From Leucobacter sp. OLIS6 (lineage in GTDB: Bacteria; Actinomycetota; Actinomycetes; Actinomycetales; Microbacteriaceae): a stretch of DNA of 64,000 bases. A model generated the notes under the pieces. It worked only from the letters and a program-made list of their open reading frames with translations. It searched no databases and was not told the DNA's origin. Positions 1 to 64,000 of the stretch are shown piece by piece. The DNA is taken from positions 1 through 64,000 of the forward strand of contig NZ_MRAV01000013.1 in assembly GCF_002752355.1 (NCBI RefSeq), read 5' to 3'. The translations under genes and the position numbers were made by a program. Position 1 is the first letter of the stretch, and each line of letters opens with the position of its first letter.

Positions 1-20
1 CCCCATCCCCCGCCCCGGCC

Positions 21-80
21 GTCGAGTGAACGCTTGTACATGAAAAGGCGCCTCTTTCCGTGTACAAGCGTTCACTCGAC
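21..80. promoter_or_regulatory. Paired TetR-like operator upstream of the thiolase
   Basis: Two perfect 20-bp arms in inverted orientation (21-40 and 61-80) are separated by 20 bp. Each arm contains the 14-mer TGAACGCTTGTACA or its complement (27-40 and 61-74), which is itself a partial dyad of the form TGNAC-N4-GTNCA, typical in size and shape of TetR-family sites. It lies about 165 bp before the thiolase start. No TetR gene is in the window; it may lie upstream of base 1. Confidence 0.55.
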
Positions 81-245
81 GGGGAACATGACATGCAGAG
101 CCCCCGGGGTCTGCAGAAGTGCACGGCGGAGCGATGCTCGGCGGTGCAGAGTGGGCCGAGCGGCTCGCAGCCCGATGAGGCAGGATGCTAGGCAGGCGGC
201 GGAGCGTTCGCACCGCCGCACTCGAACCTTCGAGGAGACACACGA

Positions 246-1421
246 ATGAACGCGCTCATCGCCGGGTACGCCCGCACCCCGTTCACCCGCTTCACCGGGC
301 AGCTCGCCGCGCAGCCCGCGACCGTGCTCGGCGCGCACGCCGCGACCGCGGCGCTCGAGCGCGCGGGGATCCGCCCCGAGGACGTCGACGCGGTCGTCGC
401 CGGCCAGGTGCTGCAGGCCGGGGCGGGTCAGAACCCCGCCCGTCAGACCGCGGTCGGCGCGGGGATCCCGCTCGAGACGCCCGCGATCACGCTCAACGCC
501 GTCTGCCTCTCGGGCGCTGAGGCCGTGTCGCAGGCGGCGCGCCTCATCGCCGCGGGGGAGGCCGAGGTCGTGCTCGCGGTCGGCCAGGAGTCGATGTCGC
601 TCGCGCCCCACGTCATCCCGCTGCGCGCGGGCACCAAGTACGGTACCGCGCAGCTCATCGACACGACCGAGCACGACGGACTGTCGGACGCGTTCGACCA
701 GGTCGCCATGGGCGCGCTCACCGAGCAGGGCAACGTTCCGCTCGGCATCGGCCGCGCCGAGCAGGACGCCTTCGCTGCGACCTCGCACCGCCGCGCCGCC
801 GCATCGGCCGAGTTCTTCGCCGGCGAGATCGCGCCGTTCACCGTGACGTCGCGTCGCGGCGACACCGTCGTCTCGGCCGACGACGGGATCCGCGCCGACA
901 CCACCGTCGAGGTGCTCGCCGGCCTGCGGCCCTCGTTCGCGAAGGACGGCGGGATCACCGCCGGCAATGCCTCGCCGATCACCGACGGCGCCGCGGCGCT
1001 CGTGCTCGTGAGCGAGGCCGCTGCCGAGCGGCTCGGCGTCACGCCGCTGGCGCGCGTCGAGGCGACCGCGCTCGTGGCGGGCCCCGACACCCAGCTGCAC
1101 TCGCAGCCGTCGCGCGCGATCACCGCGGCGCTCGCGAAGGTCGCCGGCGGCGCGACCGCGCAGGATCTCGCGGTCGTCGAGATCAACGAGGCGTTCGCCT
1201 CGGTCGGACTGCAGTCGACGAAGGAGCTCGGCATCAGCGGCGACGTCGTCAACCCGCACGGCGGCGCGATCGCGCTCGGACATCCCATCGGCGCATCGGG
1301 CGCCCGACTCGTCGGCACCCTCGCCCGTCAGCTCGCAGAGGCCGGTCCCGGCACCCTCGGCGCGATCGGCATCTGCGGTGGCGGCGGCCAGGGCAGCGCC
1401 GTGATCCTGCGCGCGGTCTGA
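246..1421 (+). CDS. Acetyl-CoA acetyltransferase (thiolase II family)
   Basis: 391 residues, the usual thiolase length. It would condense or cleave acyl-CoA units in the cytoplasm. The nucleophilic Cys is C87 in NAVCLSGAEA, the NEAF motif is at 314-317, the catalytic His is H346 in GHPIGASGAR and the second Cys is C377 in GICGGGGQG, so all catalytic elements are intact. A GAGGAG ribosome site at 232-237 sits 8 nt before the ATG. It stands alone behind a paired TetR-like operator, so control by a TetR-type acyl-CoA sensor is plausible. Whether it works in fatty-acid breakdown, polyester or mevalonate-type synthesis cannot be told from sequence. Confidence 0.9.
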   Translation: MNALIAGYARTPFTRFTGQLAAQPATVLGAHAATAALERAGIRPEDVDAVVAGQVLQAGAGQNPARQTAVGAGIPLETPAITLNAVCLSGAEAVSQAARLIAAGEAEVVLAVGQESMSLAPHVIPLRAGTKYGTAQLIDTTEHDGLSDAFDQVAMGALTEQGNVPLGIGRAEQDAFAATSHRRAAASAEFFAGEIAPFTVTSRRGDTVVSADDGIRADTTVEVLAGLRPSFAKDGGITAGNASPITDGAAALVLVSEAAAERLGVTPLARVEATALVAGPDTQLHSQPSRAITAALAKVAGGATAQDLAVVEINEAFASVGLQSTKELGISGDVVNPHGGAIALGHPIGASGARLVGTLARQLAEAGPGTLGAIGICGGGGQGSAVILRAV

Positions 1422-1482
1422 GCGAGTTTCGAGGGCGCATCTCGCGCCCGCCGCACGAGGAGCGGGTCCGAGGGGAGGCCGC

Positions 1483-2598
1483 ATGACGCGCGTCGTCATC
1501 GCACCGGACAGCCTGAAGGGCACGATCTCCGCGGCGGATGCGGCCGCGGCGCTCGCCGCAGGCTGGGCGAGCGTCGAGCCCGACGCCCGACTGATCCCGC
1601 GGCCCATGGCCGACGGCGGAGAGGGCACGCTCGAGGCCTTCGTCGCCGCCCGTCCGGACGCGGCCCGGATGCCGCTCGGTGCCGGGCGCTCCGGCGATCC
1701 GTTCTGGTTGCTGCTGCCGCCGGAACCGGCGGCGCCCCGCGGCACCGCGGTCGTCGAACTCGCCGTCACCTGCGGGATCGAGCGCGTGGGGACCGGGCGA
1801 CCGCTCGACGCCGGGACCGAGGCGTTCGGTACGGCGATCGCGGCGGCGCTCGACCACGCGGTCTCGCGGCTCGTGCTCGGCATCGGTTCGAGCGCCTCCA
1901 CGGACGGCGGCGCCGGCATGCTGACGGCGCTCGGCGCGCGGCTGCTGGATCGCGCGGGCGCGCCGATCGCGGCGGGCGCGCGCGGACTGCTCGATCTCGA
2001 ACGCGTCGAGCTCGGCGGGATCCGCGACCTTCCCGAGACCCGTGTGCTCACCGACGTCTCGAACCCGATGACGGGTCCGCGCGGAGCGGCCGAGGTCTTC
2101 GGCCCGCAGAAGGGGCTCGTCGACCCGGCCGCGCGCGCCCGGGTCGACGCGGCGATGGGCCGGCTTGCGGCGCTCTGCGACCTCGACCCGGCGACACCCG
2201 GCACGGGCGCGGCCGGTGGCGTCGGCGGCGCCCTCGTGGTGCTGGGCGCGGAGTTGCTCCCGGGGGCCGCGGAGGTGGCCGGACTGATCGGTCTCGCCGA
2301 CGCGATCGCGGGCGCGGACCTGGTGATCACGGGCGAGGGCGCGTTCGACGGTCAGTCGGCCGCCGGCAAGGCGCCGAGCCACGTCGCCGCGCTCGCCCGA
2401 GCGGCGGGCGTCCCCGTCGCGCTCGTGGCCGGCCGGATCGCGGCGGACGCGCCGCTCTCCGGCTTCGCCTCGGCAGTGTCGCTCACCGAGCTCGCGGGCA
2501 GCGCCGAGCGCTCGCTCGCCGAGCCGGATCGTTGGCTGCGAGCGGCCGGTGCCGAACTCGCCGCCCGCCGGAACGGGCGGCGAGGCGCGGGCGCCTAG
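1483..2598 (+). CDS. Glycerate 2-kinase (GlxK/GarK family)
   Basis: 371 residues. The N-terminus has the family start APDSLKGTISAADAA, followed by PMADGGEGT near residue 45 and the glycine-rich GIGSSASTDGGAGML near residue 133, all hallmarks of the GlxK/GarK class that phosphorylates D-glycerate with ATP. The glyoxylate-to-glycerate pathway is the usual source of substrate; no other gene of it is visible here. It lies 61 bp after the thiolase on the same strand and its last 4 bases overlap the convergent MarR gene. Confidence 0.9.
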   Translation: MTRVVIAPDSLKGTISAADAAAALAAGWASVEPDARLIPRPMADGGEGTLEAFVAARPDAARMPLGAGRSGDPFWLLLPPEPAAPRGTAVVELAVTCGIERVGTGRPLDAGTEAFGTAIAAALDHAVSRLVLGIGSSASTDGGAGMLTALGARLLDRAGAPIAAGARGLLDLERVELGGIRDLPETRVLTDVSNPMTGPRGAAEVFGPQKGLVDPAARARVDAAMGRLAALCDLDPATPGTGAAGGVGGALVVLGAELLPGAAEVAGLIGLADAIAGADLVITGEGAFDGQSAAGKAPSHVAALARAAGVPVALVAGRIAADAPLSGFASAVSLTELAGSAERSLAEPDRWLRAAGAELAARRNGRRGAGA

Positions 2599-3182
2599 TC
2601 GGAGCTCGCGTCGGAGCCCTGCTCGCGCACGCAGCGCGCGGCGGGGCCGTCGGGCATCGAGAGGTCGGCGGTCGCGTTGAAGCGGTGCAGGCCGTCGCGC
2701 ATCACCTCGAGCTCCTCCAGGGTCCATCCCCGGAACCGCTCGTGGTAGCCGTGCGCCCAGCGGTCGCGCAGCCCGTCGAGCAGTTCGACGGCGCTCGTGC
2801 TGGCGGTGAGGAGCACGACGCGGCGATCCTCGGGGGCCGGCTCAGCGTCGATCATGCCGAGCTCGCGGAGCTTCGACACCTGACGGCTGACCATCGCCTT
2901 GTCCATGTCGAGCATCTGCGCGATGCGGGTCGCCGTGACGGGCCCCTTCTTCACGATGAACTGGAGCACGATCATGCCGACGCCCTTGAGCTCCGGATGC
3001 ACCTCCTCGGCGAACCGGGCCCAGCGGGTGCGGGCGTAGGCGAACACCTCCGAGAACTCGGCGATGATCTCGGCGATGCGGCTGTCGAGCACACCGCCGT
3101 CGATGCCGCCGGGCGCGACGCCCTCCGGGGTCGCGCCGTCGCCGTCGCCGGCGACCTCGTCCGCATCCCGCTGATCCTGCAT
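2595..3182 (-). CDS. MarR-family transcriptional regulator
   Basis: 195 residues. The winged helix-turn-helix spans roughly residues 75-150: a recognition stretch TATRIAQMLDMDKAMVSRQV followed by the wing with EDRR. An acidic, Gly-rich N-terminal extension of about 30 residues precedes the dimerisation helices, so the true start could be somewhat later. It lies 9 nt downstream of the drug exporter on the same strand, so the two form an operon. Two GTTG-N8-CAAC dyads over the exporter promoter are candidate autoregulatory operators. The ligand is unknown. Confidence 0.88.
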   Translation of the reverse strand: MQDQRDADEVAGDGDGATPEGVAPGGIDGGVLDSRIAEIIAEFSEVFAYARTRWARFAEEVHPELKGVGMIVLQFIVKKGPVTATRIAQMLDMDKAMVSRQVSKLRELGMIDAEPAPEDRRVVLLTASTSAVELLDGLRDRWAHGYHERFRGWTLEELEVMRDGLHRFNATADLSMPDGPAARCVREQGSDASSD

Positions 3183-3191
3183 GATTCGAGC

Positions 3192-4844
3192 CTAACGTCC
3201 GGTGGCTGCGAGGTCCGCGTGCTCGGCCTCGTCCGCGGCGTTCTTCGCAGCCAGCTCGGAGCGCTGCTGGGCGGCGCTCTTGCTGCTCAGGGGCAGGTTC
3301 GGCAGGAGCATGATCGCGACGATCGCGATGATCGCGATGGGGGATGCGGCGAGGAACACGTCGCCGATGCCGTGTCCGTACGCCGCCTCGACCACGGTAC
3401 GGATCGGGCCGGGCAACTCGGCGACCTTGGGGATCGTGCCGCCGGCGAGCTTCTCGGCTCCGGCGAGCGATGCCGGATCGGTCTTCGCGAGCGCGGCGAG
3501 GCCGTCCTTCACGAAGTCGACGATCTGGTGCGAGAGCATCGCGCCGAGCGCCGACATGCCGGCGGTGCCGCCGATGGTGCGGAAGAAGGTGACGGCCGAG
3601 CTCGAGACGCCGATCTGGTCGGGCGAGACGGTGTTCTGCACGACGAGCACGAGGTTCTGCATGCACATGCCGACGCCGGCGCCGAGGACGAACATCGAGA
3701 TGCCCACGTACCAGAGCGAGGTGTCGTAGCGCAGCTGGCCGAGCAGCAGCAGACCGGCGAGCAGCAGGAAGGATCCCACCACCATGTAGCGCTTCCACTT
3801 GCCGGTGCGCGAGATGATCTGGCCGACGAGCGTCGACGCGAGGAGCAGGCCGGCCATCATCGGGATGGTGAGCAGACCCGACTCGGTCGGTGTCTTGCCG
3901 CGGGCGAGCTGCATGTACTGGCCGAGGAACACCGAGGTGCCGAACATGGCCAGGCCGACGGCGAGGCTCGCGATGACGGCCATCGTGAAGGTGCGGTTCT
4001 TGAACAGGCCGAGCGGGATCAGGGGCTCCTCGACCTTGAGCTCGACGATCACGGCCGCGATGAGCAGCACGATGCCGCCGCCGACCATGAGCGCGGTCTG
4101 CCACGACCACCAGTCGAACTGGGTGCCGCCGAGCGTGACCCAGATGAGGAGGCTGGCGAAACCGATCGAGATGAGCGAGGCGCCGAGGTAGTCGATCTTG
4201 ACCTTGCGGCGGGCGGTGTGCAGGTGCAGGGTGCGCTGCAGCACGATGATCGCGACGACGGCGATGGGGACGGCCACATAGAAGTTCCAGCGCCAGCCGA
4301 TCGAGTCGGTGATGGCGCCGCCGAGCAGCGGGCCGCCGACGGTCGAGACCGCCATGATCGCGCCCATGATGCCCATGTACTTGCCGCGCTCGCGCGGGCT
4401 GATGATCTCGGCGAGCACGATCTGACCGAGCGCGCCGAGGCCGCCGGCGCCGAGGCCCTGCAGCACGCGGAACGCGATGAGCCAGCCCGGGCCCTCGGCG
4501 GTACCGGCGAGGGCGGATCCGAGGGTGAAGATGATCAGCGACGCCTGCAGCAGCACCTTCTTGCTGGTGAGGTCGGCGAGCTTGCCCCAGATCGGCGTCG
4601 AGATGGCGCTCGCGAGCATGGTCGCCGTGACCACCCAGGTGAACGCGGCCTGGTCGCCGCCGAGGTCGGCGATGATGATCGGCATCGAGGTGCCGACCAC
4701 CGTCATCGAGAGCATCGAGACGGCCATGCTGAGGAACAGACCGGTGAGGGCCCATGCCTTGGCGCGGCCGTGCAGGACCTCGTCGTTCGCGGATACGCCC
4801 CGGGCGGGGGCGGTGGGTGTGGATCGTGCTGCCGTGCTGGACAT
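3192..4844 (-). CDS. MFS multidrug exporter, EmrB/QacA (DHA2, 14-TM) type
   Basis: 550 residues from the ATG at 4844. The reading frame is open further upstream to 5024, but the likely promoter lies inside that extension, so the shorter form is chosen. About 14 hydrophobic segments, MFS motif A (GKLADLTSKK) in loop 2-3, and motif C (GPLLGGAITD) typical of drug/proton antiporters. The C-terminus is hydrophilic and Ala/Glu-rich. It is expected to expel hydrophobic toxic compounds using the proton gradient. First gene of a two-gene operon with the MarR regulator, which fits the common repressor/efflux pairing. Confidence 0.88.
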   Translation of the reverse strand: MSSTAARSTPTAPARGVSANDEVLHGRAKAWALTGLFLSMAVSMLSMTVVGTSMPIIIADLGGDQAAFTWVVTATMLASAISTPIWGKLADLTSKKVLLQASLIIFTLGSALAGTAEGPGWLIAFRVLQGLGAGGLGALGQIVLAEIISPRERGKYMGIMGAIMAVSTVGGPLLGGAITDSIGWRWNFYVAVPIAVVAIIVLQRTLHLHTARRKVKIDYLGASLISIGFASLLIWVTLGGTQFDWWSWQTALMVGGGIVLLIAAVIVELKVEEPLIPLGLFKNRTFTMAVIASLAVGLAMFGTSVFLGQYMQLARGKTPTESGLLTIPMMAGLLLASTLVGQIISRTGKWKRYMVVGSFLLLAGLLLLGQLRYDTSLWYVGISMFVLGAGVGMCMQNLVLVVQNTVSPDQIGVSSSAVTFFRTIGGTAGMSALGAMLSHQIVDFVKDGLAALAKTDPASLAGAEKLAGGTIPKVAELPGPIRTVVEAAYGHGIGDVFLAASPIAIIAIVAIMLLPNLPLSSKSAAQQRSELAAKNAADEAEHADLAATGR

Positions 4845-4981
4845 CTGGAGTGCTGGGATCCTGTTCTGCTGATCGGTGGGTGGGGTGCGCGTGCGGCCCT
4901 GGCGGCGGCGCCGAACGGGGGCGTCGCGCGGCCTCGCCGGCACGGGGAGTCGGATTGGATCCGCGTGTGGGGTCGCAAATC

Positions 4982-5025
4982 GTTGACGGAATGCAACTAT
5001 AGGCGATTCGTTGTCTGCCGTCAAC
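4982..5025 (-). promoter_or_regulatory. Sigma-70-type promoter with two flanking dyads for the exporter/MarR operon
   Basis: On the minus strand TTGACG (5024-5019) and TATAGT (5001-4996) are separated by exactly 17 bp, the best promoter match in the window. Two dyads of the form GTTG-N8-CAAC lie at 4982-4997 and 5010-5025, covering the -10 and -35 boxes. They are good candidates for MarR operators. Confidence 0.7.
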
Positions 5026-5059
5026 CATTGTTGGTGTCACGCGGCGCGTCGCCGCCTGG

Positions 5060-5072
5060 CAAAATGGATCGG
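5060..5072 (+). promoter_or_regulatory. -10 box of a leaderless purK transcript
   Basis: CAAAAT at 5060-5065 is followed by 7 nt and the GTG at 5073. The same geometry is seen at purE, galE and several other genes here. It overlaps the alternative in-frame ATG at 5064, which argues for the GTG start. Confidence 0.45.
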
Positions 5073-6227
5073 GTGAGCAGCATCGAAGAGATCGGCAGCA
5101 TTCGCATCGGCGTCATCGGCGGCGGGCAGCTCGCCCGCATGATGGTGCCGCCCGCGATCCACCTCGGCCTGCGCATCAGCGTGCTCGCCGAGAACGAGGG
5201 ATCGAGCGCGGAGCGCGCCGCCGACCGTGTCGGCGACTACCGCGACCCCGAGACCGTCTACTCCTTCGCCGAGACCGTCGACGTGATCACCTTCGACCAC
5301 GAGCACGTGCCCGGTGAGATCCTGCGCGAGCTCGAGGCTCGCGGCGTCGCCGTGCACCCGCGCCCCGACGCGCTCCAGTTCGCCCAGGACAAGATCCTCA
5401 TGCGGCAGAAGCTCGGCGAACTCGGCGTCCCCGTGCCCGCCTGGGCCGCCGTCGCCGACGAGGCCGCGCTGCAGGGATTCATCGACGCCCACGGCGGTCG
5501 AGCCGTCGTCAAGACCGCCCGCGGCGGCTACGACGGCAAGGGCGTCCGCGTCGTCTCGCACGCGAGCGAGGTGCGCGACTGGTTCGCCGCGCTCGCCGAG
5601 GACGGCCGCGTTGGGCAGCTGCTCGTCGAGGAGCTGGTGGACTTCACCCGCGAGCTGTCGCAGCTCGTCGCGCGCAGGCCCTCCGGTGAGACCCGCGCCT
5701 GGCCCGTCGTCGAGACAATCCAGCGCGACGGCGTCTGCGCCGAGGTGCTCGCGCCGGCCCCCGTCGCCGACCCGGCGACCCTCGACGAGGCCGCCCGCAT
5801 CGGCATCACGGTCGCCGAGGGCGTCGGCGTCACCGGCGTGCTCGCCGTCGAGATGTTCGAGACCCGCGACGGCCGCGTGCTCGTCAACGAGCTCGCGATG
5901 CGCCCCCACAACTCCGGGCACTTCTCGATCGAGGGGTCCGTCACGAGCCAGTTCGAGCAGCACCTGCGCGCCGTCGCCGATCTGCCCCTCGGCGACACCG
6001 CGATGACCCGGCCCGCCGCCGTCATGGTGAACGTGCTCGGCGGTCCTGCCGAGGGCCCCATGCCGGTCCGCTACGCCGAGGTGCTCGCCGCGCACCCCGA
6101 GGCCAAGATCCACAGCTACGACAAGCAGCCGCGCCCCGGACGCAAGGTCGGCCACGTCACCGTGACCGGAGACGACCTCGCCGCCGTGCGTGCCGAGGCG
6201 CTCGCCGCTGCGCGCATGTTCGACTAG
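5073..6227 (+). CDS. purK: N5-carboxyaminoimidazole ribonucleotide synthase
   Basis: 384 residues from GTG 5073 (an ATG at 5064 would add 3). ATP-grasp ligase that carboxylates AIR to N5-CAIR with bicarbonate and ATP in purine synthesis. The N-terminus carries the PurK signature GVIGGGQLARMM, the central ATP-grasp has TARGGYDGKGV, and the C-terminal part has NELAMRPHNSGH, which holds metal- and substrate-binding residues. The partner mutase purE is 1 kb downstream on the same strand, but an FHA gene on the opposite strand separates them. Transcription is probably leaderless. Confidence 0.95.
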   Translation: MSSIEEIGSIRIGVIGGGQLARMMVPPAIHLGLRISVLAENEGSSAERAADRVGDYRDPETVYSFAETVDVITFDHEHVPGEILRELEARGVAVHPRPDALQFAQDKILMRQKLGELGVPVPAWAAVADEAALQGFIDAHGGRAVVKTARGGYDGKGVRVVSHASEVRDWFAALAEDGRVGQLLVEELVDFTRELSQLVARRPSGETRAWPVVETIQRDGVCAEVLAPAPVADPATLDEAARIGITVAEGVGVTGVLAVEMFETRDGRVLVNELAMRPHNSGHFSIEGSVTSQFEQHLRAVADLPLGDTAMTRPAAVMVNVLGGPAEGPMPVRYAEVLAAHPEAKIHSYDKQPRPGRKVGHVTVTGDDLAAVRAEALAAARMFD

Positions 6228-6253
6228 GGATCCGGCCGCTCGAATCGTGCGGT

Positions 6254-6275
6254 CCGGCGGACGAGGAGCCGCCGG
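6254..6275. terminator. Hairpin between the convergent purK and FHA genes
   Basis: CCGGCGG (6254-6260) and CCGCCGG (6269-6275) pair perfectly around an 8-nt loop. No T-run follows on either side. The position between two convergent stops makes a bidirectional terminator plausible. Confidence 0.4.
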
Positions 6276-6281
6276 TCCGGG

Positions 6282-7055
6282 CTAGGCCCGAGGGCCGTGC
6301 CCGTCGTACGCGAACGAGACCGCGCGTCCGCCGAAGCTCAGCACGCTGCCGAGCAGCACGCGCACGCGCGTGCCCGGTTCGAGACGCCGGGCGGGCTGCC
6401 CCGGCTCGCGCACCGCGCTCCCGTTCGTGGAGTGCAGATCGGTGACCCAGACCTCGTCGTCGATGACCTCGAGCAGTGCGTGGGTGCGCGACAGCACCCG
6501 ATCGGGATCCGAGAGCAGCACCAGCTGCGCGTGCTCGGGTGCGCCGGCCCCGGACGGCCTGCGCCCGAGCACGTTGCTGCGGTGCAGCCGGAACGCGGTC
6601 CCGTCGCGGTCGACGAGGTTCCAATCGGTGAGGAGCACGCCGCGGGGCACGACGATGGTCAGCCCCAGGTCGTCATCGTCGAGCGCGAGCTCGGAGACCG
6701 GGAGCGGCACCGGTGCTGCGGGCGCCGGTGCGCGCGGAGGGGCCGAAGGCACCGCGGGCACCGTGGTCGGTTCGATGGCGGTCTCGACGGCGGGCGGTGC
6801 GGGCGGGGGTTCGGGCGTCGGGACGGACGCGGGCACGGCCTCCGGAGAGGCTGCAGGCGCCTCCGCGCGTTCGGGGGCGGTCGTCGCGCCACCCCTTCGC
6901 GGCGCGGGTCCGAGCACGACCGAGATGGGCGGCCCGGGCAGCACGAGCGGCACGGTGCTGTCGGCCGATTCGCTGAACCGCGGCGGCGGAACCGGGCGCA
7001 GACGGGGATCCTGCGGAACGGGCGCGCCGGGCTGCGCGGGTCCTGCTGCGCTCAT
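6282..7055 (-). CDS. FHA-domain protein
   Basis: 257 residues from ATG 7055, chosen because GAGGGAGA lies just upstream. Residues 1 to about 140 are Pro/Ala-rich and probably disordered. The C-terminal FHA domain (about 160-257) shows the phosphothreonine-binding pattern: GRRP, then SRTHALLEV, then [10 protein letters not shown]. It should bind a phosphothreonine partner, so a link with a Ser/Thr kinase is likely, although no kinase is in the window. There is no membrane segment. Its place between purK and purE on the opposite strand is odd. Confidence 0.8.
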
Positions 7056-7209
7056 CCGGTCTCCCTCGATCCGCCGGCCCGGGGGCGGCTCCGCTCGCCG
7101 CCCGCCGCCCGCCGCGCGGGCGCCCTCAGCATAGGCAGCCGCACGAGCGAACCGCAAACGGCGGAGTCCCAGCCGGCCCGCGCCGCACGATGCGGGGTCT
7201 CGGCATCGC

Positions 7210-7222
7210 TACGATAGGCGAC
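7210..7222 (+). promoter_or_regulatory. -10 box of a leaderless purE transcript
   Basis: TACGAT (7210-7215), then 7 nt, then the ATG at 7223. No ribosome-binding sequence is present, which fits a transcript starting at or next to the A of ATG. Confidence 0.6.
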
Positions 7223-7759
7223 ATGACTGGTGAGCGCATGCAGCCCCTGGTCGGCGTCATCATGGGCTCCGACTCCGACTACTCCGTCATGGCGGACGCC
7301 GTGGCCGTGCTGCGCGAGTTCGGGATCGCGCACGAGGTCGAGGTGGTCAGTGCGCACCGCACGCCCGACAAGATGGTCGAGTACGCCCGGTCCGCCGCGG
7401 ACCGCGGCCTGCGCGCCATCATCGCGGGCGCCGGCGGTGCTGCGCACCTGCCCGGCATGGTCGCCTCGATGACCACGCTGCCCGTGATCGGCGTCCCCGT
7501 GCCGCTCGCCAAGCTCGACGGGCTTGACTCGCTGCTGTCGATCGTGCAGATGCCCGGTGGGATCCCGGTCGCGACCGTCAGCATCGGCGGTGCCAAGAAC
7601 GCGGGCCTGCTCGCCGCGCGCATCCTCGGCGCGAGCGATCCCGCCGTCGCGACGCAGCTCGACGCCTACGCGGCGGACCTCGAAGCGCAGGTGGAGCAGA
7701 AGAACACCGCGCTGCGGGCGCGCGTCGCCGCCGAAGCCGCGACTCCGGCCGCCGAGTAG
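7223..7759 (+). CDS. purE: N5-carboxyaminoimidazole ribonucleotide mutase
   Basis: 178 residues. Converts N5-CAIR, the product of PurK, to CAIR. Class I PurE motifs are all present: [10 protein letters not shown] near the start, [10 protein letters not shown] with the catalytic His, and [12 protein letters not shown]. The ATG at 7223 was chosen because the leaderless -10 box points to it and the preceding in-frame codons are not conserved-looking. It has its own promoter, as required by the inverted FHA gene upstream. The MFS gene follows after 12 nt and may be co-transcribed. Confidence 0.95.
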
Positions 7760-7771
7760 CGGCCTCGGCGC

Positions 7772-8998
7772 GTGACCGCGTCCGACCCCCGGGTTCCGGG
7801 CGACAGCCGGGTCGCGAAGCGCGCCCTCGTCGCGCTGTTCGGTGCGGGCTTCGCGACCTTTGCCCAGTTGTACGCCCCGCAGGGCGTGCTGACCGAGCTG
7901 GCGCACGAGTTCCGCAGCGACACGGGCGCGGTCTCGTGGGTGATCGGTGCGGCCACGCTCGGTGTCGCCGTCGGCGTGGTGCCGTGGGCCCGAGTCTCCG
8001 ACCGGATCGGTCGCGTGGCCGCGATGCGCTGGTCGGTGCTCGTCGCGCTCGCGATCGGTCTGCTGGTCCCGTTCATGCCCACGCTCCCCGCACTCGTCGC
8101 GGTGCGCTTCTTCGAGGGGCTCGCGCTCGGAGGGCTGCCCGCGCTGGCCGTCACCGCGCTCGCCGAGATCGTGACGCCCGCGGCGCTCGGCGCCGCCGTC
8201 GGCAGCTATGTCGCAGGCACCACCATCGGCGGGCTCGCCGGTCGCGTCATCTCGGGCCTCGTCGGCGACGCCCTCGGCTGGGGGTGGGGGATCGCGGCGG
8301 TCGCCCTCTGCTCGGTCGCGTCCGCGGCGCTGTTCCTCGCGCTGATCCCGGCGACCCGGATCCCGCCGGGACCCCCGCTGCCGCTCGGTCGCGCGTTCCT
8401 GGCCAATCTCCGAAACCCGGGCGTCCGGGTCCTCATCGCGCAGGGATTCCTCCTGATGGGCGGCTTCGTCGCCGTCTACAACGTGCTCGGCTTCCGGCTG
8501 CAGGAGTCGCCGTTCGGACTGAGCACGGCCCAGGTGTCGTGGCTCTTCCTCGCCTACCTGGCCGGCGCGGTCGCCTCCCGCCGGGTGTGGTCGGTCGTCG
8601 CTCGGGCCCACCGCGGGCCGCGCCTGGGACCGCTCGCCGGCATCGAATCCCCGGTCCGTGTGCAGCTCGGGTGCATCGCGCTCATGCTGCTCGGGCTCGG
8701 CCTCATGCTGCTCCCGTGGCTTCCCGCGGTGATCCTCGGACTCGTGCTGTTCACCGGAGCGTTCTTCGGGGCCCACACCATCGCGAGCGGTCTGATCGGT
8801 CGACGTGCCGACACCGGGCGCAGCCTGGCGCCGTCGCTCTACAACCTCGGCTACTACATCGGCTCGGCGCTGCTCGGCGGCCTCGGTGGTCTCGTATTCG
8901 CCCACTGGGGGTGGGGCGGCGCCGTCACACTGGTCGCGGTCTCGGCCTTCGCGGCGGCGGCCGCCGCCGTCGGGCACGCGCGGGGCGCGCGCCGCTGA
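7772..8998 (+). CDS. MFS transporter, 12-TM (YnfM-like)
   Basis: 408 residues with about 12 hydrophobic segments and a GTG start. MFS motif A appears as ARVSDRIGRVAAMR after TM2. The pattern RFFEGLALGGLPALA resembles the YnfM/YbcL branch of drug or arabinose-type exporters. The substrate cannot be assigned. It follows purE by 12 nt on the same strand; a role in purine metabolism is possible but not supported by any motif. Confidence 0.8.
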   Translation: MTASDPRVPGDSRVAKRALVALFGAGFATFAQLYAPQGVLTELAHEFRSDTGAVSWVIGAATLGVAVGVVPWARVSDRIGRVAAMRWSVLVALAIGLLVPFMPTLPALVAVRFFEGLALGGLPALAVTALAEIVTPAALGAAVGSYVAGTTIGGLAGRVISGLVGDALGWGWGIAAVALCSVASAALFLALIPATRIPPGPPLPLGRAFLANLRNPGVRVLIAQGFLLMGGFVAVYNVLGFRLQESPFGLSTAQVSWLFLAYLAGAVASRRVWSVVARAHRGPRLGPLAGIESPVRVQLGCIALMLLGLGLMLLPWLPAVILGLVLFTGAFFGAHTIASGLIGRRADTGRSLAPSLYNLGYYIGSALLGGLGGLVFAHWGWGGAVTLVAVSAFAAAAAAVGHARGARR

Positions 8999-9040
8999 CG
9001 CAGCAGCGCCGCGGTCGATCGCGGTTCCGCCGCTCGCGCG

Positions 9041-9078
9041 GGACTCGGCCGCTCGTGCCGGACTCGGCCGCTCGTGCC
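9041..9078. repeat. Perfect 19-bp tandem duplication
   Basis: GGACTCGGCCGCTCGTGCC occurs at 9041-9059 and again at 9060-9078, between the stop of the MFS gene and the stop of the convergent glycosyltransferase. It looks like a simple slippage duplication. Confidence 0.8.
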
Positions 9079-9081
9079 GGG

Positions 9082-10206
9082 TCAGATGTTCGCGTGGATC
9101 TCCCACAGGTGCCAGGCCGTGCTCGCCCACGAGTACGAGCGGGACTGATCCTCGGCGAGCACCGAGAGCCGGGAGCGCTCGGCGTCGTCGCTCATGATCC
9201 GGGAGAGTTCGCCGGCGAACGCCGCCGCGTCCTCCGCGCCGATCCCACCCTCGAAGGCGAGCTCCGCCGCGACGGCGCTGCCGCCGTGCAGCGCTGGTAC
9301 CCCCGCGGACAGCGCAGCGAGCAGCTCGTAGCCGGTGCCGATACCCGCCTGAGGCAGCGCGAGCAGCTCGGCACCCGAGAGCACGGCTCCGATGTCCTCG
9401 AGCTCCCGCGGGCGGACCACGGTGATGCGGTGCTGCAACTCGGTCGGGATCGCGGCCGCGAGCTTCGGGTCCGCGCTTTCGGTGTTCTGCGGATCGCCGG
9501 GCGCGGGGAAGCTGCCGCTGAGCACGACGAGCGCCGGGAGCGACGGATCGGCGTGCATCGCGTCGAGGATCCACTCGAGCCGGCCGAATTCGCCAGGCGC
9601 AGCGGTCGTGACCACGTAGGTCGAGGGGAGCCCCAGCTCGACGCGGCGTTCGGCGGCGTCGGAGGGGCGCATGATCCGGGTGGGGGCGGCGAGCGGCAGC
9701 ACCTGCACCGCCAGCTCGGGCCCGAAGTGCTCCTGCAGCGCGCTCGCGGTCGCGTGGGTCGAGGTGACGATCACATCGGCGAGGCGCACCGCGCGGCGCA
9801 CGAAGGAACGGAAGAGCCGGGCCTGGGTCGTGCCCATCAGCTCGGGCGCCTGCCAGGCGATGCCGTGGGGGATCGCGACCGAGGTCTGGGTGCCGTCGCC
9901 CTCGTCGCGGCTGCGCAGCGGAACCATGGGGGTCAACGCGTGCACGAACTCGCCGTCGAGGGGGCGGGCCGAGGCGCCGGACTGCCACAGCACGGGCAGC
10001 ATGCCGGCCTTCAGCGGCAGGGTCTCGACGCGAGCGCGCGGCGACTCCAGAACGGGTGCCTCCGTGCCCTTGGCGATCAGCAGCCGGGCGCTGCACCCGC
10101 GGGGGGCCGCGACGGCGACCGCTTCCGTGAGGTCCTGTGCGGCTGCGGCCTGCAGCGCACTGTCCCACCCGGGAAAGGGCTCGCCGATCAGCGTGAGCGT
10201 CGCCAC
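9082..10206 (-). CDS. Glycosyltransferase, GT4-like (mannosyl/galactosyl type unknown)
   Basis: 374 residues from GTG 10206, with GGAGGGG 5 nt upstream. Two Rossmann-like halves: the N-half has PHGIAWQAPELM and a TSTHATASAL segment, the C-half has ALPQAGIGTGYELLAALSAG, which resembles the E-x7-E donor-binding region of GT4 enzymes. No signal peptide, so cytoplasmic. A probable -10 box (TAGAAT, minus strand, 10258-10253) lies in the 220-bp region shared with the divergent galE. Donor and acceptor sugars are unknown. Confidence 0.65.
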   Translation of the reverse strand: MATLTLIGEPFPGWDSALQAAAAQDLTEAVAVAAPRGCSARLLIAKGTEAPVLESPRARVETLPLKAGMLPVLWQSGASARPLDGEFVHALTPMVPLRSRDEGDGTQTSVAIPHGIAWQAPELMGTTQARLFRSFVRRAVRLADVIVTSTHATASALQEHFGPELAVQVLPLAAPTRIMRPSDAAERRVELGLPSTYVVTTAAPGEFGRLEWILDAMHADPSLPALVVLSGSFPAPGDPQNTESADPKLAAAIPTELQHRITVVRPRELEDIGAVLSGAELLALPQAGIGTGYELLAALSAGVPALHGGSAVAAELAFEGGIGAEDAAAFAGELSRIMSDDAERSRLSVLAEDQSRSYSWASTAWHLWEIHANI

Positions 10207-10413
10207 CTAACCCCTCCGTCCCCGCCAAGCTGTGAATCGCCCGACAGCCTCGATTCTACGGAATCGGTTGCTGTGCGCAGGCCCGGAGCGCGCGGAAGCG
10301 TCACCGAATCGTAACCCTGCGGTGTCACTGCCCTTCGGGGAGCTCGGCCGACGCCGGAAACCGCCTTTCGCGGATTCCGGAGCGCGTCGCAGGTTCTCTC
10401 CCGGCAGCGGCCC

Positions 10414-10426
10414 TACCCTAGACGCT
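10414..10426 (+). promoter_or_regulatory. -10 box of a leaderless galE transcript
   Basis: TACCCT (10414-10419), 7 nt, then ATG at 10427. No ribosome site precedes the start. Confidence 0.6.
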
Positions 10427-11440
10427 ATGCGTGTACTTCTCACCGGCGGCGCCGGCTACATCGGCTCGCACACCGCGCTCGTGCTCCTCGATCGCGGGCA
10501 CGAGGTCATCGTGGTCGACGACTTCTCGAACAGCAGCCCCGAAGCGGTGCGCCGGGTCGAGGCGCTGAGCGGGCGGAGCGTCCCCGTGATCGAGGTCGAC
10601 CTCGCCGAGCGCGAGGCCGCCCGTGCGGCGCTCGACGGCCTCGAGTTCGACGCCGTCATCCACTTCGCGGGTCTGAAGGCGGTGGGCGAGTCGGTCGCGC
10701 AACCCACCCGCTACTACCGGGTGAACCTCGACTCGACGCTCGTGATGCTCGATCTGATGCGCGAGCGCGGAGTCACCAAGTTCGTGTTCAGCTCCTCGGC
10801 GACGGTGTACGGCGAGCCTCAGCGCGTGCCGATCGACGAGGCGCATCCCGCGGGGGTCGGGGTGACCAATCCCTACGGCTGGACCAAGGCGATGATCGAG
10901 CAGATCGTCCGGGACACGCAGGTCGCCTGGCCCGAGCTCGAGGCCGTGCTGCTGCGCTACTTCAACCCCGTCGGCGCGCACCCCTCGGGCCGCATCGGCG
11001 AGGACCCCAGCGGGATCCCCAACAACCTCATGCCGTTCATCGCGCAGGTCGCGGTCGGCAAGCGCGAGCGGCTCAGCGTCTTCGGCGGGGATTACCCGAC
11101 GTCCGACGGCACCGGCGTCCGCGACTACATCCACGTGATGGACCTGGCCGAGGGCCACGTCGCCGCGCTCGAGCACCTCTCTGCGGGCGTCACCGCGTAC
11201 AACCTCGGTTCCGGGACCGGATCCAGCGTGCTCGAGGTCGTCGGCGCCTTCGAGGAGGCCTCCGGCCGTCCGGTGCCCTACGACATCGTGCCCGGGCGCG
11301 CCGGAGATGTCGCCGCGATGGTCGCGGATCCCGCCAAGGCGAACGCCGAGCTCGGGTGGCGCACCACCCGCTCCCTCGCCGAGGCCTGCCGCGACGCGTG
11401 GACCTGGCAGTCGAGCAACCCCGGCGGGTACGCCGGATGA
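10427..11440 (+). CDS. galE: UDP-glucose 4-epimerase
   Basis: 337 residues. Extended short-chain dehydrogenase that interconverts UDP-glucose and UDP-galactose with bound NAD. N-terminal GGAGYIGSHTA binds NAD; the active-site Tyr-x3-Lys is YGWTK near residue 150, preceded by the SSSATVYGE segment with the catalytic Ser/Thr; the C-terminal half carries RYFNPVGAHPSG. It begins an operon in which the LCP gene overlaps by 4 nt and the GT2 by another 4 nt. Together with glf (48 kb) it supplies UDP-galactofuranose. Confidence 0.95.
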   Translation: MRVLLTGGAGYIGSHTALVLLDRGHEVIVVDDFSNSSPEAVRRVEALSGRSVPVIEVDLAEREAARAALDGLEFDAVIHFAGLKAVGESVAQPTRYYRVNLDSTLVMLDLMRERGVTKFVFSSSATVYGEPQRVPIDEAHPAGVGVTNPYGWTKAMIEQIVRDTQVAWPELEAVLLRYFNPVGAHPSGRIGEDPSGIPNNLMPFIAQVAVGKRERLSVFGGDYPTSDGTGVRDYIHVMDLAEGHVAALEHLSAGVTAYNLGSGTGSSVLEVVGAFEEASGRPVPYDIVPGRAGDVAAMVADPAKANAELGWRTTRSLAEACRDAWTWQSSNPGGYAG

Positions 11441-12834
11441 GCACGATCGAGCTCGAGCGGCCGATCCGCAACCCCGATCTCGATTCGCCCCCGCTGATGA
11501 CCAAGCGGGCGCGCTGGCTCGTGCTGCTCGGCTTCGTCCTGCCCGGCAGCGCACAGCTGCTCGCGGGCAGCCGCAGGCTCGGCCGATTCGGCATCACGGC
11601 GACGGTCGTGCTGATCCTCGCGGGCGTCCTCGCCGTGGTGGGCCTGCTCGTTGCGCGCGCCGACACGCTCACGCTGTTCACGAACAGCTGGTTCCTCTTC
11701 GCGCTGACCTGGGTGCTCGCGTTCTACGCGATCCTCTGGCTGGTGCTCGGCTTCGACACCCTGCGGCTCACCAAGCTGGTGCGGGTGAAGCCGAACTGGC
11801 GCGTGCCCATCGCGGTCATCTCGGTGCTGCTGACCATCGTGCCAGCCTTCGGCGCGGCCTGGGCGGCGACCACCGTCGCCTCGACCCGCGGGCTCCTCGA
11901 CGATCTCTTCGCGGGCGCGCCCGCGGTCGAACCCGTCAAGGGCCGCTACAACTTCCTGCTGCTCGGTACGGACGCGGGCGCCGACCGCGAGGGGCTGCGT
12001 CCCGACAGCATCTCGGTCGTGAGCGTCGATGCGAAGACCGGCCAGTCGACCATCATCGGTGTTCCGCGCGAGCTCGCGAACGTGCCCTTCTCGAAGGACT
12101 CGCCCATGGCGAAGATGCACCCGAACGGCTTCGGCGTCGGCCCCAACGAATTCGGGGAGTGGGGCGGCTGCCAGGTAGGACGCTGCATCCTGAACGGCGT
12201 CTACGCCGAGGCGGAGCTGTTCTACCCGGAGCTCTACCCGAACGCGAAGAAGCAGCACTCCTCGCCCGGGATCGAGGCGACCAAGGAGGCCGTCGAGGGT
12301 GCGACCGGTCTCGACATCCAGTTCTACGTGCTCGTCAACATGGATGCGTTCTCGCAGCTGATCGATGCGCTCGGCGGCATCGAGATCGACGTGAAGGAGC
12401 GACTGCCCATCGGCGGCGATCAGTATCAGAACGGCGTCGACGGCTGGATCGAGCCGGGCAAGCAGCACATGAACGGCTACACGGCCCAGTGGTATGCGCG
12501 TTCCCGCTACGGATCCGCCGCGGGCGACTACTCGCGCATGGAGCGGCAGCGCGAGCTGCAGGCCGCGATCCTCGCCCAGATGAACCCGACCAACGTGCTG
12601 GCGCGGTTCCAGGACATCGCGACCGCGGGCAAGCAGCTCGTCGAGACCGACATCCCGAGCTCGATGCTGGGTCGCTTCGTGGATCTCGCGGGCAAGTCCC
12701 GCGAGTTCCCGCCCGTCAACGTCGAGCTCGTGCCGCCGGCGGTGGACCCCGAGAACCCGGACTTCGCCAAGGTCCATCAGCTGGTGGATCAGGGCATTGC
12801 CAAGGCGACTCCGAAGAAGGACGGCAAGCAGTGA
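11437..12834 (+). CDS. LytR-CpsA-Psr (LCP) family glycopolymer transferase
   Basis: 465 residues. The ATG overlaps the galE stop (ATGA). About four membrane segments lie in residues 20-150, more than the single anchor of the classical enzyme. The extracellular LCP domain follows from about residue 165 with YNFLLLGTDAG, the Arg/Asp-rich RPDSISVVSVD, and GVPREL; near the end of the domain are RSRYGSAAGDYSRMERQRE residues typical of the polyprenyl-phosphate pocket. LCP enzymes move undecaprenyl-linked glycopolymers onto peptidoglycan, so this is the likely attachment step for a polymer made in this locus. Confidence 0.9.
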   Translation: MSTIELERPIRNPDLDSPPLMTKRARWLVLLGFVLPGSAQLLAGSRRLGRFGITATVVLILAGVLAVVGLLVARADTLTLFTNSWFLFALTWVLAFYAILWLVLGFDTLRLTKLVRVKPNWRVPIAVISVLLTIVPAFGAAWAATTVASTRGLLDDLFAGAPAVEPVKGRYNFLLLGTDAGADREGLRPDSISVVSVDAKTGQSTIIGVPRELANVPFSKDSPMAKMHPNGFGVGPNEFGEWGGCQVGRCILNGVYAEAELFYPELYPNAKKQHSSPGIEATKEAVEGATGLDIQFYVLVNMDAFSQLIDALGGIEIDVKERLPIGGDQYQNGVDGWIEPGKQHMNGYTAQWYARSRYGSAAGDYSRMERQRELQAAILAQMNPTNVLARFQDIATAGKQLVETDIPSSMLGRFVDLAGKSREFPPVNVELVPPAVDPENPDFAKVHQLVDQGIAKATPKKDGKQ

Positions 12835-13871
12835 GCGGGGGAGCTGTCGCTGGGTCCGCTTCGGGTTCGGGCTCGATTTCGGGCGCGGCGGGCGCCTCCG
12901 GCGCGCTGCGGGTGACCGCGGTACTCGTCGCATGGAATCGCCGGGTGCTGCTGCGTGAGGCGCTGGAGGCGCTCTCGGCGCAGACCCGTCCGGTCGATCG
13001 CCTCGTGGTGGTCGACAATGCTTCGGACGACGGCTCCGACGCGGTCGCGGCCGAGCTGCTGGCCGAGTGGGGGGATCGGGCCCGGCTGATCCGGTTGACC
13101 GAGAACACGGGCGGCGCCGGCGGCTTCGCGGTGGGGATCGCGGCAGCGGTCGCCGATCCCGCGACCGACTGGGTGTGGGTCATGGACGACGACACGGTGC
13201 CGGGCCCCGACGCGCTCGCCGGTGCGCTCGCGACGTTCGAGCGCTACCGCGCGACCGGGCAGGACGACCTCGCGGTGATGGGTTCGCGGGTGGTCTGGAC
13301 CGACGGCGCGGACCACCCGATGAACACGCCCAAGGCGAAGATCCGTGCGTCGCGCGCGGAGCGTGAGCGGGCGGCCTCCGTCGGCGCGATGGAGATCCGG
13401 TCGATCTCGTTCGTGTCGGCGTTCCTGCGCGCCGCGCGGGTGCGCGAGCTGGGCCTCCCCATCGTCGACTACTTCCTGTGGAACGACGATTTCGAGTACT
13501 CGGCGCGCCTGCTGCGCGGTGCGCGAGGCCTGTTCGTGCCCGACTCCGTGGTCACTCACAAGACGGCGAAGCGCGGGTCGAGCGACGCGGATCCCGGCCC
13601 CCGCTTCTTCTTCGAGGTGCGCAACAAGCTCTGGGTGTTCCGACTCTCGAAGGCGCTCTACGGCTGGGAGAACGCGCTCTACATCGCCGCGACCGCCCGG
13701 CGCTGGGTGCGCACCTTCCGCGCCTCGCAGGACCGATCCGTGCTGCGCGACGGCCTCCGCCGCGGCTGGCGCGACGGCTGGCGCACCCGCCCGCGCCCCT
13801 CGACCGAGGTACTCGCGACCGCGGGCGTGCCCGACGACGTCATGGAGCAGGTCCGACTGCTCGAGCGATAG
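12831..13871 (+). CDS. GT2 glycosyltransferase (galactofuranosyl/rhamnosyl type)
   Basis: 346 residues, GTG start overlapping the LCP stop (GTGA). After a short Gly/Ser/Ala linker comes the GT-A domain: AVLVAWNRRVLLREAL, VVDNASDDGSD, and the metal-binding VMDDDTVPGPDA; a later YFLWNDDFEYSARL segment matches the WDD/WND acceptor-side motif of GlfT-like enzymes. The C-terminus has RNKLWVFRLSK. The family places galactofuranose or rhamnose on lipid-linked intermediates. Third gene of the galE operon, consistent with a galactofuranose donor. Confidence 0.85.
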   Translation: MSGGAVAGSASGSGSISGAAGASGALRVTAVLVAWNRRVLLREALEALSAQTRPVDRLVVVDNASDDGSDAVAAELLAEWGDRARLIRLTENTGGAGGFAVGIAAAVADPATDWVWVMDDDTVPGPDALAGALATFERYRATGQDDLAVMGSRVVWTDGADHPMNTPKAKIRASRAERERAASVGAMEIRSISFVSAFLRAARVRELGLPIVDYFLWNDDFEYSARLLRGARGLFVPDSVVTHKTAKRGSSDADPGPRFFFEVRNKLWVFRLSKALYGWENALYIAATARRWVRTFRASQDRSVLRDGLRRGWRDGWRTRPRPSTEVLATAGVPDDVMEQVRLLER

Positions 13872-13914
13872 GGACCTGCGCTGGGTCGGCCTGCCTCACC
13901 GGGCCGGTGCAAGG

Positions 13915-14462
13915 TGCAAGCCCGGGCGATGGCACCGATGATCGCTTCATGAACCTCCGCCCACCGGAACATCACCTGTTCGTAGCTGACCCGGATCACC
14001 TCGTACCCGTGCCTTCGGAGCGCGGCGTCGTGCCCGTTGTCCAGTCTGCGTTGCGCACCCTGGTGGGTGCGCCCGTCGATCTGGACCACGAGCCGTTCGC
14101 CGAAGAGGAGGTCGACCCGATGACCGAGCACGTGCACTTGCTCGAGGATTTGGATGCGAAGCCATCTGAAGCGGTCACGCACGATGGTCTCGAGCCCGGA
14201 GTCGGCGAACGGAGTGCATCGTGAGAGCAGCGTTCGTGCCCGCCCGGCGAGCGGGAGCCGTTCGAGCGCACCGAGCTCGATGAGTCGCCGGTGCTCTCGG
14301 GATCCAGAGACCGATCCGTCCGGCCTGGGTGAGGCAGCTGAGCGCTACCCCGCCGCGCGCCGCTGCGGCGAGCGCAGGGTCGGCGTCCGGTGCCGCTACC
14401 CAGCCCGGCGCGACGCGGAGAATGCGGCCGCTGCGGTGGGAGATGAAAGCGGTGATGTCCAT
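13915..14462 (-). pseudogene. Decayed DUF559 (Vsr/PD-D/E-like endonuclease fold) gene
   Basis: The N-terminal piece (from ATG 14462) reads like the start of actinobacterial DUF559 proteins, with GGVALSCLTQAGRIGLWIPR. The C-terminal piece lies in another frame from about 14305 down to about 13915 and contains GLETIVRDRFRWL, VDLLFGERLVVQIDGRTHQ and GYEVIRVSYEQVMFRW, which are the diagnostic parts of the domain. The frames do not join, and the middle region of roughly 80 residues usual in this family is missing. The C-terminal frame runs on, antisense, into the GT2 gene. A deletion plus frameshift explains this best. Confidence 0.65.
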
Positions 14463-14724
14463 GCCCGAGTGTTGCGCGGGTGGTCCGCGAAGGCTCCTCT
14501 ATTCCGGTGCCTGCAGACGGAGTCGTCTGCATTCACGCGCCGAAGCCTGGTGTGAGCGCCGAACCGAGCGCGGACGCCCGTCTCGTGCGTTCGGAGACCC
14601 TCAGGGATTCGGAGCATTCCCTTGAAATGGGTCCGAAATCCTGCGAATCTCCGAAGTCGATGGAGCCACCACCGACCGGACCCCCACCACCGCGCAACGC
14701 CAGCGAGGCACCATCACCCCGCCC

Positions 14725-14736
14725 TACAGTAGAAGC
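14725..14736 (+). promoter_or_regulatory. -10 box of a leaderless GT2 transcript
   Basis: TACAGT (14725-14730), 6 nt, then ATG 14737. The rest of 14463-14724 holds nothing I recognise. Confidence 0.55.
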
Positions 14737-15582
14737 ATGACCCAGGCCGACTTCTCGCTGCTGCTGCCCGTCTACGCCGGCGACGATCCCGAGTTCCTGC
14801 GTCTCGCCTTCGAGAGCAGCGTCGACGATCAGACGCTGCGCCCGGCCGAGGCCGTGCTGGTGCAGGACGGCCCCGTGCCCGATGCGCTCGCGCAGGAGAT
14901 CGCCCGGATCGAGCGCGAGAGCCCGATCCCGGTCTCGGTGGTGCCTCTCGAGCAGAACCGGGGCCTCACCGAGGCGCTGAACGCCGGCCTGGCGCGGGCG
15001 ACGCATCCGGTGATCGCGCGCATGGACGCCGACGACGTCTCGGTGCCCGAGCGTTTCGCGAAGCAGTGGGCGCTCATCGAGCAGGGGTACGACCTGGTGG
15101 GCGCGGGCATGGTCGAGTTCGAACGCGATCCCGAGCTCACCGGCGCGCTCCGCGTCCCGCCGACGGGGCCGGAGCGGATCCGCGAGCACGCGCGCACGCA
15201 CAACCCCTTCAACCACCCGACGATGATGTACCGGGCGGACGCCATCGCGAAGATCGGCGGGTACGAGCCCTTCGGCAAGATGGAGGACTACTGGCTGGGC
15301 ATCCGGCTCATCGCCTCCGGCGCGAAGGTCGAGAACCTCGCCGAGCCCCTGCTCAAGTACCGCGTCGGAGCCGGCTCGTTCCAGCGCCGCGGCGGCTGGA
15401 CGGAGGCGAGGACGGAGGCACGGTTGCAGCGGGCGATGCTGCGCATGGGATTCGTCTCGCGCGGCCAGTATCTGCGCAACGTCGTCGTGAAGGGCGCGTA
15501 CCGCCTGCTGCCCGCGAGCGTGAAGAAGGTGCTGTTCCGCCGCTTCGTCGGCGGTGGTCTCCCCGGGGATCGCGCCCGGTAG
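14737..15582 (+). CDS. GT2 glycosyltransferase
   Basis: 281 residues. Compact GT-A enzyme: LLLPVYAGDDPEFL at the start, VLVQDGPVPDAL, ARMDADDVSVPERF with the DxD motif, and HPTMMYRADAIAKIGGY followed by EDYWLGIRL, which carries the catalytic-base region. This pattern is shared with capsular beta-galactosyl and amylovoran-type transferases. No membrane segment. It stands as a single gene with its own leaderless promoter; donor and acceptor are unknown. Confidence 0.85.
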   Translation: MTQADFSLLLPVYAGDDPEFLRLAFESSVDDQTLRPAEAVLVQDGPVPDALAQEIARIERESPIPVSVVPLEQNRGLTEALNAGLARATHPVIARMDADDVSVPERFAKQWALIEQGYDLVGAGMVEFERDPELTGALRVPPTGPERIREHARTHNPFNHPTMMYRADAIAKIGGYEPFGKMEDYWLGIRLIASGAKVENLAEPLLKYRVGAGSFQRRGGWTEARTEARLQRAMLRMGFVSRGQYLRNVVVKGAYRLLPASVKKVLFRRFVGGGLPGDRAR

Positions 15583-15631
15583 CCGACCGCGGCGGCTCGC
15601 GGTACTGTCGGCTCAGAGCGAGGAGGTCGAC

Positions 15632-16786
15632 ATGGGATTCGCACTGTTGGCCCTCATCTGCGCGGTCGCGCTGCTCGGGCCGCTACTCGCGCTGCCCGAC
15701 CGGCTGCGCCTGCCCGTGGTCATCGGCGAGCTCGCCGTCGGCCTGATCCTCGGGCAGAGCGGATTCCGCATCGCGGACCCCACCGAGCCGACGTTCGCGT
15801 TCCTCGGCCAGATCGGCTTCGCCCTGGTGATGGTCGTCGCCGGCTCCCACGTGCCGGTCCGGGATCCGGCACTGCGCAGCGGCATGCGCAGCGGCCTGCT
15901 ACGGGCAGCGGTCGTGGGGGCGGCCTCGGTGCCGCTGGGATTCGGGATCGCGCAGCTGTTCGGCACCGATCACGGGTGGTTGTACGCGGTGCTGCTCGCC
16001 TCTTCGTCGGCGAGCCTGGTGCTCCCCGCCCTTGCCGGGGTGCGCACCGACGCGCCGGTGCTCGAGCAGTTGCTGCCCCAGCTCGCCGTCGCCGATGCCG
16101 TCTGCATCGTGCTGCTGCCCCTCGCCATCGAACCGACGAACGCGCTCGGCGCCGGGCTCGGCGCGCTCGTGGTCATCGCCGCCGCGCTGGTCGCCGCCTG
16201 GATCGCGCGCCTGCTCGTCACCCGTGGATTCGAGGCGCGGATCCGCGCGGTATCCCGGGAGCACTCGCTCGCGATCGAGCTGCGCTTCTGGCTGGTGGTC
16301 GTGTTCGCGGTCGCCGCCGTCGCGACCGCGCTGCACGTCTCGGTCATGCTCGCGGGATTCGCGTGCGGCATCGCGCTCGCGGCCGCGGGCGAGCCGGAGC
16401 GGCTCGGCAAGCAGCTGTTCGCGATCACGGAGGGGCTGTTCGCCCCGATCTTCTTCGTCTGGCTGGGCGCATCCATCGACCTGCGCCACCTCGTGACGCA
16501 CCCGCAGGCGATCCTCCTCGGAGTCGTGCTCGGCCTCGGCGCGCTCCTCGTCCACTGCATCCCGGTGCTGCTGCGGCAGCCGTGGCCCGCGGCCATCGTG
16601 ACGGCCGCGCAGCTCGGTGTTCCGATCGCCGCGGTCTCGATGGGCGAGACGCTCGGGATCCTCGCCTCGGGCGAAGGGGCGGCGATCCTGCTCGGTGCGA
16701 TGATCACGATCGGTGCGACGACGCTGGCATCGGGGCGGTTGCGCCGGGTCGCGGAACAACAGTCCAGAACGGTGGAACAGGCCTGA
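15632..16786 (+). CDS. Cation/proton antiporter (CPA2, KefB/NapA-like)
   Basis: 384 residues, about 12 hydrophobic segments. AGGAGG at 15621-15626 fixes the ATG at 15632, and a -10 box TACTGT at 15603-15608 gives a short leader, unlike its neighbours. GELAVGLILGQSGF in TM2-3 is typical of the CPA2 exchanger domain. There is no C-terminal RCK/TrkA-N domain, so it would be an unregulated Na+/H+ or K+/H+ exchanger. Its link to the polysaccharide locus is not evident. Confidence 0.85.
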   Translation: MGFALLALICAVALLGPLLALPDRLRLPVVIGELAVGLILGQSGFRIADPTEPTFAFLGQIGFALVMVVAGSHVPVRDPALRSGMRSGLLRAAVVGAASVPLGFGIAQLFGTDHGWLYAVLLASSSASLVLPALAGVRTDAPVLEQLLPQLAVADAVCIVLLPLAIEPTNALGAGLGALVVIAAALVAAWIARLLVTRGFEARIRAVSREHSLAIELRFWLVVVFAVAAVATALHVSVMLAGFACGIALAAAGEPERLGKQLFAITEGLFAPIFFVWLGASIDLRHLVTHPQAILLGVVLGLGALLVHCIPVLLRQPWPAAIVTAAQLGVPIAAVSMGETLGILASGEGAAILLGAMITIGATTLASGRLRRVAEQQSRTVEQA

Positions 16787-16843
16787 AGTTCGCCTTGGGC
16801 GCTGCAGGATCGGGTAACAGCGGCTTGGAGCGGCTGGGTGGCA

Positions 16844-18004
16844 TCAGGCGGGGCGAGCCTCTTGCGGCTGTTCCACGGAGAGAGTTTCGCGAGCGGAGCG
16901 TCCGACTTTCCGGGCCAGCCTCATCGATGGTCGTTCGACGATGAGGAAGAACACCCAGGAAGTTGCCAATGCCGCAGGAATCGCAATGAGCGCGACAGTG
17001 ATCATGGAGGCATCGGGCCACGCATGACGAACGGTCAGGATCGCCGTCTCATGAACCAGATAGAGGCTGAAAGAGACACGCCCGAGCCACTGCAGCGGAG
17101 CCGAGGTCAGCACTCGGTTGGCACGGTCCCAGTGCGCTGCGAGCAGGACGGCGCACACGGCTCCGAGCAGGACCGCGAGGGACAGCCACTTGGATGCCCT
17201 CCACGGAAGTCCGAGCGGAATCGGCCACCAGCGAGCGGTCAGGAGAATGACTGTCGCGCCGAGGAACAGGAAGCCAGCGTATGGTCGCCGCAGTGCTCGT
17301 TCAGTGAGACGCTGCAGGCTGCCCCAATGGACGGCGACGAGCGAACCGACTGCGAAAACCGGGAGGTAGAGCAGCTCTGGCCATCCGGTAGCAATTCCGA
17401 CCGCGAGGGTGGCCGCGACGAGTGCAAGTTTTGCCGGCCACCATCGAATCAGCAGGAACGCCCATGCTCCGAAGATTGGGAGCGCGAGCGAGAACCAGAC
17501 CTCCCAGCGCAGTGACCAGAGCGGGCTCAGCGCAAAGTCCGTATCACCCCAGAGGAGCGAGAGGTCTGTGCGGAGGGAACCCGGACTGTACTCCGCGGCG
17601 CGGCGGGAGAGCCATGTGGAACTCTGTCCGGTGGCTGAACGAGGAATGAGCAGCATCGATGCTGCCGCGAGGAGAACCGCAGCGCATACCGGAACATACA
17701 GCCGGACGATTCTTCGGGGATAGTAGGCGAACCAGTCGAAGTCTGCTCGGCGGGCTGAGAGCGTGAGCACGATTCCGCTCAGGACGAAGAACAGCTGCAC
17801 GGCTTCCGGACCGGCCCACAGGATGTGGAGCGGAGTCAGTGCCACCCACCAGGCGGGAGAGCCGAAACTCGGCATCTCCGCGAAATCGTACGCCAGCGAA
17901 AGCGTTGGCACCATGACCGCGATGTGCCCGAGGAGGACGACAAGAGCGGCGACCCCGCGAAGGCCATCGAGGCTTCGGATGCGCTGAGCACTGGACGAGG
18001 ACAT
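16844..18004 (-). CDS. Membrane acyltransferase, AT3 (OafA/NodX) family
   Basis: 386 residues from ATG 18004 (a GTG at 18010 is possible). It begins with RSLDGLRGVAALVVLLGH, the AT3 signature with the catalytic His in TM1, and contains FFVLSGIVL and the Arg-rich PRRIVRLYVPV. About 10 membrane segments. The family moves acetyl or other acyl groups from the cytoplasm onto surface polysaccharides. Base composition is lower in GC than the flanks and codons end in A or T more often, as in the next gene, suggesting a shared foreign origin. Confidence 0.88.
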   Translation of the reverse strand: MSSSSAQRIRSLDGLRGVAALVVLLGHIAVMVPTLSLAYDFAEMPSFGSPAWWVALTPLHILWAGPEAVQLFFVLSGIVLTLSARRADFDWFAYYPRRIVRLYVPVCAAVLLAAASMLLIPRSATGQSSTWLSRRAAEYSPGSLRTDLSLLWGDTDFALSPLWSLRWEVWFSLALPIFGAWAFLLIRWWPAKLALVAATLAVGIATGWPELLYLPVFAVGSLVAVHWGSLQRLTERALRRPYAGFLFLGATVILLTARWWPIPLGLPWRASKWLSLAVLLGAVCAVLLAAHWDRANRVLTSAPLQWLGRVSFSLYLVHETAILTVRHAWPDASMITVALIAIPAALATSWVFFLIVERPSMRLARKVGRSARETLSVEQPQEARPA

Positions 18005-18017
18005 GAGCACGACACTA
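18005..18017 (-). promoter_or_regulatory. -10 box of a leaderless acyltransferase transcript
   Basis: On the minus strand TAGTGT (18017-18012), 7 nt, then ATG 18004. It lies in the 27 bp between this gene and the stop of the upstream transferase. Confidence 0.5.
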
Positions 18018-18031
18018 TTCGATCGGTGCGA

Positions 18032-20281
18032 TCACCAGTTCCGATTCAGCCGGTAGAGGTCGAGTTCGTCGAGGAAGTCCAGAAGATCGATTTGCGGCTT
18101 GTAGGCGTATCGATCGAGGAACGCCTGATCCTGAAGCACGGTGGGCTGGTGGCGGATCAGGTCCGCGGCACCTTCCGCGGTTTCCGTGACCAGCGGCGCG
18201 AAGTCCCGCCACATATCGGGGTAGAGGCCGCGTTCCGCTTCGAATTGCTCCGGGTCGGCGCAGTAGAGCGCTACTGGGATGCCCGAGGCGAAGCAATCGA
18301 AGACGACGGAAGAGTAATCGGACACGACCGCGTCTGAAATGAGGAGAAGGTCTTGGATGTCGAAGCTGCTCGCGTCGATACAGCGCTCATGGGCCGAGTG
18401 GCCGCCGCCGCCCAGATAATCGTGGCCGTGACTGATCACGAAGTAGTCTTCGCCGAGGACATCGGCGAGGGCCGAAGGAGCGAGCTCGTAGCTGTGGTCC
18501 TGCTCTTCCGTGGGGAGACCGTAGTTGTGATCTCGCCAGGTCGGCGCGTAGAGCACGACTTGTTTACCGTCCGGAACCTGAATCGTCGACCGGATCGACT
18601 GCTTGAGTGCCTCGTCGTCTCGGTGATCGAGGAGGAAGCGCACCCGAGGATACCCAGTCTGCAGGATCCGGGAAGCGGGGAAGAGGAACGCGGAGCTGAA
18701 CTTCTCTCGTGCTGCGTCACTGTCGGCCAGAAGATAGTCCCACTTCTGGATGTCCCGGTGCTTCACTACCTTGTGCTCGGCGCGCGCAGAGATGATGCGG
18801 GACTCGTGGCTGTCGAACAGTACACGTTTGAAGGGAGTGCCGTGCCAGAGCTGGATCCAGATGGAATCGGGGTGCTTTGGCAACTTCGGAGGAACCCATG
18901 ATTCAAGGAATACGATCGACGCCTTCGCCAAGGCCTTGCGCACCAGCGCGTGATCGGTGGGATCGATCCGCTGCGCGGGGTTGACCCGTTCGTCCTCGGT
19001 GATGAACAGACGCGGATGCGCCGCGAAGCGGGAGTCGTTCTCCAGGATTTCGAAGAGTGCGCGAGAGTTACCTGCATAGCGGTGGTCGAAACCGTAGAAG
19101 AGAAACGCGCCTTCGAGTTTCATGTCTGCCTGCTCGACTGCCGAAGAGACGAGAGCCAGAGCTTTCCGTCGTGCCCGCGCTTCGCGCTGCTGGAGGCGAA
19201 GGTTCCGGCGTTTCTTGAGGTCGTTGAGTCGCCGCTTGACTTTCGGTGCGGTCCGGTTCCGCAGCGTGATGACGCTGTGGAATAGGCGATGCCGATGCTT
19301 GGTGAATACCCCGTGGCGCACGAAGGTGCGCAGATAGTGGTTCACCGGCACATCGGCGGCGAGCTCGATCGGGAAAGCGGAGAATGCTTCGACGAAGTCG
19401 TGGGAGTACTGGGCTCGGTGCTGCGGTGGGACACGGGACGCAGAGTATTCCATGAACTTCTGCAGGTGGTACTTCGCGAAGTAGGTGAGGGTGTGAGCAG
19501 AGCGGTTCTGGAGCTTCGGGAGTGTCTCACGAATGGCGCGGATATGACCGATGGCGTGCCTGTCCGTCTGCCGGAGCATTTGCGTCGTTGAAGCTTGATT
19601 TGGTTGGATCACATACAGCGGTGAATGAATCAGGGACACTCTGGTCGCGCGATTCGCAGCGAGAACGTAGAAGGGATTGTCTTCGTAGATGTACCCCTCG
19701 CCGAACCTGAGACCGTGATGATCGAGGAATGACTTCCGATACAAGCTCGTGACCGAGAAGAAACTGACGGTGTCCATGAGCTCGTCGCATTCCGGACCTT
19801 CGAGTGTGCGTCGTCGCCAGATGTTCCGGACATTGAAATAGTTGAACGCCTTCGAACGGTGCCGCAGTGCGCTTGCGAGTTTCCAATCGAAGTGCACGAA
19901 ATCCGAGTCGTCGGCCTTCGCCCGAGCGACCGTGAGTTCGAGGGTGAGCGGTTCAAGGAAATCGTCAGCGTCGAGGAACAGGATGAAATCCCCTCGGGCG
20001 TCCTCGAGCGCGCGGTTGCGCGCGATACCTTGTCCCTGGTTCTCCTGGTCGATGATGCGGAGCCGCGGGTCGGCGGCTGCATTTCGTTCGAGGACCCGTT
20101 GGCTGCCATCGTGAGATCCGTCGTTGACAGCGATGACTTCGAGGTTTCTGTGCGTCTGCGCGAAGACCGAGTCGAGACAGCGCTGCAGGAACGGCTTAGC
20201 GTTGAACACCGGAATGATCACGGAGACCAGTGGCGATGCAAGCTGGACGCGTTGCGAGTCCTGAGAAACCGTTCTGCTCAT
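18032..20281 (-). CDS. GT2 glycosyltransferase fused to CDP-glycerol glycerophosphotransferase (TagF/TarF-like)
   Basis: 749 residues, two enzymes in one chain. The GT2 domain (about 17-330) has VSVIIPVFNAKPFLQRCL, VNDGSHDGS and FLDADDF near residue 107. The C-terminal half (about 400-735) is of the glycerophosphotransferase family: WHGTPFK near 483, YAPTWRDHNYG near 577 and SDYSSVVFDCFASGIP near 652, the conserved His and Asp/Ser regions of TagF. It could add a sugar and then glycerol- or ribitol-phosphate, building a teichoic-acid-like polymer. No CDP-glycerol synthesis gene is in the window. GC content is lower than in flanking genes. Confidence 0.88.
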   Translation of the reverse strand: MSRTVSQDSQRVQLASPLVSVIIPVFNAKPFLQRCLDSVFAQTHRNLEVIAVNDGSHDGSQRVLERNAAADPRLRIIDQENQGQGIARNRALEDARGDFILFLDADDFLEPLTLELTVARAKADDSDFVHFDWKLASALRHRSKAFNYFNVRNIWRRRTLEGPECDELMDTVSFFSVTSLYRKSFLDHHGLRFGEGYIYEDNPFYVLAANRATRVSLIHSPLYVIQPNQASTTQMLRQTDRHAIGHIRAIRETLPKLQNRSAHTLTYFAKYHLQKFMEYSASRVPPQHRAQYSHDFVEAFSAFPIELAADVPVNHYLRTFVRHGVFTKHRHRLFHSVITLRNRTAPKVKRRLNDLKKRRNLRLQQREARARRKALALVSSAVEQADMKLEGAFLFYGFDHRYAGNSRALFEILENDSRFAAHPRLFITEDERVNPAQRIDPTDHALVRKALAKASIVFLESWVPPKLPKHPDSIWIQLWHGTPFKRVLFDSHESRIISARAEHKVVKHRDIQKWDYLLADSDAAREKFSSAFLFPASRILQTGYPRVRFLLDHRDDEALKQSIRSTIQVPDGKQVVLYAPTWRDHNYGLPTEEQDHSYELAPSALADVLGEDYFVISHGHDYLGGGGHSAHERCIDASSFDIQDLLLISDAVVSDYSSVVFDCFASGIPVALYCADPEQFEAERGLYPDMWRDFAPLVTETAEGAADLIRHQPTVLQDQAFLDRYAYKPQIDLLDFLDELDLYRLNRNW

Positions 20282-20317
20282 TCAGAATATTCTAAGAACT
20301 CTTTCAGGAAACTACAA
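20282..20317 (-). promoter_or_regulatory. AT-rich leaderless promoter with palindrome
   Basis: Minus strand: TTGTAG (20317-20312), 17-bp spacer, TAGAAT (20294-20289), 7 nt, ATG 20281. The 10-bp palindrome AGAATATTCT (20284-20293) straddles the -10 box and start site. Bases 20281-20320 contain only 12 G or C, the most AT-rich spot I found in the window. Confidence 0.65.
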
Positions 20318-20360
20318 ATGAGTCGGGTCTCAGGTCCCAGCACCCAAGAACCCGCAACGC

Positions 20361-21491
20361 TCAGTTCGCGTCGAAGCGCATGCCGCCTTCGATGGCGAAG
20401 CCGGCTGTGCCGTTCTGGAATTCCATGGTGCGCAGCTCGTAGTTCTCGAGGATGCCGCGCGGCGCCCCGACCATGAAGCCCCACGGTCCCTGTGGCCCGC
20501 CGGCCTTGCGGTACGCCGCGAGGAAGACACCCTTGCCGAGCCCGACGGTGGCGTTCTCGGCGCCGAGCCGCGAGGCGAGCGCGGTCGAGGAGGTGATCAT
20601 GCCCTTGTCGAACTCCTGCACGAACCCTCCGCCGTTCTCGGAGATCTCGAGCTGCGGGCCGAGCGGGCGGCCCCACCGCCCCGGGTCCTTGCGGTAGAGC
20701 TCGTAGATCCCGTCGACGATCGGATAGTGGTTCTCGTCCTCATCGCGGCGGGGCTTCACGAACTCGACGGCCTCGTCGATGGGCCCGTCGAAGATCATTC
20801 GCCCCTTCTCGAGCACGATGCCGCGCTCGCAGAGCTGCTGCACCTGGCTCGCGTTGTGGCTGACCACGAACATCGTCTTGCCCTGGTCCTGCAGCTCGAG
20901 CATGCGCGTCGTGCACTTCTGCCGGAACTGGGCGTCGCCGACCGAGAGGATCTCGTCGACGAGCAGCACGTCGAGTTCGGTGTGGATCGCGACCGAGAAG
21001 CCGAGGCGCGAATACATGCCCGAGGAGTAATGCTTCACCTCGGTGTCGATGAAGTCGCCGATTTCGGAGAACGCGAGGATCGAATCGAAGCGATCGTCGG
21101 TCTCCTCCTTTGACATGCCGAGGATCGCCGCGTTCAAATAGACGTTCTCGCGGCCGGTGAGGTCGGGATGGAACCCCGCACCGACCTCCAGCAGGCCGGC
21201 GATGCGGCCACGGGTGCGCACCCAGCCCTGGTCGGGCGACATCACGCCCGACAGCAGCTTGAGCGTGGTCGACTTGCCCGAGCCGTTGCGGCCGAGCAGC
21301 GCGACCGACTGCCCCTCGGGCACCGAGATGGAGATGCCGTCGAGGGCATTGAAATCGCTCGACAGCGGCTTGCGGCGCAGCGACGCGATGAACGTCTCTT
21401 TGAAGGAGTGCGTGTGCTTGATCTTGAAGGTCTTGCGCACATCGTTCAGCACGATCGCGGGACGCGGGTCGACCTCAGAGGTTCTGGGCAA
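20361..21491 (-). CDS. Polysaccharide ABC exporter ATPase (Wzt/TagH-like) with LGFP-like C-terminal domain
   Basis: 376 residues. The start is TTG 21491, supported by GGAGGGG 4 nt upstream and a 17-nt overlap with the permease gene. ABC domain: Walker A GRNGSGKST at 67-75, signature YSSGM at 155-159, Walker B LLVDE ending at E180, switch His H212. After residue 250 comes an extra domain of about 120 residues whose repeats (PGRWGRPLGPQ; RKAGGPQGPWGFMVGAP) match the LGFP repeats of the secreted protein at 27 kb. In Wzt proteins the C-terminal domain recognises the exported glycan; here an LGFP-like unit takes that position. Confidence 0.88.
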   Translation of the reverse strand: MPRTSEVDPRPAIVLNDVRKTFKIKHTHSFKETFIASLRRKPLSSDFNALDGISISVPEGQSVALLGRNGSGKSTTLKLLSGVMSPDQGWVRTRGRIAGLLEVGAGFHPDLTGRENVYLNAAILGMSKEETDDRFDSILAFSEIGDFIDTEVKHYSSGMYSRLGFSVAIHTELDVLLVDEILSVGDAQFRQKCTTRMLELQDQGKTMFVVSHNASQVQQLCERGIVLEKGRMIFDGPIDEAVEFVKPRRDEDENHYPIVDGIYELYRKDPGRWGRPLGPQLEISENGGGFVQEFDKGMITSSTALASRLGAENATVGLGKGVFLAAYRKAGGPQGPWGFMVGAPRGILENYELRTMEFQNGTAGFAIEGGMRFDAN

Positions 21492-22341
21492 AGGACCCCT
21501 CCAGTTTGCGGAAGACGAGCTGGCCGATCACGAGCGTCGCGAGCGAGATCGCGAAGCCGATGAGGACGAAGGTGAGCAGGTTGTCGGGCCGCGCCTGACT
21601 CGGCTCGAGCGGCAGCCAGAAGGCGTCGTGGAACAGCTCGACGGCTCCGGTGATCGGGTTCGACATGTAGATGTTGTAGAGCCAGAGGGGCGCCTTGTCG
21701 TGCACCATGCTCCAGACGTAGAGCACGGGCGAAGCCCAGGTGGAGAACATCAGGATCAGGTCGACGAAGTTGCGCGCGTCGCGGTACGAGACGTTGATCG
21801 CGCCGAAGAACAGCCCGAGGCCCAGCGCGAACAGCATGATGATGACCATGCCGGCGAGGAACGCGAGGATCTGCAGCCAGCCGAAGGTCCACCCGCAGAA
21901 GAGCGCGACCACGAACAGCAGCGCTGCCTGCGGGAGGAAATGGATCAGCGCGACACCGGTCGCTGCGACGGGGAAGAGTTCGCGCGGCAGGTAGATCTTC
22001 TTGATGAGCGATCGGTTGTCGACCACTGCGTTGGTCGTGTTGCGCAGCGTCTCGCTGAACAGGTTGACCGCGACGATGCCCGCGAACAGGTACACGGGGA
22101 AGAACTCCATGTTGTGGTTCGCCCGCATGATGACCCCGATGACGAGGTAGTACATGAGGAACTGAGCGCCGGGTCGCACGTAGGACCAGACCCAGCCGAG
22201 CACGGAACCGTGGTACCGCGTCGCCACGCCCTTCTTGAGCAGGAGGGAGAGGAGGTAGCGATGTCGGAAGACGTCGAACAGGCCTCGACTCGCGCCGGGG
22301 ACCCGATAGTCCGGGTCGCTCAGGACCGAAGTGTCGCTCAC
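21475..22341 (-). CDS. Polysaccharide ABC exporter permease (Wzm/TagG, ABC-2 family)
   Basis: 288 residues, GTG start, six membrane segments. Family pattern: RYLLSLLLKKGVATRYHGSV before TM1, the SVLGWVWSYVRPGAQF stretch, and FFGAINVSYRDARNFVDLI between TM4 and TM5. With the overlapping ATPase gene it forms a complete exporter that would carry an undecaprenyl-linked polymer across the membrane. A -10 box just before the GTG indicates an own leaderless promoter inside the 3' end of the LpxA-like gene. Confidence 0.9.
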   Translation of the reverse strand: MSDTSVLSDPDYRVPGASRGLFDVFRHRYLLSLLLKKGVATRYHGSVLGWVWSYVRPGAQFLMYYLVIGVIMRANHNMEFFPVYLFAGIVAVNLFSETLRNTTNAVVDNRSLIKKIYLPRELFPVAATGVALIHFLPQAALLFVVALFCGWTFGWLQILAFLAGMVIIMLFALGLGLFFGAINVSYRDARNFVDLILMFSTWASPVLYVWSMVHDKAPLWLYNIYMSNPITGAVELFHDAFWLPLEPSQARPDNLLTFVLIGFAISLATLVIGQLVFRKLEGSFAQNL

Positions 22342-22353
22342 GGTCAGATTCTA
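22342..22353 (-). promoter_or_regulatory. -10 box of a leaderless ABC-exporter transcript
   Basis: Minus strand TAGAAT (22353-22348), 6 nt, then GTG 22341. It overlaps the last codons and stop of the upstream LpxA-like gene. Confidence 0.55.
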
Positions 22354-23075
22354 TCGGCCAGGGAGGCAGGGCGGAGTTCGCCGTGGGAGCGCCACCAGGT
22401 GACGATCTCCGAGAGCTGCTCGAGCTCGGGGGCGACCCATCCGTCGACCAGCAGGTCGCCGCCGCGGTAGGCCGCGAGGAGGGCATCGGCGACCGCAGCG
22501 GGGTACCCCGCCCGGTCGAGGCCGACGGCATTGATGCCGGCGACACGGGGAGGTGTGCCGTAGACCTTCGCGAAGGGCGGCACGTCGCGGGTCACGGGCG
22601 TGCCCATGCCCACCATCGCGCCGTGCGCGATGATGCGGCGCTGGTGCACGACGGCGTTCATGCCGATGTTGACCCGGTCGCCGATAGCGCAGTGACCGCC
22701 GATGCTCACGCCGGCCGACACCGTGGAATCGGCGCCGAGCAGCACGTCGTGCGCGAGGTAGGCACGGTTCAGCACCCAGCTGCGCGCGCCGACCGTGGTC
22801 TCGCGGTAGCTGCCCTGGTGGATCACCGCGCCCTCGCGGATCACCGCACCGGCGCCGATGCGCACGCCCGCGTGCTGCAGGTCGCCCGTCCATGCGGTGT
22901 TCTGCGGCAGGTTGCTCATCTCGGGCGGTGCGCCGATCATCGCGCCGGCGCCGATCCAGGCGCCGTCCTCGATCGCACAGGGACCGAGAATCACCGCGCC
23001 GGGACCGATCGAAACGCCCTCGCCGATCTCGACGCCCTCGCCGATGAACGCGGCGGGGCTGATCGCGTCGCTCAT
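22344..23075 (-). CDS. LpxA-like UDP-sugar acyltransferase (left-handed beta-helix)
   Basis: 243 residues, ATG overlapping the dehydrogenase stop (ATGA). The first 170 residues are hexapeptide repeats. Aligned by eye with E. coli LpxA without gaps, catalytic H125 corresponds to H109 (RAYLAHD), H144 to H128 and H160 to H144 (AVVHQRRII); VTRDVPPF and INAVGLDRAGYP match the LpxA C-terminal domain. LpxA moves acyl chains from acyl carrier protein to the 3-position of UDP-GlcNAc. This organism type has no lipid A, so an acylated 3-amino sugar for surface glycan is a likelier product. M157 occupies the E. coli G173 chain-length position. Confidence 0.85.
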   Translation of the reverse strand: MSDAISPAAFIGEGVEIGEGVSIGPGAVILGPCAIEDGAWIGAGAMIGAPPEMSNLPQNTAWTGDLQHAGVRIGAGAVIREGAVIHQGSYRETTVGARSWVLNRAYLAHDVLLGADSTVSAGVSIGGHCAIGDRVNIGMNAVVHQRRIIAHGAMVGMGTPVTRDVPPFAKVYGTPPRVAGINAVGLDRAGYPAAVADALLAAYRGGDLLVDGWVAPELEQLSEIVTWWRSHGELRPASLADRI

Positions 23076-24067
23076 GCGCGCGCCGTGAGGTCCAGCGAGA
23101 CGCCGGTCTTCGCGGACTCGATCGCGGCCTCGGCGACGCGCAGGGTCTCGGTGCCCTCGCGCAGGGTGACGGCGTCGGAGCGGACACCGAGGATCGCATC
23201 GCGGAACGCCTCGTGCTCGGAGCGGAGGGGCTCGCGCTTTTCGAGGGCGAACCGCGTCACGGTGCCCTCGCTCACCCCCCGGAACGCCGCTACGGCGTCC
23301 CACGACCCGGCGTGCGTGCCGTTCTCGAAGAAGGTGAGGTCGGCGGTGAGCGTGTCGGCGACGAAGGCGCCGCGTTCGCCGGTCACGAGGGTGAGGCGTT
23401 CCTTGAACGGGGTCAGCCAGTTGACGATGTGGTTGACCATGATCCCGTTGGCGAGCTTGCCAGTGATCGAGACCATGTCCTCGTGTTCGCGCCCGGAGCG
23501 GTGCGTCGTCTGGGCGGCGAGGGTCGCGTAGTGCGACTGCGCGAGCCAGGCCGTGAGGTCGATGTCGTGGCTGCCGAGATCCTTCACGACGCCCACGTCG
23601 GCGATGCGCGCGGGGAACGGACCCTGACGGCGGGTCTGGATCTGGTAGACCTCGCCGAGGTCGCCGTTCGCGATGCGCTCGCGCAGGCTGATGAGGGCGG
23701 GGTTGAAACGCTCCACGTGGCCGACGGCCGCGACCTTTCCGGCGGCCTCGAACGCGGAGACGAGGCGCTCGGCAGCGGGGAGCTCGTGCGCCACGGGCTT
23801 CTCGATGAGCGCGTGCACGCCGGCCTCGGCCAGTGCGAGACCGACCTCCTCGTGGAACTTGGTGGGGACGGCGACGACGACCGCATCCACTCCGGCGTCG
23901 ATGAGTCCCTGCACCGAATCGAACATCGGCGTCTCGCCGGCGACGCCGTGGGGATCGCCCATCGCGTCAGCCACGGCGACGAGGTCGATGCCCTCGACCT
24001 CGCGAATCACCCGGGCGTGGTGGCGCCCCATCATGCCGAGGCCGATCAGGCCGTACTTGATCGTCAC
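23072..24067 (-). CDS. Gfo/Idh/MocA-family nucleotide-sugar dehydrogenase (GnnA/WlbA-like)
   Basis: 331 residues from GTG 24067, with GGGAG shortly upstream. The N-terminal Rossmann fold begins KYGLIGLGMMGRHHARVI; the active-site EKPVA motif is near residue 97 and HDIDLTAWL holds the catalytic His region near 170. The following gene overlaps by 4 nt and is LpxA-like. In organisms with GnnA/GnnB, such a dehydrogenase oxidises UDP-GlcNAc at C3 before amination by a DegT enzyme and acylation by LpxA; in the Wlb/Wbp route it oxidises UDP-GlcNAc uronic acid instead. The context favours the first, but the second is not excluded. Confidence 0.85.
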   Translation of the reverse strand: MTIKYGLIGLGMMGRHHARVIREVEGIDLVAVADAMGDPHGVAGETPMFDSVQGLIDAGVDAVVVAVPTKFHEEVGLALAEAGVHALIEKPVAHELPAAERLVSAFEAAGKVAAVGHVERFNPALISLRERIANGDLGEVYQIQTRRQGPFPARIADVGVVKDLGSHDIDLTAWLAQSHYATLAAQTTHRSGREHEDMVSITGKLANGIMVNHIVNWLTPFKERLTLVTGERGAFVADTLTADLTFFENGTHAGSWDAVAAFRGVSEGTVTRFALEKREPLRSEHEAFRDAILGVRSDAVTLREGTETLRVAEAAIESAKTGVSLDLTARA

Positions 24068-24102
24068 GTCTTCTCCCAACGGTTCGGTAGCCGAGCGTTC
24101 CC

Positions 24103-24108
24103 AGTGTA
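24103..24108 (-). promoter_or_regulatory. -10 box for the dehydrogenase/LpxA-like operon
   Basis: TACACT on the minus strand (24108-24103), giving a leader of about 30 nt that carries the GGGAG ribosome site of the GTG at 24067. Confidence 0.45.
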
Positions 24109-24113
24109 GGGAA

Positions 24114-26117
24114 TCAGATTGTGCAGCCGGTGATCTTGTAGAGGACCGCTTCGCCCTGGCGATCGACCTCGGTGAGGACGTCGCTGCGCTCGACCCCCGA
24201 GATGCCCAGGTAGGGCAGGGCCCGCTTGGTTCCGGGGAACACGTACTCCCTGCCGAAGTCGAGCACGAACTCGACCCGCAGGTCATTCGCGGCCCGGCAG
24301 GCCTCGACGCTGCCGCGGTCGAGGCTCTCGGTGAGTTCGGTGATGCGCGGGTCGTAGCTGCCGCCGGTGTGCGGCACGAGCACTCGGCGATCTGCGAGCG
24401 CGTAGGCGAGCGCCCCGCCGTTCCAAGGGTTGTCTGCGATGACGGCGTCGCCGGGGACATGCTCGGGCAGACGCTCGAGCAGCGCTCGCTCGTCCGGGGT
24501 GAGCAGCCGGGACGCACTGTCGAATTCGTATTTCGAGCTGACGTAGTTCACGCCCGCAAAAGCGCCCGCGCCCTGAGTCGCCGCGAGCAGGAAGGCGGCG
24601 CCGAACAGTGCCCAGAGGGTCCGGTGCAGCGCGACGCGGGATCCACCGAACATCCGTGCCACCCGGCGGAATGCGGTGCCGGCGATGGCGGCGGCGGTGG
24701 AGGCTCCCGCGACTGCGAGCGGGATGGCGCCGAGCGGGACGAGCGCGGCGAGCCGCCACGGGTCGTTGTACCAGGGGGAGAGGAAGAAGGTGCGCCAGTC
24801 AGCAGGCGGGAAGCCGTCGGCGATCACGTAGAAGGAGATGAGGACGAACGAGACCCCGAGCAGCCACCGCCGTCCGCGGCGGGCCGCGATGAGCAGCGCT
24901 CCGAGGAGCACCAGGACGGTCACCGGCCAGTTGTGGCCCTCGAGTCTCGGCGTCGAGCCGACTGCGTCGAGTACTGCGTCGAACGGGGTCTCGTGGGAGC
25001 CGCCCCAGGGATGGTCGGAGGTGCGCCCGACGTACCAAGCGCCCCCGACGGCCGCTGCGAAGAGGGCGAGGCCCGCCACGGCGAGGACCGTGCGTGCCCC
25101 GCGCCCGATCTTCGGCTCGAGGAGCAAGCCGCTCGAGGCGGCGATGCGTCCACCGCGGATCGCGCGGATCGCAGCCGCGATGGACGGCGCCGCGAGCCAG
25201 AGCAGCAGGACATGGATTGCGTTCGGGTGCGCCAGGGTCGCCGCTCCCAGTGCGCCGAGCAGCAGGAGCCAGCGGGTGCCCGGTGCGAGCGGGTCCGCGC
25301 GCCGGGCCGGGCCGAGATCCATCAATTGCAGCGCGGCGACGAGAACGAACGGCAGGAGCGCCGTCGACAGGAGGTTCGGGTAGAGCACGCCGAACCCCGC
25401 CAGCGAGAGGGGGAAGCTGGGGAACGCCGCAGCGACGATGCCGGAGACGACCGTGGTCCGCACGTTCGGGCCCGCGACGGCGCGGCCGAGCGCGACGGCG
25501 CCGATCGGCCAGACGACGGCGCAGACGGTGAACAGGGCGGCGTTGGTCGCCAGCGGGATCGAGGCGCCCGAGAGCTGAGCGATCAGGGCGACGTAGCCGT
25601 GCCAGAGCGTCGGATAGAAGGCCGGATGACCGGGGCTCGACAGGTCCATCGCGAGCGGTGAGGCGTTCCCGGTATCGAGGATGAGGCGCACCGCGTTGAG
25701 GTGGAAGATCGCGTCGTAGGTCTGCGAGATCGCATCTGCCGACTTGAGGCTCAGGACGAGCGTCGTGGCGATCGCGGCGCCGCCGATCGCGGCGGCTCCG
25801 ACCGGGACCCAGAGCCGGTGGGGTCGAGCGGTGCGGGAGCCGTGTTCGCGCCGCGGTGCGCCGAGCCATTTTCGGAGCGCGAGCAGCACGAGCGCGAGCA
25901 GCGCTGCCAGCGCGAACGCCGGAATGATGCTCCACCGGATGCGGGCGATGCCTGCGATGAACGGTGCGAGCGCGAGTACTGCGAAGCCGGCGGGGATCGC
26001 GACGATGGCGATCGCGAAGCCGCGCAGGCGGAGCGCGAGCGCCGCCGGGAGACCGAGGATCGCGAGGATCCCGAGCGCGACGAGGAGCGGCGGTACCAGC
26101 GGCAGCCAGGCGTTCAC
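24114..26117 (-). CDS. DUF6541-like polytopic membrane protein, probable GT-C glycosyltransferase
   Basis: 667 residues, GTG start overlapping the DUF2304 stop (GTGA). At least 12 hydrophobic segments over residues 1-550 and an extracytoplasmic C-terminal domain of about 120 residues with ADNPWNGGALAYALADRR and a Cys pair. The overall build matches actinobacterial DUF6541 proteins, which resemble GT-C enzymes using polyprenyl-phosphate sugars. Together with the DPM1-like GT2 and DUF2304 protein upstream it would be the final transferase of a three-part glycosylation system. The acceptor is unknown. Confidence 0.7.
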   Translation of the reverse strand: MNAWLPLVPPLLVALGILAILGLPAALALRLRGFAIAIVAIPAGFAVLALAPFIAGIARIRWSIIPAFALAALLALVLLALRKWLGAPRREHGSRTARPHRLWVPVGAAAIGGAAIATTLVLSLKSADAISQTYDAIFHLNAVRLILDTGNASPLAMDLSSPGHPAFYPTLWHGYVALIAQLSGASIPLATNAALFTVCAVVWPIGAVALGRAVAGPNVRTTVVSGIVAAAFPSFPLSLAGFGVLYPNLLSTALLPFVLVAALQLMDLGPARRADPLAPGTRWLLLLGALGAATLAHPNAIHVLLLWLAAPSIAAAIRAIRGGRIAASSGLLLEPKIGRGARTVLAVAGLALFAAAVGGAWYVGRTSDHPWGGSHETPFDAVLDAVGSTPRLEGHNWPVTVLVLLGALLIAARRGRRWLLGVSFVLISFYVIADGFPPADWRTFFLSPWYNDPWRLAALVPLGAIPLAVAGASTAAAIAGTAFRRVARMFGGSRVALHRTLWALFGAAFLLAATQGAGAFAGVNYVSSKYEFDSASRLLTPDERALLERLPEHVPGDAVIADNPWNGGALAYALADRRVLVPHTGGSYDPRITELTESLDRGSVEACRAANDLRVEFVLDFGREYVFPGTKRALPYLGISGVERSDVLTEVDRQGEAVLYKITGCTI

Positions 26118-26488
26118 GAGCCCAGGCCGCCCTTTCGGCCGTCGCTCTCGGCCCGCTCGCGGCTGCGGGCGTCCATGAGTGCGACGGCGCGGGCGAGCTG
26201 GGTCACCCGGGCGTCACTGCGGGCCTTCGCGCGGATCGTCGCGACGGCGAAGGCCATGACGGCGATGATGAAGACGTAGAGCAGGAGGTCGGTGCCGCGT
26301 CCGATGCCGAAGAGGTGGGCGATCTCGGTCAGCACGTTCGGGAACAGGATCGCGAGCACCGCCGCGATGACGAACAGGATCGCGAAGATGCGCTTGAGTG
26401 CGAGCGAGCGCTCGCCGGGGAGGAACCGCACGGCGAGCGCCGCGACGAGGACCACGCCGAGGATGAGGAGGAGCTGGAAGATGGACAT
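26114..26488 (-). CDS. DUF2304 small membrane protein
   Basis: 124 residues with three hydrophobic segments (about 4-22, 34-56 and 68-88) followed by a charged amphipathic tail. Such proteins are regularly found beside DPM1-like GT2 genes. It lies 9 nt after the GT2 and overlaps the GT-C-like gene by 4 nt. By position it could replace GtrA as the flippase for a polyprenyl-phosphate sugar, or anchor the GT2 to the membrane. Neither role is shown by sequence. Confidence 0.75.
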   Translation of the reverse strand: MSIFQLLLILGVVLVAALAVRFLPGERSLALKRIFAILFVIAAVLAILFPNVLTEIAHLFGIGRGTDLLLYVFIIAVMAFAVATIRAKARSDARVTQLARAVALMDARSRERAESDGRKGGLGS

Positions 26489-26497
26489 GTCGCGCCC

Positions 26498-27202
26498 CTA
26501 TCGGATGATGAGGTCGATGAGGATGTTGACCGAGTTGAGCAGCGACTGCCCCTTGGCCTTGGAATACTCGCTGTAGATGACCTCGACGGGCTGCTCGGCG
26601 TAGGGGAGGCCGGTGCGGCCGAGCTGCACGACGATCTCGGTGCCGTGGGCCATGCGGTCCTGGCGGAGGCGGATCCGGCTCAGCGCGTCCTGCCGGATCA
26701 CGCGGAGACCGTTGTGCGCGTCGGTGAGCTTCGTGCGCGTGGTCCAGTTGGTGACGGCGACCGCGGTCTTGAGCACGATCTTCTTGAGGAGGCCGGGCTT
26801 CGTGCGATCGTCGAGGAAGCGGGATCCGAACACGATCGCGAGGTCCTCGGCGCGTGAACGGTCGAGCATCGCCACCGCGTCTGCGACACGGTGCTGGCCG
26901 TCCGCATCGAAGGTGACGACGTACTTCGCACCGCGCTCGAGCGCGTACTCGAAGCCGGTCTGCAGCGCCGCGCCCTGCCCCAGGTTGATGGGGTGGGTGA
27001 CGAGGCGCGCACCCGCCTCGGACGCGATCCGGCCGGAGCCGTCGCTCGACCCGTCGTCGATGCAGACGACGTTGGCGAAGTCGGGCCGGAGGCCTCGGAT
27101 CACCTCGCCGATCACCGTCGCCTCGTTGTAGAGGGGGATCACGACCCAGGTGTCGGCGTTGCCGGGAGCTGCGGTCGCGCTCGCGGGCGAAGGGTCAGTC
27201 AT
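26498..27202 (-). CDS. DPM1-like GT2 (polyprenyl-phosphate sugar synthase)
   Basis: 234 residues from ATG 27202. Typical dolichol-phosphate-mannose-synthase layout: WVVIPLYNEATVIGEVI, CIDDGSSDGSG, TFDADGQHRVADAV with DxD, and SRFLDDRTKPG. It lacks C-terminal membrane spans, which would be supplied by the DUF2304 partner. It probably transfers a hexose from a nucleotide donor to undecaprenyl or decaprenyl phosphate. First gene of the GT2-DUF2304-DUF6541 operon; its start lies 159 bp from the divergent secreted-protein gene. Confidence 0.88.
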   Translation of the reverse strand: MTDPSPASATAAPGNADTWVVIPLYNEATVIGEVIRGLRPDFANVVCIDDGSSDGSGRIASEAGARLVTHPINLGQGAALQTGFEYALERGAKYVVTFDADGQHRVADAVAMLDRSRAEDLAIVFGSRFLDDRTKPGLLKKIVLKTAVAVTNWTTRTKLTDAHNGLRVIRQDALSRIRLRQDRMAHGTEIVVQLGRTGLPYAEQPVEVIYSEYSKAKGQSLLNSVNILIDLIIR

Positions 27203-27313
27203 GTCACTTATTCTGACAGATGCGCGCTGAGCGTCGAGGACCTGCACGGAGAAGTCGCGAGCGGTGCTCCGGCTTGTGCCCGGCTGGGACAGCAGCTAGC
27301 GTGGACGCGAACC

Positions 27314-27340
27314 TTCAAGCATAACTTGAATGTTTGAGGG
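27314..27340 (+). promoter_or_regulatory. Inverted repeat upstream of the secreted LGFP/CWB2 protein
   Basis: TTCAAG-CATAA-CTTGAA (27314-27330) is a perfect 6-bp dyad with a 5-nt centre, followed by TGTTTGAGG. TAACTT at 27322-27327 could be the -10 box. A related TCAAG-N5-CTTGA-N2-GTTT layout occurs before whiB at 60311. Confidence 0.45.
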
Positions 27341-27360
27341 CAACAGGAGGGAAGCGCGGG

Positions 27361-30291
27361 ATGGCGCCGAAACGACCGATCGCGCGTCTGCGCGCCCTGC
27401 TCGCGCTCGCGGTCGGGGTCGGTCTGCTCGCCGCTCCCCTCGCCGCGGTCGCGCCCGCGCAGGCCGCTCCCGTCGTCGGCTTCGAGGCCGGCAACATCAT
27501 CGCGGATTCCGTCTTCTACAACGGCAATGCTCTGACTGCGGCGCAGGTGCAGACATTCCTGAACGGTCAGGTGCCGCGCTGCACGATCGGGGATCCCGGC
27601 CGGGCGCCCGGCACACCGATGTACGGCTCCACCGTTGCGAAATCCTGCCTGCGCAACTTCACCATGAGTACGTCGAGTCGCGCCGCCAACGCCTACTGCT
27701 CCGCCTATCCGGGCGCCGCGAACGAATCGGCCGCGGCGATCATCGCAAAGGTGGGAAAGGCCTGCGGGATCAGCCAGAAGGTCCTGCTCGTCATGCTCGA
27801 GAAGGAGCAGAGCCTCGTCGGGGACACCTGGCCGACCGTCCGCCAGTTCGACGTCGCCATGGGATACGCCTGCCCCGACTCGGGCCCGAACAACTCGGCG
27901 AACTGCGATCCGACGCAGACGGGCTTCTATCAGCAGGTCTACCGCGCTGCCTGGCAGCTCAAGGTCTACAAGGCGTTCCCGAACGACTACAACTACCGGC
28001 CGTCGCGGAACAACACGATCCAATGGCACCCGAACGCCGGGTGCGGCACCTCTCAGGTGTACATCCAGAACTGGGCGACCGCGGCCCTCTACATCTACAC
28101 GCCCTACCGGCCGAACCAGGCAGCGCTCAACGCGGGGTGGGGCACGGGTGACGCCTGCTCGTCGTACGGCAACCGGAACTTCTACAACTTCTTCAAGACC
28201 TGGTTCGGCAGCACGCAGCTGCCCTACTCGGTCGACGGCGGGATCCTCTCCTACTGGCAGGCCAACAACGGCTGGTTGGGCGCTCCGACCGCCGCGCCCG
28301 TGTCGAGCACCGCCAACGGGGGCGGACGTTCGCAGCAGTTCGCGGGCGGCATCGTCTACGAACCGAAGAGCGGACAGCCGGCGGGCATGACCCGTACGAG
28401 CCCGCTGTTCATCGCCTACGGCAATGCCGGCGGCCCGGCCGGATCCTGGGGATGGCCGCTCTCTCCCGGAGTCAATCAGGGCGGTTCCGGCAACACGGTG
28501 ATGCGCTTCCAGTCGGGCTCCGTGGTCGAGGCCAAGGGCGTCGGCGTGTTCCTGATCCCCGAAGCGCTTCGCGTCGCCTGGGAGCAGAGCGGCGGGTTCA
28601 ACGGGTCCGTCGGCTATCCGCTGAAGAACTCGGCGAAGTCGCCGAGCGGTGCGCTGGGGCAGGACTTCAAGAAGGGCACCATCGTCTCCACCGGCGTCGG
28701 CGGCGCACGCGTCGTCGACGCGCGCTTCCTGGCCGCCTGGCGCGCGCTCGGCGGGCTCTCGGCTGCCGCGGGCGTTCCTGTCGGCGCGCCGGTGGCGAGC
28801 ACCGCGAACGGCGGCGGGACGACCTACCCGCTGCAGTTCGGCACGATGTACCTCTCGCCCGGCGGATCATCGACCCTCGTCGCCGGTCGATACCGCACGG
28901 CCTACGATGCGACGGGCGGGGTCGGGGGAGCATTCGGCTGGCCCGTCGGACCCATGCAGTGCCAGCTCGCCGAAGACGGATGTGCGACCCCGTTCCAGTT
29001 CGGGGTCGGGCTGTGGAGCGGCGCCTCTGGGCTCGTGAAGGTCTCGCCGAAGACCTACGCGGCGTGGAAGCCGAGCGCAGCGAAGCTCGGATACCCGAAG
29101 ACGCCCGCCACGGCCGTCGGCACAGGCGCATCCGCGGGCACCGTGCAGCGTTTCGCCGCCGGTGACGTCTACGAGTCGAAGGCCGGCGCGTTCGTGCTGC
29201 CCGATGGCAAGCTCCGCGACGGATACCTGGCCGCGGGTGGGCCGACCGGGCCGTGGGGGTGGCCGACGGGCGCCGTGACCTGCGCTGCCGACGGCAGCCG
29301 GTGCTCCATGCCCTTCGCGACGGGTACCGCGACCTGGACCGCGACCGGCGGGCTGGACTTCGTCAAGGACCTGCAGGGCGTGCCCAAGCAGCGGATCAGC
29401 GGCGGCGACCGGTTCGATACCGCGGTCGAGGCCTCGAAGGCGGGCTACCCCACGGCGGCCGGAACCGTGCTCATCGCGAACGGCCTCGACTACCCCGACG
29501 CGCTGAGCGCCGGTGCGCTCGGCGCGAAGTGGAAGGCCCCGCTGCTCCTCGCGCGCCCGTCGAGCCTGCCCGCGTCGACGCGGGCCGAGATCGTGCGGCT
29601 CAAGCCGAATCGCATCGTCGTGGTCGGAGGGGCCGGGGCCGTGAGCGACGGCGTCGTCGCCGAGCTCAAGAAGCTCGCCGCACGGGTGGATCGGGTCTCG
29701 GGCCCCGACCGCTATGCCACCTCGATCGCCATCGCGCAGCAGGGGTGGTCGAAGGGGACCGCTTCGCAGGCCTTCCTCGCAACGGGGACCGGTTTCGCCG
29801 ACGCGCTCGCCGCGGGTGCCGCGGCCGGCGTAGTGAATGCGCCGGTACTGCTCGTGCCCGGAAACGCGAGCAGCGCCCCGGCTTCCGTGACCGCGGAGCT
29901 CTCCCGACTCGGGGCCACTCAGGTGCGCATCGCGGGCGGCACCGGTGCCGTCTCCGCCGGCATCCAGAACTCGGTCGCCGCGGGTCGCTCGGTGGTGCGG
30001 TACGCGGGGACCGACCGCTACGACACGTCGGCGCGCATCGCGAACGGCATCATCGCGAAGGGTGCCGGAGTCGACGTGTACTGGGCGAACGGCCTCGGAT
30101 TCGCCGATGCGCTCGCGGGAGGCGCGGTCGCCGGTTCGCGAGGCGCGCCGCTGCTGCTCACCACGTCGAGCTGCGTTCCGGGCTCCGTCTTCGACGCGAC
30201 GGGCCGGGTCGTGGGGAATCGGATCCTGCTGCTGGGCGGTGCGGGCGTGCTCGACGGCGGCGTGCTCGCCGGGCGGCGCTGCCAGTCCTGA
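27361..30291 (+). CDS. Secreted lysozyme-like, LGFP-repeat and CWB2 cell-wall protein
   Basis: 976 residues from ATG 27361, with AGGAGG at 27345-27350 (a TTG at 27334 is less likely). Signal peptide about 1-36. Residues 37-280 form a Cys-containing domain common in secreted actinobacterial proteins; ISQKVLLVMLEKEQSLVGD with a candidate catalytic Glu recalls the lysozyme-like fold of lytic transglycosylases. About 285-665 hold LGFP repeats (AGGPAGSWGWPLSPG; AAGGPTGPWGWP). About 672-976 hold three CWB2 repeats starting RISGGDRFDTAVEAS. It should be bound to the cell wall and may cut or remodel peptidoglycan. Confidence 0.82.
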   Translation: MAPKRPIARLRALLALAVGVGLLAAPLAAVAPAQAAPVVGFEAGNIIADSVFYNGNALTAAQVQTFLNGQVPRCTIGDPGRAPGTPMYGSTVAKSCLRNFTMSTSSRAANAYCSAYPGAANESAAAIIAKVGKACGISQKVLLVMLEKEQSLVGDTWPTVRQFDVAMGYACPDSGPNNSANCDPTQTGFYQQVYRAAWQLKVYKAFPNDYNYRPSRNNTIQWHPNAGCGTSQVYIQNWATAALYIYTPYRPNQAALNAGWGTGDACSSYGNRNFYNFFKTWFGSTQLPYSVDGGILSYWQANNGWLGAPTAAPVSSTANGGGRSQQFAGGIVYEPKSGQPAGMTRTSPLFIAYGNAGGPAGSWGWPLSPGVNQGGSGNTVMRFQSGSVVEAKGVGVFLIPEALRVAWEQSGGFNGSVGYPLKNSAKSPSGALGQDFKKGTIVSTGVGGARVVDARFLAAWRALGGLSAAAGVPVGAPVASTANGGGTTYPLQFGTMYLSPGGSSTLVAGRYRTAYDATGGVGGAFGWPVGPMQCQLAEDGCATPFQFGVGLWSGASGLVKVSPKTYAAWKPSAAKLGYPKTPATAVGTGASAGTVQRFAAGDVYESKAGAFVLPDGKLRDGYLAAGGPTGPWGWPTGAVTCAADGSRCSMPFATGTATWTATGGLDFVKDLQGVPKQRISGGDRFDTAVEASKAGYPTAAGTVLIANGLDYPDALSAGALGAKWKAPLLLARPSSLPASTRAEIVRLKPNRIVVVGGAGAVSDGVVAELKKLAARVDRVSGPDRYATSIAIAQQGWSKGTASQAFLATGTGFADALAAGAAAGVVNAPVLLVPGNASSAPASVTAELSRLGATQVRIAGGTGAVSAGIQNSVAAGRSVVRYAGTDRYDTSARIANGIIAKGAGVDVYWANGLGFADALAGGAVAGSRGAPLLLTTSSCVPGSVFDATGRVVGNRILLLGGAGVLDGGVLAGRRCQS

Positions 30292-30306
30292 CCGAGCCGG
30301 GTCGCT

Positions 30307-30327
30307 CGCGGCCCGATTCCGGCCGCG
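30307..30327 (+). terminator. Possible terminator hairpin after the LGFP/CWB2 gene
   Basis: CGCGGCC (30307-30313) and GGCCGCG (30321-30327) pair around a 7-nt loop, 16 nt after the stop. No T-tract follows, so support is weak. Confidence 0.3.
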
Positions 30328-30371
30328 GCCGGATGGGGCACAGGGGTTTTCGGTATCGCCGCACCATTGGG

Positions 30372-30377
30372 TATATT
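30372..30377 (+). promoter_or_regulatory. -10 box for the second CWB2 protein
   Basis: TATATT at 30372-30377 is the closest match to consensus before this gene and predicts a leader of about 60 nt, including an 11-nt mini-hairpin (30400-30410) of unknown meaning. Confidence 0.5.
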
Positions 30378-30445
30378 CCCCCTGTGAGTTTCTTGTGCTC
30401 GGAGACTCCGAATCTCATCCCCCCGAATGAAGCGAGAGATCAAAG

Positions 30446-32164
30446 ATGATTCAGAGAAAGTCCGCGTTCGCGGTCGCAGCGATCGCGAGCTGCGCACTGA
30501 TCGCCGGCCTGGCGACCCCCGCATGGGCGGAGGACGCGGCGCCGCAGCCGATCGCGCCGCAGCCGACCGCTCCGGCCGAGACGCCGGATGCCGGGAACGC
30601 CGCGCCGGAGAGCCCCGCCGCCGAGGCTTCGACCCCGGACGCCCCGGCTGCCGATGCACCGGCGGCGACCTCGCCGGCCCCCGCTGCGCCCGATGCGCCG
30701 GCGCAGGCCCCGTTCGGATCGATCGGCACGCAGATCGGAGAGCGCTTTGCGAGCGTCGCGGGCGATCCCGAGATGGGTGCCGCGGGCTACCAGAACGGCA
30801 CACGCAACGCGCGGATCGCCGGTGATGATCGATTCTCGACGGCCGTTGCGGTGTCGAAGCACGGATACCCGACCACAGCGGCGACCGTCATTGTCGCCAA
30901 CGGGCTGAACTACCCGGACGCGCTCAGTGCCGGAGCGCTCGGCGCGAAGTGGAAGGCGCCCCTGCTCCTCACGCAGCCCGGTGCGCTTCCCGCGTCGACC
31001 AAGGCCGAGATCGCGCGGCTCAAGCCGAGCAAGATCGTCGTCGTCGGCGGCATCGGCGCGGTGAGCGCAGGCGTGGTCAAGACGCTCAAGGGCCTCGCCG
31101 GCAACGTCGAGCGCGTGTCGGGTGCTGACCGCTATTCGACCTCCATCGCCATCGCTCAGGCCGGTTGGCCGGCGGGCGCGGCGAGCAACGTGTTCCTGGC
31201 GACCGGCACCAACTTCGCCGATGCGCTCGCGGCCGGTGCTGCGGGTGGCAAGCTCAAAGCTCCGGTCCTGCTCGTACCGGGCAACGCCGGTTCCGCTCCC
31301 GCCCCCGTCAAGGCCGAGCTCTCCCGGCTCGGCGCGACCAAGGTCCGCATCGCGGGCGGCACGGGAGCGGTCTCGACCGGGGTGCAGAAGTCGATCGCCT
31401 CGAACCGGACCGTCGTGCGCTACGCCGGAGGCGACCGCTTCGACACCTCGGCACGCATCGCGAACGACACCGGGATCTACCCGTCGAATCCGCAGGTGAA
31501 CACCTACTGGGCGAACGGCCTCGGCTTCGCCGACGCGCTCGCGGGCGGCGCCGTCGCAGGGGCGAAGGGATCGCCCCTGCTGCTCTCGACGCCGAGCTGC
31601 GTCACCTCCAGCGTCTACACCGCGAACGACCGAGTCGCGGGGGCCAACACCTACCTCCTCGGCGGAGCGGGTGCGCTCGGCAACACCGTGCTGTGGGGCA
31701 ACGAGTGCATGAAGGCTCCGGCCGGCGCGAACGCGACCAACGCCAGCGGGATGCAGTGGCTCTACAACCAGATCAACGCCAAACGCTACGCGGCGAACCT
31801 GTCGGGCTTCCGCCTCGGCGACTCCACGACCTGGGCCGGTCACGCGACCGGTACCCCCGCCTACAGCTGGGCGCTGCGCAACCGGACGAACCGCAGCTAC
31901 GCCGCGAACCCCGCTCTCGGCACCCAGCAGCCGTGGGTGGAGTACGAGATCACCGGCCGCCACAACACCTACGGGGGGAAGAGTCACCTGACGAACACCT
32001 GGAACGGCTTCATGTCCGACTCCACGATCAAGAGCCAGATCCTGGTGCCGACGCCCAACGTCCGCGGCGTTGTCAGCGTCGGGTACGCGGTGACGGCGAA
32101 CGAACCGGGCTACGGCGCAGTCGGCTACAGCGTGATCTACATTGGGGCCGTCGACCAGAGCTGA
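30446..32164 (+). CDS. Secreted CWB2 protein with unassigned C-terminal domain
   Basis: 572 residues. Signal peptide ending near ATPAWAED (about residue 28), an Ala/Pro-rich linker to about 95, three CWB2 repeats (about 123-420; ARIAGDDRFSTAVAV, RVSGADRYSTSIAIA, VRYAGGDRFDTSARIA), then a C-terminal domain of about 145 residues with MQWLYNQINAKRYAANLSG and VSVGYAVTANEPGYG. The latter loosely resembles a CAP/SCP domain, but the His/Glu set is not clear. The repeats are closely similar to those of the preceding gene at protein and DNA level, indicating tandem duplication or gene conversion. Confidence 0.8.
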   Translation: MIQRKSAFAVAAIASCALIAGLATPAWAEDAAPQPIAPQPTAPAETPDAGNAAPESPAAEASTPDAPAADAPAATSPAPAAPDAPAQAPFGSIGTQIGERFASVAGDPEMGAAGYQNGTRNARIAGDDRFSTAVAVSKHGYPTTAATVIVANGLNYPDALSAGALGAKWKAPLLLTQPGALPASTKAEIARLKPSKIVVVGGIGAVSAGVVKTLKGLAGNVERVSGADRYSTSIAIAQAGWPAGAASNVFLATGTNFADALAAGAAGGKLKAPVLLVPGNAGSAPAPVKAELSRLGATKVRIAGGTGAVSTGVQKSIASNRTVVRYAGGDRFDTSARIANDTGIYPSNPQVNTYWANGLGFADALAGGAVAGAKGSPLLLSTPSCVTSSVYTANDRVAGANTYLLGGAGALGNTVLWGNECMKAPAGANATNASGMQWLYNQINAKRYAANLSGFRLGDSTTWAGHATGTPAYSWALRNRTNRSYAANPALGTQQPWVEYEITGRHNTYGGKSHLTNTWNGFMSDSTIKSQILVPTPNVRGVVSVGYAVTANEPGYGAVGYSVIYIGAVDQS

Positions 32165-32195
32165 GGTTCGGTCAGCCGCCCCGCAGGGGGCGTCC

Positions 32196-32231
32196 GGCGG
32201 GCCGGGAGCGTGAAAACGTTCCCGGCCCGCC
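32196..32231 (+). terminator. Strong GC-rich terminator after the second CWB2 gene
   Basis: A 12-bp perfect stem, GGCGGGCCGGGA with its complement at 32220-32231, continues inward with further pairs to a GAAA loop (32212-32215). It is followed by GCCGTTTC, a weak T-tail. It lies 31 nt after the stop. Confidence 0.7.
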
Positions 32232-32316
32232 GCCGTTTCATCGGCGACCCGGCGGGGCACGGTATTCTCGTGGGTGCGTTGACCCAGCGCGCCCGTTTCA
32301 GAAAGGTCGCATATCC

Positions 32317-33429
32317 ATGGCACCCGAGTTCATCCCTGCAGCGAAGCCCATCATCGGCGACGAGGAGCGCGCGGCCGTCGACCGCGTGCTGCGCTCCGGC
32401 ATGATCGCTCAGGGCCCCGAGGTGAAGACCTTCGAGCAGGAGTTCGCCGAGCACTTCGTGCAGGGACGCACCACGGTCGCCGTCAACTCGGGCACCAGCG
32501 GTCAGCACCTCGGGCTCCTCGCCGCGGGCGTCGGCCCGGGCGACGAGGTCATCGTGCCGTCGTTCACCTTCGCCGCGACGGGCAACTCGGTCGCGCTCAC
32601 CGGGGCGACCCCGGTATTCGTCGACATCGAGCCCGACTTCTTCACGCTCGATCCCGAGTCGGTGCGCGCTGCGATCACGCCGCGCACCAAGGGGATCATG
32701 CCCGTGCATCTCTACGGGCACCCGTTCCTGGTCGACCAGATCGAGGCCATCGCGCAGGAGCACGGCCTCGCGATCTACGAGGACGCGGCGCAGGCGCACG
32801 GCGCGAGCTGGGACGGCCGTCCGGTCGGCACCCTCGGCGCGTTCGCCATGTTCAGCCTCTATCCGACCAAGAACATGACGTCGGGCGAGGGCGGCATGGT
32901 CACCTGCTCCACCGAGGAGATCGCCCGGCAGATGCGCCTGCTGCGCAACCAGGGCATGGAGACCCAGTACGCGAACGAGGTCATCGGCTTCAACACCCGC
33001 ATGACGGACATCCACGCGGCGATCGGCCGCGTGCAGCTGACCAAGGTCGACGGCTGGACCGCGCAGCGTCAGCGGAACGCCGCCGCGCTGAACGCGGGCC
33101 TCGCCGACATCGCGGGCGTGCAGACGCCGAAGGTCCACGAGAACGCCGTGCACGTGTACCACCAGTACACGGTCCGACTCGACGCTGGTGAGCGCGATCG
33201 CATCCACACCGCGCTGAAGGAGGAGCACGGTGTCGGCTCGGGCGTCTACTACCCGATCCCGAACCACCGACTGCCCTCGCTCGCGCGCTTCGCTCCGGGG
33301 CTCGACCTGCCCGAGACCGAGCGGGCCGCCCGCGAGGTGCTCTCGCTGCCGGTCCACCCGTCGCTCACCGAGGGCGATCTCGAGCGCATCGTGACCGCGG
33401 TCTCCGCGGTCGTGCGTGCCGGACGGTGA
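32317..33429 (+). CDS. DegT/DnrJ/EryC1 sugar aminotransferase (GnnB/WlbC-like)
   Basis: 370 residues from ATG 32317, preceded by GAAAGG; a -10 box TATTCT lies at 32263-32268. PLP-dependent aminotransfer to a keto-sugar nucleotide. Motifs: VNSGTSGQHLGLLA, EDAAQAHGASWDG, and the PLP Lys in SLYPTKNMTSGEGGM; FNTRMTDIHAAIGRVQL near residue 228 is typical of the VioA/WlbC branch. It heads an operon with a GT, an ABC flippase and a second GT, joined by 4-nt overlaps. A 3-keto product of the Gfo/Idh dehydrogenase at 23 kb would be a fitting substrate. Confidence 0.92.
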   Translation: MAPEFIPAAKPIIGDEERAAVDRVLRSGMIAQGPEVKTFEQEFAEHFVQGRTTVAVNSGTSGQHLGLLAAGVGPGDEVIVPSFTFAATGNSVALTGATPVFVDIEPDFFTLDPESVRAAITPRTKGIMPVHLYGHPFLVDQIEAIAQEHGLAIYEDAAQAHGASWDGRPVGTLGAFAMFSLYPTKNMTSGEGGMVTCSTEEIARQMRLLRNQGMETQYANEVIGFNTRMTDIHAAIGRVQLTKVDGWTAQRQRNAAALNAGLADIAGVQTPKVHENAVHVYHQYTVRLDAGERDRIHTALKEEHGVGSGVYYPIPNHRLPSLARFAPGLDLPETERAAREVLSLPVHPSLTEGDLERIVTAVSAVVRAGR

Positions 33430-34604
33430 GCCAGCGGCGACCCGTGAATCCGTTCGCAGCGCTGAGATCGCGCGCGCTCCAGGCGCTGACCATGGCGCGC
33501 CTCATGCAGCGGGGCGTGCTGAAACCGGACCCGACCCCGGTGGGCGGGCCCGATGAACGCGTGTTCATCGGGCCCGCGAACAGCGCAGGGCAGGGCGATC
33601 AGTGGGCGCGAGCGCTCGAACGCGCACGCACGGGGACCCGTGCGACGAGCATGCAGATCGTCTCCGACGACGTGTTTCGGTTTCCCGCGGACCTGACGGT
33701 CCACGCGGGGTACGCGGCGTTCTCGAAGGCGTGGCAGCGGCGGCAGTTCGCGGCGCTCTCCGAGTATCGCGCGGTGCTGGTCGAATCGAACCGCGGGGTC
33801 CTCGGACGCTTCCGGGGCACCGATGCGCTGGAGCAGGCCGACCTGCTCCAGCGCTCGGGGGCGCAGGTGGGGCTCATCTTCCACGGCAGCGACATTCGGG
33901 ATCCTGAGACCCGCATCCGTTCTGACCGTGATTCCTATTTCGGCGCCGACGCTGAGTTCACCGCGACCATGTCCGGGGTCACGAAGCGCAGTCGGCGACT
34001 CATCGAGGAGTCCGGGCTCCCGGTCTTCGTCTCGACGGTGGACCTGCTGACCGAGGTGCCGCACGCGAGCTGGCTGCCGGTCGTCGTCAGCCCCGAGGAC
34101 TGGGCCGGCGCGCCGGCTCCGCTCTCGCACGGGGGCGTGCCGCGGGTCGTGCACGTGCCGTCGAAGTCCTTGATCAAGGGCACCGATCTGATCGAACCGC
34201 TGCTGAACGAACTGCACGCCTCCGGCGTCGTCGACTACCGGCGGGTGACCGGCGTGCCGCACGCCGAGATGCCCGAACTCTACCGGGGCGCCGACATCGT
34301 TCTGGATCAGTTCCGTGCCGGGCCGTACGGAGTCGCGGCGTGCGAGGCCATGGCCGCTGGACGGATCGTGATCTCTCATGTTCCGGATCTCGACCGGGAG
34401 CGGGTCGCGGAGCTCACCGGGCATCGGCTGCCGATCATCCAGGCGCGGCACGACGAACTGCGCGACGTGCTGACCGCGGTGCTGGCCGAGCCCGCCGAGG
34501 CGCTCGCACGCGCCGCCGCAGGCCCGGCATACGTCCGCAGCATCCACAACGGCGACCGCAGCGGTCAGGTGCTGGCCGATTGGCTCGACCGAGGAGAACG
34601 ATGA
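33426..34604 (+). CDS. Glycosyltransferase, GT4-like
   Basis: 392 residues, GTG overlapping the aminotransferase stop. A GT-B architecture is suggested by QVGLIFHGSDIRDPETR in the first half and VVHVPSKSLIKGTDLIEPLL plus DQFRAGPYGVAACEAMAAG in the second; the last contains the Glu pair of GT4 donor sites. No membrane segment. The operon with an aminotransferase suggests that it transfers the amino sugar or a neighbouring residue of the repeat unit. Donor not identifiable. Confidence 0.75.
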   Translation: MSQRRPVNPFAALRSRALQALTMARLMQRGVLKPDPTPVGGPDERVFIGPANSAGQGDQWARALERARTGTRATSMQIVSDDVFRFPADLTVHAGYAAFSKAWQRRQFAALSEYRAVLVESNRGVLGRFRGTDALEQADLLQRSGAQVGLIFHGSDIRDPETRIRSDRDSYFGADAEFTATMSGVTKRSRRLIEESGLPVFVSTVDLLTEVPHASWLPVVVSPEDWAGAPAPLSHGGVPRVVHVPSKSLIKGTDLIEPLLNELHASGVVDYRRVTGVPHAEMPELYRGADIVLDQFRAGPYGVAACEAMAAGRIVISHVPDLDRERVAELTGHRLPIIQARHDELRDVLTAVLAEPAEALARAAAGPAYVRSIHNGDRSGQVLADWLDRGER

Positions 34605-36379
34605 AGAGTATTTGGGCGACCCTGCGGAAGCTGTTCACGGTTCTGCCGGAAGGCGCGAAGTCCTATTACGTCGGGTACTCCATCGCGACGGGGCTGCTCG
34701 CGATCCTCGACACGCTGGCGCTCGCGCTCATCGTGCTCGTGGTGACGCCGCTCGCCTCCGGGAAGCCGATCGAGCTCCCGCTGCTCGGCGTCATGCCTCA
34801 GGATGCCACGATCTGGATCGTGGTCGCGATCTGCGTGCTCTTCATCATGAAGGGCGTCTTCGCCGTGATCCTGCACTGGTTCGCGACCCGGCGCTTCGCG
34901 CGCTACGAGCTCTACGTCGGCGACCAGCTCTTCCGCGGATACACCCGCGCGAGCTGGGAGAAGCGCTCCCAGATGAGCACCGCCGAGGTGACGCGTGTGG
35001 TCGACAGCTCGATGGCGAACACGAACATCGGGTTCATCCTTCCGCTGTCGCAGATTCCCGGGAACGCGCTGACCTTCGTCTCGGCGCTCGCGGTGCTCGT
35101 CGTCGCGCAGCCGTTCACCGCGCTCATCGCGTTCGTGTACCTGTCGCTGGTCTCCGTGTTCATGCTGTTCGTCGTGTCGCGGCGCTCTCAGCGGGCCGGC
35201 CGGAACAACCGGGAGTACGCCTACCGGGCGGCGACGATCATGACCGAGATGGTCGACGCGCTCAAGGAGGTCGTGCTGCGCGACAAGCTCGACGAGATCG
35301 GTCGCGTGGTCTCGAAGAACCGCTCCGTCGCGACGCGCGCCCGGGCAAACATCTCGTTCCTGGGGATCGTGCCCAAGTACGCCTTCGAATCGGCGCTCAT
35401 CGGCGGGTTCCTCATCATCGGCGGCGCCGCATACCTGCGGGGCGGATCATCCGAGGCCCTCGTCGCGATCTCGCTGTTCGCCGCGAGCGGCTTCCGTATG
35501 ATGCCCGCGATGAACGCGGTGCAGGCGAGCTTCACCTCCGCCGCGGCGAACCAGGTCTACGCCCAGGACGTGATCCGGGAGCTCACCGATCTGCGGAATG
35601 GCAGCGGGATCCAGGAGGAGCGTCAGGACGTCGCCGAACTCCCCGCGGGACCGCAGCGCCTCACCCTCGAGAACGTGCACTTCCGGTATCCGGGCGCCGA
35701 TGAGGACGTGCTCAAGAACGTGAATTTCACGGTGCCCTTCGGCTCGAGCCTCGCGATCGTCGGTCCGTCGGGTTCCGGGAAGTCCACGCTCATCGACCTG
35801 CTGCTCGGCCTCAGCGTTCCGACGAGCGGGTCGATGCGGATCGACGGCGCGGAGCTGCGCGACGTCATGCGGCAGTGGCGGAATCGGGTCGGGTACGTTC
35901 CGCAGCGCGTCGCGCTGTTCGACGCCTCGATCGCGCAGAACGTCGCGCTCACCTGGGAGGCCGATTACGACTCCGAACGCGTCATGCACGCGCTCCGGCG
36001 TGCGCACCTCGGAGAACTCGCCGACCGCGGCGCAGGCATCGAGGAGCGCGTGGGCGAGCGCGGCGCATCAATCTCCGGCGGGCAGCAGCAGCGCCTCGGG
36101 ATCGCACGCGCACTGTACTCGGATCCCTTCGTCATGGTGATGGACGAGGCGACGAGCGCCCTCGACACCGCGACCGAGAACCGAGTCACGGAATCGATGC
36201 GCGAGCTGCAGGGCGAAGTGACCTTCATCACGGTCGCGCACAGGCTCGCCACGATCCGCGAGTATGACCAGGTCTGCTATCTCGACCGGGGTGAGATCCT
36301 CGGCAACGGAACCTTCGAGGAGGTGGTCGAGCAGGTTCCGGAGTTCCGGCTCCAGGCCGAGCTCGCCGGACTGCTATGA
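34601..36379 (+). CDS. ABC flippase, fused membrane and ATPase domains (PglK/MsbA-like)
   Basis: 592 residues, ATG overlapping the GT stop, with GGAGAA before it. Six membrane segments in residues 20-330, then an ATPase domain: Walker A VGPSGSGKST, signature SISGGQQQRLGIARAL, Walker B VMVMDEATSALD, switch His in VAHRLAT. The half-transporter layout matches lipid-linked oligosaccharide flippases such as PglK. It probably moves a short lipid-linked repeat made by the flanking transferases across the membrane, in parallel with the Wzm/Wzt-type exporter at 21 kb. A drug exporter is less likely in this context. Confidence 0.85.
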   Translation: MKSIWATLRKLFTVLPEGAKSYYVGYSIATGLLAILDTLALALIVLVVTPLASGKPIELPLLGVMPQDATIWIVVAICVLFIMKGVFAVILHWFATRRFARYELYVGDQLFRGYTRASWEKRSQMSTAEVTRVVDSSMANTNIGFILPLSQIPGNALTFVSALAVLVVAQPFTALIAFVYLSLVSVFMLFVVSRRSQRAGRNNREYAYRAATIMTEMVDALKEVVLRDKLDEIGRVVSKNRSVATRARANISFLGIVPKYAFESALIGGFLIIGGAAYLRGGSSEALVAISLFAASGFRMMPAMNAVQASFTSAAANQVYAQDVIRELTDLRNGSGIQEERQDVAELPAGPQRLTLENVHFRYPGADEDVLKNVNFTVPFGSSLAIVGPSGSGKSTLIDLLLGLSVPTSGSMRIDGAELRDVMRQWRNRVGYVPQRVALFDASIAQNVALTWEADYDSERVMHALRRAHLGELADRGAGIEERVGERGASISGGQQQRLGIARALYSDPFVMVMDEATSALDTATENRVTESMRELQGEVTFITVAHRLATIREYDQVCYLDRGEILGNGTFEEVVEQVPEFRLQAELAGLL

Positions 36380-37533
36380 ACGCCGTATCGCGCAGCGGCG
36401 CCAAGCCGAAACTGCTCATCCTGTCCTTCACCGAGATCGTGCACGACGCGCGGGTGAAGAAGCAGGCGTTGCTCTTCGCCGAGGATTTCGAGGTCGTGAC
36501 CTGCGGGTACGGCGAGGCGGTCCGACCCGACATCGAGCACGTCCGGCTCGATCCCTCGGTGCCCTCGGTCGCGAAATACCTCGAGGCGGTCCTCGTGCGC
36601 AGCCGCCTCTACGGTGCCGCGTTCGCAACGGACTTCCGGTCACGGCGAGCGGCCGAGCTGCTGCGCGGGCGCCGATTCGACGCGGTGATCGCGAACGAGC
36701 TCGAGACGCTGCCGGTGGCCTATCGCCTCGTCGCGCCCGAGCGCGTGCTCCTCGACCTGCACGAGTTCTACCCGGGGCTCCACGACGACATCCCGGTCTG
36801 GGTGCAGGTGCGCAAGCCCTACCAGGAGTGGCTGCTGCGGCGGCGCGGGACGCGGGCCGGCGCAGCCACGACGGTCTCCGACACGATCGCCGAGCGCTAC
36901 CGCTCGGAGTTCGGGATCCCCTGCGGCGTGGTGCGCAACGCGGCTCCCTACCGAGAGGACCTCGCGCCCGGCGCCGTCGGCGACACCATCCGGCTCGTGC
37001 ACGCCGGGGTCACGGCCGCGAACCGGCGCCCCGAAGTGATGATGCGGGCGGCTGCGCGATCGCGAACCGACCTCACCCTCGACCTCTACATGACCCAGCA
37101 GGACACCCCGTTCGGGCGGGAGCTGCAGGCCCTGGCAGCGGAGCTGGGGCCGCGGATCACGCTGCACCCGCCGGTGCCGCACGCCGAGCTGGTGGAGACG
37201 CTGAACCGCTACGATGCCGGTCTCCACGTGCTGCCGCCGACGAACACCAACATCGAGCTCGCTCTGCCGAACAAGTTCTTCGATTCCGTGCAGGCGCGGC
37301 TCGGCATGGTGATCGGCCCGACGGTCGACATGGCGAAGCTGCTCCGCGAATACGACCTCGGTGCCGTGGCCGAGGGCTTCGACGAGGACGCCGTGGTCGC
37401 GGCGCTCGACGCGCTCGACCCCGCGATCGTCGCCGTGTGGAAGGCGAACGCCGACGTGCACGCCCGCGAGCTCAGCGCGCAGGAGCAGCAGCGTGCGTGG
37501 CTGGAAGCGGTCGCCGGCCTCCTGGCAGCCTGA
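36376..37533 (+). CDS. Glycosyltransferase, GT4-like
   Basis: 385 residues, ATG overlapping the flippase stop. GT-B fold: N-terminal LILSFTEIVHDARVKKQA, central LLDLHEFYPGLHDD and TVSDTIAERYR, C-terminal LHVLPPTNTNIELALPNKFF followed by the E/D-rich donor region. It is clearly related to the gene at 39685: both have the ARV[KL] start motif, a DLHE motif and the PPT-TN-LPNKFFD segment. Last gene of the aminotransferase operon. It meets the convergent GT2 with no bases between the stop codons. Confidence 0.8.
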   Translation: MNAVSRSGAKPKLLILSFTEIVHDARVKKQALLFAEDFEVVTCGYGEAVRPDIEHVRLDPSVPSVAKYLEAVLVRSRLYGAAFATDFRSRRAAELLRGRRFDAVIANELETLPVAYRLVAPERVLLDLHEFYPGLHDDIPVWVQVRKPYQEWLLRRRGTRAGAATTVSDTIAERYRSEFGIPCGVVRNAAPYREDLAPGAVGDTIRLVHAGVTAANRRPEVMMRAAARSRTDLTLDLYMTQQDTPFGRELQALAAELGPRITLHPPVPHAELVETLNRYDAGLHVLPPTNTNIELALPNKFFDSVQARLGMVIGPTVDMAKLLREYDLGAVAEGFDEDAVVAALDALDPAIVAVWKANADVHARELSAQEQQRAWLEAVAGLLAA

Positions 37534-38397
37534 TCAGAGGTACCAGCAGCGGTATCGGACCGATCCGCGGATCAGTCCCAGGTTGGTTCCGATACCGGCG
37601 TACGCGGCGTTTCGGCGCGACTCGTCCCGCCCGGCCAGGATCAGTTTCACGGTGTTCGCCGCGAGGACGATCGGCGCGAGGAACCGGCTGCGGCGCGGCA
37701 TGCCCTGCGAGCGGAACTTCGCATAGAGCTGCGTGCGGCTGAGCCCCCACCCCATGCGCTGGTGCATGATCTCGCGCCCCGTCGGGCGGGAGTAGTAGGA
37801 GAAGCGGGCCTCGGGAGCGAACACCACCCGGTGCCCGGCGAGCTGGGCGCGGTAGAAGAAGTCCACGTCCTCCGCCGCGCCGGCGAACGTCTCATCGAGT
37901 CCGCCGAGCGCGTCGAACACCGAGCGGGCGAAACCGGCCTGGCCGCCGCCGACCGTGAATCGGCCCGGCCATGCGGCGTCGCTCAACGCCGAGATCTCTT
38001 CGAGCACCTCGCCGCTCTCGGCAGTGCGCACGATCGTGCAGGCGACGATGTCGGCGCCTTCGCGGAACTTCGCTGCGAATGCCGCGGCCCAGCCCGGCTG
38101 CACCTCGTCGTCGGCTCCGCAGAGCATCACGTAGTCGCCCGTGCTGGCCCGCACGCCGTCGTTCTGGGCGAAGACCGGGCCCTGGCCCCGTCCGGCGAAG
38201 ACGTAGCGTACGCGATCGTCTCGGTCGGCGTACGCCTCGATCACCGCTTTCGTGCCGTCGGTCGACATGTTGTCGGCGACGACGATCTCGCGGAGCACGT
38301 CCGGGTCCTGCGCGAGCAGAGCGTCGAGCTGGCGCGGGAGCGTGCGCTCGCCGTTGAAGCACGGGATGACCGCCGAGAGCCGCGGGCCCGCGCTCAT
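37534..38397 (-). CDS. GT2 glycosyltransferase
   Basis: 287 residues, ATG overlapping the upstream GT stop (ATGA). GT-A domain: SAVIPCFNGERTLPRQL, VADNMSTDGTKAVIE, MLCGADDEVQPGW with the DxD-like motif, and EDVDFFYRAQLAGHRV, the ED pair of the catalytic region. The C-terminal part is basic and has one weak hydrophobic stretch (APIVLAANTVKLILAG) that may touch the membrane. Acts on an unknown lipid-linked intermediate, probably with the GT4 encoded just upstream. Confidence 0.83.
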   Translation of the reverse strand: MSAGPRLSAVIPCFNGERTLPRQLDALLAQDPDVLREIVVADNMSTDGTKAVIEAYADRDDRVRYVFAGRGQGPVFAQNDGVRASTGDYVMLCGADDEVQPGWAAAFAAKFREGADIVACTIVRTAESGEVLEEISALSDAAWPGRFTVGGGQAGFARSVFDALGGLDETFAGAAEDVDFFYRAQLAGHRVVFAPEARFSYYSRPTGREIMHQRMGWGLSRTQLYAKFRSQGMPRRSRFLAPIVLAANTVKLILAGRDESRRNAAYAGIGTNLGLIRGSVRYRCWYL

Positions 38398-39569
38398 GAT
38401 CGGGCTCGCTTCCGTCGCGGCTGCGAGCCGCTGAGCTCGATGGCGTCCGCGGCGCGGCGCGCCGCGGCACGCATGGAGACGTGCTGATCGGCCCACTCGG
38501 AGAGGCCCGGGCGGGACTCGGGAAGGACCGGACGCTCCGCGACCGTGCGCATCGCTTCGGCGATCGCCTCGGGAGTGTAGTCGACAGCGGTGCCGACTGG
38601 CGCTGTCGCGCTCGCGGCGTCCAGGAACGCGGCAGTCGGGCCGGGGCCGGCGAAGATCACCGGGCAGCCGCTCGCGAGCGAGGAGTACGCCTTCGTCGCG
38701 AAGGCGAACTCGTACCCGCCGTCGGGGAGCAGCGTCGCAAGTGAGGCCGTGGCGCCGGACAGTTCGCGCGCGAGCTCCGCCGGTTCGACCGGCTCGTCGA
38801 ACACGATTGAGTCCGAAATGCCGAGCTCTTCGGCGCGCGCTGCGATCGCGGGGTGCTCGGTGCCGTGACCGATGAAGCGGAGCACGTACTCGGGGTGAGT
38901 GCTCGAGAACTCGGCGAACGCGTCAACCAGGACGATCGCTCCGTGCCACGCAGAAGCGCTGCCCGCGTAGACGAACTCGGTGCGGAGCGGCGCGGGGGAG
39001 TAGCGGAACTGGGCGGTGTCCGCCCCGCGGCCGGTGACATCGACGGGCTTCCGGATGCCCCAGGCTCTGATGCGGTCGGCGACCGATGCCGAGATGGTGA
39101 TCACCCGGTCGGCACCGCCGATCGCCCAGCGCTCCAGACGTTCGAGGGTCCGCAGCACCAGCGACGACGACGTCGCGTGCGCGGCGGCGACCGACCAGAG
39201 ATCGGCTGCGTCGTAGACGTAGGGGATTCCGCGCAGCCGGCAGATCGCACGCACGACGGCCCCCGTGGTGGGCGGCGGTTCGACGACGACGACGTCGGGC
39301 CGTTTGCGGAAGAGCAGCCGGAACGCCAGGGGCACGTCGAAGCTCAGGTACTGCAGATACCCGCGCACGTAGCCGCTTCGGTCGCGGAGCACGGGGAACA
39401 GGCGCAGGGCCTCGGGACGTTCGGGGACCGCGTAGCCCTTCGGCGGGCGCACGGTGAGCACCGTCACGTCGTGAGAGCGATCCACCAGCTCGGCCGCGAG
39501 CGTGCTCAGGAAGAATGACGCGGCGGACGGCTCCGGAAGGTAGATCCGCGAGACGATCACGACCTGCAA
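38394..39569 (-). CDS. Glycosyltransferase, GT4 (WbuB-like)
   Basis: 391 residues from TTG 39569, chosen because GGAG lies 7 nt upstream; a GTG at 39584 is possible. Contains VSRIYLPEPSAASFFLSTLA at the start, EPPPTTGAVVRAI, VYDAADLWSVAAAHA and the donor-site region SLASGCPVIFAGPGPTAAF. This set resembles WbuB/colanic-acid type transferases acting on GlcNAc-like or FucNAc-like sugars. Its -10 box TAGACT (39624-39619) gives a short leader with the ribosome site. First gene of a two-gene operon with the GT2. Confidence 0.8.
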   Translation of the reverse strand: MQVVIVSRIYLPEPSAASFFLSTLAAELVDRSHDVTVLTVRPPKGYAVPERPEALRLFPVLRDRSGYVRGYLQYLSFDVPLAFRLLFRKRPDVVVVEPPPTTGAVVRAICRLRGIPYVYDAADLWSVAAAHATSSSLVLRTLERLERWAIGGADRVITISASVADRIRAWGIRKPVDVTGRGADTAQFRYSPAPLRTEFVYAGSASAWHGAIVLVDAFAEFSSTHPEYVLRFIGHGTEHPAIAARAEELGISDSIVFDEPVEPAELARELSGATASLATLLPDGGYEFAFATKAYSSLASGCPVIFAGPGPTAAFLDAASATAPVGTAVDYTPEAIAEAMRTVAERPVLPESRPGLSEWADQHVSMRAAARRAADAIELSGSQPRRKRARS

Positions 39570-39618
39570 ACCGGGGCTCCTCACGACGCGAATCGGCTCT
39601 CGACTCGGTTCCGACGAG

Positions 39619-39684
39619 TCTACCCGGTGGCTCGGTGTGCGGCCGCCGACCGTTCCCGTGTGCGGTCCACGGTACACTCGCGGC
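39619..39684. promoter_or_regulatory. Divergent promoter pair between two GT4 genes
   Basis: Minus strand TAGACT at 39624-39619 serves the gene to the left with a leader. Plus strand TACACT at 39673-39678 lies 6 nt before GTG 39685 and gives a leaderless transcript. Confidence 0.55.
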
Positions 39685-40839
39685 GTGACGAGCACCGCGA
39701 AACAGATCCTCTGCATCTCGCTGACCCCGATCGAGCGCGATGCTCGAGTCCTGCGCCAGATCGGGCTCCTCGCCGAACTCGGCGAGGTGACCACCATCGG
39801 CTTCGGCGATGCGCCGGCTGGCGCAACCCGGCATATCCGGGTACCGGACGGTCTGTCGACGCTGCCGCAGACGGTCAGCGGCGTCGCGAAGCTCGCAGCG
39901 CGCGCACACCGGGCCGCCGAGTGCTCGGCCCCCGCCGCGCGATACGTGCTCGACCAAGCCGTCCCCGGCCCCTGGGACCTCGTCGTCGCGAACGACGCGC
40001 GCGTGCTCGACCTCGCGTTCCGCCTGGCCGGCGACGCCCCCGTGTGGGCCGACCTGCACGAGTGGGCGCCCGAGGAACGGACGCACATCCTGTCCTGGCG
40101 TCTGCTCGTCGCGCCGCTCATGGTGCATCTCTGCGAGACGTACCTGCCTCGAGCCGCGCTCGTCACGACGGTGTCGAACGGGATCGTCGAGCTCTACCGC
40201 GAGCGCTTCGGCGTCGACGCCCGACTCATGACGAACGCCGGCCCGTTCCGCGATATCCCCGTGCGAGCCGGGGACGCGGCGGACGAGACGATCCGATGCG
40301 TGCACAGCGGCGCGGCGATCCACGGCCGCGGGCTGGAGACCATGGTCGAGGCCTTCACGCAGCTGCCCGAGCGGTTCACCCTCGACCTCTACCTGGTGGC
40401 GGCCGGCGACGGCGGTGCGCACCTGCGCGAGCTGCAGCGGATCGCCGGAGGCAGCGAACGGATCCGCTTCCGGGATCCCGTCGCGCCGGCGGAGCTGCCG
40501 TCGACCCTTTCGGCGTTCGACCTCGGCGTGTTCTGGATCCCGCCGACGCACACCAATGCCCGCCTGACCCTCCCGAACAAGTTCTTCGACTACGTCCAGG
40601 CGAGGATCGGCATGGCGATCGGGCCGAGCGAGGAGATGGTGCGAGAGCTGGAACGGTACGGGCTCGGTGTGGTCAGCGAATCCTTCGAACTCGCAGACCT
40701 CGTGCGCTCGGTCGCGTCGCTGTCCCGTGCGCAGATCGACGCGTGGAAGCTCGCAGCCGATCGCGCAGCCCACGATCTGAGCTTCGAATCGCAGAGCGCC
40801 GGGATCCGGCAGCGGCTCGAAGAACTGCTCGCCGTCTGA
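39685..40839 (+). CDS. Glycosyltransferase, GT4-like (paralogue of the 36 kb gene)
   Basis: 384 residues from GTG 39685. Motifs: CISLTPIERDARVLRQIGLL, WADLHEWAPEERTHI, TVSNGIVELYRERFG, and GVFWIPPTHTNARLTLPNKF, parallel to the gene at 36376. A paralogous pair acting at different positions of one repeat unit, or accepting different sugars, is plausible. No membrane segment. Single gene between the divergent GT4 and the nucleotide-sugar dehydrogenase, each with its own promoter. Confidence 0.8.
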   Translation: MTSTAKQILCISLTPIERDARVLRQIGLLAELGEVTTIGFGDAPAGATRHIRVPDGLSTLPQTVSGVAKLAARAHRAAECSAPAARYVLDQAVPGPWDLVVANDARVLDLAFRLAGDAPVWADLHEWAPEERTHILSWRLLVAPLMVHLCETYLPRAALVTTVSNGIVELYRERFGVDARLMTNAGPFRDIPVRAGDAADETIRCVHSGAAIHGRGLETMVEAFTQLPERFTLDLYLVAAGDGGAHLRELQRIAGGSERIRFRDPVAPAELPSTLSAFDLGVFWIPPTHTNARLTLPNKFFDYVQARIGMAIGPSEEMVRELERYGLGVVSESFELADLVRSVASLSRAQIDAWKLAADRAAHDLSFESQSAGIRQRLEELLAV

Positions 40840-40871
40840 GAACGGACCCGTCGATTCCGGCCGGGCGCCGG

Positions 40872-40885
40872 TAGACTCTTCACTC
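40872..40885 (+). promoter_or_regulatory. -10 box of a (near-)leaderless dehydrogenase transcript
   Basis: TAGACT (40872-40877), 8 nt, then GTG 40886. No ribosome site. Confidence 0.5.
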
Positions 40886-42175
40886 GTGAAGATCGCAGTA
40901 GTCGCAACCGGCAAGATCGGCCTCCCGCTCGCCACGCAGTACGCCTCCATGGGGCACGACGTGGTCGGCGTCGACGTCAACCAGGCGCTCGTCGAGTGCA
41001 TCAACCGCGGCGAGGAGCCGTTCCCCGGCGAAGCCGGCCTCGCCGAGAAGCTCGCCGAGCTCGTGCCCGCGGGCAAGCTCCGCGCCACGACCGACTACGC
41101 AGACGCCATTCCCGGCGCCGACGCCGTCGTGCTCGTGGTGCCGCTGCTCGTCGACGAGGAGACCTGGCAGCCCGATTTCAAGTGGATGGACGCCGCGACG
41201 CAGTCGCTGGCGGAGCACCTGACGCCGGGCACCCTCATCTCGTACGAGACCACGCTGCCCGTCGGCACCACCCGCACCCGGTGGAAGCCGCTCATCGAGC
41301 AGGTCTCCGGTCTGCGCGAGGGCACCGACTTCCACCTCGTGTTCTCGCCGGAGCGCGTGCTCACCGGCCGCGTGTACGCCGACCTCAAGAAGTACCCGAA
41401 GCTCGTCGGCGGTCTCAACGAGGCCGGTACGCAGAAGGCCATCGAGTTCTACGAGGCCGTGCTGACCTTCGACGAGCGCACCGACCTCCGCCGCCCGAAC
41501 GGCGTCTGGGACATGGGCACGGCCGAGGCCGCCGAGATGGCGAAGCTCGCCGAGACCACCTACCGCGACGTGAACATCGGTCTCGCGAACCAGTTCGCGC
41601 GCTTCGCCGACACCGCGGGCATCGACGTCTACAAGGTCATCGAGGCCTGCAACTCGCAGCCGTTCAGCCACATCCACCGCCCCGGCATCGCCGTCGGCGG
41701 CCACTGCATCCCCGTCTACCCGCGCCTCTACCTGTCGACGGATCCCGACGCCGACATCGTGCGCACCGCCCGCAACTACAACGCGACGATGCCCGCGTAC
41801 GTGGTGGATCGCGTGCAGCAGACCATCGGCGACCTGTCGGGTCAGCGCGTCGTCGTGCTCGGCGCGGCGTACCGCGGCGGGGTCAAGGAGACCGCGGTCT
41901 CGGGCGTCTTCCCGACCGTCGAGGAGCTCACCGCGCGCGGCGCGATCGTGACCGTGCACGACCCGCTGTTCTCGGACGAGGAGCTCGCGGGCTACGGCTT
42001 CACCGCCCACTCGATCGGCGACCCGGTCGACGTCGCGATCCTGCAGGCCGACCACGCCGACTACCTGGCGCTCGGCCCCGCGGACTTCCCCGGTATCAAG
42101 CTCTTCGCCGACGGTCGCAACGCCACCGACGCCGCGAAGTGGACGGGCGTCCCGCGCATCGTCATCGGCGCGTGA
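40886..42175 (+). CDS. UDP-sugar 6-dehydrogenase (UDP-GlcNAc/ManNAc or UDP-Glc type)
   Basis: 429 residues. Oxidises C6 of a UDP-sugar to the uronic acid with 2 NAD. N-terminal Rossmann VVATGKIGLPLATQYASMGH; SPERVLTGRVYADLKKYPK; the catalytic Cys is in AVGGHCIPVYPRLY; the C-terminal NAD/UDP-binding domain holds LGAAYRGGVKETAVSG. The GGHCIP form and SPERV spacing are seen in the WbpA/WecC-type (N-acetylhexosamine) branch rather than UDP-glucose dehydrogenase, though this is a soft distinction. It would supply an acidic sugar to the glycan. Confidence 0.88.
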   Translation: MKIAVVATGKIGLPLATQYASMGHDVVGVDVNQALVECINRGEEPFPGEAGLAEKLAELVPAGKLRATTDYADAIPGADAVVLVVPLLVDEETWQPDFKWMDAATQSLAEHLTPGTLISYETTLPVGTTRTRWKPLIEQVSGLREGTDFHLVFSPERVLTGRVYADLKKYPKLVGGLNEAGTQKAIEFYEAVLTFDERTDLRRPNGVWDMGTAEAAEMAKLAETTYRDVNIGLANQFARFADTAGIDVYKVIEACNSQPFSHIHRPGIAVGGHCIPVYPRLYLSTDPDADIVRTARNYNATMPAYVVDRVQQTIGDLSGQRVVVLGAAYRGGVKETAVSGVFPTVEELTARGAIVTVHDPLFSDEELAGYGFTAHSIGDPVDVAILQADHADYLALGPADFPGIKLFADGRNATDAAKWTGVPRIVIGA

Positions 42176-42203
42176 GCTTCCCCGCCGGTGCGGCTGCGCC
42201 GGC

Positions 42204-42257
42204 GGGAGACGGGCGGGGCCCGGGATCCTTCCGGATCCCGGGCCCCGCCCGTCTCCC
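42204..42257. terminator. Bidirectional 25-bp-stem terminator
   Basis: Positions 42204-42228 and 42233-42257 are perfect reverse complements (25 bp) around a TTCC loop. It sits between the convergent stops of the dehydrogenase and the CWB2 protein. There is no T-run. A smaller 8-bp hairpin (42181-42206) precedes it and partly overlaps. Confidence 0.75.
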
Positions 42258-42260
42258 GAG

Positions 42261-45200
42261 CTATCCGAGGTCGGCGATGGTCTGCTCGAGACGGGGTTCG
42301 AGTACGCCGACCCCGCCGACCAGGGTGACTCGCTGCGAGCCCCTGCCGCTTCGCAGCGAGCTCGTGGTCGGCGAGGTCAGCAGCGCGGGGCGGGCGAGGA
42401 GCAGGGGCGAGCCGGTGCGACCGGCGACCACGCCGGCCGCGAGCCCGTCGGGGAAGTCCAGGCCCGGGGCGAGGTAGGCGCGCGTCGTCCTGCCGAAGTA
42501 GGTCGTGCCGATTTGCTTCGCCGTGTCGAAGCGGTCGGATCCGATGATGGTGCGCTGCGGCGCAAGACCGGCTGCGCGAACCGCCGACGCCGCAGGGCCG
42601 CCGAGCGCATCGATGGAACGCGCTGCGAGGAACGATCTCGCGGTGCGTGCCGCGGGGGTATCGTCGTAGAGCACGATCGCACGCTTCTTCGTGATCGCGG
42701 CCGGTACTGCGGCGATCGCGTCCGCGAAGTCCCGTCCGGTCGCCGCGAACGCGTCGCGCGGCGTTCCGCCGAGCGCAGCCTCGAGCCGCTTCGCGACCGC
42801 GACCGACGTCTCGTAGCGATTGGCGCCCTGGGGGCGGTGTGGATCGAGTGCGGCACCGCTCGGCAGCTGCGCGGCGATCGACTCGGGTATCGCCCCGGTG
42901 CCGCCCACCGGAATCACCTCGGTCGCGCCGAGCCGAGCGATCTCCGCCACGGTACCGGGGGTGAGCCGGCCGCCGGGCTGGGCGAGCAGAATGGGGGCGT
43001 CCAGCGCCGCGGCGAGCGGGCCGGCGGAGAGCGCATCGGCGAAGTCGTCGCCGCGGGCGAGCACCACCGTGTCCGCGTGCGCGTAGCTCTGCCGCGAGAC
43101 CGCGACGGCGGTCGCGTAGCGGTCGGCGCCCGAGACGCGGGAGGGGACCCGCGGTGTTCCCTGCTCCGCGACGCCGACGACTCCGTTCGCGCCGGCGCCG
43201 ACGTAGGCGACGCGCTGCGCGGTAGGCGGGGCGTCGGGGAGCGAGATGAACGACGGAACGATGCTCGCGCCGAAGTCGCGAATGTTGGTGAGCGTCGCGC
43301 CGGAGCGGGAGACGCCGATCTGCTGGATCGTCGACGAGAGGTACATCGCGAGGTAGCCCTGCGAGCCCTTCATCGATCGGATCGGCCCGCCCACCTGCTG
43401 CTGCCAGAGCACCGCACCCGTATCCGGGTCCAAGCCGAAGAGCCAGCCGCGCGCACCGGTCGCCGGGTCCGCCGCCACGACCAGCTGACGGCCGGATTCG
43501 TCGTCGACGAGGTGGATGCCGTTGACCTTCGCGACCTGCACCGGGAGGGTCGTGCTCCACACCGCCGTCCCGGTGCCCGGGCTGCCGTCGGCTCGCCAGC
43601 GGAGGACTCGCGCGCGTTCGCCCGGCAGCGCGGGCTGCGCTTCGCCGATCGTCGAGGTGCCGAGGACGAGATCGGTGCCGACCGGTTCGATGACCGAGAC
43701 CTGGTGGCGTCCGACCGGCGCCGTGAACACCTGCGGGACCGAGTCCGGCGCCGGAGAGACGAGGCTCAGGCCGCCACCGTATTTCCCGTAGGCGGGACCC
43801 GTCGCGACGGCGAGCTTGTCGAGGCCGGGACTGTAGGCGATGGCGGCGGGACGCATCTGCCCGTTCCCGAGCGCCGCTACCTTGCGCACGGTGAGCGAGG
43901 AATCGAGTTCGTAGACCGATGCGGACGGGTAGAGCGCCGAATACAGCTTGTCGCCGACGACGATCTGCGCTTTGGGCTCACCGGGGACCCTGACGCGCTG
44001 GACCGCGGGATCGCCGTGCACCTGGTAGCGCCAGTGGCCGCCGACGAGCACGCGCTTGCCGAACGCGACGACACCCTGCGGGATCGTGTCGCGCAGTTCC
44101 TGGTCGACGGGGATCAGGTCACGGCGGGGGAGCAGGGATTCCGTGGAGGGGTCGAAGGTCCAGGCCTCGCTCGTGCCCGTCACCCCACGGATCTTGCCGT
44201 CGATCACCTGGAGGGATCGAGTCTCGCTGCCGGGCTCGGGAGCGCCGTGCGCGACCGGGACCGAGGTCGGATCCGAGAGATCCAGCGAATAGAGCCTCGC
44301 TTCGGGCCGGACCACGAACCAGGCCTGCGTGTTCGCCGGGTCGATGGCGATCTGATCCACCGTATTGCCGTCGAGCGGAAGCACGGGGCGGGGCGGGGGC
44401 GGTGAGGCGCTGCCCGGGGGCGAACCCGCGAATACGGAGGCGCCGGCTTCCGAACCGATGAGGACGGTCGGCGCGGATCCGTCGGCAGGATTCGTGGCGG
44501 TCATCGAGTAGGCGATGGAGCGTCCGCTGAGCGCCTGCGTGGCCTCGGACCAACTGCTCAGCTGCTGCGAGGCCCGGTCGAGTCGCCAGACCGCCGCGGG
44601 GTTGCCGAGCCCGATGGTGAGACCCGCGGCGTCGGTGGCGAGGGAACGGACGTAGCGGAAGGACTTCCAATTCGTCGCGGGCGTGTAGTCGATCGCGGTG
44701 CCCGTCTGGAGGTCGACGCGGAACAGCCTGCCCCCGGCGGCGTCGTAGGTGCCCGCCCAGAACCACCGGCCGTTGCCGGGCGCCGCCAGCACGGTGTCCT
44801 CGACGATGCTCATCACGATCGACGACCTCGGGAGATTCACGGAAGCGGTGAACGCGGAGGTCCGCGTGTCGTATCCGAGCAACCGGGTCGAGGTCTGACC
44901 CGCCGGCGCATTGGTGCCGACCGCGAGCATGCTGCCGCTGAGCGCCAGGTCCCACGAACCCGTTCCGAAGGGCAGGTCCCGCGCGACCGTGGCCGACTTG
45001 GCGGAGGGGGCGGCGATGTAGAGGCGGGCGGGCGAAGCCGAGCGGGTCGCGACGTAGCTGCGACCCGAAACGGGGTCGATGATCGCGGCGGTCACGGCGT
45101 CGGTCTTGACCGGGACCCCGGGAAGCGCCAGTCGGGCGTCGCCGGCCGCCGGTGCGGAGTCGGCCGGTTCGGTCATGCCCTCGAGCAGGGGATCGCCGGT

Positions 45201-45404
45201 AGGGGCCTCGCCCTGCGGCTCGCCGGAGTCGGGAGAGGCCGGTGGGCTCTGCTCGGCTGGAGCTTCCTGCGGAGAACGCCCACCGCCATCGACGGCCGCG
45301 GCCGGCGTGAGCGCGCCGGCGAGCACGGCGACGGCGGCGAAGAGGGCGCCGATCACGGCGAGGCGTGGGTTCGGGCGCGGTGAACGGAGGCGTGATTCGG
45401 CCAC
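42261..45404 (-). CDS. Large secreted protein: beta-propeller-like region plus CWB2 repeats
   Basis: 1047 residues from GTG 45404, preceded by GGGAG. Signal peptide about 1-38 (AVLAGALTPAAAVDGGG), then a Pro/Glu-rich linker. Residues about 70-740 show repeated beta-strand units with GRWFWAGTYDAAGGRLFRVD, KLYSALYPSASVYELD and GWLFGLDPDTGAVLWQQ, as in PQQ-type or YVTN-type propellers. The last 300 residues are three CWB2 repeats (RVSGADRYATAVAVSR; NRYETSVAVAKRL; SDRFDTAKQIG). Likely a surface protein held by the wall glycan; the propeller ligand is unknown. Confidence 0.78.
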   Translation of the reverse strand: MAESRLRSPRPNPRLAVIGALFAAVAVLAGALTPAAAVDGGGRSPQEAPAEQSPPASPDSGEPQGEAPTGDPLLEGMTEPADSAPAAGDARLALPGVPVKTDAVTAAIIDPVSGRSYVATRSASPARLYIAAPSAKSATVARDLPFGTGSWDLALSGSMLAVGTNAPAGQTSTRLLGYDTRTSAFTASVNLPRSSIVMSIVEDTVLAAPGNGRWFWAGTYDAAGGRLFRVDLQTGTAIDYTPATNWKSFRYVRSLATDAAGLTIGLGNPAAVWRLDRASQQLSSWSEATQALSGRSIAYSMTATNPADGSAPTVLIGSEAGASVFAGSPPGSASPPPPRPVLPLDGNTVDQIAIDPANTQAWFVVRPEARLYSLDLSDPTSVPVAHGAPEPGSETRSLQVIDGKIRGVTGTSEAWTFDPSTESLLPRRDLIPVDQELRDTIPQGVVAFGKRVLVGGHWRYQVHGDPAVQRVRVPGEPKAQIVVGDKLYSALYPSASVYELDSSLTVRKVAALGNGQMRPAAIAYSPGLDKLAVATGPAYGKYGGGLSLVSPAPDSVPQVFTAPVGRHQVSVIEPVGTDLVLGTSTIGEAQPALPGERARVLRWRADGSPGTGTAVWSTTLPVQVAKVNGIHLVDDESGRQLVVAADPATGARGWLFGLDPDTGAVLWQQQVGGPIRSMKGSQGYLAMYLSSTIQQIGVSRSGATLTNIRDFGASIVPSFISLPDAPPTAQRVAYVGAGANGVVGVAEQGTPRVPSRVSGADRYATAVAVSRQSYAHADTVVLARGDDFADALSAGPLAAALDAPILLAQPGGRLTPGTVAEIARLGATEVIPVGGTGAIPESIAAQLPSGAALDPHRPQGANRYETSVAVAKRLEAALGGTPRDAFAATGRDFADAIAAVPAAITKKRAIVLYDDTPAARTARSFLAARSIDALGGPAASAVRAAGLAPQRTIIGSDRFDTAKQIGTTYFGRTTRAYLAPGLDFPDGLAAGVVAGRTGSPLLLARPALLTSPTTSSLRSGRGSQRVTLVGGVGVLEPRLEQTIADLG

Positions 45405-45465
45405 AGGGGGACTCCCATCGAACCCGCCGCGGAACCGGTGCCCGCGCTGCGGATTCGCTCCCAGG

Positions 45466-45495
45466 AGCCTAGGCGACGTTCAGTTGAATGTTCAA
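45466..45495 (-). promoter_or_regulatory. Promoter with palindromic -35 region for the propeller/CWB2 protein
   Basis: Minus strand TTGAAC (45495-45490), 18-bp spacer, TAGGCT (45471-45466). The -35 lies in a 12-bp palindrome TTGAATGTTCAA (45484-45495), which shares the 9-mer TTGAATGTT with the region before the 27 kb CWB2 gene. Confidence 0.55.
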
Positions 45496-45548
45496 ATTCG
45501 TGGACGCCGTCGAGGGCGGAGTTGCGCCGTCGGTGATTGCGCGGAGCG

Positions 45549-46547
45549 CTACGCCGAGACGCGCCGGTAGCGAGCGTCGCTCGGGAAACGCGGCTTCGGG
45601 TCGAACTTGCGCGCTGCTTTGAGCGCGCGGAACATGCGCTTGCGCACGGGCTTCGGGACGCCGCCCTCGCGCATCTCGCGGAAGAGCCTGCGGTAGTAGA
45701 GCAGGTACGAGAGGCGCCCCTCGTTGCGGAGCCGGTAGGAGCCCTGGTTGCGAGCGCCCTTCTCGAACTTCCAGACGTTGCTCTCGTTGACCTCGCGGTA
45801 ATTGACGCCCGCGTTCACGCCCATGTCGTGCACGACCTCGCTGTCGAGCGAGATGATGCCGGGGCCGTACGCGCGGGTGAGGCGCTTCGTGTACTCCTTG
45901 TCGTCGAACCAGATGAAGTACTCGCCGAGCGGCAGCCCCTGCTCTTCGATCGCCCAGCGGGGCACGAGCACCGAGACGAACGTGCATTCGACGATGAGCA
46001 GCGACTTCGCCCCGGCGAGGTAGGCGCGCGGCCAGTCCCAGGTGGTGATGGGGTTGTTCATCTCGCACAGCGAGCCGTCGATGTACTTCACGAGCGAGCA
46101 TGCGAACGGCACCTCGCGCCCGAGCTTCTGCGAGGCGGTGTCGCGCTGCTCCAGCAGGATCTCGAGCGCGTTCGGATCCGGATAGCAGTCGTCGTCCATG
46201 ATCCACACGTAGTCGGCCCCGAGGTTGACCCCGTGCGCCATGCCGTGCTCGAAGCCGCCCGCGCCGCCCAGGTTCTCGTCGAGGTGCAGCACTACGAGCT
46301 TCGGATCGTCGAGCCCGTCGAGGTACGCCCGCGTACCGTCGGTCGACGCGTTGTTCACGACGACGACCCACTCGCAGTCGTGCGTCTGCGCGCGCACCGT
46401 CTCGAGCGTTTTCGGAAGTTTCCCCAGGCGATTGAAGGTGACGATGACCGCCGCGACGCGGGCCCGTTCGCCCTCCGCGGAGAGCGGAGCCCCGGCGACG
46501 GGGATCGGGTGGGTGCCCGGGTGGAATTCGGACTCGGACTCGCTCAT
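45549..46547 (-). CDS. GT2 galactofuranosyl-type transferase
   Basis: 332 residues, ATG overlapping the LicD-fusion stop (ATGA). GT-A domain: AAVIVTFNRLGKLPKTL, VVNNASTDGTRAYL, VWIMDDDCYPDPNALE with the metal-binding triad, and EYFIWFDDKEYTKRLTR, matching the WDD-x-E motif of GlfT1/GlfT2-like enzymes. The C-terminus is basic (RMFRALKAARKFDPKPRF). With glf only 2 kb away, a galactofuranose donor is likely. Second gene of an operon with the LicD/methyltransferase fusion. Confidence 0.85.
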   Translation of the reverse strand: MSESESEFHPGTHPIPVAGAPLSAEGERARVAAVIVTFNRLGKLPKTLETVRAQTHDCEWVVVVNNASTDGTRAYLDGLDDPKLVVLHLDENLGGAGGFEHGMAHGVNLGADYVWIMDDDCYPDPNALEILLEQRDTASQKLGREVPFACSLVKYIDGSLCEMNNPITTWDWPRAYLAGAKSLLIVECTFVSVLVPRWAIEEQGLPLGEYFIWFDDKEYTKRLTRAYGPGIISLDSEVVHDMGVNAGVNYREVNESNVWKFEKGARNQGSYRLRNEGRLSYLLYYRRLFREMREGGVPKPVRKRMFRALKAARKFDPKPRFPSDARYRRVSA

Positions 46548-48361
46548 TCTCCTGCTTTCGGCTCGTGGCCGCTGTCGACGGCCGGAACCGATTGTGCACT
46601 GCTCACCTGAGCATCGCCAGGGGTGAGGCGCTGTTCCGCGAGATCGAGGAGCTCGGCGACGCGGAGGCTGTCGCGTCGGTACTCGTCGAGTTCGCTCTCG
46701 AGCTCGCGCACGCGGGCCGTGAGCGCTTCCAGTTCGGCGCGGGTTCCGCTGGGTCGGGCGCGCATGGCGAGCCGCTTGAGTCGTTGCTTCATGGATGTCT
46801 CCTTGCGGGGAAGCGGTGCGGTCGTGAGCGTGAACCGGACGCCGTAGGGGCGGCGGCCCTGCTCTTCGGGTGCCGCGGCGATGGGCTCGATCTCGACACC
46901 CAGACCAAAGGCTTTTGCCTCCCGGGCGAGGTCGAACGTGCTGAGATGCCACGTGGTCGGATCACCGAACGAGACGTCGGGAGCGTGCTCACCCGAGGCG
47001 GTGGCGAGCGCGGTGCCTCCCGAGCGGAGCGCCATGCGGATCAGACGGAGTGCGTTCGCCCGTGCCAGGTGGCCGAGCTGCTCGAGCAGGTGGTTCGCGA
47101 CGATGTCGACGGGCCCGCCCAGCTCGAGCCGGCGGAACACGTCCAGCGCGAGCGTCCGGTAGAGGTTCAGGTGCGCGACCTCGAAGCCGGCGCCGCCGTC
47201 GACGCGAGCACGGGCGGCAGCGAGCGCCGCCGTCGAGTAGTCGGTCGCGACGACGCGTCGGCGGCGGCCATCGTCTGCAGCGTCGGCGAGGCGTGCGCTG
47301 AGGGCGCCGGATCCGGTGCCGAGTTCCAGGACGGCCGGCGCGGAGAGCTGCTCGCGCCGGTCGAGGATCCACTGGGCGCCCGAGTTCCATCGGGCGTCGG
47401 GCTCGGGCGCGCGGGTGTCGCTGTAGAACTCGTTCCAGAAGTCGCGTTTGAAGTGGTACGACCCGAACCAGCTCTGAAACCGGCGGGAGGTGCTGCGCGG
47501 GGTGCCGAGGTGGTAGCCGGGGATCGGGGTGCGCCAGTTCTCGTCGTAGTTGATGACGAGCCAGGCCTCGGGGTCGGCGGGGGCCGGGAACTCCCGTCCC
47601 GCGATCGTGACGGTGCCGAACGGCAGCATCTGGTCCTCACGCATCGGCCCGCGGACGTGGAACGGCTGGTTGATGTTGCCGTCGTCGGTGAAGAACGCGG
47701 TGAACACATCGACGTAGTGGTCGACGGAGCCGGTCGCGCTGCGGAAGTACAGCTGCATGTGCGTGGCGCTGTGCCGAACGAGCTCGTAGCCGAGGCGCTG
47801 CAGTCGGTGGCCGACCTCGAATCCTTCGCGAGCCACGTCGGCGGGATTCGTGAACGCCGAGAGGTAGGCGACGTCGGCGTCGTCGTCGTGCGGGAGCAAC
47901 GCGCCCTCGCGGATCCCCCCGAGCAGGGTGCCGCCGACGACGAACGGACGCAGCCCCATGTCGACGAGGTGCGCGACGACCTCCTCGGTGCGGTCGAGGA
48001 TGCGTTCCTGGACGCCGGCGTTGCCAGCCTCGAGGGTCTTGCCGAGCCGGCCCCACTTGTTGATCGCGAGGGGGATTCCCTCGGCGTCGACGACCCGCGT
48101 CTCGTGCGGCTCCTCGGTGAATGCGACCGCCGCCCTGCCGAGTTCCGCGCCGTCGCCCGAACGGCGGAGCACGACCTCGGTCGAACCGGTGAGGTGGGGC
48201 TGCAGCACGGGCGGCCAGGGGAGCGCCTGCGTGGGTGCCTCTTCCCGGTCCCTGAGGTCGATCGACCAGACGCGCTGGTCGCCGAAGCAGATGTCGACGG
48301 AGCGCACGTCGTCCGTGAGATCGGGGAGGGTCAGTCCGCGAGGCGTCGCTGTGAAGGGCAT
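46544..48361 (-). CDS. LicD-family nucleotidyltransferase-like/methyltransferase fusion with coiled coil
   Basis: 605 residues. Residues about 120-320 match the LicD/fukutin-like transferase fold: VVGGTLLGGIREG (141-153) and HDDDAD (158-163) carry the nucleotidyltransferase-type metal residues. Residues about 340-515 are a class I SAM methyltransferase (VLELGTGSGALSARLA, 343-358; ATDYSTAALAAARARV). Residues about 541-578 form a predicted coiled coil (AELEALTARVRELESELDEY). LicD enzymes move phosphocholine or similar groups onto sugars. Phosphoryl transfer plus methylation in one chain suggests a terminal or side-group modification of the glycan. I know no standard name for this arrangement. 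Confidence 0.8.
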   Translation of the reverse strand: MPFTATPRGLTLPDLTDDVRSVDICFGDQRVWSIDLRDREEAPTQALPWPPVLQPHLTGSTEVVLRRSGDGAELGRAAVAFTEEPHETRVVDAEGIPLAINKWGRLGKTLEAGNAGVQERILDRTEEVVAHLVDMGLRPFVVGGTLLGGIREGALLPHDDDADVAYLSAFTNPADVAREGFEVGHRLQRLGYELVRHSATHMQLYFRSATGSVDHYVDVFTAFFTDDGNINQPFHVRGPMREDQMLPFGTVTIAGREFPAPADPEAWLVINYDENWRTPIPGYHLGTPRSTSRRFQSWFGSYHFKRDFWNEFYSDTRAPEPDARWNSGAQWILDRREQLSAPAVLELGTGSGALSARLADAADDGRRRRVVATDYSTAALAAARARVDGGAGFEVAHLNLYRTLALDVFRRLELGGPVDIVANHLLEQLGHLARANALRLIRMALRSGGTALATASGEHAPDVSFGDPTTWHLSTFDLAREAKAFGLGVEIEPIAAAPEEQGRRPYGVRFTLTTAPLPRKETSMKQRLKRLAMRARPSGTRAELEALTARVRELESELDEYRRDSLRVAELLDLAEQRLTPGDAQVSSAQSVPAVDSGHEPKAGE

Positions 48362-48371
48362 GTTCTCGTGA

Positions 48372-49637
<1,266 letters not shown>

Positions 49638-49657
49638 TCCCGAGCACCGCAGCGATG

Positions 49658-49691
49658 CGAGCGCCCGCAACCGACCGGTTGCGGGCGCTCG
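49658..49691 (+). terminator. Terminator after glf
   Basis: A 15-bp perfect stem (49658-49672 with 49677-49691) closes a GACC loop and is followed by CGCGTTTC. It lies 21 nt after the glf stop. Confidence 0.75.
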
Positions 49692-49775
49692 CGCGTTTCA
49701 GCTGATCATCCTGCCCAGCCGAAGGTGGCTCCCGGGCGCAGGGTTGGACGCGTTGACCAGCGATCCGTGAACCAT

Positions 49776-49816
49776 TTGTCCAGCAGTGCATCGGCTCAGT
49801 ACAGTTGCGGAACTGT
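49776..49816 (+). promoter_or_regulatory. Promoter and dyad operator of the aminotransferase/permease/Lrp operon
   Basis: TTGTCC (49776-49781), 18-bp spacer, TACAGT (49800-49805). A perfect dyad ACAGTT-GCGG-AACTGT (49801-49816) covers the -10 box and start site, well placed for repression, perhaps by the Lrp-type protein encoded by the third gene. Confidence 0.6.
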
Positions 49817-49850
49817 CGAAGACGACACCTCACGCAAGGACGCACAGACG

Positions 49851-50969
49851 ATGACTCTTCCCACCCGATCCGACCTCGACGCGGTCCCCGCCTACCGGCA
49901 GGGCCGACCGGCCCCGGCCGGCGCATCGAAGCTCTCCTCGAACGAATCCCCGCATCCGCCGCTGCCCTCGGTCGTCGCGGCCGTGCAGCAGCAGCTCGAT
50001 TCCATCCACCGCTACCCGCGCATGAGCGCCCCCGAGGTGATCGGCCGGCTCGCCGAACGGTACGGGGTGGATCCGGCGCTCGTGACGGTCGGCGCCGGAT
50101 CGGTCGAGCTCGCCGCCCAGCTCATCGGAGCGGTTGCGGGCGCGGGCGACGAGGTGATGTTCGCGTGGCGCTCGTTCGAGGCCTACCCCTCGCTCGTCCG
50201 GATCGCCGGGGCGACCCCCGTCGAGGTGCCGCTCGACGCCGACCTCCGGCACGACCTCGACGCCATGCTCGCCGCGATCACGCCGCGCACCCGGCTCGTC
50301 TTCGTCTGCAACCCGAACAACCCGACCGGCACCGTCGTCGGAGCCGCGGAGCTCGAGCGCTTCGTCGACGCCGTGCCCCGCGACGTACTCGTCGTGATCG
50401 ACGAGGCCTACGTGCACTTCGACCGCTCCGAGTACTTCGACGGGCCCGGCCGCGGCGCCGGTCTCGAACTGCACCGGCGCTACCCGCACGTCGCCGTGCT
50501 GCACACCTTCTCGAAGGCGTACGGGCTCGCGGGCCTGCGCATCGGGTACGCCATCGCCCCGGCCGAGATCGCCGACGCGCAGCGCAAGGTCGCGGTGCCG
50601 TTCGGCGTGACCGATCTGGCGCAGGCCGCCGCCGTCGCCTCGCTCGGCGCCGAGGCGGAGCTCGCGATCCGAATCGACGAGGTCGTCGCCGAGCGCGAGC
50701 GCATGCGCAACGCCCTGCTCGCTGCGGGCTGGCCCGCAGTGGCGTCGGAGGCCAACTTCGTGTGGGTGCCCGCCGGCGACCGCACCGCGCAGCTCGACGA
50801 GCTGCTGCACGCCGGCGGAGTCGTCGCCCGCGCGTTCGCGGGCGAGGGCGTGCGGATCTCGTCGGGGAACGCCGAGGACGCCGACCGCGTCGCCGCGGCG
50901 CTCGCCGCCGCTGTCGGAGGACCGGCCTCCACCCGGGCCGCCGCCGAGGCCGAGGGGGTGCTCGCATGA
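49851..50969 (+). CDS. Class I/II aminotransferase, HisC/aromatic amino acid type
   Basis: 372 residues from ATG 49851, with AAGGA 11 nt upstream. PLP enzyme: KLSSNESPHPP at the start, VCNPNNPTGT, VIDEAYVHFD, and the PLP Lys in LHTFSKAYGLAGLRIGYA, the HisC-family set. Length and motifs fit either histidinol-phosphate aminotransferase or the actinobacterial phenylalanine aminotransferase. Co-transcription with an amino-acid permease and an Lrp regulator, and absence of his genes, favour an amino-acid (perhaps aromatic) role. Confidence 0.85.
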   Translation: MTLPTRSDLDAVPAYRQGRPAPAGASKLSSNESPHPPLPSVVAAVQQQLDSIHRYPRMSAPEVIGRLAERYGVDPALVTVGAGSVELAAQLIGAVAGAGDEVMFAWRSFEAYPSLVRIAGATPVEVPLDADLRHDLDAMLAAITPRTRLVFVCNPNNPTGTVVGAAELERFVDAVPRDVLVVIDEAYVHFDRSEYFDGPGRGAGLELHRRYPHVAVLHTFSKAYGLAGLRIGYAIAPAEIADAQRKVAVPFGVTDLAQAAAVASLGAEAELAIRIDEVVAERERMRNALLAAGWPAVASEANFVWVPAGDRTAQLDELLHAGGVVARAFAGEGVRISSGNAEDADRVAAALAAAVGGPASTRAAAEAEGVLA

Positions 50970-52402
50970 CCGAGGTGCCCACCATCACGACGACGACGAA
51001 GGGCCTCCAGCCAGGCCTCACGCGACGGCAGATCTCGATGATGGGTCTCGGCGGCGCCATCGGAGCCGGCCTCTTCGTCGGCTCCGGTCAGGCGATCGGC
51101 ATCGCCGGTCCCGCCGTCATCGTCTCCTACCTCGTCGCCGGCACCCTCGTCGTGCTCGTCATGGCGATGCTCGCCGAGATGGTCGCGGCCAATCCGAGCT
51201 CCGGCGCGTTCAGCTCCTACGCGCAGAAGGCGATGGGGCGCAGCGTCGGCAGTGCGGTCGGCTGGCTGTACTGGATCCAGCTCGTCGTCGTGATCGCGGC
51301 CGAGGCGACGGGTGCCGCGGGCATCGTCGCACACCGCTTCCCCGGACTGCCCGACTGGGTCTGGGTGCTGATCTTCGTCGTCGCCCTCACCGCGGTGAAC
51401 CTGCTCGGCGTTCGCAACTACGGGCGCTTCGAATTCTGGTTCGCCACGATCAAGGTGGCCGCGATCATCGCGTTCCTCGTCGTCGGCGTGCTCGCCATCG
51501 TCGGACTGATCCCCGGTTCCCCGGCCGCGGGCGTGAGCAACCTCGTCGACCACGGCGGATTCGCGCCGACCGGGATCACCGGCATCGCGGGCGCCCTGCT
51601 GATCGTCGTCTTCGCCTTCGGCGGCACCGAGGTCGTCGCGATCGCGGCGGCCGAGTCCGACGACCCCGCCCGCAACATCCGCCGGATCGTGCGCGAGGTC
51701 ATGGTCCGCATCCTGGTGTTCTACGTGGGTTCGATCTTCGTGATCGTCGCGGTGCTGCCCTGGAACGACGCGTCGGTGCTCGCTGGACCCTTCTCGGCTG
51801 TGCTCGATACGCTCCGGATCCCGGGCGTCGGCCTCGTGATGGACCTCATCGTCATCGTCGCGCTGCTGTCGGCGATGAACGCGAACATCTACGGCGCCTC
51901 GCGCATGATCTTCTCGCTCAGCGAGCGCGGGCTCGCTCCGTTCGTCCTCATGCGCACGAGCGAGCGCGGGGTGCCGCGCTTCGCGGTGCTCGCCTCGGTC
52001 GCGTTCGGCTTCGTCACCGTGATCCTCAACTGGATCTGGCCGGAGCAGGTGCTGCCCGCGCTGCTCAACGTGGTCGGATCCACGCTGCTCGTGATGTGGG
52101 CGGCGACCGCGCTGGCGCAGCTGATCCTGCGCCACCGAGCGGATGCCGCGGGCGAGGAGCTGCCGATGCGGATGTGGGGCTTCCCCTGGCTCTCGGGCGC
52201 CGCGCTCGTGCTGCTCGCCGGTATCATCGTGCTCGCGATGTTCAACGAGGGGGCGCGGACGCAGCTGCTGCTGACGCTGGGCCTCACCCTGGCCCTGCTG
52301 CTCGTCGCGCGGCTCACCCGAGGCCTGTCCCGGCCCGGCGTGATCCGGGGCGAAGCGGGCAGGATCGGGGCCGAGCCGAGGACGCCGACGACGAAGGAGT
52401 GA
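50966..52402 (+). CDS. APC-family amino acid permease (AnsP/ProY/GabP-like)
   Basis: 478 residues, ATG overlapping the aminotransferase stop. About 12 membrane segments. TRRQISMMGLGGAIGAGLFVGSG at TM1 (shown in part) is the amino-acid-transporter signature; FGGTEVVAIAAAESDDPARN in TM6-7 is typical of the AAT subfamily. Proton-coupled uptake of an amino acid is expected; by context the substrate should match the aminotransferase. The C-terminal tail is short and cytoplasmic. Confidence 0.9.
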   Translation: MTEVPTITTTTKGLQPGLTRRQISMMGLGGAIGAGLFVGSGQAIGIAGPAVIVSYLVAGTLVVLVMAMLAEMVAANPSSGAFSSYAQKAMGRSVGSAVGWLYWIQLVVVIAAEATGAAGIVAHRFPGLPDWVWVLIFVVALTAVNLLGVRNYGRFEFWFATIKVAAIIAFLVVGVLAIVGLIPGSPAAGVSNLVDHGGFAPTGITGIAGALLIVVFAFGGTEVVAIAAAESDDPARNIRRIVREVMVRILVFYVGSIFVIVAVLPWNDASVLAGPFSAVLDTLRIPGVGLVMDLIVIVALLSAMNANIYGASRMIFSLSERGLAPFVLMRTSERGVPRFAVLASVAFGFVTVILNWIWPEQVLPALLNVVGSTLLVMWAATALAQLILRHRADAAGEELPMRMWGFPWLSGAALVLLAGIIVLAMFNEGARTQLLLTLGLTLALLLVARLTRGLSRPGVIRGEAGRIGAEPRTPTTKE

Positions 52403-52404
52403 CG

Positions 52405-52878
52405 ATGCGGATCGACGAGCTCGATGCGGCCCTGATCCGGTTGCTGACCGACTCGCCGCAGCTTCCCGTGCTGGAGTGCGCGCGGCGGCTCGGCGTTGCC
52501 CGGGGCACCGTGATCAGCCGGCTGGCGCGGCTGCACGAGCGCGGCGTGATCGAGGGCATCGTGCCGAGGATCGATCCGCGCGGGCTGGGCTATGCGCTGA
52601 CCGCGTTCTGCCAGGTCGAGATCGATCAGAAGGTCGGGCACGACAAGGTCGCGGCGGCGCTCGCCCGGGCGATCCCCGAGATCGTCGACATGTACACGGT
52701 CACCGGCATCGCCGACATGCAGCTGCGCGTGGTCGCGCACGACGCGGATCAGCTGCAGAGCGTGCTGGACCGGATCGCGCTCGTGCCCGGCGTCGCGCGC
52801 ACGGCGTCGTCGATCGCGATGCGCACGCACTTCTCGAGCCGCGTGCTCCCGCTCGTGGAGCACGCGGCGGGGGAGTGA
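52405..52878 (+). CDS. Lrp/AsnC-family regulator
   Basis: 157 residues, with AAGGAG at 52394-52399 fixing the ATG. N-terminal HTH: RIDELDAALIRLLTD, CARRLGVARGTVISRLARL; C-terminal RAM ligand-binding domain with CQVEIDQKV and YTVTGIADMQLRVVA. Third gene of the operon after the permease; the dyad over the operon promoter may be its target. Amino-acid effector unknown. Confidence 0.92.
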   Translation: MRIDELDAALIRLLTDSPQLPVLECARRLGVARGTVISRLARLHERGVIEGIVPRIDPRGLGYALTAFCQVEIDQKVGHDKVAAALARAIPEIVDMYTVTGIADMQLRVVAHDADQLQSVLDRIALVPGVARTASSIAMRTHFSSRVLPLVEHAAGE

Positions 52879-52892
52879 GGCGCGCTGCGCCG

Positions 52893-54803
52893 CTAGCGCC
52901 CCTCGAAGGTCTTGCGCCACTCCTCGACCGAGACGAGCTCGGGCAGCGCGGCACGGTACTCGGCGGCGAGCCGATCCCAGTTGCGCGAGATCTCCCGGGT
53001 GAGGGCGCGGCTCTCCTTGAGGAGCCGGCGGAACTTGGCGCGGTCGTGCCGATACCAGGCCTTGCCGGCACCGTCGGCAGTGCCGACGACCACGCTGTGG
53101 TGTCCGGGGACCCGCCACCAGTTCGCGTCGCGCTTGGCGTACTCGAGCTCGGGCTCGGGCGCGTTGCGCTCGTCGCCGTTCCGGAGCCAGTGCTTCGGCG
53201 TCGCCTTCAGCGTGAAGAGCGCCAGACGGACGCCTGCGGGGGACTGCTGCTCGCCGAGCTGGGGCAGCGCGCGTCCGCCGCGCGCGACCGGGGTCTCGGG
53301 ATCGCCCGAGCGGTACACGCGGGTCTCGGGGAACTCCGCCGCGACGCTGCGTGCCCGCGGCATCGCCTTACCGATGTCGGCGTGCAGGCCGTTCGGCCCG
53401 TCGAGCACCGAGCGCAACGCGTCGACCGCGAGCTGCACGGCGTAGTACTGCATGTTGAGCAGCTTCTTGAGGTCCTGCCGGCCGCTGTTCTGCAGCATGC
53501 GACCGCCCTTGGGCTCGTGCGAGTGCAGCAGACCGGCGATGATGCGGTTGCGGGTGTGGAAGAACGCCTGCCAGTCCTGGGTGTCGTCCTTGTCGAGCCA
53601 CGACACGTGCCAGAGCGCGACACCGGGCAGCGAGACCGTGCGGAACCCGTGCTCTCGGGCGCGCAGGCCGTACTCGGCGTCGTCCCACTTGATGAAGACG
53701 GGGAGCGAGAGCCCGACCTCTGCGATCACGCGCTTCGGGATCAGGCACATCCACCAGCCGTTGTAGTCCGAGTCGAGGCGCGCGTGCATCCACGGGGTCT
53801 GCCGCAGGTTGCTCGCGCGGAAGTCGTGCCGGCTCTGTTCGGGGAACGAGGGCCCCCACATGAAGGGCCCCGGGCGCACGACCTCGGCCCAGGCGTGCAG
53901 CACGGGCTTGTCGAGCAGATCGAACATGTGCCCGCCGACGATGGTCGGTTCGCGGCTGAACCGGCCGAACTGCAGCGCGCGCAGCGCACTCTCGGTCTCG
54001 AACTCGACGTCGTCGTCGAGCAGCAGCAGGAAGTCGGAATCGGGGCGGTCGAGCGTCTCGGCCATGGCGCGCGAGAACCCGCCCGACCCGCCGAGGTTGC
54101 CCTGTTCGATCACGGCGAGCTTCTCGCCGAGCCGGCGCGCGACCGCGTCGAAGCCGGCCTCGTCGCGCACCTTGCGCGTGCCCTGGTCGACGAGGAAGAT
54201 GCGGTCGATCGCGTCGACGAGCGCCGGGTTGCCCGCGATGTTCTCGAGCGTCGCCACGCAGTAGTCCGGCTTGTTGTACGTGGTCATGCCGAGGCTCAGA
54301 CGGCCGGTCGACGTGGGCTCCGCGTCGGTGCTCCAATCGCCGCCGGCGAGCGTCACATCGGACTCTCCGGCGATCAGGTCGAACCAGTACCAGCCGCCGT
54401 CGCCGAAGTTGTTGAGCGGCAGTTCGAAACGCAGTTCGACGTCGGAGCCGGTGCCGGAGAACTCACGGGAGTCGACCCGCTGCTGCGCACCGCCCGCATT
54501 GGTCCGGTAGACGATCGCGGTCCCGGCGCCTCGCACGCGCAGCGTGAGCGCGACGGAGTCGACCACGGTCCACCGCTGCCAGTAGGCGGCGGGGAACGCG
54601 TTGAAGTAGGTGCCGTACGAGACGCGCTGCCCGCTGCGCACGCGTACGCTGTCGCGCGACAGCACGTCGTCGATGTGCGCGACCGAGCTCAACCGAACCG
54701 GTTCCCCGCCGATCGAGGACCAGGTCTCCGGGTCCGTATAGAGCGGGAGGACGTCGGGGTCCCGGTTCTCGGGGAAGACGATGTGCTGCAGGGTGGTGGG
54801 CAT
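52893..54803 (-). CDS. Galactofuranosyltransferase, GlfT2-like
   Basis: 636 residues from ATG 54803 (an upstream ATG at 54866 overlaps a -10 box TACGAT, so is rejected). Matches the GlfT2 layout: an N-terminal beta-sandwich (about 1-170; SYGTYFNAFPAAYWQRW), a GT-A domain with LLLLDDDVEF near residue 264, FIKWDDAEYGLRARE near 372 and LWHVSWLDKDDTQDWQ with the conserved His, then a helical C-terminal domain. GlfT2 polymerises galactofuranose from UDP-Galf on a lipid carrier, so this gene with glf and galE implies a galactofuran-containing wall polymer. Confidence 0.93.
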   Translation of the reverse strand: MPTTLQHIVFPENRDPDVLPLYTDPETWSSIGGEPVRLSSVAHIDDVLSRDSVRVRSGQRVSYGTYFNAFPAAYWQRWTVVDSVALTLRVRGAGTAIVYRTNAGGAQQRVDSREFSGTGSDVELRFELPLNNFGDGGWYWFDLIAGESDVTLAGGDWSTDAEPTSTGRLSLGMTTYNKPDYCVATLENIAGNPALVDAIDRIFLVDQGTRKVRDEAGFDAVARRLGEKLAVIEQGNLGGSGGFSRAMAETLDRPDSDFLLLLDDDVEFETESALRALQFGRFSREPTIVGGHMFDLLDKPVLHAWAEVVRPGPFMWGPSFPEQSRHDFRASNLRQTPWMHARLDSDYNGWWMCLIPKRVIAEVGLSLPVFIKWDDAEYGLRAREHGFRTVSLPGVALWHVSWLDKDDTQDWQAFFHTRNRIIAGLLHSHEPKGGRMLQNSGRQDLKKLLNMQYYAVQLAVDALRSVLDGPNGLHADIGKAMPRARSVAAEFPETRVYRSGDPETPVARGGRALPQLGEQQSPAGVRLALFTLKATPKHWLRNGDERNAPEPELEYAKRDANWWRVPGHHSVVVGTADGAGKAWYRHDRAKFRRLLKESRALTREISRNWDRLAAEYRAALPELVSVEEWRKTFEGR

Positions 54804-54881
54804 CGGGGGAGTACGCGACCTTTCGGGTTCGTCCAGCGACGCGGACGGGCCGCGACGATACGGCATCGTACCGTGCCGAGA

Positions 54882-57113
54882 TTACCGTTCGGGTTTCGGC
54901 GGTCGCACCGGGCTCCGCAGCGCTCGGGCGAGCTCCTGGCCGAGCGGTCCCGCGAGCGATTTCGCGTAGCTGCGCGACAGGTGGTCGCGGTCGTAGAACA
55001 CCGGCACCCCGCCGATCACGCCGCTGCAGACGGGCGCGCCGGAGCCGCGCGACGGCGCGCAGAATCGTGGGGTCAGATCGAGCACGCGCACGTTCGGGAG
55101 ACGCAGGCTCGCGGCGGCCTCCGCGAGCGGATCCGGCCGCAGCGCTTCCGGCTTCGGTGCCAGGCACCCTCCGGCGCGCTCGCCGTTCGCGATGGCGCAG
55201 TCGATACCGAGCCGGGGGCCGTCGTTCGGGATGTCGCGGATCACCGCGATCCGTGTGCCCGCGCGGGCGAGCTCGTCGAACAGCGGGCGGATGCCGTCGG
55301 CGTACTGCTGCGACTGCGACCGCCCCGTGCCGTCGTCGATCTCCTCCGCACTGCCCCAGAGCGAGACGAGGAGGAGCGCGGGCGGTGCGGCGAGCAGGCG
55401 CTCGCGGACGTCCGTGTTCCACGCCGCGCAGGACGCGGCCTTCTTCGTCGCCGCGCCCTTGAACGACACGAACGGCGCTTCGACGAAGGGGCAGCCGCCG
55501 TGCATCGTGCTGCGCACGGTCCAGCCGTTGCCGCGAGCGAGGTCGTAGACCGCGCCCTTCCAGTGCTCCGCGTGCGAGTCTCCGACGAGCCAGACCTCGT
55601 CGGACGCGGGGCGGGGGCCGGGGCCGGTGACCGGGGAGGACGAGCCGGCGCCGCCGAACGAGCACTCGACGAAGCTCGGTTTCCCGTCGGCGATGATCTG
55701 CCGGCCTTCGGGCGCGAGCACGCACTCCTCCGGCGCGAACCAGGGCGTGTTCCGTTCACCGCCCGGGGCGACTTTCGCGGGGCCGAAGGGATCCCCGCAC
55801 CGCTGCCCGGCATCGGGTGCGAGGGCGGCGGCGCCGAAGCAGTCGGACGACGCCAGCTCCCGCTCCTGCTGCGCGGCGCGCTGCTGGACCGCCGAACCCG
55901 CCCAGCCGACGCCGAGCACAGCGATCCCGACGACGACGACCGACGCCAGAGAGGCCGATAGGGGGACGCGGGGACGCGCCGCGGTGAACAGTCGGGAGCG
56001 GCCCGGATCTTCGACGAAATGCTTGGTCGCCGCCGCGAGAACCACGCTCAACGCGAGGATGCCGACGCGCGCGACCGTGCCGAGCTCATGCTGCAGCACG
56101 AACGGCAGGATCACGATCAACGGCCAGTGCCAGAGGTAGAGCGAATAGGAGATGTCGCCGACGTACTGCACGGGGCGCCAGGCCAGCCAGCGCAGCGGCG
56201 ACCACGCGGGCGCGTCGGATCCGGTCGCGATGAGCAGCGCGGTCGCCGAGACGGGGATGAGGGCCCAGGCGCCGGGGAACGGGGTCTCGGGGGTGAACCG
56301 GAACGCGGCGAACGCGAGCGCCGCGAGAGCAGCCCAGTGCGCGACTCCGCGCAGCGCGTCGCCGCCGCGCCGAGCGAGGAAACGCTCGATCCGGGTCCCG
56401 ACGAACGCGAGCAGGCCGCCGGCGAGGAACTCCCATCCGCGGACGAGCGTGTGGAAATAGGCAACGGAGCTGTCGACGTCCGTGAGCCAGAGGCCGAATC
56501 CGAACGAGCCGAGCCCGAGCACGATCGTGGCCGCGAGCAGGGCCGGTCGCACTCCGCGGGCGCCGCGGCGCGCGGCGAGCCAGCCGACGAGCAGGATGAC
56601 GGCGGGCCAGAGGAGGTAGAACTGCTCCTCGACGGACAGCGACCAGTAGTGCTGCACCGGGGTCGCGGCCTCGCTCTGCGCCGAGTAGTCGACGGAGGTG
56701 AGGGCCAGCATCCAGTTCTCGAAGTAGGCGCTCGCCGCGAATACCTCGCGGGCGATGCGCTCCCAGCGCTCGGCAGGCACCCAGACGAGCGATGCGGCGA
56801 GCGACGCGACCGCCACGAGCAGCGCGGCCGGCAGGAGCCGCTTCGCGCGGCGCGCGTAGAACTTGGGCAGCGAGATCGTGCCCCGCCGGTCGTGCTCGCG
56901 CAGCAGGTGCGAGGTGATCAAGAACCCGGAGATGACGAAGAAGATGTCGACGCCGATGTAGCCCCCGGGCACGTGCCACGGCCACAGGTGGCCCAGCAGC
57001 ACCAATCCGACGGCGATCGCCCGGAGCGCCTGGATGTCGGTACGGACGGGAGTCGTGGCACGCGCCGAACCGCGGGCGCGCAGCGCGGGTGCGGTTCCTG
57101 GCTGGCTGGACAT
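54882..57113 (-). CDS. AT3 acyltransferase with C-terminal SGNH domain (OafA-like)
   Basis: 743 residues from ATG 57113 (ATG 57122 also possible). Residues about 25-370 are a 10-segment AT3 domain: RTDIQALRAIAVGLVLLGHL, GVDIFFVISGFLITSHLL, YARRAKRLLPA and WSLSVEEQFYLLWP. After one more membrane segment comes an extracellular SGNH hydrolase-like domain with EVWLVGDSHAEHW and the catalytic Asp-x2-His in YDRDHLSRSYAK. Such two-domain proteins O-acetylate surface polysaccharides or peptidoglycan. It lies between glfT2 and the ligase operon; the galactofuran is a possible target. Confidence 0.9.
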   Translation of the reverse strand: MSSQPGTAPALRARGSARATTPVRTDIQALRAIAVGLVLLGHLWPWHVPGGYIGVDIFFVISGFLITSHLLREHDRRGTISLPKFYARRAKRLLPAALLVAVASLAASLVWVPAERWERIAREVFAASAYFENWMLALTSVDYSAQSEAATPVQHYWSLSVEEQFYLLWPAVILLVGWLAARRGARGVRPALLAATIVLGLGSFGFGLWLTDVDSSVAYFHTLVRGWEFLAGGLLAFVGTRIERFLARRGGDALRGVAHWAALAALAFAAFRFTPETPFPGAWALIPVSATALLIATGSDAPAWSPLRWLAWRPVQYVGDISYSLYLWHWPLIVILPFVLQHELGTVARVGILALSVVLAAATKHFVEDPGRSRLFTAARPRVPLSASLASVVVVGIAVLGVGWAGSAVQQRAAQQERELASSDCFGAAALAPDAGQRCGDPFGPAKVAPGGERNTPWFAPEECVLAPEGRQIIADGKPSFVECSFGGAGSSSPVTGPGPRPASDEVWLVGDSHAEHWKGAVYDLARGNGWTVRSTMHGGCPFVEAPFVSFKGAATKKAASCAAWNTDVRERLLAAPPALLLVSLWGSAEEIDDGTGRSQSQQYADGIRPLFDELARAGTRIAVIRDIPNDGPRLGIDCAIANGERAGGCLAPKPEALRPDPLAEAAASLRLPNVRVLDLTPRFCAPSRGSGAPVCSGVIGGVPVFYDRDHLSRSYAKSLAGPLGQELARALRSPVRPPKPER

Positions 57114-57172
57114 CTGCACCATTCAAGTCGGCGCCGGGCGACCGCGCAATTCGTCGGACCGGCTGCGCCGGA

Positions 57173-57547
57173 TCAGGCCTCGGCGGGCCTACGGTCGAGA
57201 TCGAGAGCGGCAGTGCACTCCCAGACGGCGAGCGTGAGCTCGGGGCAGAGCCGGGCGACCTCGCGCATCAGTTCGAACTCGACCCGGTCGGCGTTGCGAC
57301 GGTGGATCGCGGCGTCCGGGCCCGATCCGCGTGAGGCGAGCCGGGTCAGCGCGAATTCGGCCATGCGGCCCTGCTCCTCGAGCAGCTCGTCGCGCACGGC
57401 GCGGACGACGAGCACGTCGACGCTGGGCAGCGTCTCGATCGACTCCGCCGGATCCTCGCCCATGCGACCGCGCTGCTCGAGCAGTGCGTCCCGTTCGATC
57501 CGCGCGTCCGCCCGGAGCGCCGGCAGGCGTTCCTGCACCGGCATCAT
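57173..57547 (-). CDS. Small hypothetical protein
   Basis: 124 residues. The ATG overlaps the stop of the ligase gene (ATGA) and an in-frame second ATG follows at once. Sequence is hydrophilic, Leu/Glu/Arg-rich, mostly helical, with VDVLVVRAVRDELLEEQGR and LCPELTLAVWECTAALD; no signal or membrane segment and no domain I recognise. The tight coupling to the ligase is the main reason to call it real. Confidence 0.5.
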   Translation of the reverse strand: MMPVQERLPALRADARIERDALLEQRGRMGEDPAESIETLPSVDVLVVRAVRDELLEEQGRMAEFALTRLASRGSGPDAAIHRRNADRVEFELMREVARLCPELTLAVWECTAALDLDRRPAEA

Positions 57548-58941
57548 CGCGGGGCCCGATCCGGTCGCACCGCGGTCGCACCCGGGGTCTCCCTCGGGAT
57601 CGGCACGCGCCGCCAGGGCAGCATCGCGGGTTCGGTATCGGGCGAGGGAAGCCTGAAGTCGACACGGGACTTGACCGCGAGGATCACGAGCAGCAGCCAG
57701 CCGTTCTCGACGAGGATCCGGCTCTCGGTGAGGGACTGCACGAGCAGGGCGATCATCATCAGGAAGGGCCAGAGCGCGCTGGTCGCGTAGGGCAGCGCGG
57801 CACCGGGGCCGCGGCGCGGCTGATCGACGGCGCGGAACCAGGTGCGGAGCAGGGTGAGTACGACGAGCGGTGCGAACACGAGCACGCCGAGCAGGCCGAG
57901 CTGGAACCAGACGTCCAGCCAGGCGTTGTGCGCGCTCGGCACGGGCAGCCCGACCTTCGTGTCGAGGCTCGCGAAGGGCTCGATCCAGGTGGGCCAGTAG
58001 CTGACCCAGCCCCACCCGACCCAGGGATGCTGCGATCCGTGATCGATGACCTTCTGCCAGATCTCGATGCGACCCGTGAGGTCCGAGCTCTTGCCGAACA
58101 GGCCGAAGACCGTGTCGCGGGCGAAGGCGACCGAGAGCACCCCGGCGAGGGCGAGGGCGAGGCCCGTGAGGTAGACGGGCACGCGGCCCTCGGGTCCGCG
58201 GCGGCGGGCCCAGAGCGCGAAGGCGAGCGCGGCGGCGACCGCGATGAACGCCACCCACACCGTCGCGCTCCGGGTGAGCACGATGCAGAGGAACGCGAGC
58301 ACGACCCAGAACCAGCCGGCGACGGGGCGCACGAGACCCGCGCGGAGCTGAATGCCGAAGGCGATGAGGGCGAGCAGCGCGAGGAACCCGAACAGCACCG
58401 AGCTGCCGAGCAGTCCCTGGATCGGGCCGCCCGAGAACAGCAGGTCGCGGCTCCACCAGGTGAGCTTCGAGAACTTGCCGTCGGGCCCCGGTTCGATCCA
58501 CCAGGGCACGACCGGGTGCTGCACGAAGACCGACACCCACAGTTCGAAGAGGATCGAGAGCCCGATCAGCCAGCGGAACGCCGACGCGAGGGTGCGCAGC
58601 AGTTCGTGCCAGCTGAGGACGAAGGCCAGAACCACCGCGACGGCGGTGGTCGCGAGCTGCACGGCGACGCCGATCGCCGACCAGGCGGTGTACTGCGACC
58701 AGGCGATCGAGACCAGCGCGACGCCCAGGAACCAATAGAGCGGAGCGGGCAGACGGTACCAACGGAAGTCCGCCGGGCGCAGCCGCACGAACAGCACGAC
58801 GCTGACCACGACGATCACGCCGGCGATTGCGAAATACGCGGGGATTCCGACGAGATTCCGCACCGCGTTGCCGCCGAAGGTGAAGAGGAAGACGGCGATC
58901 GCGTGAGCGCTCACCCCGAGCCTGGTCTTCGTCTCTGCCAC
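57544..58941 (-). CDS. O-antigen ligase/polymerase-like membrane protein (Wzy_C family)
   Basis: 465 residues from GTG 58941, supported by a -10 box 7 nt upstream. About 11 hydrophobic segments and one large extracytoplasmic loop containing DLTGRIEIWQKVIDHGSQHP and WVGWGWVSYWPTWIEP, the Wzy_C hallmark with a conserved Arg and Trp/Gly cluster. It would join glycan units or transfer a finished chain on the outer face. The short hypothetical gene follows with a 4-nt overlap. Divergent from manA with overlapping -10 boxes. Confidence 0.85.
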   Translation of the reverse strand: MAETKTRLGVSAHAIAVFLFTFGGNAVRNLVGIPAYFAIAGVIVVVSVVLFVRLRPADFRWYRLPAPLYWFLGVALVSIAWSQYTAWSAIGVAVQLATTAVAVVLAFVLSWHELLRTLASAFRWLIGLSILFELWVSVFVQHPVVPWWIEPGPDGKFSKLTWWSRDLLFSGGPIQGLLGSSVLFGFLALLALIAFGIQLRAGLVRPVAGWFWVVLAFLCIVLTRSATVWVAFIAVAAALAFALWARRRGPEGRVPVYLTGLALALAGVLSVAFARDTVFGLFGKSSDLTGRIEIWQKVIDHGSQHPWVGWGWVSYWPTWIEPFASLDTKVGLPVPSAHNAWLDVWFQLGLLGVLVFAPLVVLTLLRTWFRAVDQPRRGPGAALPYATSALWPFLMMIALLVQSLTESRILVENGWLLLVILAVKSRVDFRLPSPDTEPAMLPWRRVPIPRETPGATAVRPDRAPR

Positions 58942-58947
58942 AGACGG

Positions 58948-58954
58948 TATGGTA
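58948..58954. promoter_or_regulatory. Overlapping divergent -10 boxes (ligase and manA)
   Basis: The 7-mer TATGGTA reads as TATGGT on the plus strand (58948-58953, toward manA) and as TACCAT on the minus strand (58954-58949, 7 nt before the ligase GTG). Both are acceptable -10 boxes, so one melting site may fire in both directions. Confidence 0.5.
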
Positions 58955-58998
58955 AGCCATGCCCGCTGCCAGGACCCTATTCGTCGGAGGCGACGCAC

Positions 58999-60318
58999 GT
59001 GCTGATCTTCATCCGGAACACTCCGCGCAACTACGCGTGGGGCTCCCGCGATGCGCTGCCGGAGCTGCTGGGAACCGCTCCGACGGGTGAGCCGCAGGCC
59101 GAGCTCTGGCTCGGCGCGCACCCGGGCAGCCCGGCCTCCGTGGCCAAGGCGACCCCCGTCGCGCACACGCTCATCGATCTGATCGCGAGCGACCCGGACC
59201 GCTACGGCGTCGACGGCGACCGCCTCCCGTTCCTGCTCAAGGTGCTCGCCATCGGCGCGCCGCTCTCGCTGCAGGTGCATCCCGACGCGGCGCAGGCCGC
59301 GGCCGGGTTCGCCGCCGAGGAGGCCGCGGGGATCCCGCTGGACGCCAGGGAGCGCAACTACGGGGACCCGGGACACAAGCCCGAGCTGCTGGTCGCACTG
59401 GGCGAGGTGAGCGCGCTGAGCGGGTTCCGCCCGCTCGCCGCCGCCCGCGACGACTACCGCGCGCTCGCCGCAGCGGCCGGCGGATCCGGAACCGCGGCGG
59501 GCCGCGCGCTCGCCGGCCTGGCCGAGCACTGCACGGCGGTCGGCGAGGGGGATCCCGCCGCAGAGAGTGCTCGCCGCCGTTCAGCGTTCCTCGCCTGGGC
59601 GTTCAGCGGAGCGCCCGAGGTGGACTCGGCCGGGCAGGCGCTCGCCGATGTCGTGCGGGGCAGCTCCGCGTCGATCGAGGGGATCGATGCCCATCGCCTC
59701 GCCGCGCTGCGCGGCCTCGTCGCCGCGCACGCCGGCGACCCGGGAGTGCTGGTCTCGGTGCTGCTCCACCTGGTGCGTCTCGCTCCGGGCGAGGCGATCT
59801 ATCTCGGTGCCGGCCAGCTGCACGCCTATCTGAACGGGATCGCGGTCGAGGTGATGGCGGCGTCGGACAACGTGCTGCGCGCGGGGCTCACGCAGAAGCA
59901 CGTCGACATCGCGGAGCTCACCCGCATCGTCGACCTCGGCGAGCTGGACGAGCCGCGGTGCGTCGCGGGGAACCCCGCTCCGGGGGTGCGGTCGTGGGAA
60001 CCCGACATCCCGGACTTCCGGCTGATGCGGGTGCGGCTGCGCGAACCCGAGGAGCCGGGGCTGCCCGTCGGGGACGCGACGGACCGCGCCGTGATCGAGG
60101 CGCCGTTCCCGCTCGTGCTGATCGCGACCGAGGGGCGGGCCCGGGTGGAGCGCCCGGAGGCGGATCTCGCGGAGGTCGCGAACCTGCGCAGGGGGCAGTC
60201 CCTGTACGTCTCGGCGGGCGACCCGATCGAGCTGACGGGGACCGGCGAGGTGTTCCTCGCGACGGTCGGGCGCGGCTGGGCGGGACGCGGCGCGAGCGTG
60301 TCGCAGACCCTCAAGTAA
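58999..60318 (+). CDS. manA: Mannose-6-phosphate isomerase, class I
   Basis: 439 residues from GTG 58999, fixed by GGAGG 8 nt upstream. Interconverts fructose-6-P and mannose-6-P. Motifs of the cupin-type enzyme: NTPRNYAWGSRDALPELLG, AELWLGAHPGSPA, LPFLLKVLAIGAPLSLQVHP with zinc ligands, and GDPGHKPELLVAL; LHAYLNGIAVEVMAASDNV carries further metal and substrate residues. It provides mannose for GDP-mannose and wall mannans. An 8-bp hairpin contains its stop codon. Confidence 0.95.
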   Translation: MLIFIRNTPRNYAWGSRDALPELLGTAPTGEPQAELWLGAHPGSPASVAKATPVAHTLIDLIASDPDRYGVDGDRLPFLLKVLAIGAPLSLQVHPDAAQAAAGFAAEEAAGIPLDARERNYGDPGHKPELLVALGEVSALSGFRPLAAARDDYRALAAAAGGSGTAAGRALAGLAEHCTAVGEGDPAAESARRRSAFLAWAFSGAPEVDSAGQALADVVRGSSASIEGIDAHRLAALRGLVAAHAGDPGVLVSVLLHLVRLAPGEAIYLGAGQLHAYLNGIAVEVMAASDNVLRAGLTQKHVDIAELTRIVDLGELDEPRCVAGNPAPGVRSWEPDIPDFRLMRVRLREPEEPGLPVGDATDRAVIEAPFPLVLIATEGRARVERPEADLAEVANLRRGQSLYVSAGDPIELTGTGEVFLATVGRGWAGRGASVSQTLK

Positions 60319-60328
60319 CACTTGAGGG
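60308..60328 (+). terminator. Hairpin over the manA stop codon (terminator or operator)
   Basis: CCCTCAAG (60308-60315) and CTTGAGGG (60321-60328) flank TAACA, which holds the manA stop. TTTAGACTC follows. It may terminate manA or act as a binding site; the TCAAG-N5-CTTGA core also occurs before the 27 kb secreted protein. Confidence 0.4.
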
Positions 60329-60343
60329 TTTAGACTCTTCGGC

Positions 60344-60372
60344 TTGACTTCATCGAATTACACCGGTGTAAT
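60344..60372 (+). promoter_or_regulatory. whiB promoter with 16-bp palindrome over the -10
   Basis: TTGACT (60344-60349), 17-bp spacer, TGTAAT (60367-60372). ATTACACCGGTGTAAT at 60357-60372 is a perfect 16-bp palindrome that includes the whole -10 box, so a dimeric repressor bound there would block the promoter. Confidence 0.7.
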
Positions 60373-60424
60373 GATTCGAGGCGTCGGTTGACGCGACGGT
60401 TTTCGGGAAGGGAGAGAAGCACAG

Positions 60425-60736
60425 ATGTCTGATACCTCCCCCACCTCGGTTCCGGGTAACTGGTTCGTCGACCCCGTATTCCTCGGGGTTCCCGGCGTCC
60501 GCCCCTCCGAGGACGAAACTCTCGCCTGGCAGTCGGATGCGCTCTGCGCGCAGACCGACCCCGAAGCGTTCTTCCCCGAGAAGGGCGGATCGACCCGCGA
60601 GGCCAAGCGCATCTGCGAAAGCTGCGAAGTGCGCTCCGAGTGCCTCGACTACGCGCTCGCCAACGACGAGCGCTTCGGCATCTGGGGCGGGCTCTCCGAG
60701 CGCGAACGTCGCCGCCTCCGTCGCGAAGCCATCTAG
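60425..60736 (+). CDS. whiB2: WhiB2/WhmD-type iron-sulfur transcription factor
   Basis: 103 residues, ATG preceded by GGGAGAG. The four cluster cysteines are in DALCAQTDPEAFFP, RICESCEVRSECLDYAL; then the turn GIWGG and a basic tail (ERERRRLRREAI). The stretch from ALCAQTDPEAFFPEKGGST to the end is the WhiB2/WhmD form, the branch needed for septation in mycobacteria and streptomycetes. The manA-whiB2 neighbourhood is also found in mycobacteria, which supports the subfamily call. Confidence 0.93.
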   Translation: MSDTSPTSVPGNWFVDPVFLGVPGVRPSEDETLAWQSDALCAQTDPEAFFPEKGGSTREAKRICESCEVRSECLDYALANDERFGIWGGLSERERRRLRREAI

Positions 60737-60827
60737 CCTTCCCGCGCTCGCCACCGGATCCGGCCGCTCCTCCCTGTGAGCTCGCCGCTCACCGGCATGG
60801 CGGATCGTCGCGGGCCCCATGCCCGCC

Positions 60828-60842
60828 TAGGCTGATTCCGAT
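60828..60842 (+). promoter_or_regulatory. -10 box upstream of the large GT2 gene
   Basis: TAGGCT (60828-60833), 9 nt, then ATG 60843; leaderless or with a leader of two or three bases. Confidence 0.45.
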
Positions 60843-63800
60843 ATGCGCACCAGAGTGACCGCCATCCTGGTCGCCCGGCAGGGCGGCGAATGGCTTGACC
60901 AGACCATTGCGGGGCTCGCCGCGCAGACGCGCCGACCCGACCGCGTCATCGCGGTCAGCAACGGGGGGTCCGAGCGCGTCGCGGGCCAGCTCGCCTCCGC
61001 GGGACCCGAGCGGGTCGTGACCACCACCGGTCAGCTGTCCTTCGGCCAGGCCGTGCAGCGCGCGATCGACACGCTGCCGGAGCCCGCGGGCGACGACGAG
61101 TGGTTCTGGCTGCTCAGCGAGGACTCCGCTCCCGAGCCCGCCGCGCTCGAGCGGGTGCTGTCGACGGTGCAGCGCGCGCCCTCGGTCGCCATCGCGGGCC
61201 CCAAGCTCGTCGACTGGGATCACCCCGAACGCATCATCGAGCTCGGGCAGAGCCTCACCCGCAGCGGGTCCCGCTGGATGCTCCGGCGTCAGGAACTCGA
61301 TCAGCAGCAGTACGATCACCTGCAGGACGTGCTGGGCGTCGGCCCCGTCGGCATGCTGGCACGACGGGACGCGTGGGCCGAGCTCGGCGGCTTCGACCCG
61401 GCGCTTCCCGTCTTCGACGACGGCCTCGACTTCAGCGTACGCGCCCGCCTCGCGGGGTACCGCGTCGTGGTGTCGCCCGAGTCCCGGATCCGATTCGCGC
61501 AGAGCGGTGTCGCAGGCCCCCGGATCGACCGTCGCCGTTCCGTGATGCGCACGGCCCACCGGCAGGCGCGCACCGCGCACCTGCACCGGCGGATCGCCTA
61601 CGCGCCCGGATTCCTCGCCTTCGTCATGTGGCTCGGGCTCCCGCTGCTCGGCATCGCGCGCGTGTTCTGGGCGCTGATCCGCGAGCAGCCCGGTCAGATG
61701 CTCGGCGAGTTCGCCGCGGCCTTCACCGTCTTCTTCCGCCCGGGCGCGATCCTGGCGTCGCGACGCAGGATCCGCGCGGCGAGCAGCGCGGGCTGGGCCG
61801 CGGTGCGGCCGCTCCGCATCGACCCGAAGGCGGTGCGCACCGCACGCATGATCGACCGGGAGGCGATCCTCGCCTCCCAGGGACGCCAGCGCCGCGAGCT
61901 GCACTTCATCTCGAGCGGCGGGCTCACCGTGCTCATCGTCTCGGTGTTCGCGGCCGTCGCGCTCTGCTGGTGGACGCTCAGCCGCACCAGCCTGGTCGGC
62001 GGCGCGCTCGCGCCGCTGAGCCCCATCGGCGAGCTCTGGCGGAACACCTTCATGCACGAGGGCGTGCCGGCCGATCCCTTCGCGTGGGTGCTCGCCGTGC
62101 TCGGCAGCCTGACCTTCTGGAACCCCTCGCACATCGTGGTGCTCATGTTCATCGCCGCGATCCCGCTCTCGGCGCTCGGCGGTTGGGTCTGGGGCGCGCA
62201 GCTCACCGAATCCCGCGCCGGACGCGTGCTCCTCGGCCTCGGCTGGGCGCTCAGCCCCGTGCTGCTCGGCTCGCTCTCCTCCGGCCGCCTGCCGACCCTG
62301 ATCCTCGCGGTGGCGCTGCCCTGGCTGCTGCTCGCGGCCTCCCGGTGCCGGGAATCGTGGAGCTGGGCCGGGACCGCCTCGCTCCTGGCGGCGGTGGTGC
62401 TCGCCTGCGCGCCCGTGCTCATCCCCGCGGCGCTGCTGCTGCTGATCGTCGGACTCTGCACTTCGCTGCGCGGGATCGCCCGGGTCCTCTCGACCGCGAT
62501 CGCACCGGTCGTGCTCTTCGCGCCGAAGGCGATCGCCGCTTTCGCAGCAGGCCGCCCGATCGACCTGCTGCTCGATCCCGGGATCACCCCGGCCTATCAG
62601 CCGGGCAACACCTGGCACCTCATGCTCGGATTCCCGGCGTTCGGCCTCGAAGGCTGGTCGGGCATCTTCGACGCGATGGGGCTCGGGGGCGCGCCGGCGA
62701 CCCTGCTCGTCGGCGTGCTGCTCGCCCCGATCGCGCTGCTCGCCGTACTGGGACTTCTCACGGGACGCATCGCGGTCACGCTGCTGCTCGCGCTGGCCGG
62801 CGCCCTGGGGTTCCTCACCGCGATCGGTGCGGCGCAGCTGCACCTGCTGGTCGAGGGGCCCGACAGCGTGGCGCTCTGGACCGGATCCGGGGTCGCCCTC
62901 TACTGGCTCTCGGTCCTGGGCCTCGCGGCGGTGGGCTGCAGCGTGCTGCGTCGCGCCGCCGGTCCGCTCGTCGCCGTCGCGCTCGTCGCGGCGCTGCTGG
63001 CCGTCGCTCCGCTCGCCGTCCGACTCGTGACCGACCAGACCGGGCTCCGCTCGGCCGACGCGCAGATGCCGGCCATCGTGCAGGCCGCGGGCGCCACCGA
63101 CCCCGAGATCCGCACGCTCGTGCTCACCGCGACCGGACCCCAAGAGGTCCGCGCCGAGCTCGTCACCGGAACGGGCGTGCGGCTCGACCAGGTCCGCACC
63201 GCGGAGCGCGCTCCGAGCCTGACCGCCGAGGACCGCGTCCTCGGTCGCCTCGTCGGAGGGCTCGCCAGCACGGGCGGCCCCGATCTGCGCGGAGATTTCG
63301 CGAAGGAGCGCATCGGCTTCGTGCTGCTCGCCGCGGGCGGCGACGACGGCGAGCGCGGCCTGCTGCAGTCGGCGTTCGACCAGCAGACCACGCTCTCGAG
63401 CGCGGGTCAGACGGCGCACGGACTGCTCTGGCGGGTCGAGGGCCAGGCCGCCTCGGACGGCGGCGATTCGCACTCCGACGGCAAGCTCACGGGCACCTCG
63501 CTGAGCGCGACCACCATCTGGTGGGCGCAGGCGATCGTGCTGCTGGCGATGCTGCTGCTCGCTCTGCCGACCGGTGAGGTGGTCGACCGCCCCGAGCGCC
63601 GCAAGAAGCCCAAGCGCCGCCGCGGGGACGAGCCCGGGACCGGGCCGAGCCTCGCCGTGACGCCCGAGGCGAGCGCTCCCGAGCCGGCGGAGGCTCCGGA
63701 TCCCGGCGTCGATGCGATGCCCGAGATCCAGCCGCCGGTGCAGCCGGAGCCGGATTCCGCGCCGGAGCCGGTACCCGTGTCCGAGCCTGAGCCTGCGCCT

Positions 63801-63938
63801 GCGGCGGAATCGGCTCCCGGGACCGAGCCGGATCCTGAGCCGGAGACCGGGCCCTCGGACGATCCCGAGCCCGCTGCGGCGGTCGGCGCGGAGGCGGACG
63901 CGGAACACGAAGACGGACCCGAGGAGCAGAAGCGATGA
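60843..63938 (+). CDS. Large GT2 glycosyltransferase with polytopic membrane domain
   Basis: 1031 residues. GT-A domain in residues 1-270: AILVARQGGEWLDQTIAGL, FWLLSEDSAPEPAALE in place of the usual DxD, and FDDGLDFSVRARLAGYR. Residues about 260-920 hold some 11-12 membrane segments and an extracytoplasmic region; the last 100 residues are an acidic Pro/Glu tail (PEPVPVSEPEPAPAAESAPG). This protein follows whiB2 in related actinobacteria as I recall it, and may act in wall mannan or arabinogalactan-like synthesis. The next gene overlaps by 4 nt. Confidence 0.8.
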   Translation: MRTRVTAILVARQGGEWLDQTIAGLAAQTRRPDRVIAVSNGGSERVAGQLASAGPERVVTTTGQLSFGQAVQRAIDTLPEPAGDDEWFWLLSEDSAPEPAALERVLSTVQRAPSVAIAGPKLVDWDHPERIIELGQSLTRSGSRWMLRRQELDQQQYDHLQDVLGVGPVGMLARRDAWAELGGFDPALPVFDDGLDFSVRARLAGYRVVVSPESRIRFAQSGVAGPRIDRRRSVMRTAHRQARTAHLHRRIAYAPGFLAFVMWLGLPLLGIARVFWALIREQPGQMLGEFAAAFTVFFRPGAILASRRRIRAASSAGWAAVRPLRIDPKAVRTARMIDREAILASQGRQRRELHFISSGGLTVLIVSVFAAVALCWWTLSRTSLVGGALAPLSPIGELWRNTFMHEGVPADPFAWVLAVLGSLTFWNPSHIVVLMFIAAIPLSALGGWVWGAQLTESRAGRVLLGLGWALSPVLLGSLSSGRLPTLILAVALPWLLLAASRCRESWSWAGTASLLAAVVLACAPVLIPAALLLLIVGLCTSLRGIARVLSTAIAPVVLFAPKAIAAFAAGRPIDLLLDPGITPAYQPGNTWHLMLGFPAFGLEGWSGIFDAMGLGGAPATLLVGVLLAPIALLAVLGLLTGRIAVTLLLALAGALGFLTAIGAAQLHLLVEGPDSVALWTGSGVALYWLSVLGLAAVGCSVLRRAAGPLVAVALVAALLAVAPLAVRLVTDQTGLRSADAQMPAIVQAAGATDPEIRTLVLTATGPQEVRAELVTGTGVRLDQVRTAERAPSLTAEDRVLGRLVGGLASTGGPDLRGDFAKERIGFVLLAAGGDDGERGLLQSAFDQQTTLSSAGQTAHGLLWRVEGQAASDGGDSHSDGKLTGTSLSATTIWWAQAIVLLAMLLLALPTGEVVDRPERRKKPKRRRGDEPGTGPSLAVTPEASAPEPAEAPDPGVDAMPEIQPPVQPEPDSAPEPVPVSEPEPAPAAESAPGTEPDPEPETGPSDDPEPAAAVGAEADAEHEDGPEEQKR

Positions 63939-64000
63939 ACAACGCCCAGCGCGCCCTGCGCGGCGGACTCCGCGCGGCGACCGGTCTGATCGTGCTCGGC
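63935..64000 (+). CDS. Start of a further gene, cut by the window end (possibly DUF5719)
   Basis: The ATG overlaps the preceding stop (ATGA). Only 22 residues are visible, MNNAQRALRGGLRAATGLIV and two more, the beginning of a signal anchor. By gene order in related genomes a DUF5719 surface protein is expected here, but the visible part cannot show it. Confidence 0.5.
   Translation, partial: MNNAQRALRGGLRAATGLIVLG

Follow-up and report, generated by a model that had tools for sequence, protein, structure and literature searches.

A conserved dehydrogenase, DegT aminotransferase and LpxA-fold acyltransferase set in a Leucobacter wall polysaccharide locus, most likely for a short-acyl 2,3-diamino sugar

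In Acidithiobacillus ferrooxidans and Leptospira, GnnA and GnnB make UDP-GlcNAc3N for lipid A, and the Leptospira LpxA uses this sugar nucleotide. The locus of Leucobacter sp. OLIS6 that we describe here is like these systems in having a dehydrogenase nearest to GnnA, a DegT partner and an LpxA-fold acyl step; it differs from them in that the genome has no LpxC match, the best trees do not place the acyltransferase among the LpxA rows, it has bulky residues at two acyl-groove positions, and the genes lie in an actinobacterial wall polysaccharide locus. A second relative is Pcryo_0615 of Psychrobacter cryohalolentis (PDB 8e62), which by its titles is an N-acetyltransferase of a uronic acid pathway. 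In archaea, Methanococcus makes the diacetamido sugar of its flagellin N-glycan, GlcNAc3NAcA, by way of a UDP-GlcNAc 3-dehydrogenase and, according to the accessible part of the source, the acetyltransferase MMP0350 (PMC2952790). Closest in setting are the teichuronic acids of Streptomyces, actinobacterial wall polymers that contain GlcNAc3NAcA and ManNAc3NAcA; the accessible part of that report describes the Utr pathway, by which description we compare it, as like the acid pathway of P. aeruginosa, with predicted aminotransferase, oxidase, acetyltransferase and UDP-sugar dehydrogenase genes, a 6-dehydrogenase and a 2-epimerase (PMC13274773). A 3-N-acylated amino sugar would therefore not be new to Gram-positive wall polymers, contrary to what the initial annotation of this DNA had proposed. 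A literature search, with most subscription journals outside its reach, found no described actinobacterial LpxA-like enzyme and no GlcNAc3NAc of Microbacteriaceae.

The window, that is the whole stretch of 64,000 nt that was analysed, carries the open reading frames P0001 (22344-23075, minus strand, 243 aa) and P0002 (23072-24067, minus strand, 331 aa), which overlap by 4 nt, ATGA, at the junction GCGCATGAGC, as first annotated. P0001 is an LpxA-fold acyltransferase, probably a UDP-GlcNAc3N 3-N-acetyltransferase as judged from Pfam, NCBIfam, its PDB match, the tree and its residues; its Pfam matches are Hexapep and Acetyltransf_11, the LpxA C-terminal domain, the latter scoring 34.8 bits (cut-off 24.5). 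P0002 matches GFO_IDH_MocA, and Pfam, NCBIfam and PDB matches make it a GnnA-type member of the Gfo/Idh/MocA family, here called type A, and a predicted UDP-GlcNAc 3-dehydrogenase. The aminotransferase of the DegT/DnrJ/EryC1 family, a candidate GnnB-like 3-aminotransferase, lies at 32317-33429 on the plus strand, about 8.2 kb from P0002, in agreement with the 8 kb first reported; the leading gene of the P0002 operon is 5.1 kb away from it. The genome search that detected it gave 420 bits (32350-33402, plus strand) and 32 bits for the runner-up DegT of the genome; its database matches do not pin down the sugar position aminated. The gap of about 8 kb arises because two genes for CWB2 wall-binding proteins (27334-30291 and 30446-32164, both plus strand) intervene between the operon and DegT.

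Are the three genes together by chance? We find that they are not. With the acyltransferase as the sole search criterion we collected 73 loci from actinobacteria (29 from Leucobacter/Canibacter, with many close relatives, near-copies such as three from Rhodococcus, and some loci at contig ends), and both a Gfo-family gene and DegT lie within about 10 kb in 52 of them; Gfo is present in 58, DegT in 60 at 40% identity or more and in 57 at 60% or more, and seven have neither nearby. The 3.33-Mb genome has six Gfo-family matches and one strong DegT, and arithmetic from these counts gives a chance expectation, per random 20-kb stretch, of about 4% for Gfo and less than 1% for DegT. Linkage of the acyltransferase with both partners thus exceeds chance, and a chance cluster of three genes is ruled out by the counts over the 73 loci. 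The relatives were collected by two peptide patterns and are the best 80 of 87 (79 loci), hence not a census; four pairs of loci have identical acyltransferases (L028/L059, L029/L060, L030/L062 and L032/L102), one of each pair being counted within the 73. In a search of the phylum P0001 had matches in at least 4 of 396 genomes, a lower bound given that seven candidates per genome were scored. Among the rows listed, the five large-genome ones coded g91, perhaps Streptomyces, gave no match to P0001.

Gene order adds to this picture. Where PpgS is present at 50% identity or more and DegT at 70% or more (27 loci, both L028 and L059, and both L029 and L060, being counted), the two genes are divergent in 26 cases. 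Loci of a second kind, type B, have a different Gfo; in all 32 of them that carry the full set, with DegT at 55% identity or more, DegT diverges from the acyltransferase gene and adjoins Gfo, the gap between the matches being 0-75 nt in 31 and 488 nt in one. All 11 genomes lacking a type A Gfo carry other Gfo-family genes, and each of the four regions without type A Gfo that were fetched has a type B Gfo (56-59% identity with that of Naasia) at 13-17 kb from the acyltransferase. The least probable account of the locus is that the acyltransferase acts on another amino sugar and shares with its neighbours nothing more than a wall locus. Consistent with it are the seven loci with neither partner nearby, for example in Lentzea, where the gene is beside Glf/GlfT2, and the position of DegT on the opposite strand; the presence of both partners in 52 of 73 loci, the divergent arrangement that recurs in both types of locus, and the non-orthologous replacement of Gfo argue against it. 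The counts support a conserved set of three genes, dehydrogenase, DegT and acyltransferase.

P0002 resembles GnnA rather than WlbA, as the initial annotation had supposed. Among solved structures GnnA (7bvj, 81.4 bits) is closest to it in sequence, followed by a match at 72.8 bits, with WlbA (3q2k) at 52; a profile search gives 172.4 bits for GnnA, 127.9 for the next match and 84 for WlbA, and by fold GnnA ranks second among the 50 matches listed. For P0002, and likewise for four other Gfo proteins tried, three of them of type B, the best NCBIfam model is the archaeal one for UDP-GlcNAc 3-dehydrogenase, although P0002 scores below its equivalog cut-off (223.7 versus 450 bits). The Methanococcus pathway from which this model links to our locus differs by that score and by serving a flagellin N-glycan, not a wall polymer. 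P0002 is most likely a UDP-GlcNAc 3-dehydrogenase of the GnnA type.

The acyltransferase is harder to place. By BLAST, P0001 scores 107 bits (35% identity) against Pcryo_0615, 106 against the Leptospira LpxA, 38.5 against WlbB and 32 against QdtC, a partial sequence compared by BLAST and absent from both trees. Pcryo_0615 is its best PDB sequence match and has Y122, M155, R162 and M173 (E. coli numbering) in common with it, yet differs in its low identity, its shorter chain (189 aa) and, by its titles, its uronic acid pathway. In the larger tree the four WlbB/WxcM-like rows split from all others with support 100/100, and with the sequence scores (38.5 versus 107 bits) this rules out a WlbB-type acetyltransferase. 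Four LpxA rows cluster by themselves (100/99), and in the best trees P0001 is not among them; a grouping of LpxA with the actinobacterial rows to the exclusion of 8e62 is not rejected (AU p 0.41). The clade that unites P0001 with Pcryo_0615 has support of 90/73 with a Saprospiraceae row and 62/0 once that row is removed. In the larger tree LpxD, whose branch is very long, grouped with the LpxA rows (89/80); the tree used for the sister group was built without LpxD, QdtC, WxcM, the Saprospiraceae row and seven actinobacterial rows. In the best trees, then, P0001 appears to belong to neither LpxA proper nor WlbB, and a position as sister to LpxA is compatible with the tree.

The bolder form of the first reading is an acylation with a lipid, in which P0001 would take a (3-hydroxy)acyl chain of medium or long length from ACP and attach it to UDP-GlcNAc3N, so that the product would be a wall glycan modified with lipid or a glycolipid of a Gram-positive organism. 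P0001 is predicted to have the LpxA fold with C-terminal helices and retains part of the LpxA C-terminal domain, and Foldseek with the monomer model ranks 26 LpxA chains before Pcryo_0615. LpxA is also the best NCBIfam model, and the Leptospira LpxA, whose PDB title gives its sugar-nucleotide selectivity, is close. P0001 nevertheless scores far below the LpxA cut-offs (147.4 versus 226 and 140.8 versus 231 bits). No LpxC match is found in the genome, the same search being positive in 4 of 14 control genomes; that the organism is without lipid A, as first stated, holds for that one marker, and on its absence alone the lipid A pathway is set aside. The residues, too, speak against such a chain. 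In an alignment of 64 of 85 proteins (84 loci plus the window; 63 distinct including the window, two rows being identical), the residues at E. coli LpxA positions H125, D126, H160, Q161 and N198 are each kept in 64 of 64 rows and H144 in 63. Position 155 (M139 in P0001) is bulky in all 64 rows (M in 48, otherwise L, I or V), as in Pcryo_0615, whereas the seven LpxA sequences compared have G or A there; position 173 (M157 in P0001) is M in all 64, as in Pcryo_0615 and also in the P. aeruginosa LpxA, and position 122 is Y in 61. In E. coli LpxA the change G173M shifts the enzyme from C14 to C10, according to the accessible part of the report (PMC6408518). We infer that residue 155 limits the acyl groove; bulky residues at 155 and 173 together point to a short acyl group and make a fatty acyl chain on the product unlikely. 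Transfer of a medium or long acyl chain is a highly unlikely reading; from the initial annotation the conserved set, the GnnA-like dehydrogenase and the non-WlbB acyltransferase are supported, lipid acylation and the claim of novelty are not.

The surrounding genes suggest where such a sugar might go. A PpgS-like GT2, a polyprenyl-phosphate sugar synthase by Pfam and NCBIfam (26498-27247, minus strand), heads the operon, followed on the same strand by a small membrane protein with DUF2304 (26114-26488; Pfam) and a DUF6541 membrane protein (24114-26117; Pfam), a candidate polyprenyl-phosphate-sugar-dependent transferase. We take the latter to resemble Rv3779, the likeness on which its proposed function is based, and presumably Rv3632 and Rv3779 carry the DUF2304 and DUF6541 domains. 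Adjacent to P0001 lie an ABC-2 permease, a Wzm/TagG-like polysaccharide exporter (21475-22341, minus strand), and a Wzt/TagH-like ATPase (20361-21491, start approximate, minus strand), both from Pfam and NCBIfam. The arrangement recalls the PpgS/Rv3779 system that places galactosamine on arabinogalactan in mycobacteria and corynebacteria, whose scheme is given in the accessible part of PMC9671496. The Leucobacter PpgS-like protein scores 264.8 bits against the PpgS model, whose cut-off is 370, and since its gene is here coupled with Gfo and the acyltransferase, the sugar is probably not GalNAc. In type B loci PpgS (50% or more) is found in 0 of 36, DUF2304 in none and DUF6541 in one, so it is operon order that ties these three genes to this sugar.

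Taken together, the three genes most likely give the route UDP-GlcNAc to UDP-GlcNAc3N to a 2,3-diamino sugar that is N-acylated with a short group, probably acetyl, and destined for a wall glycan, a reading we consider better than even. The analysis itself establishes the gene set and its linkage, together with the fold prediction, the family placement and the residues; substrate, donor, order of steps and fate we infer as follows. P0002 would oxidise C3 of UDP-GlcNAc, the DegT enzyme would install an amino group there to give UDP-GlcNAc3N, and P0001 would N-acylate this, most likely with acetyl, to UDP-2,3-diacetamido-2,3-dideoxyglucose (UDP-GlcNAc3NAc). The PpgS-like enzyme of type A loci then probably loads the sugar onto polyprenyl phosphate; with the DUF2304 protein it would cross the membrane, and the DUF6541 protein would transfer it to a wall polymer that the neighbouring ABC genes export.

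In this organism the sugar may be oxidised further, given that a UDP-sugar 6-dehydrogenase of the UDP-HexNAc kind (40886-42175, plus strand), the sole PF00984 match of the genome, sits in the locus. A late oxidation of this kind, which may yield a uronic acid, has a rival in the Wbp order, in which that enzyme would oxidise C6 first and 3-oxidation, amination and N-acetylation would follow, giving UDP-GlcNAc3NAcA for a teichuronic-type polymer. This order is possible though doubtful. The 6-dehydrogenase in the locus, the route to uronic acid that Pcryo_0615, the nearest solved acyltransferase, serves by its titles, and the GlcNAc3NAcA of Streptomyces walls (PMC13274773) speak for it. The 6-dehydrogenase is also found in 26 of 29 Leucobacter genomes with type A Gfo as against 4 of 25 without it (54 genomes), and this co-occurrence favours a uronic acid there; the raw Fisher p is 0.005 (28 rows), yet on the tree the tie amounts to one independent pair (starred branches) to four (all branches), so no conclusion is drawn from it. 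Neither a WlbA-type dehydrogenase nor a WlbB-type acetyltransferase, the other features of the Wlb/Wbp acid pathway, is matched, P0002 being nearer to GnnA. A close 6-dehydrogenase (E 1e-60) is absent from 25 of the 45 carriers surveyed (of 46, L105 being left out), including 17 of 18 outside Leucobacter/Canibacter; of the 28 Leucobacter genomes in which type A Gfo and the acyltransferase occur together, 3 lack it. Both Epimerase_2 genes that the genome has are on other contigs, although only the manno form would need a 2-epimerase.

A wider proposal would be that Actinobacteria evolved their own LpxA-fold UDP-GlcNAc3N N-acyltransferases, which work alongside a GnnA-type dehydrogenase to provide polyprenyl-phosphate-based wall decoration with a neutral 2,3-diamino sugar, some members acylating beyond acetyl to give a lipid-modified wall glycan; this we regard as quite improbable. 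Bulky residues at 155 and 173 may serve as a signature that tells sugar N-acetyltransferases apart from the enzymes of lipid A synthesis, and these results suggest that an LpxA annotation in a Gram-positive genome need not imply lipid A chemistry. Phage Cog requires the ppgS system in Corynebacterium, according to the accessible part of PMC9671496. Since actinobacterial wall glycans can be phage receptors, an unusual sugar there merits direct analysis, and the three-gene diamino-sugar set would be a portable module in actinobacterial wall loci.

The dehydrogenase gene (23072-24067) and the acyltransferase gene (22344-23075) overlap by ATGA and lie within seven closely spaced minus-strand genes which, by gene calls and domain or model matches, run from 27247 to 20361 in the order PpgS-like GT2, DUF2304, DUF6541, Gfo/Idh dehydrogenase, LpxA-fold acyltransferase, ABC permease and ABC ATPase. 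The genome measures 3.33 Mb and the GC content of the window is 70%. Ranked by sequence against solved structures, the dehydrogenase is closest to 7bvj (81 bits; next 73; WlbA, 3q2k, 52), entitled UDP-N-acetylglucosamine 3-dehydrogenase GnnA of Acidithiobacillus ferrooxidans, and a 41-row dehydrogenase profile gives the same order (172, 128 and 84). In a fold search 7bvj ranks second among the 50 matches listed, many of the others being Gfo enzymes. The top NCBIfam model is UDP-GlcNAc 3-dehydrogenase, at 224 bits against a cut-off of 450; it is also the top model, always below cut-off, for one further dehydrogenase of the window's kind (type A) and for three of the other Gfo kind found in relatives' loci (type B).

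The acyltransferase, 92% identical to that of Leucobacter sp. Ag1, scores 147 and 141 bits with the NCBIfam LpxA models, whose cut-offs are 226 and 231. By sequence its best PDB match is 8e62 (96 bits), followed by Leptospira LpxA (84), other LpxA (61-79), VioB (47) and QdtC (42); the title of 8e62 names the N-acetyltransferase Pcryo_0615 of Psychrobacter cryohalolentis, assigned to a diacetamido-2,3- sugar. With the predicted model (pLDDT 95.7), the first 26 Foldseek matches are LpxA chains (best query TM 0.76, target TM 0.73) and Pcryo_0615 comes 27th (query TM 0.63, target TM 0.82). Two trees were built, one of 53 rows and one of 43. In both, WlbB-like rows are set apart at 100/100 and four LpxA rows group together (100/78 in the first, 100/99 in the second). 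Each best tree puts the actinobacterial rows beside Pcryo_0615 at weak support (90/73 when a Saprospiraceae row is included, 62/0 when it is left out), and the topology test does not reject their grouping with LpxA (p 0.41). A Saprospiraceae protein, L107, has similar groove residues, L and M, which suggests from its sequence that this acyltransferase type occurs in Bacteroidota too.

Residues at the active site and acyl groove were counted in 64 aligned rows (63 distinct, the window included; E. coli LpxA numbering). H125, D126, H160, Q161 and N198 are conserved in 64/64, H144 in 63 and R204 in 61. At position 122, 61 rows have Y, where the four LpxA rows compared have H; position 155 holds M in 48 rows, L in 13, I in 2 and V in 1, and position 173 is M throughout. 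Pcryo_0615 has Y, M and M at these positions. Seven LpxA sequences, among them one MAG relative (L108) and three scored by eye from alignments, have G in six and A in one at 155, and G in six and M in one (P. aeruginosa) at 173. One study reports that G173M turns E. coli LpxA from a C14 into a C10 enzyme, and that a peptide occupying the active site receives hydrogen bonds from G155, M170 and G173 (PMC6408518). Positions 155 and 173, 18 residues apart, are taken to span one coil. We infer from these residues that the groove is too short for a fatty chain, and the group transferred would therefore be a short acyl such as acetyl.

When named genomes were scanned for sequence patterns of the acyltransferase and of no other gene, 79 loci were retained (best 80 of 87 relatives), of which 73 (L034-L106) are actinobacterial. 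Out to about 10 kb or the contig end, a Gfo gene is found in 58/73 and a DegT gene (at least 40% identity) in 60/73; both are present in 52 and neither in 7. Two layouts recur. Type A Gfo, at least 61% identical to the window's, occurs in 22/73 loci. Type B loci number 36, in Rhodococcus, Blastococcus, Cellulomonas, Agromyces, Cryobacterium and others; their Gfo, 22-31% identical to the window's over aligned rows, adjoins DegT and is divergent from the acyltransferase in 32/32 loci measured. Three Lentzea loci (L064, L065, L067) have the acyltransferase beside Glf and GlfT2, and neither Gfo nor DegT closer than 10 kb. In the window, DegT (32317-33429, plus strand; 420 bits) is the sole strong member in the genome, the runner-up scoring 32 bits, and is preceded on the plus strand by two CWB2 wall-binding proteins. 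Among 88 loci in hand, PpgS (at least 50%) and DegT (at least 70%) occur together in 27 and are divergent in 26 of these; in 15 loci their match starts are less than 1.5 kb apart. Because the divergent layout recurs, the window's 8-kb gap is most simply read as this pair pushed apart by CWB2 genes.

Type A Gfo is absent beside the acyltransferase in 10 Leucobacter loci among the 73 and in L026, from another genus. Other Gfo-family genes are present in all 11 genomes. Each of the four regions examined has a Gfo of type B (56-59% identity to that of Naasia) in the polysaccharide region that holds the acyltransferase, at a distance of 13-17 kb from it. Given that another superfamily member, not orthologous to type A Gfo, takes its place, there is good evidence that the set needs a sugar dehydrogenase.

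Is the sugar neutral or acidic? The UDP-sugar 6-dehydrogenase of the window (40886-42175, plus strand) is the sole PF00984 match of the genome, nearest to UDP-ManNAc-type dehydrogenase and Cap5O. Close homologues (E 1e-60) occur in just 20/45 carrier genomes (19/27 Leucobacter/Canibacter and 1/18 others), so the three-gene set has no general need for it. Against this, among 54 Leucobacter genomes, it occurs in 26/29 with type A Gfo versus 4/25 without, a tie that amounts on a 28-row tree to 1 to 4 independent contrasts, too few to decide the matter. Since the enzyme lies in the window and tends to accompany type A Gfo in Leucobacter, the window's sugar may end as a uronic acid. A Gfo directly adjoins the 6-dehydrogenase in three Leucobacter genomes (L145, 10.0-12.5 kb; G153:C52; G156:C19), as expected of an acid branch; its type B identity is established in L145.

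The polysaccharide locus encodes three CWB2 proteins (27334-30291, 30446-32164, 42261-45404), one of which also carries LGFP repeats; in C. difficile, CWB2 is described as binding an anionic wall polymer (PMC4973711). A single protein adjoining the exporter (18032-20281) joins GT2 and CDP-glycerol glycerophosphotransferase domains, which suggests a polyol-phosphate polymer. Given its UDP-galactopyranose mutase (48483-49637) and GlfT2-like galactofuranosyltransferase (52893-54866) genes, the locus probably makes a galactofuranose polymer. Downstream of DegT lies another polysaccharide ABC transporter (PglK/MsbA-like, 34340-36379); 18/73 loci encode a relative that is at least 40% identical.

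Counting the window's genome, the acyltransferase occurs in 43/54 genomes of the genus (E 1e-30), 10/150 of the family (E 1e-20) and at least 4/396 of the phylum (E 1e-25). 2,3-Diacetamido uronic acids of Streptomyces walls are already reported for actinobacteria (PMC13274773); in the literature searched we found no published description of a GnnA-like and LpxA-fold set in actinobacteria. As stated in PMC9671496, Rv3779 moves a lipid-linked sugar onto mycobacterial arabinogalactan as galactosamine, and the related corynebacterial set includes ppgS. The PpgS-like protein of the window scores 265 against a PpgS model cut-off of 370, and PpgS at 50% identity or more is found in 19/22 type A versus 0/36 type B loci. 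Judging from operon order, the PpgS-like enzyme of type A loci would handle the new diamino sugar.
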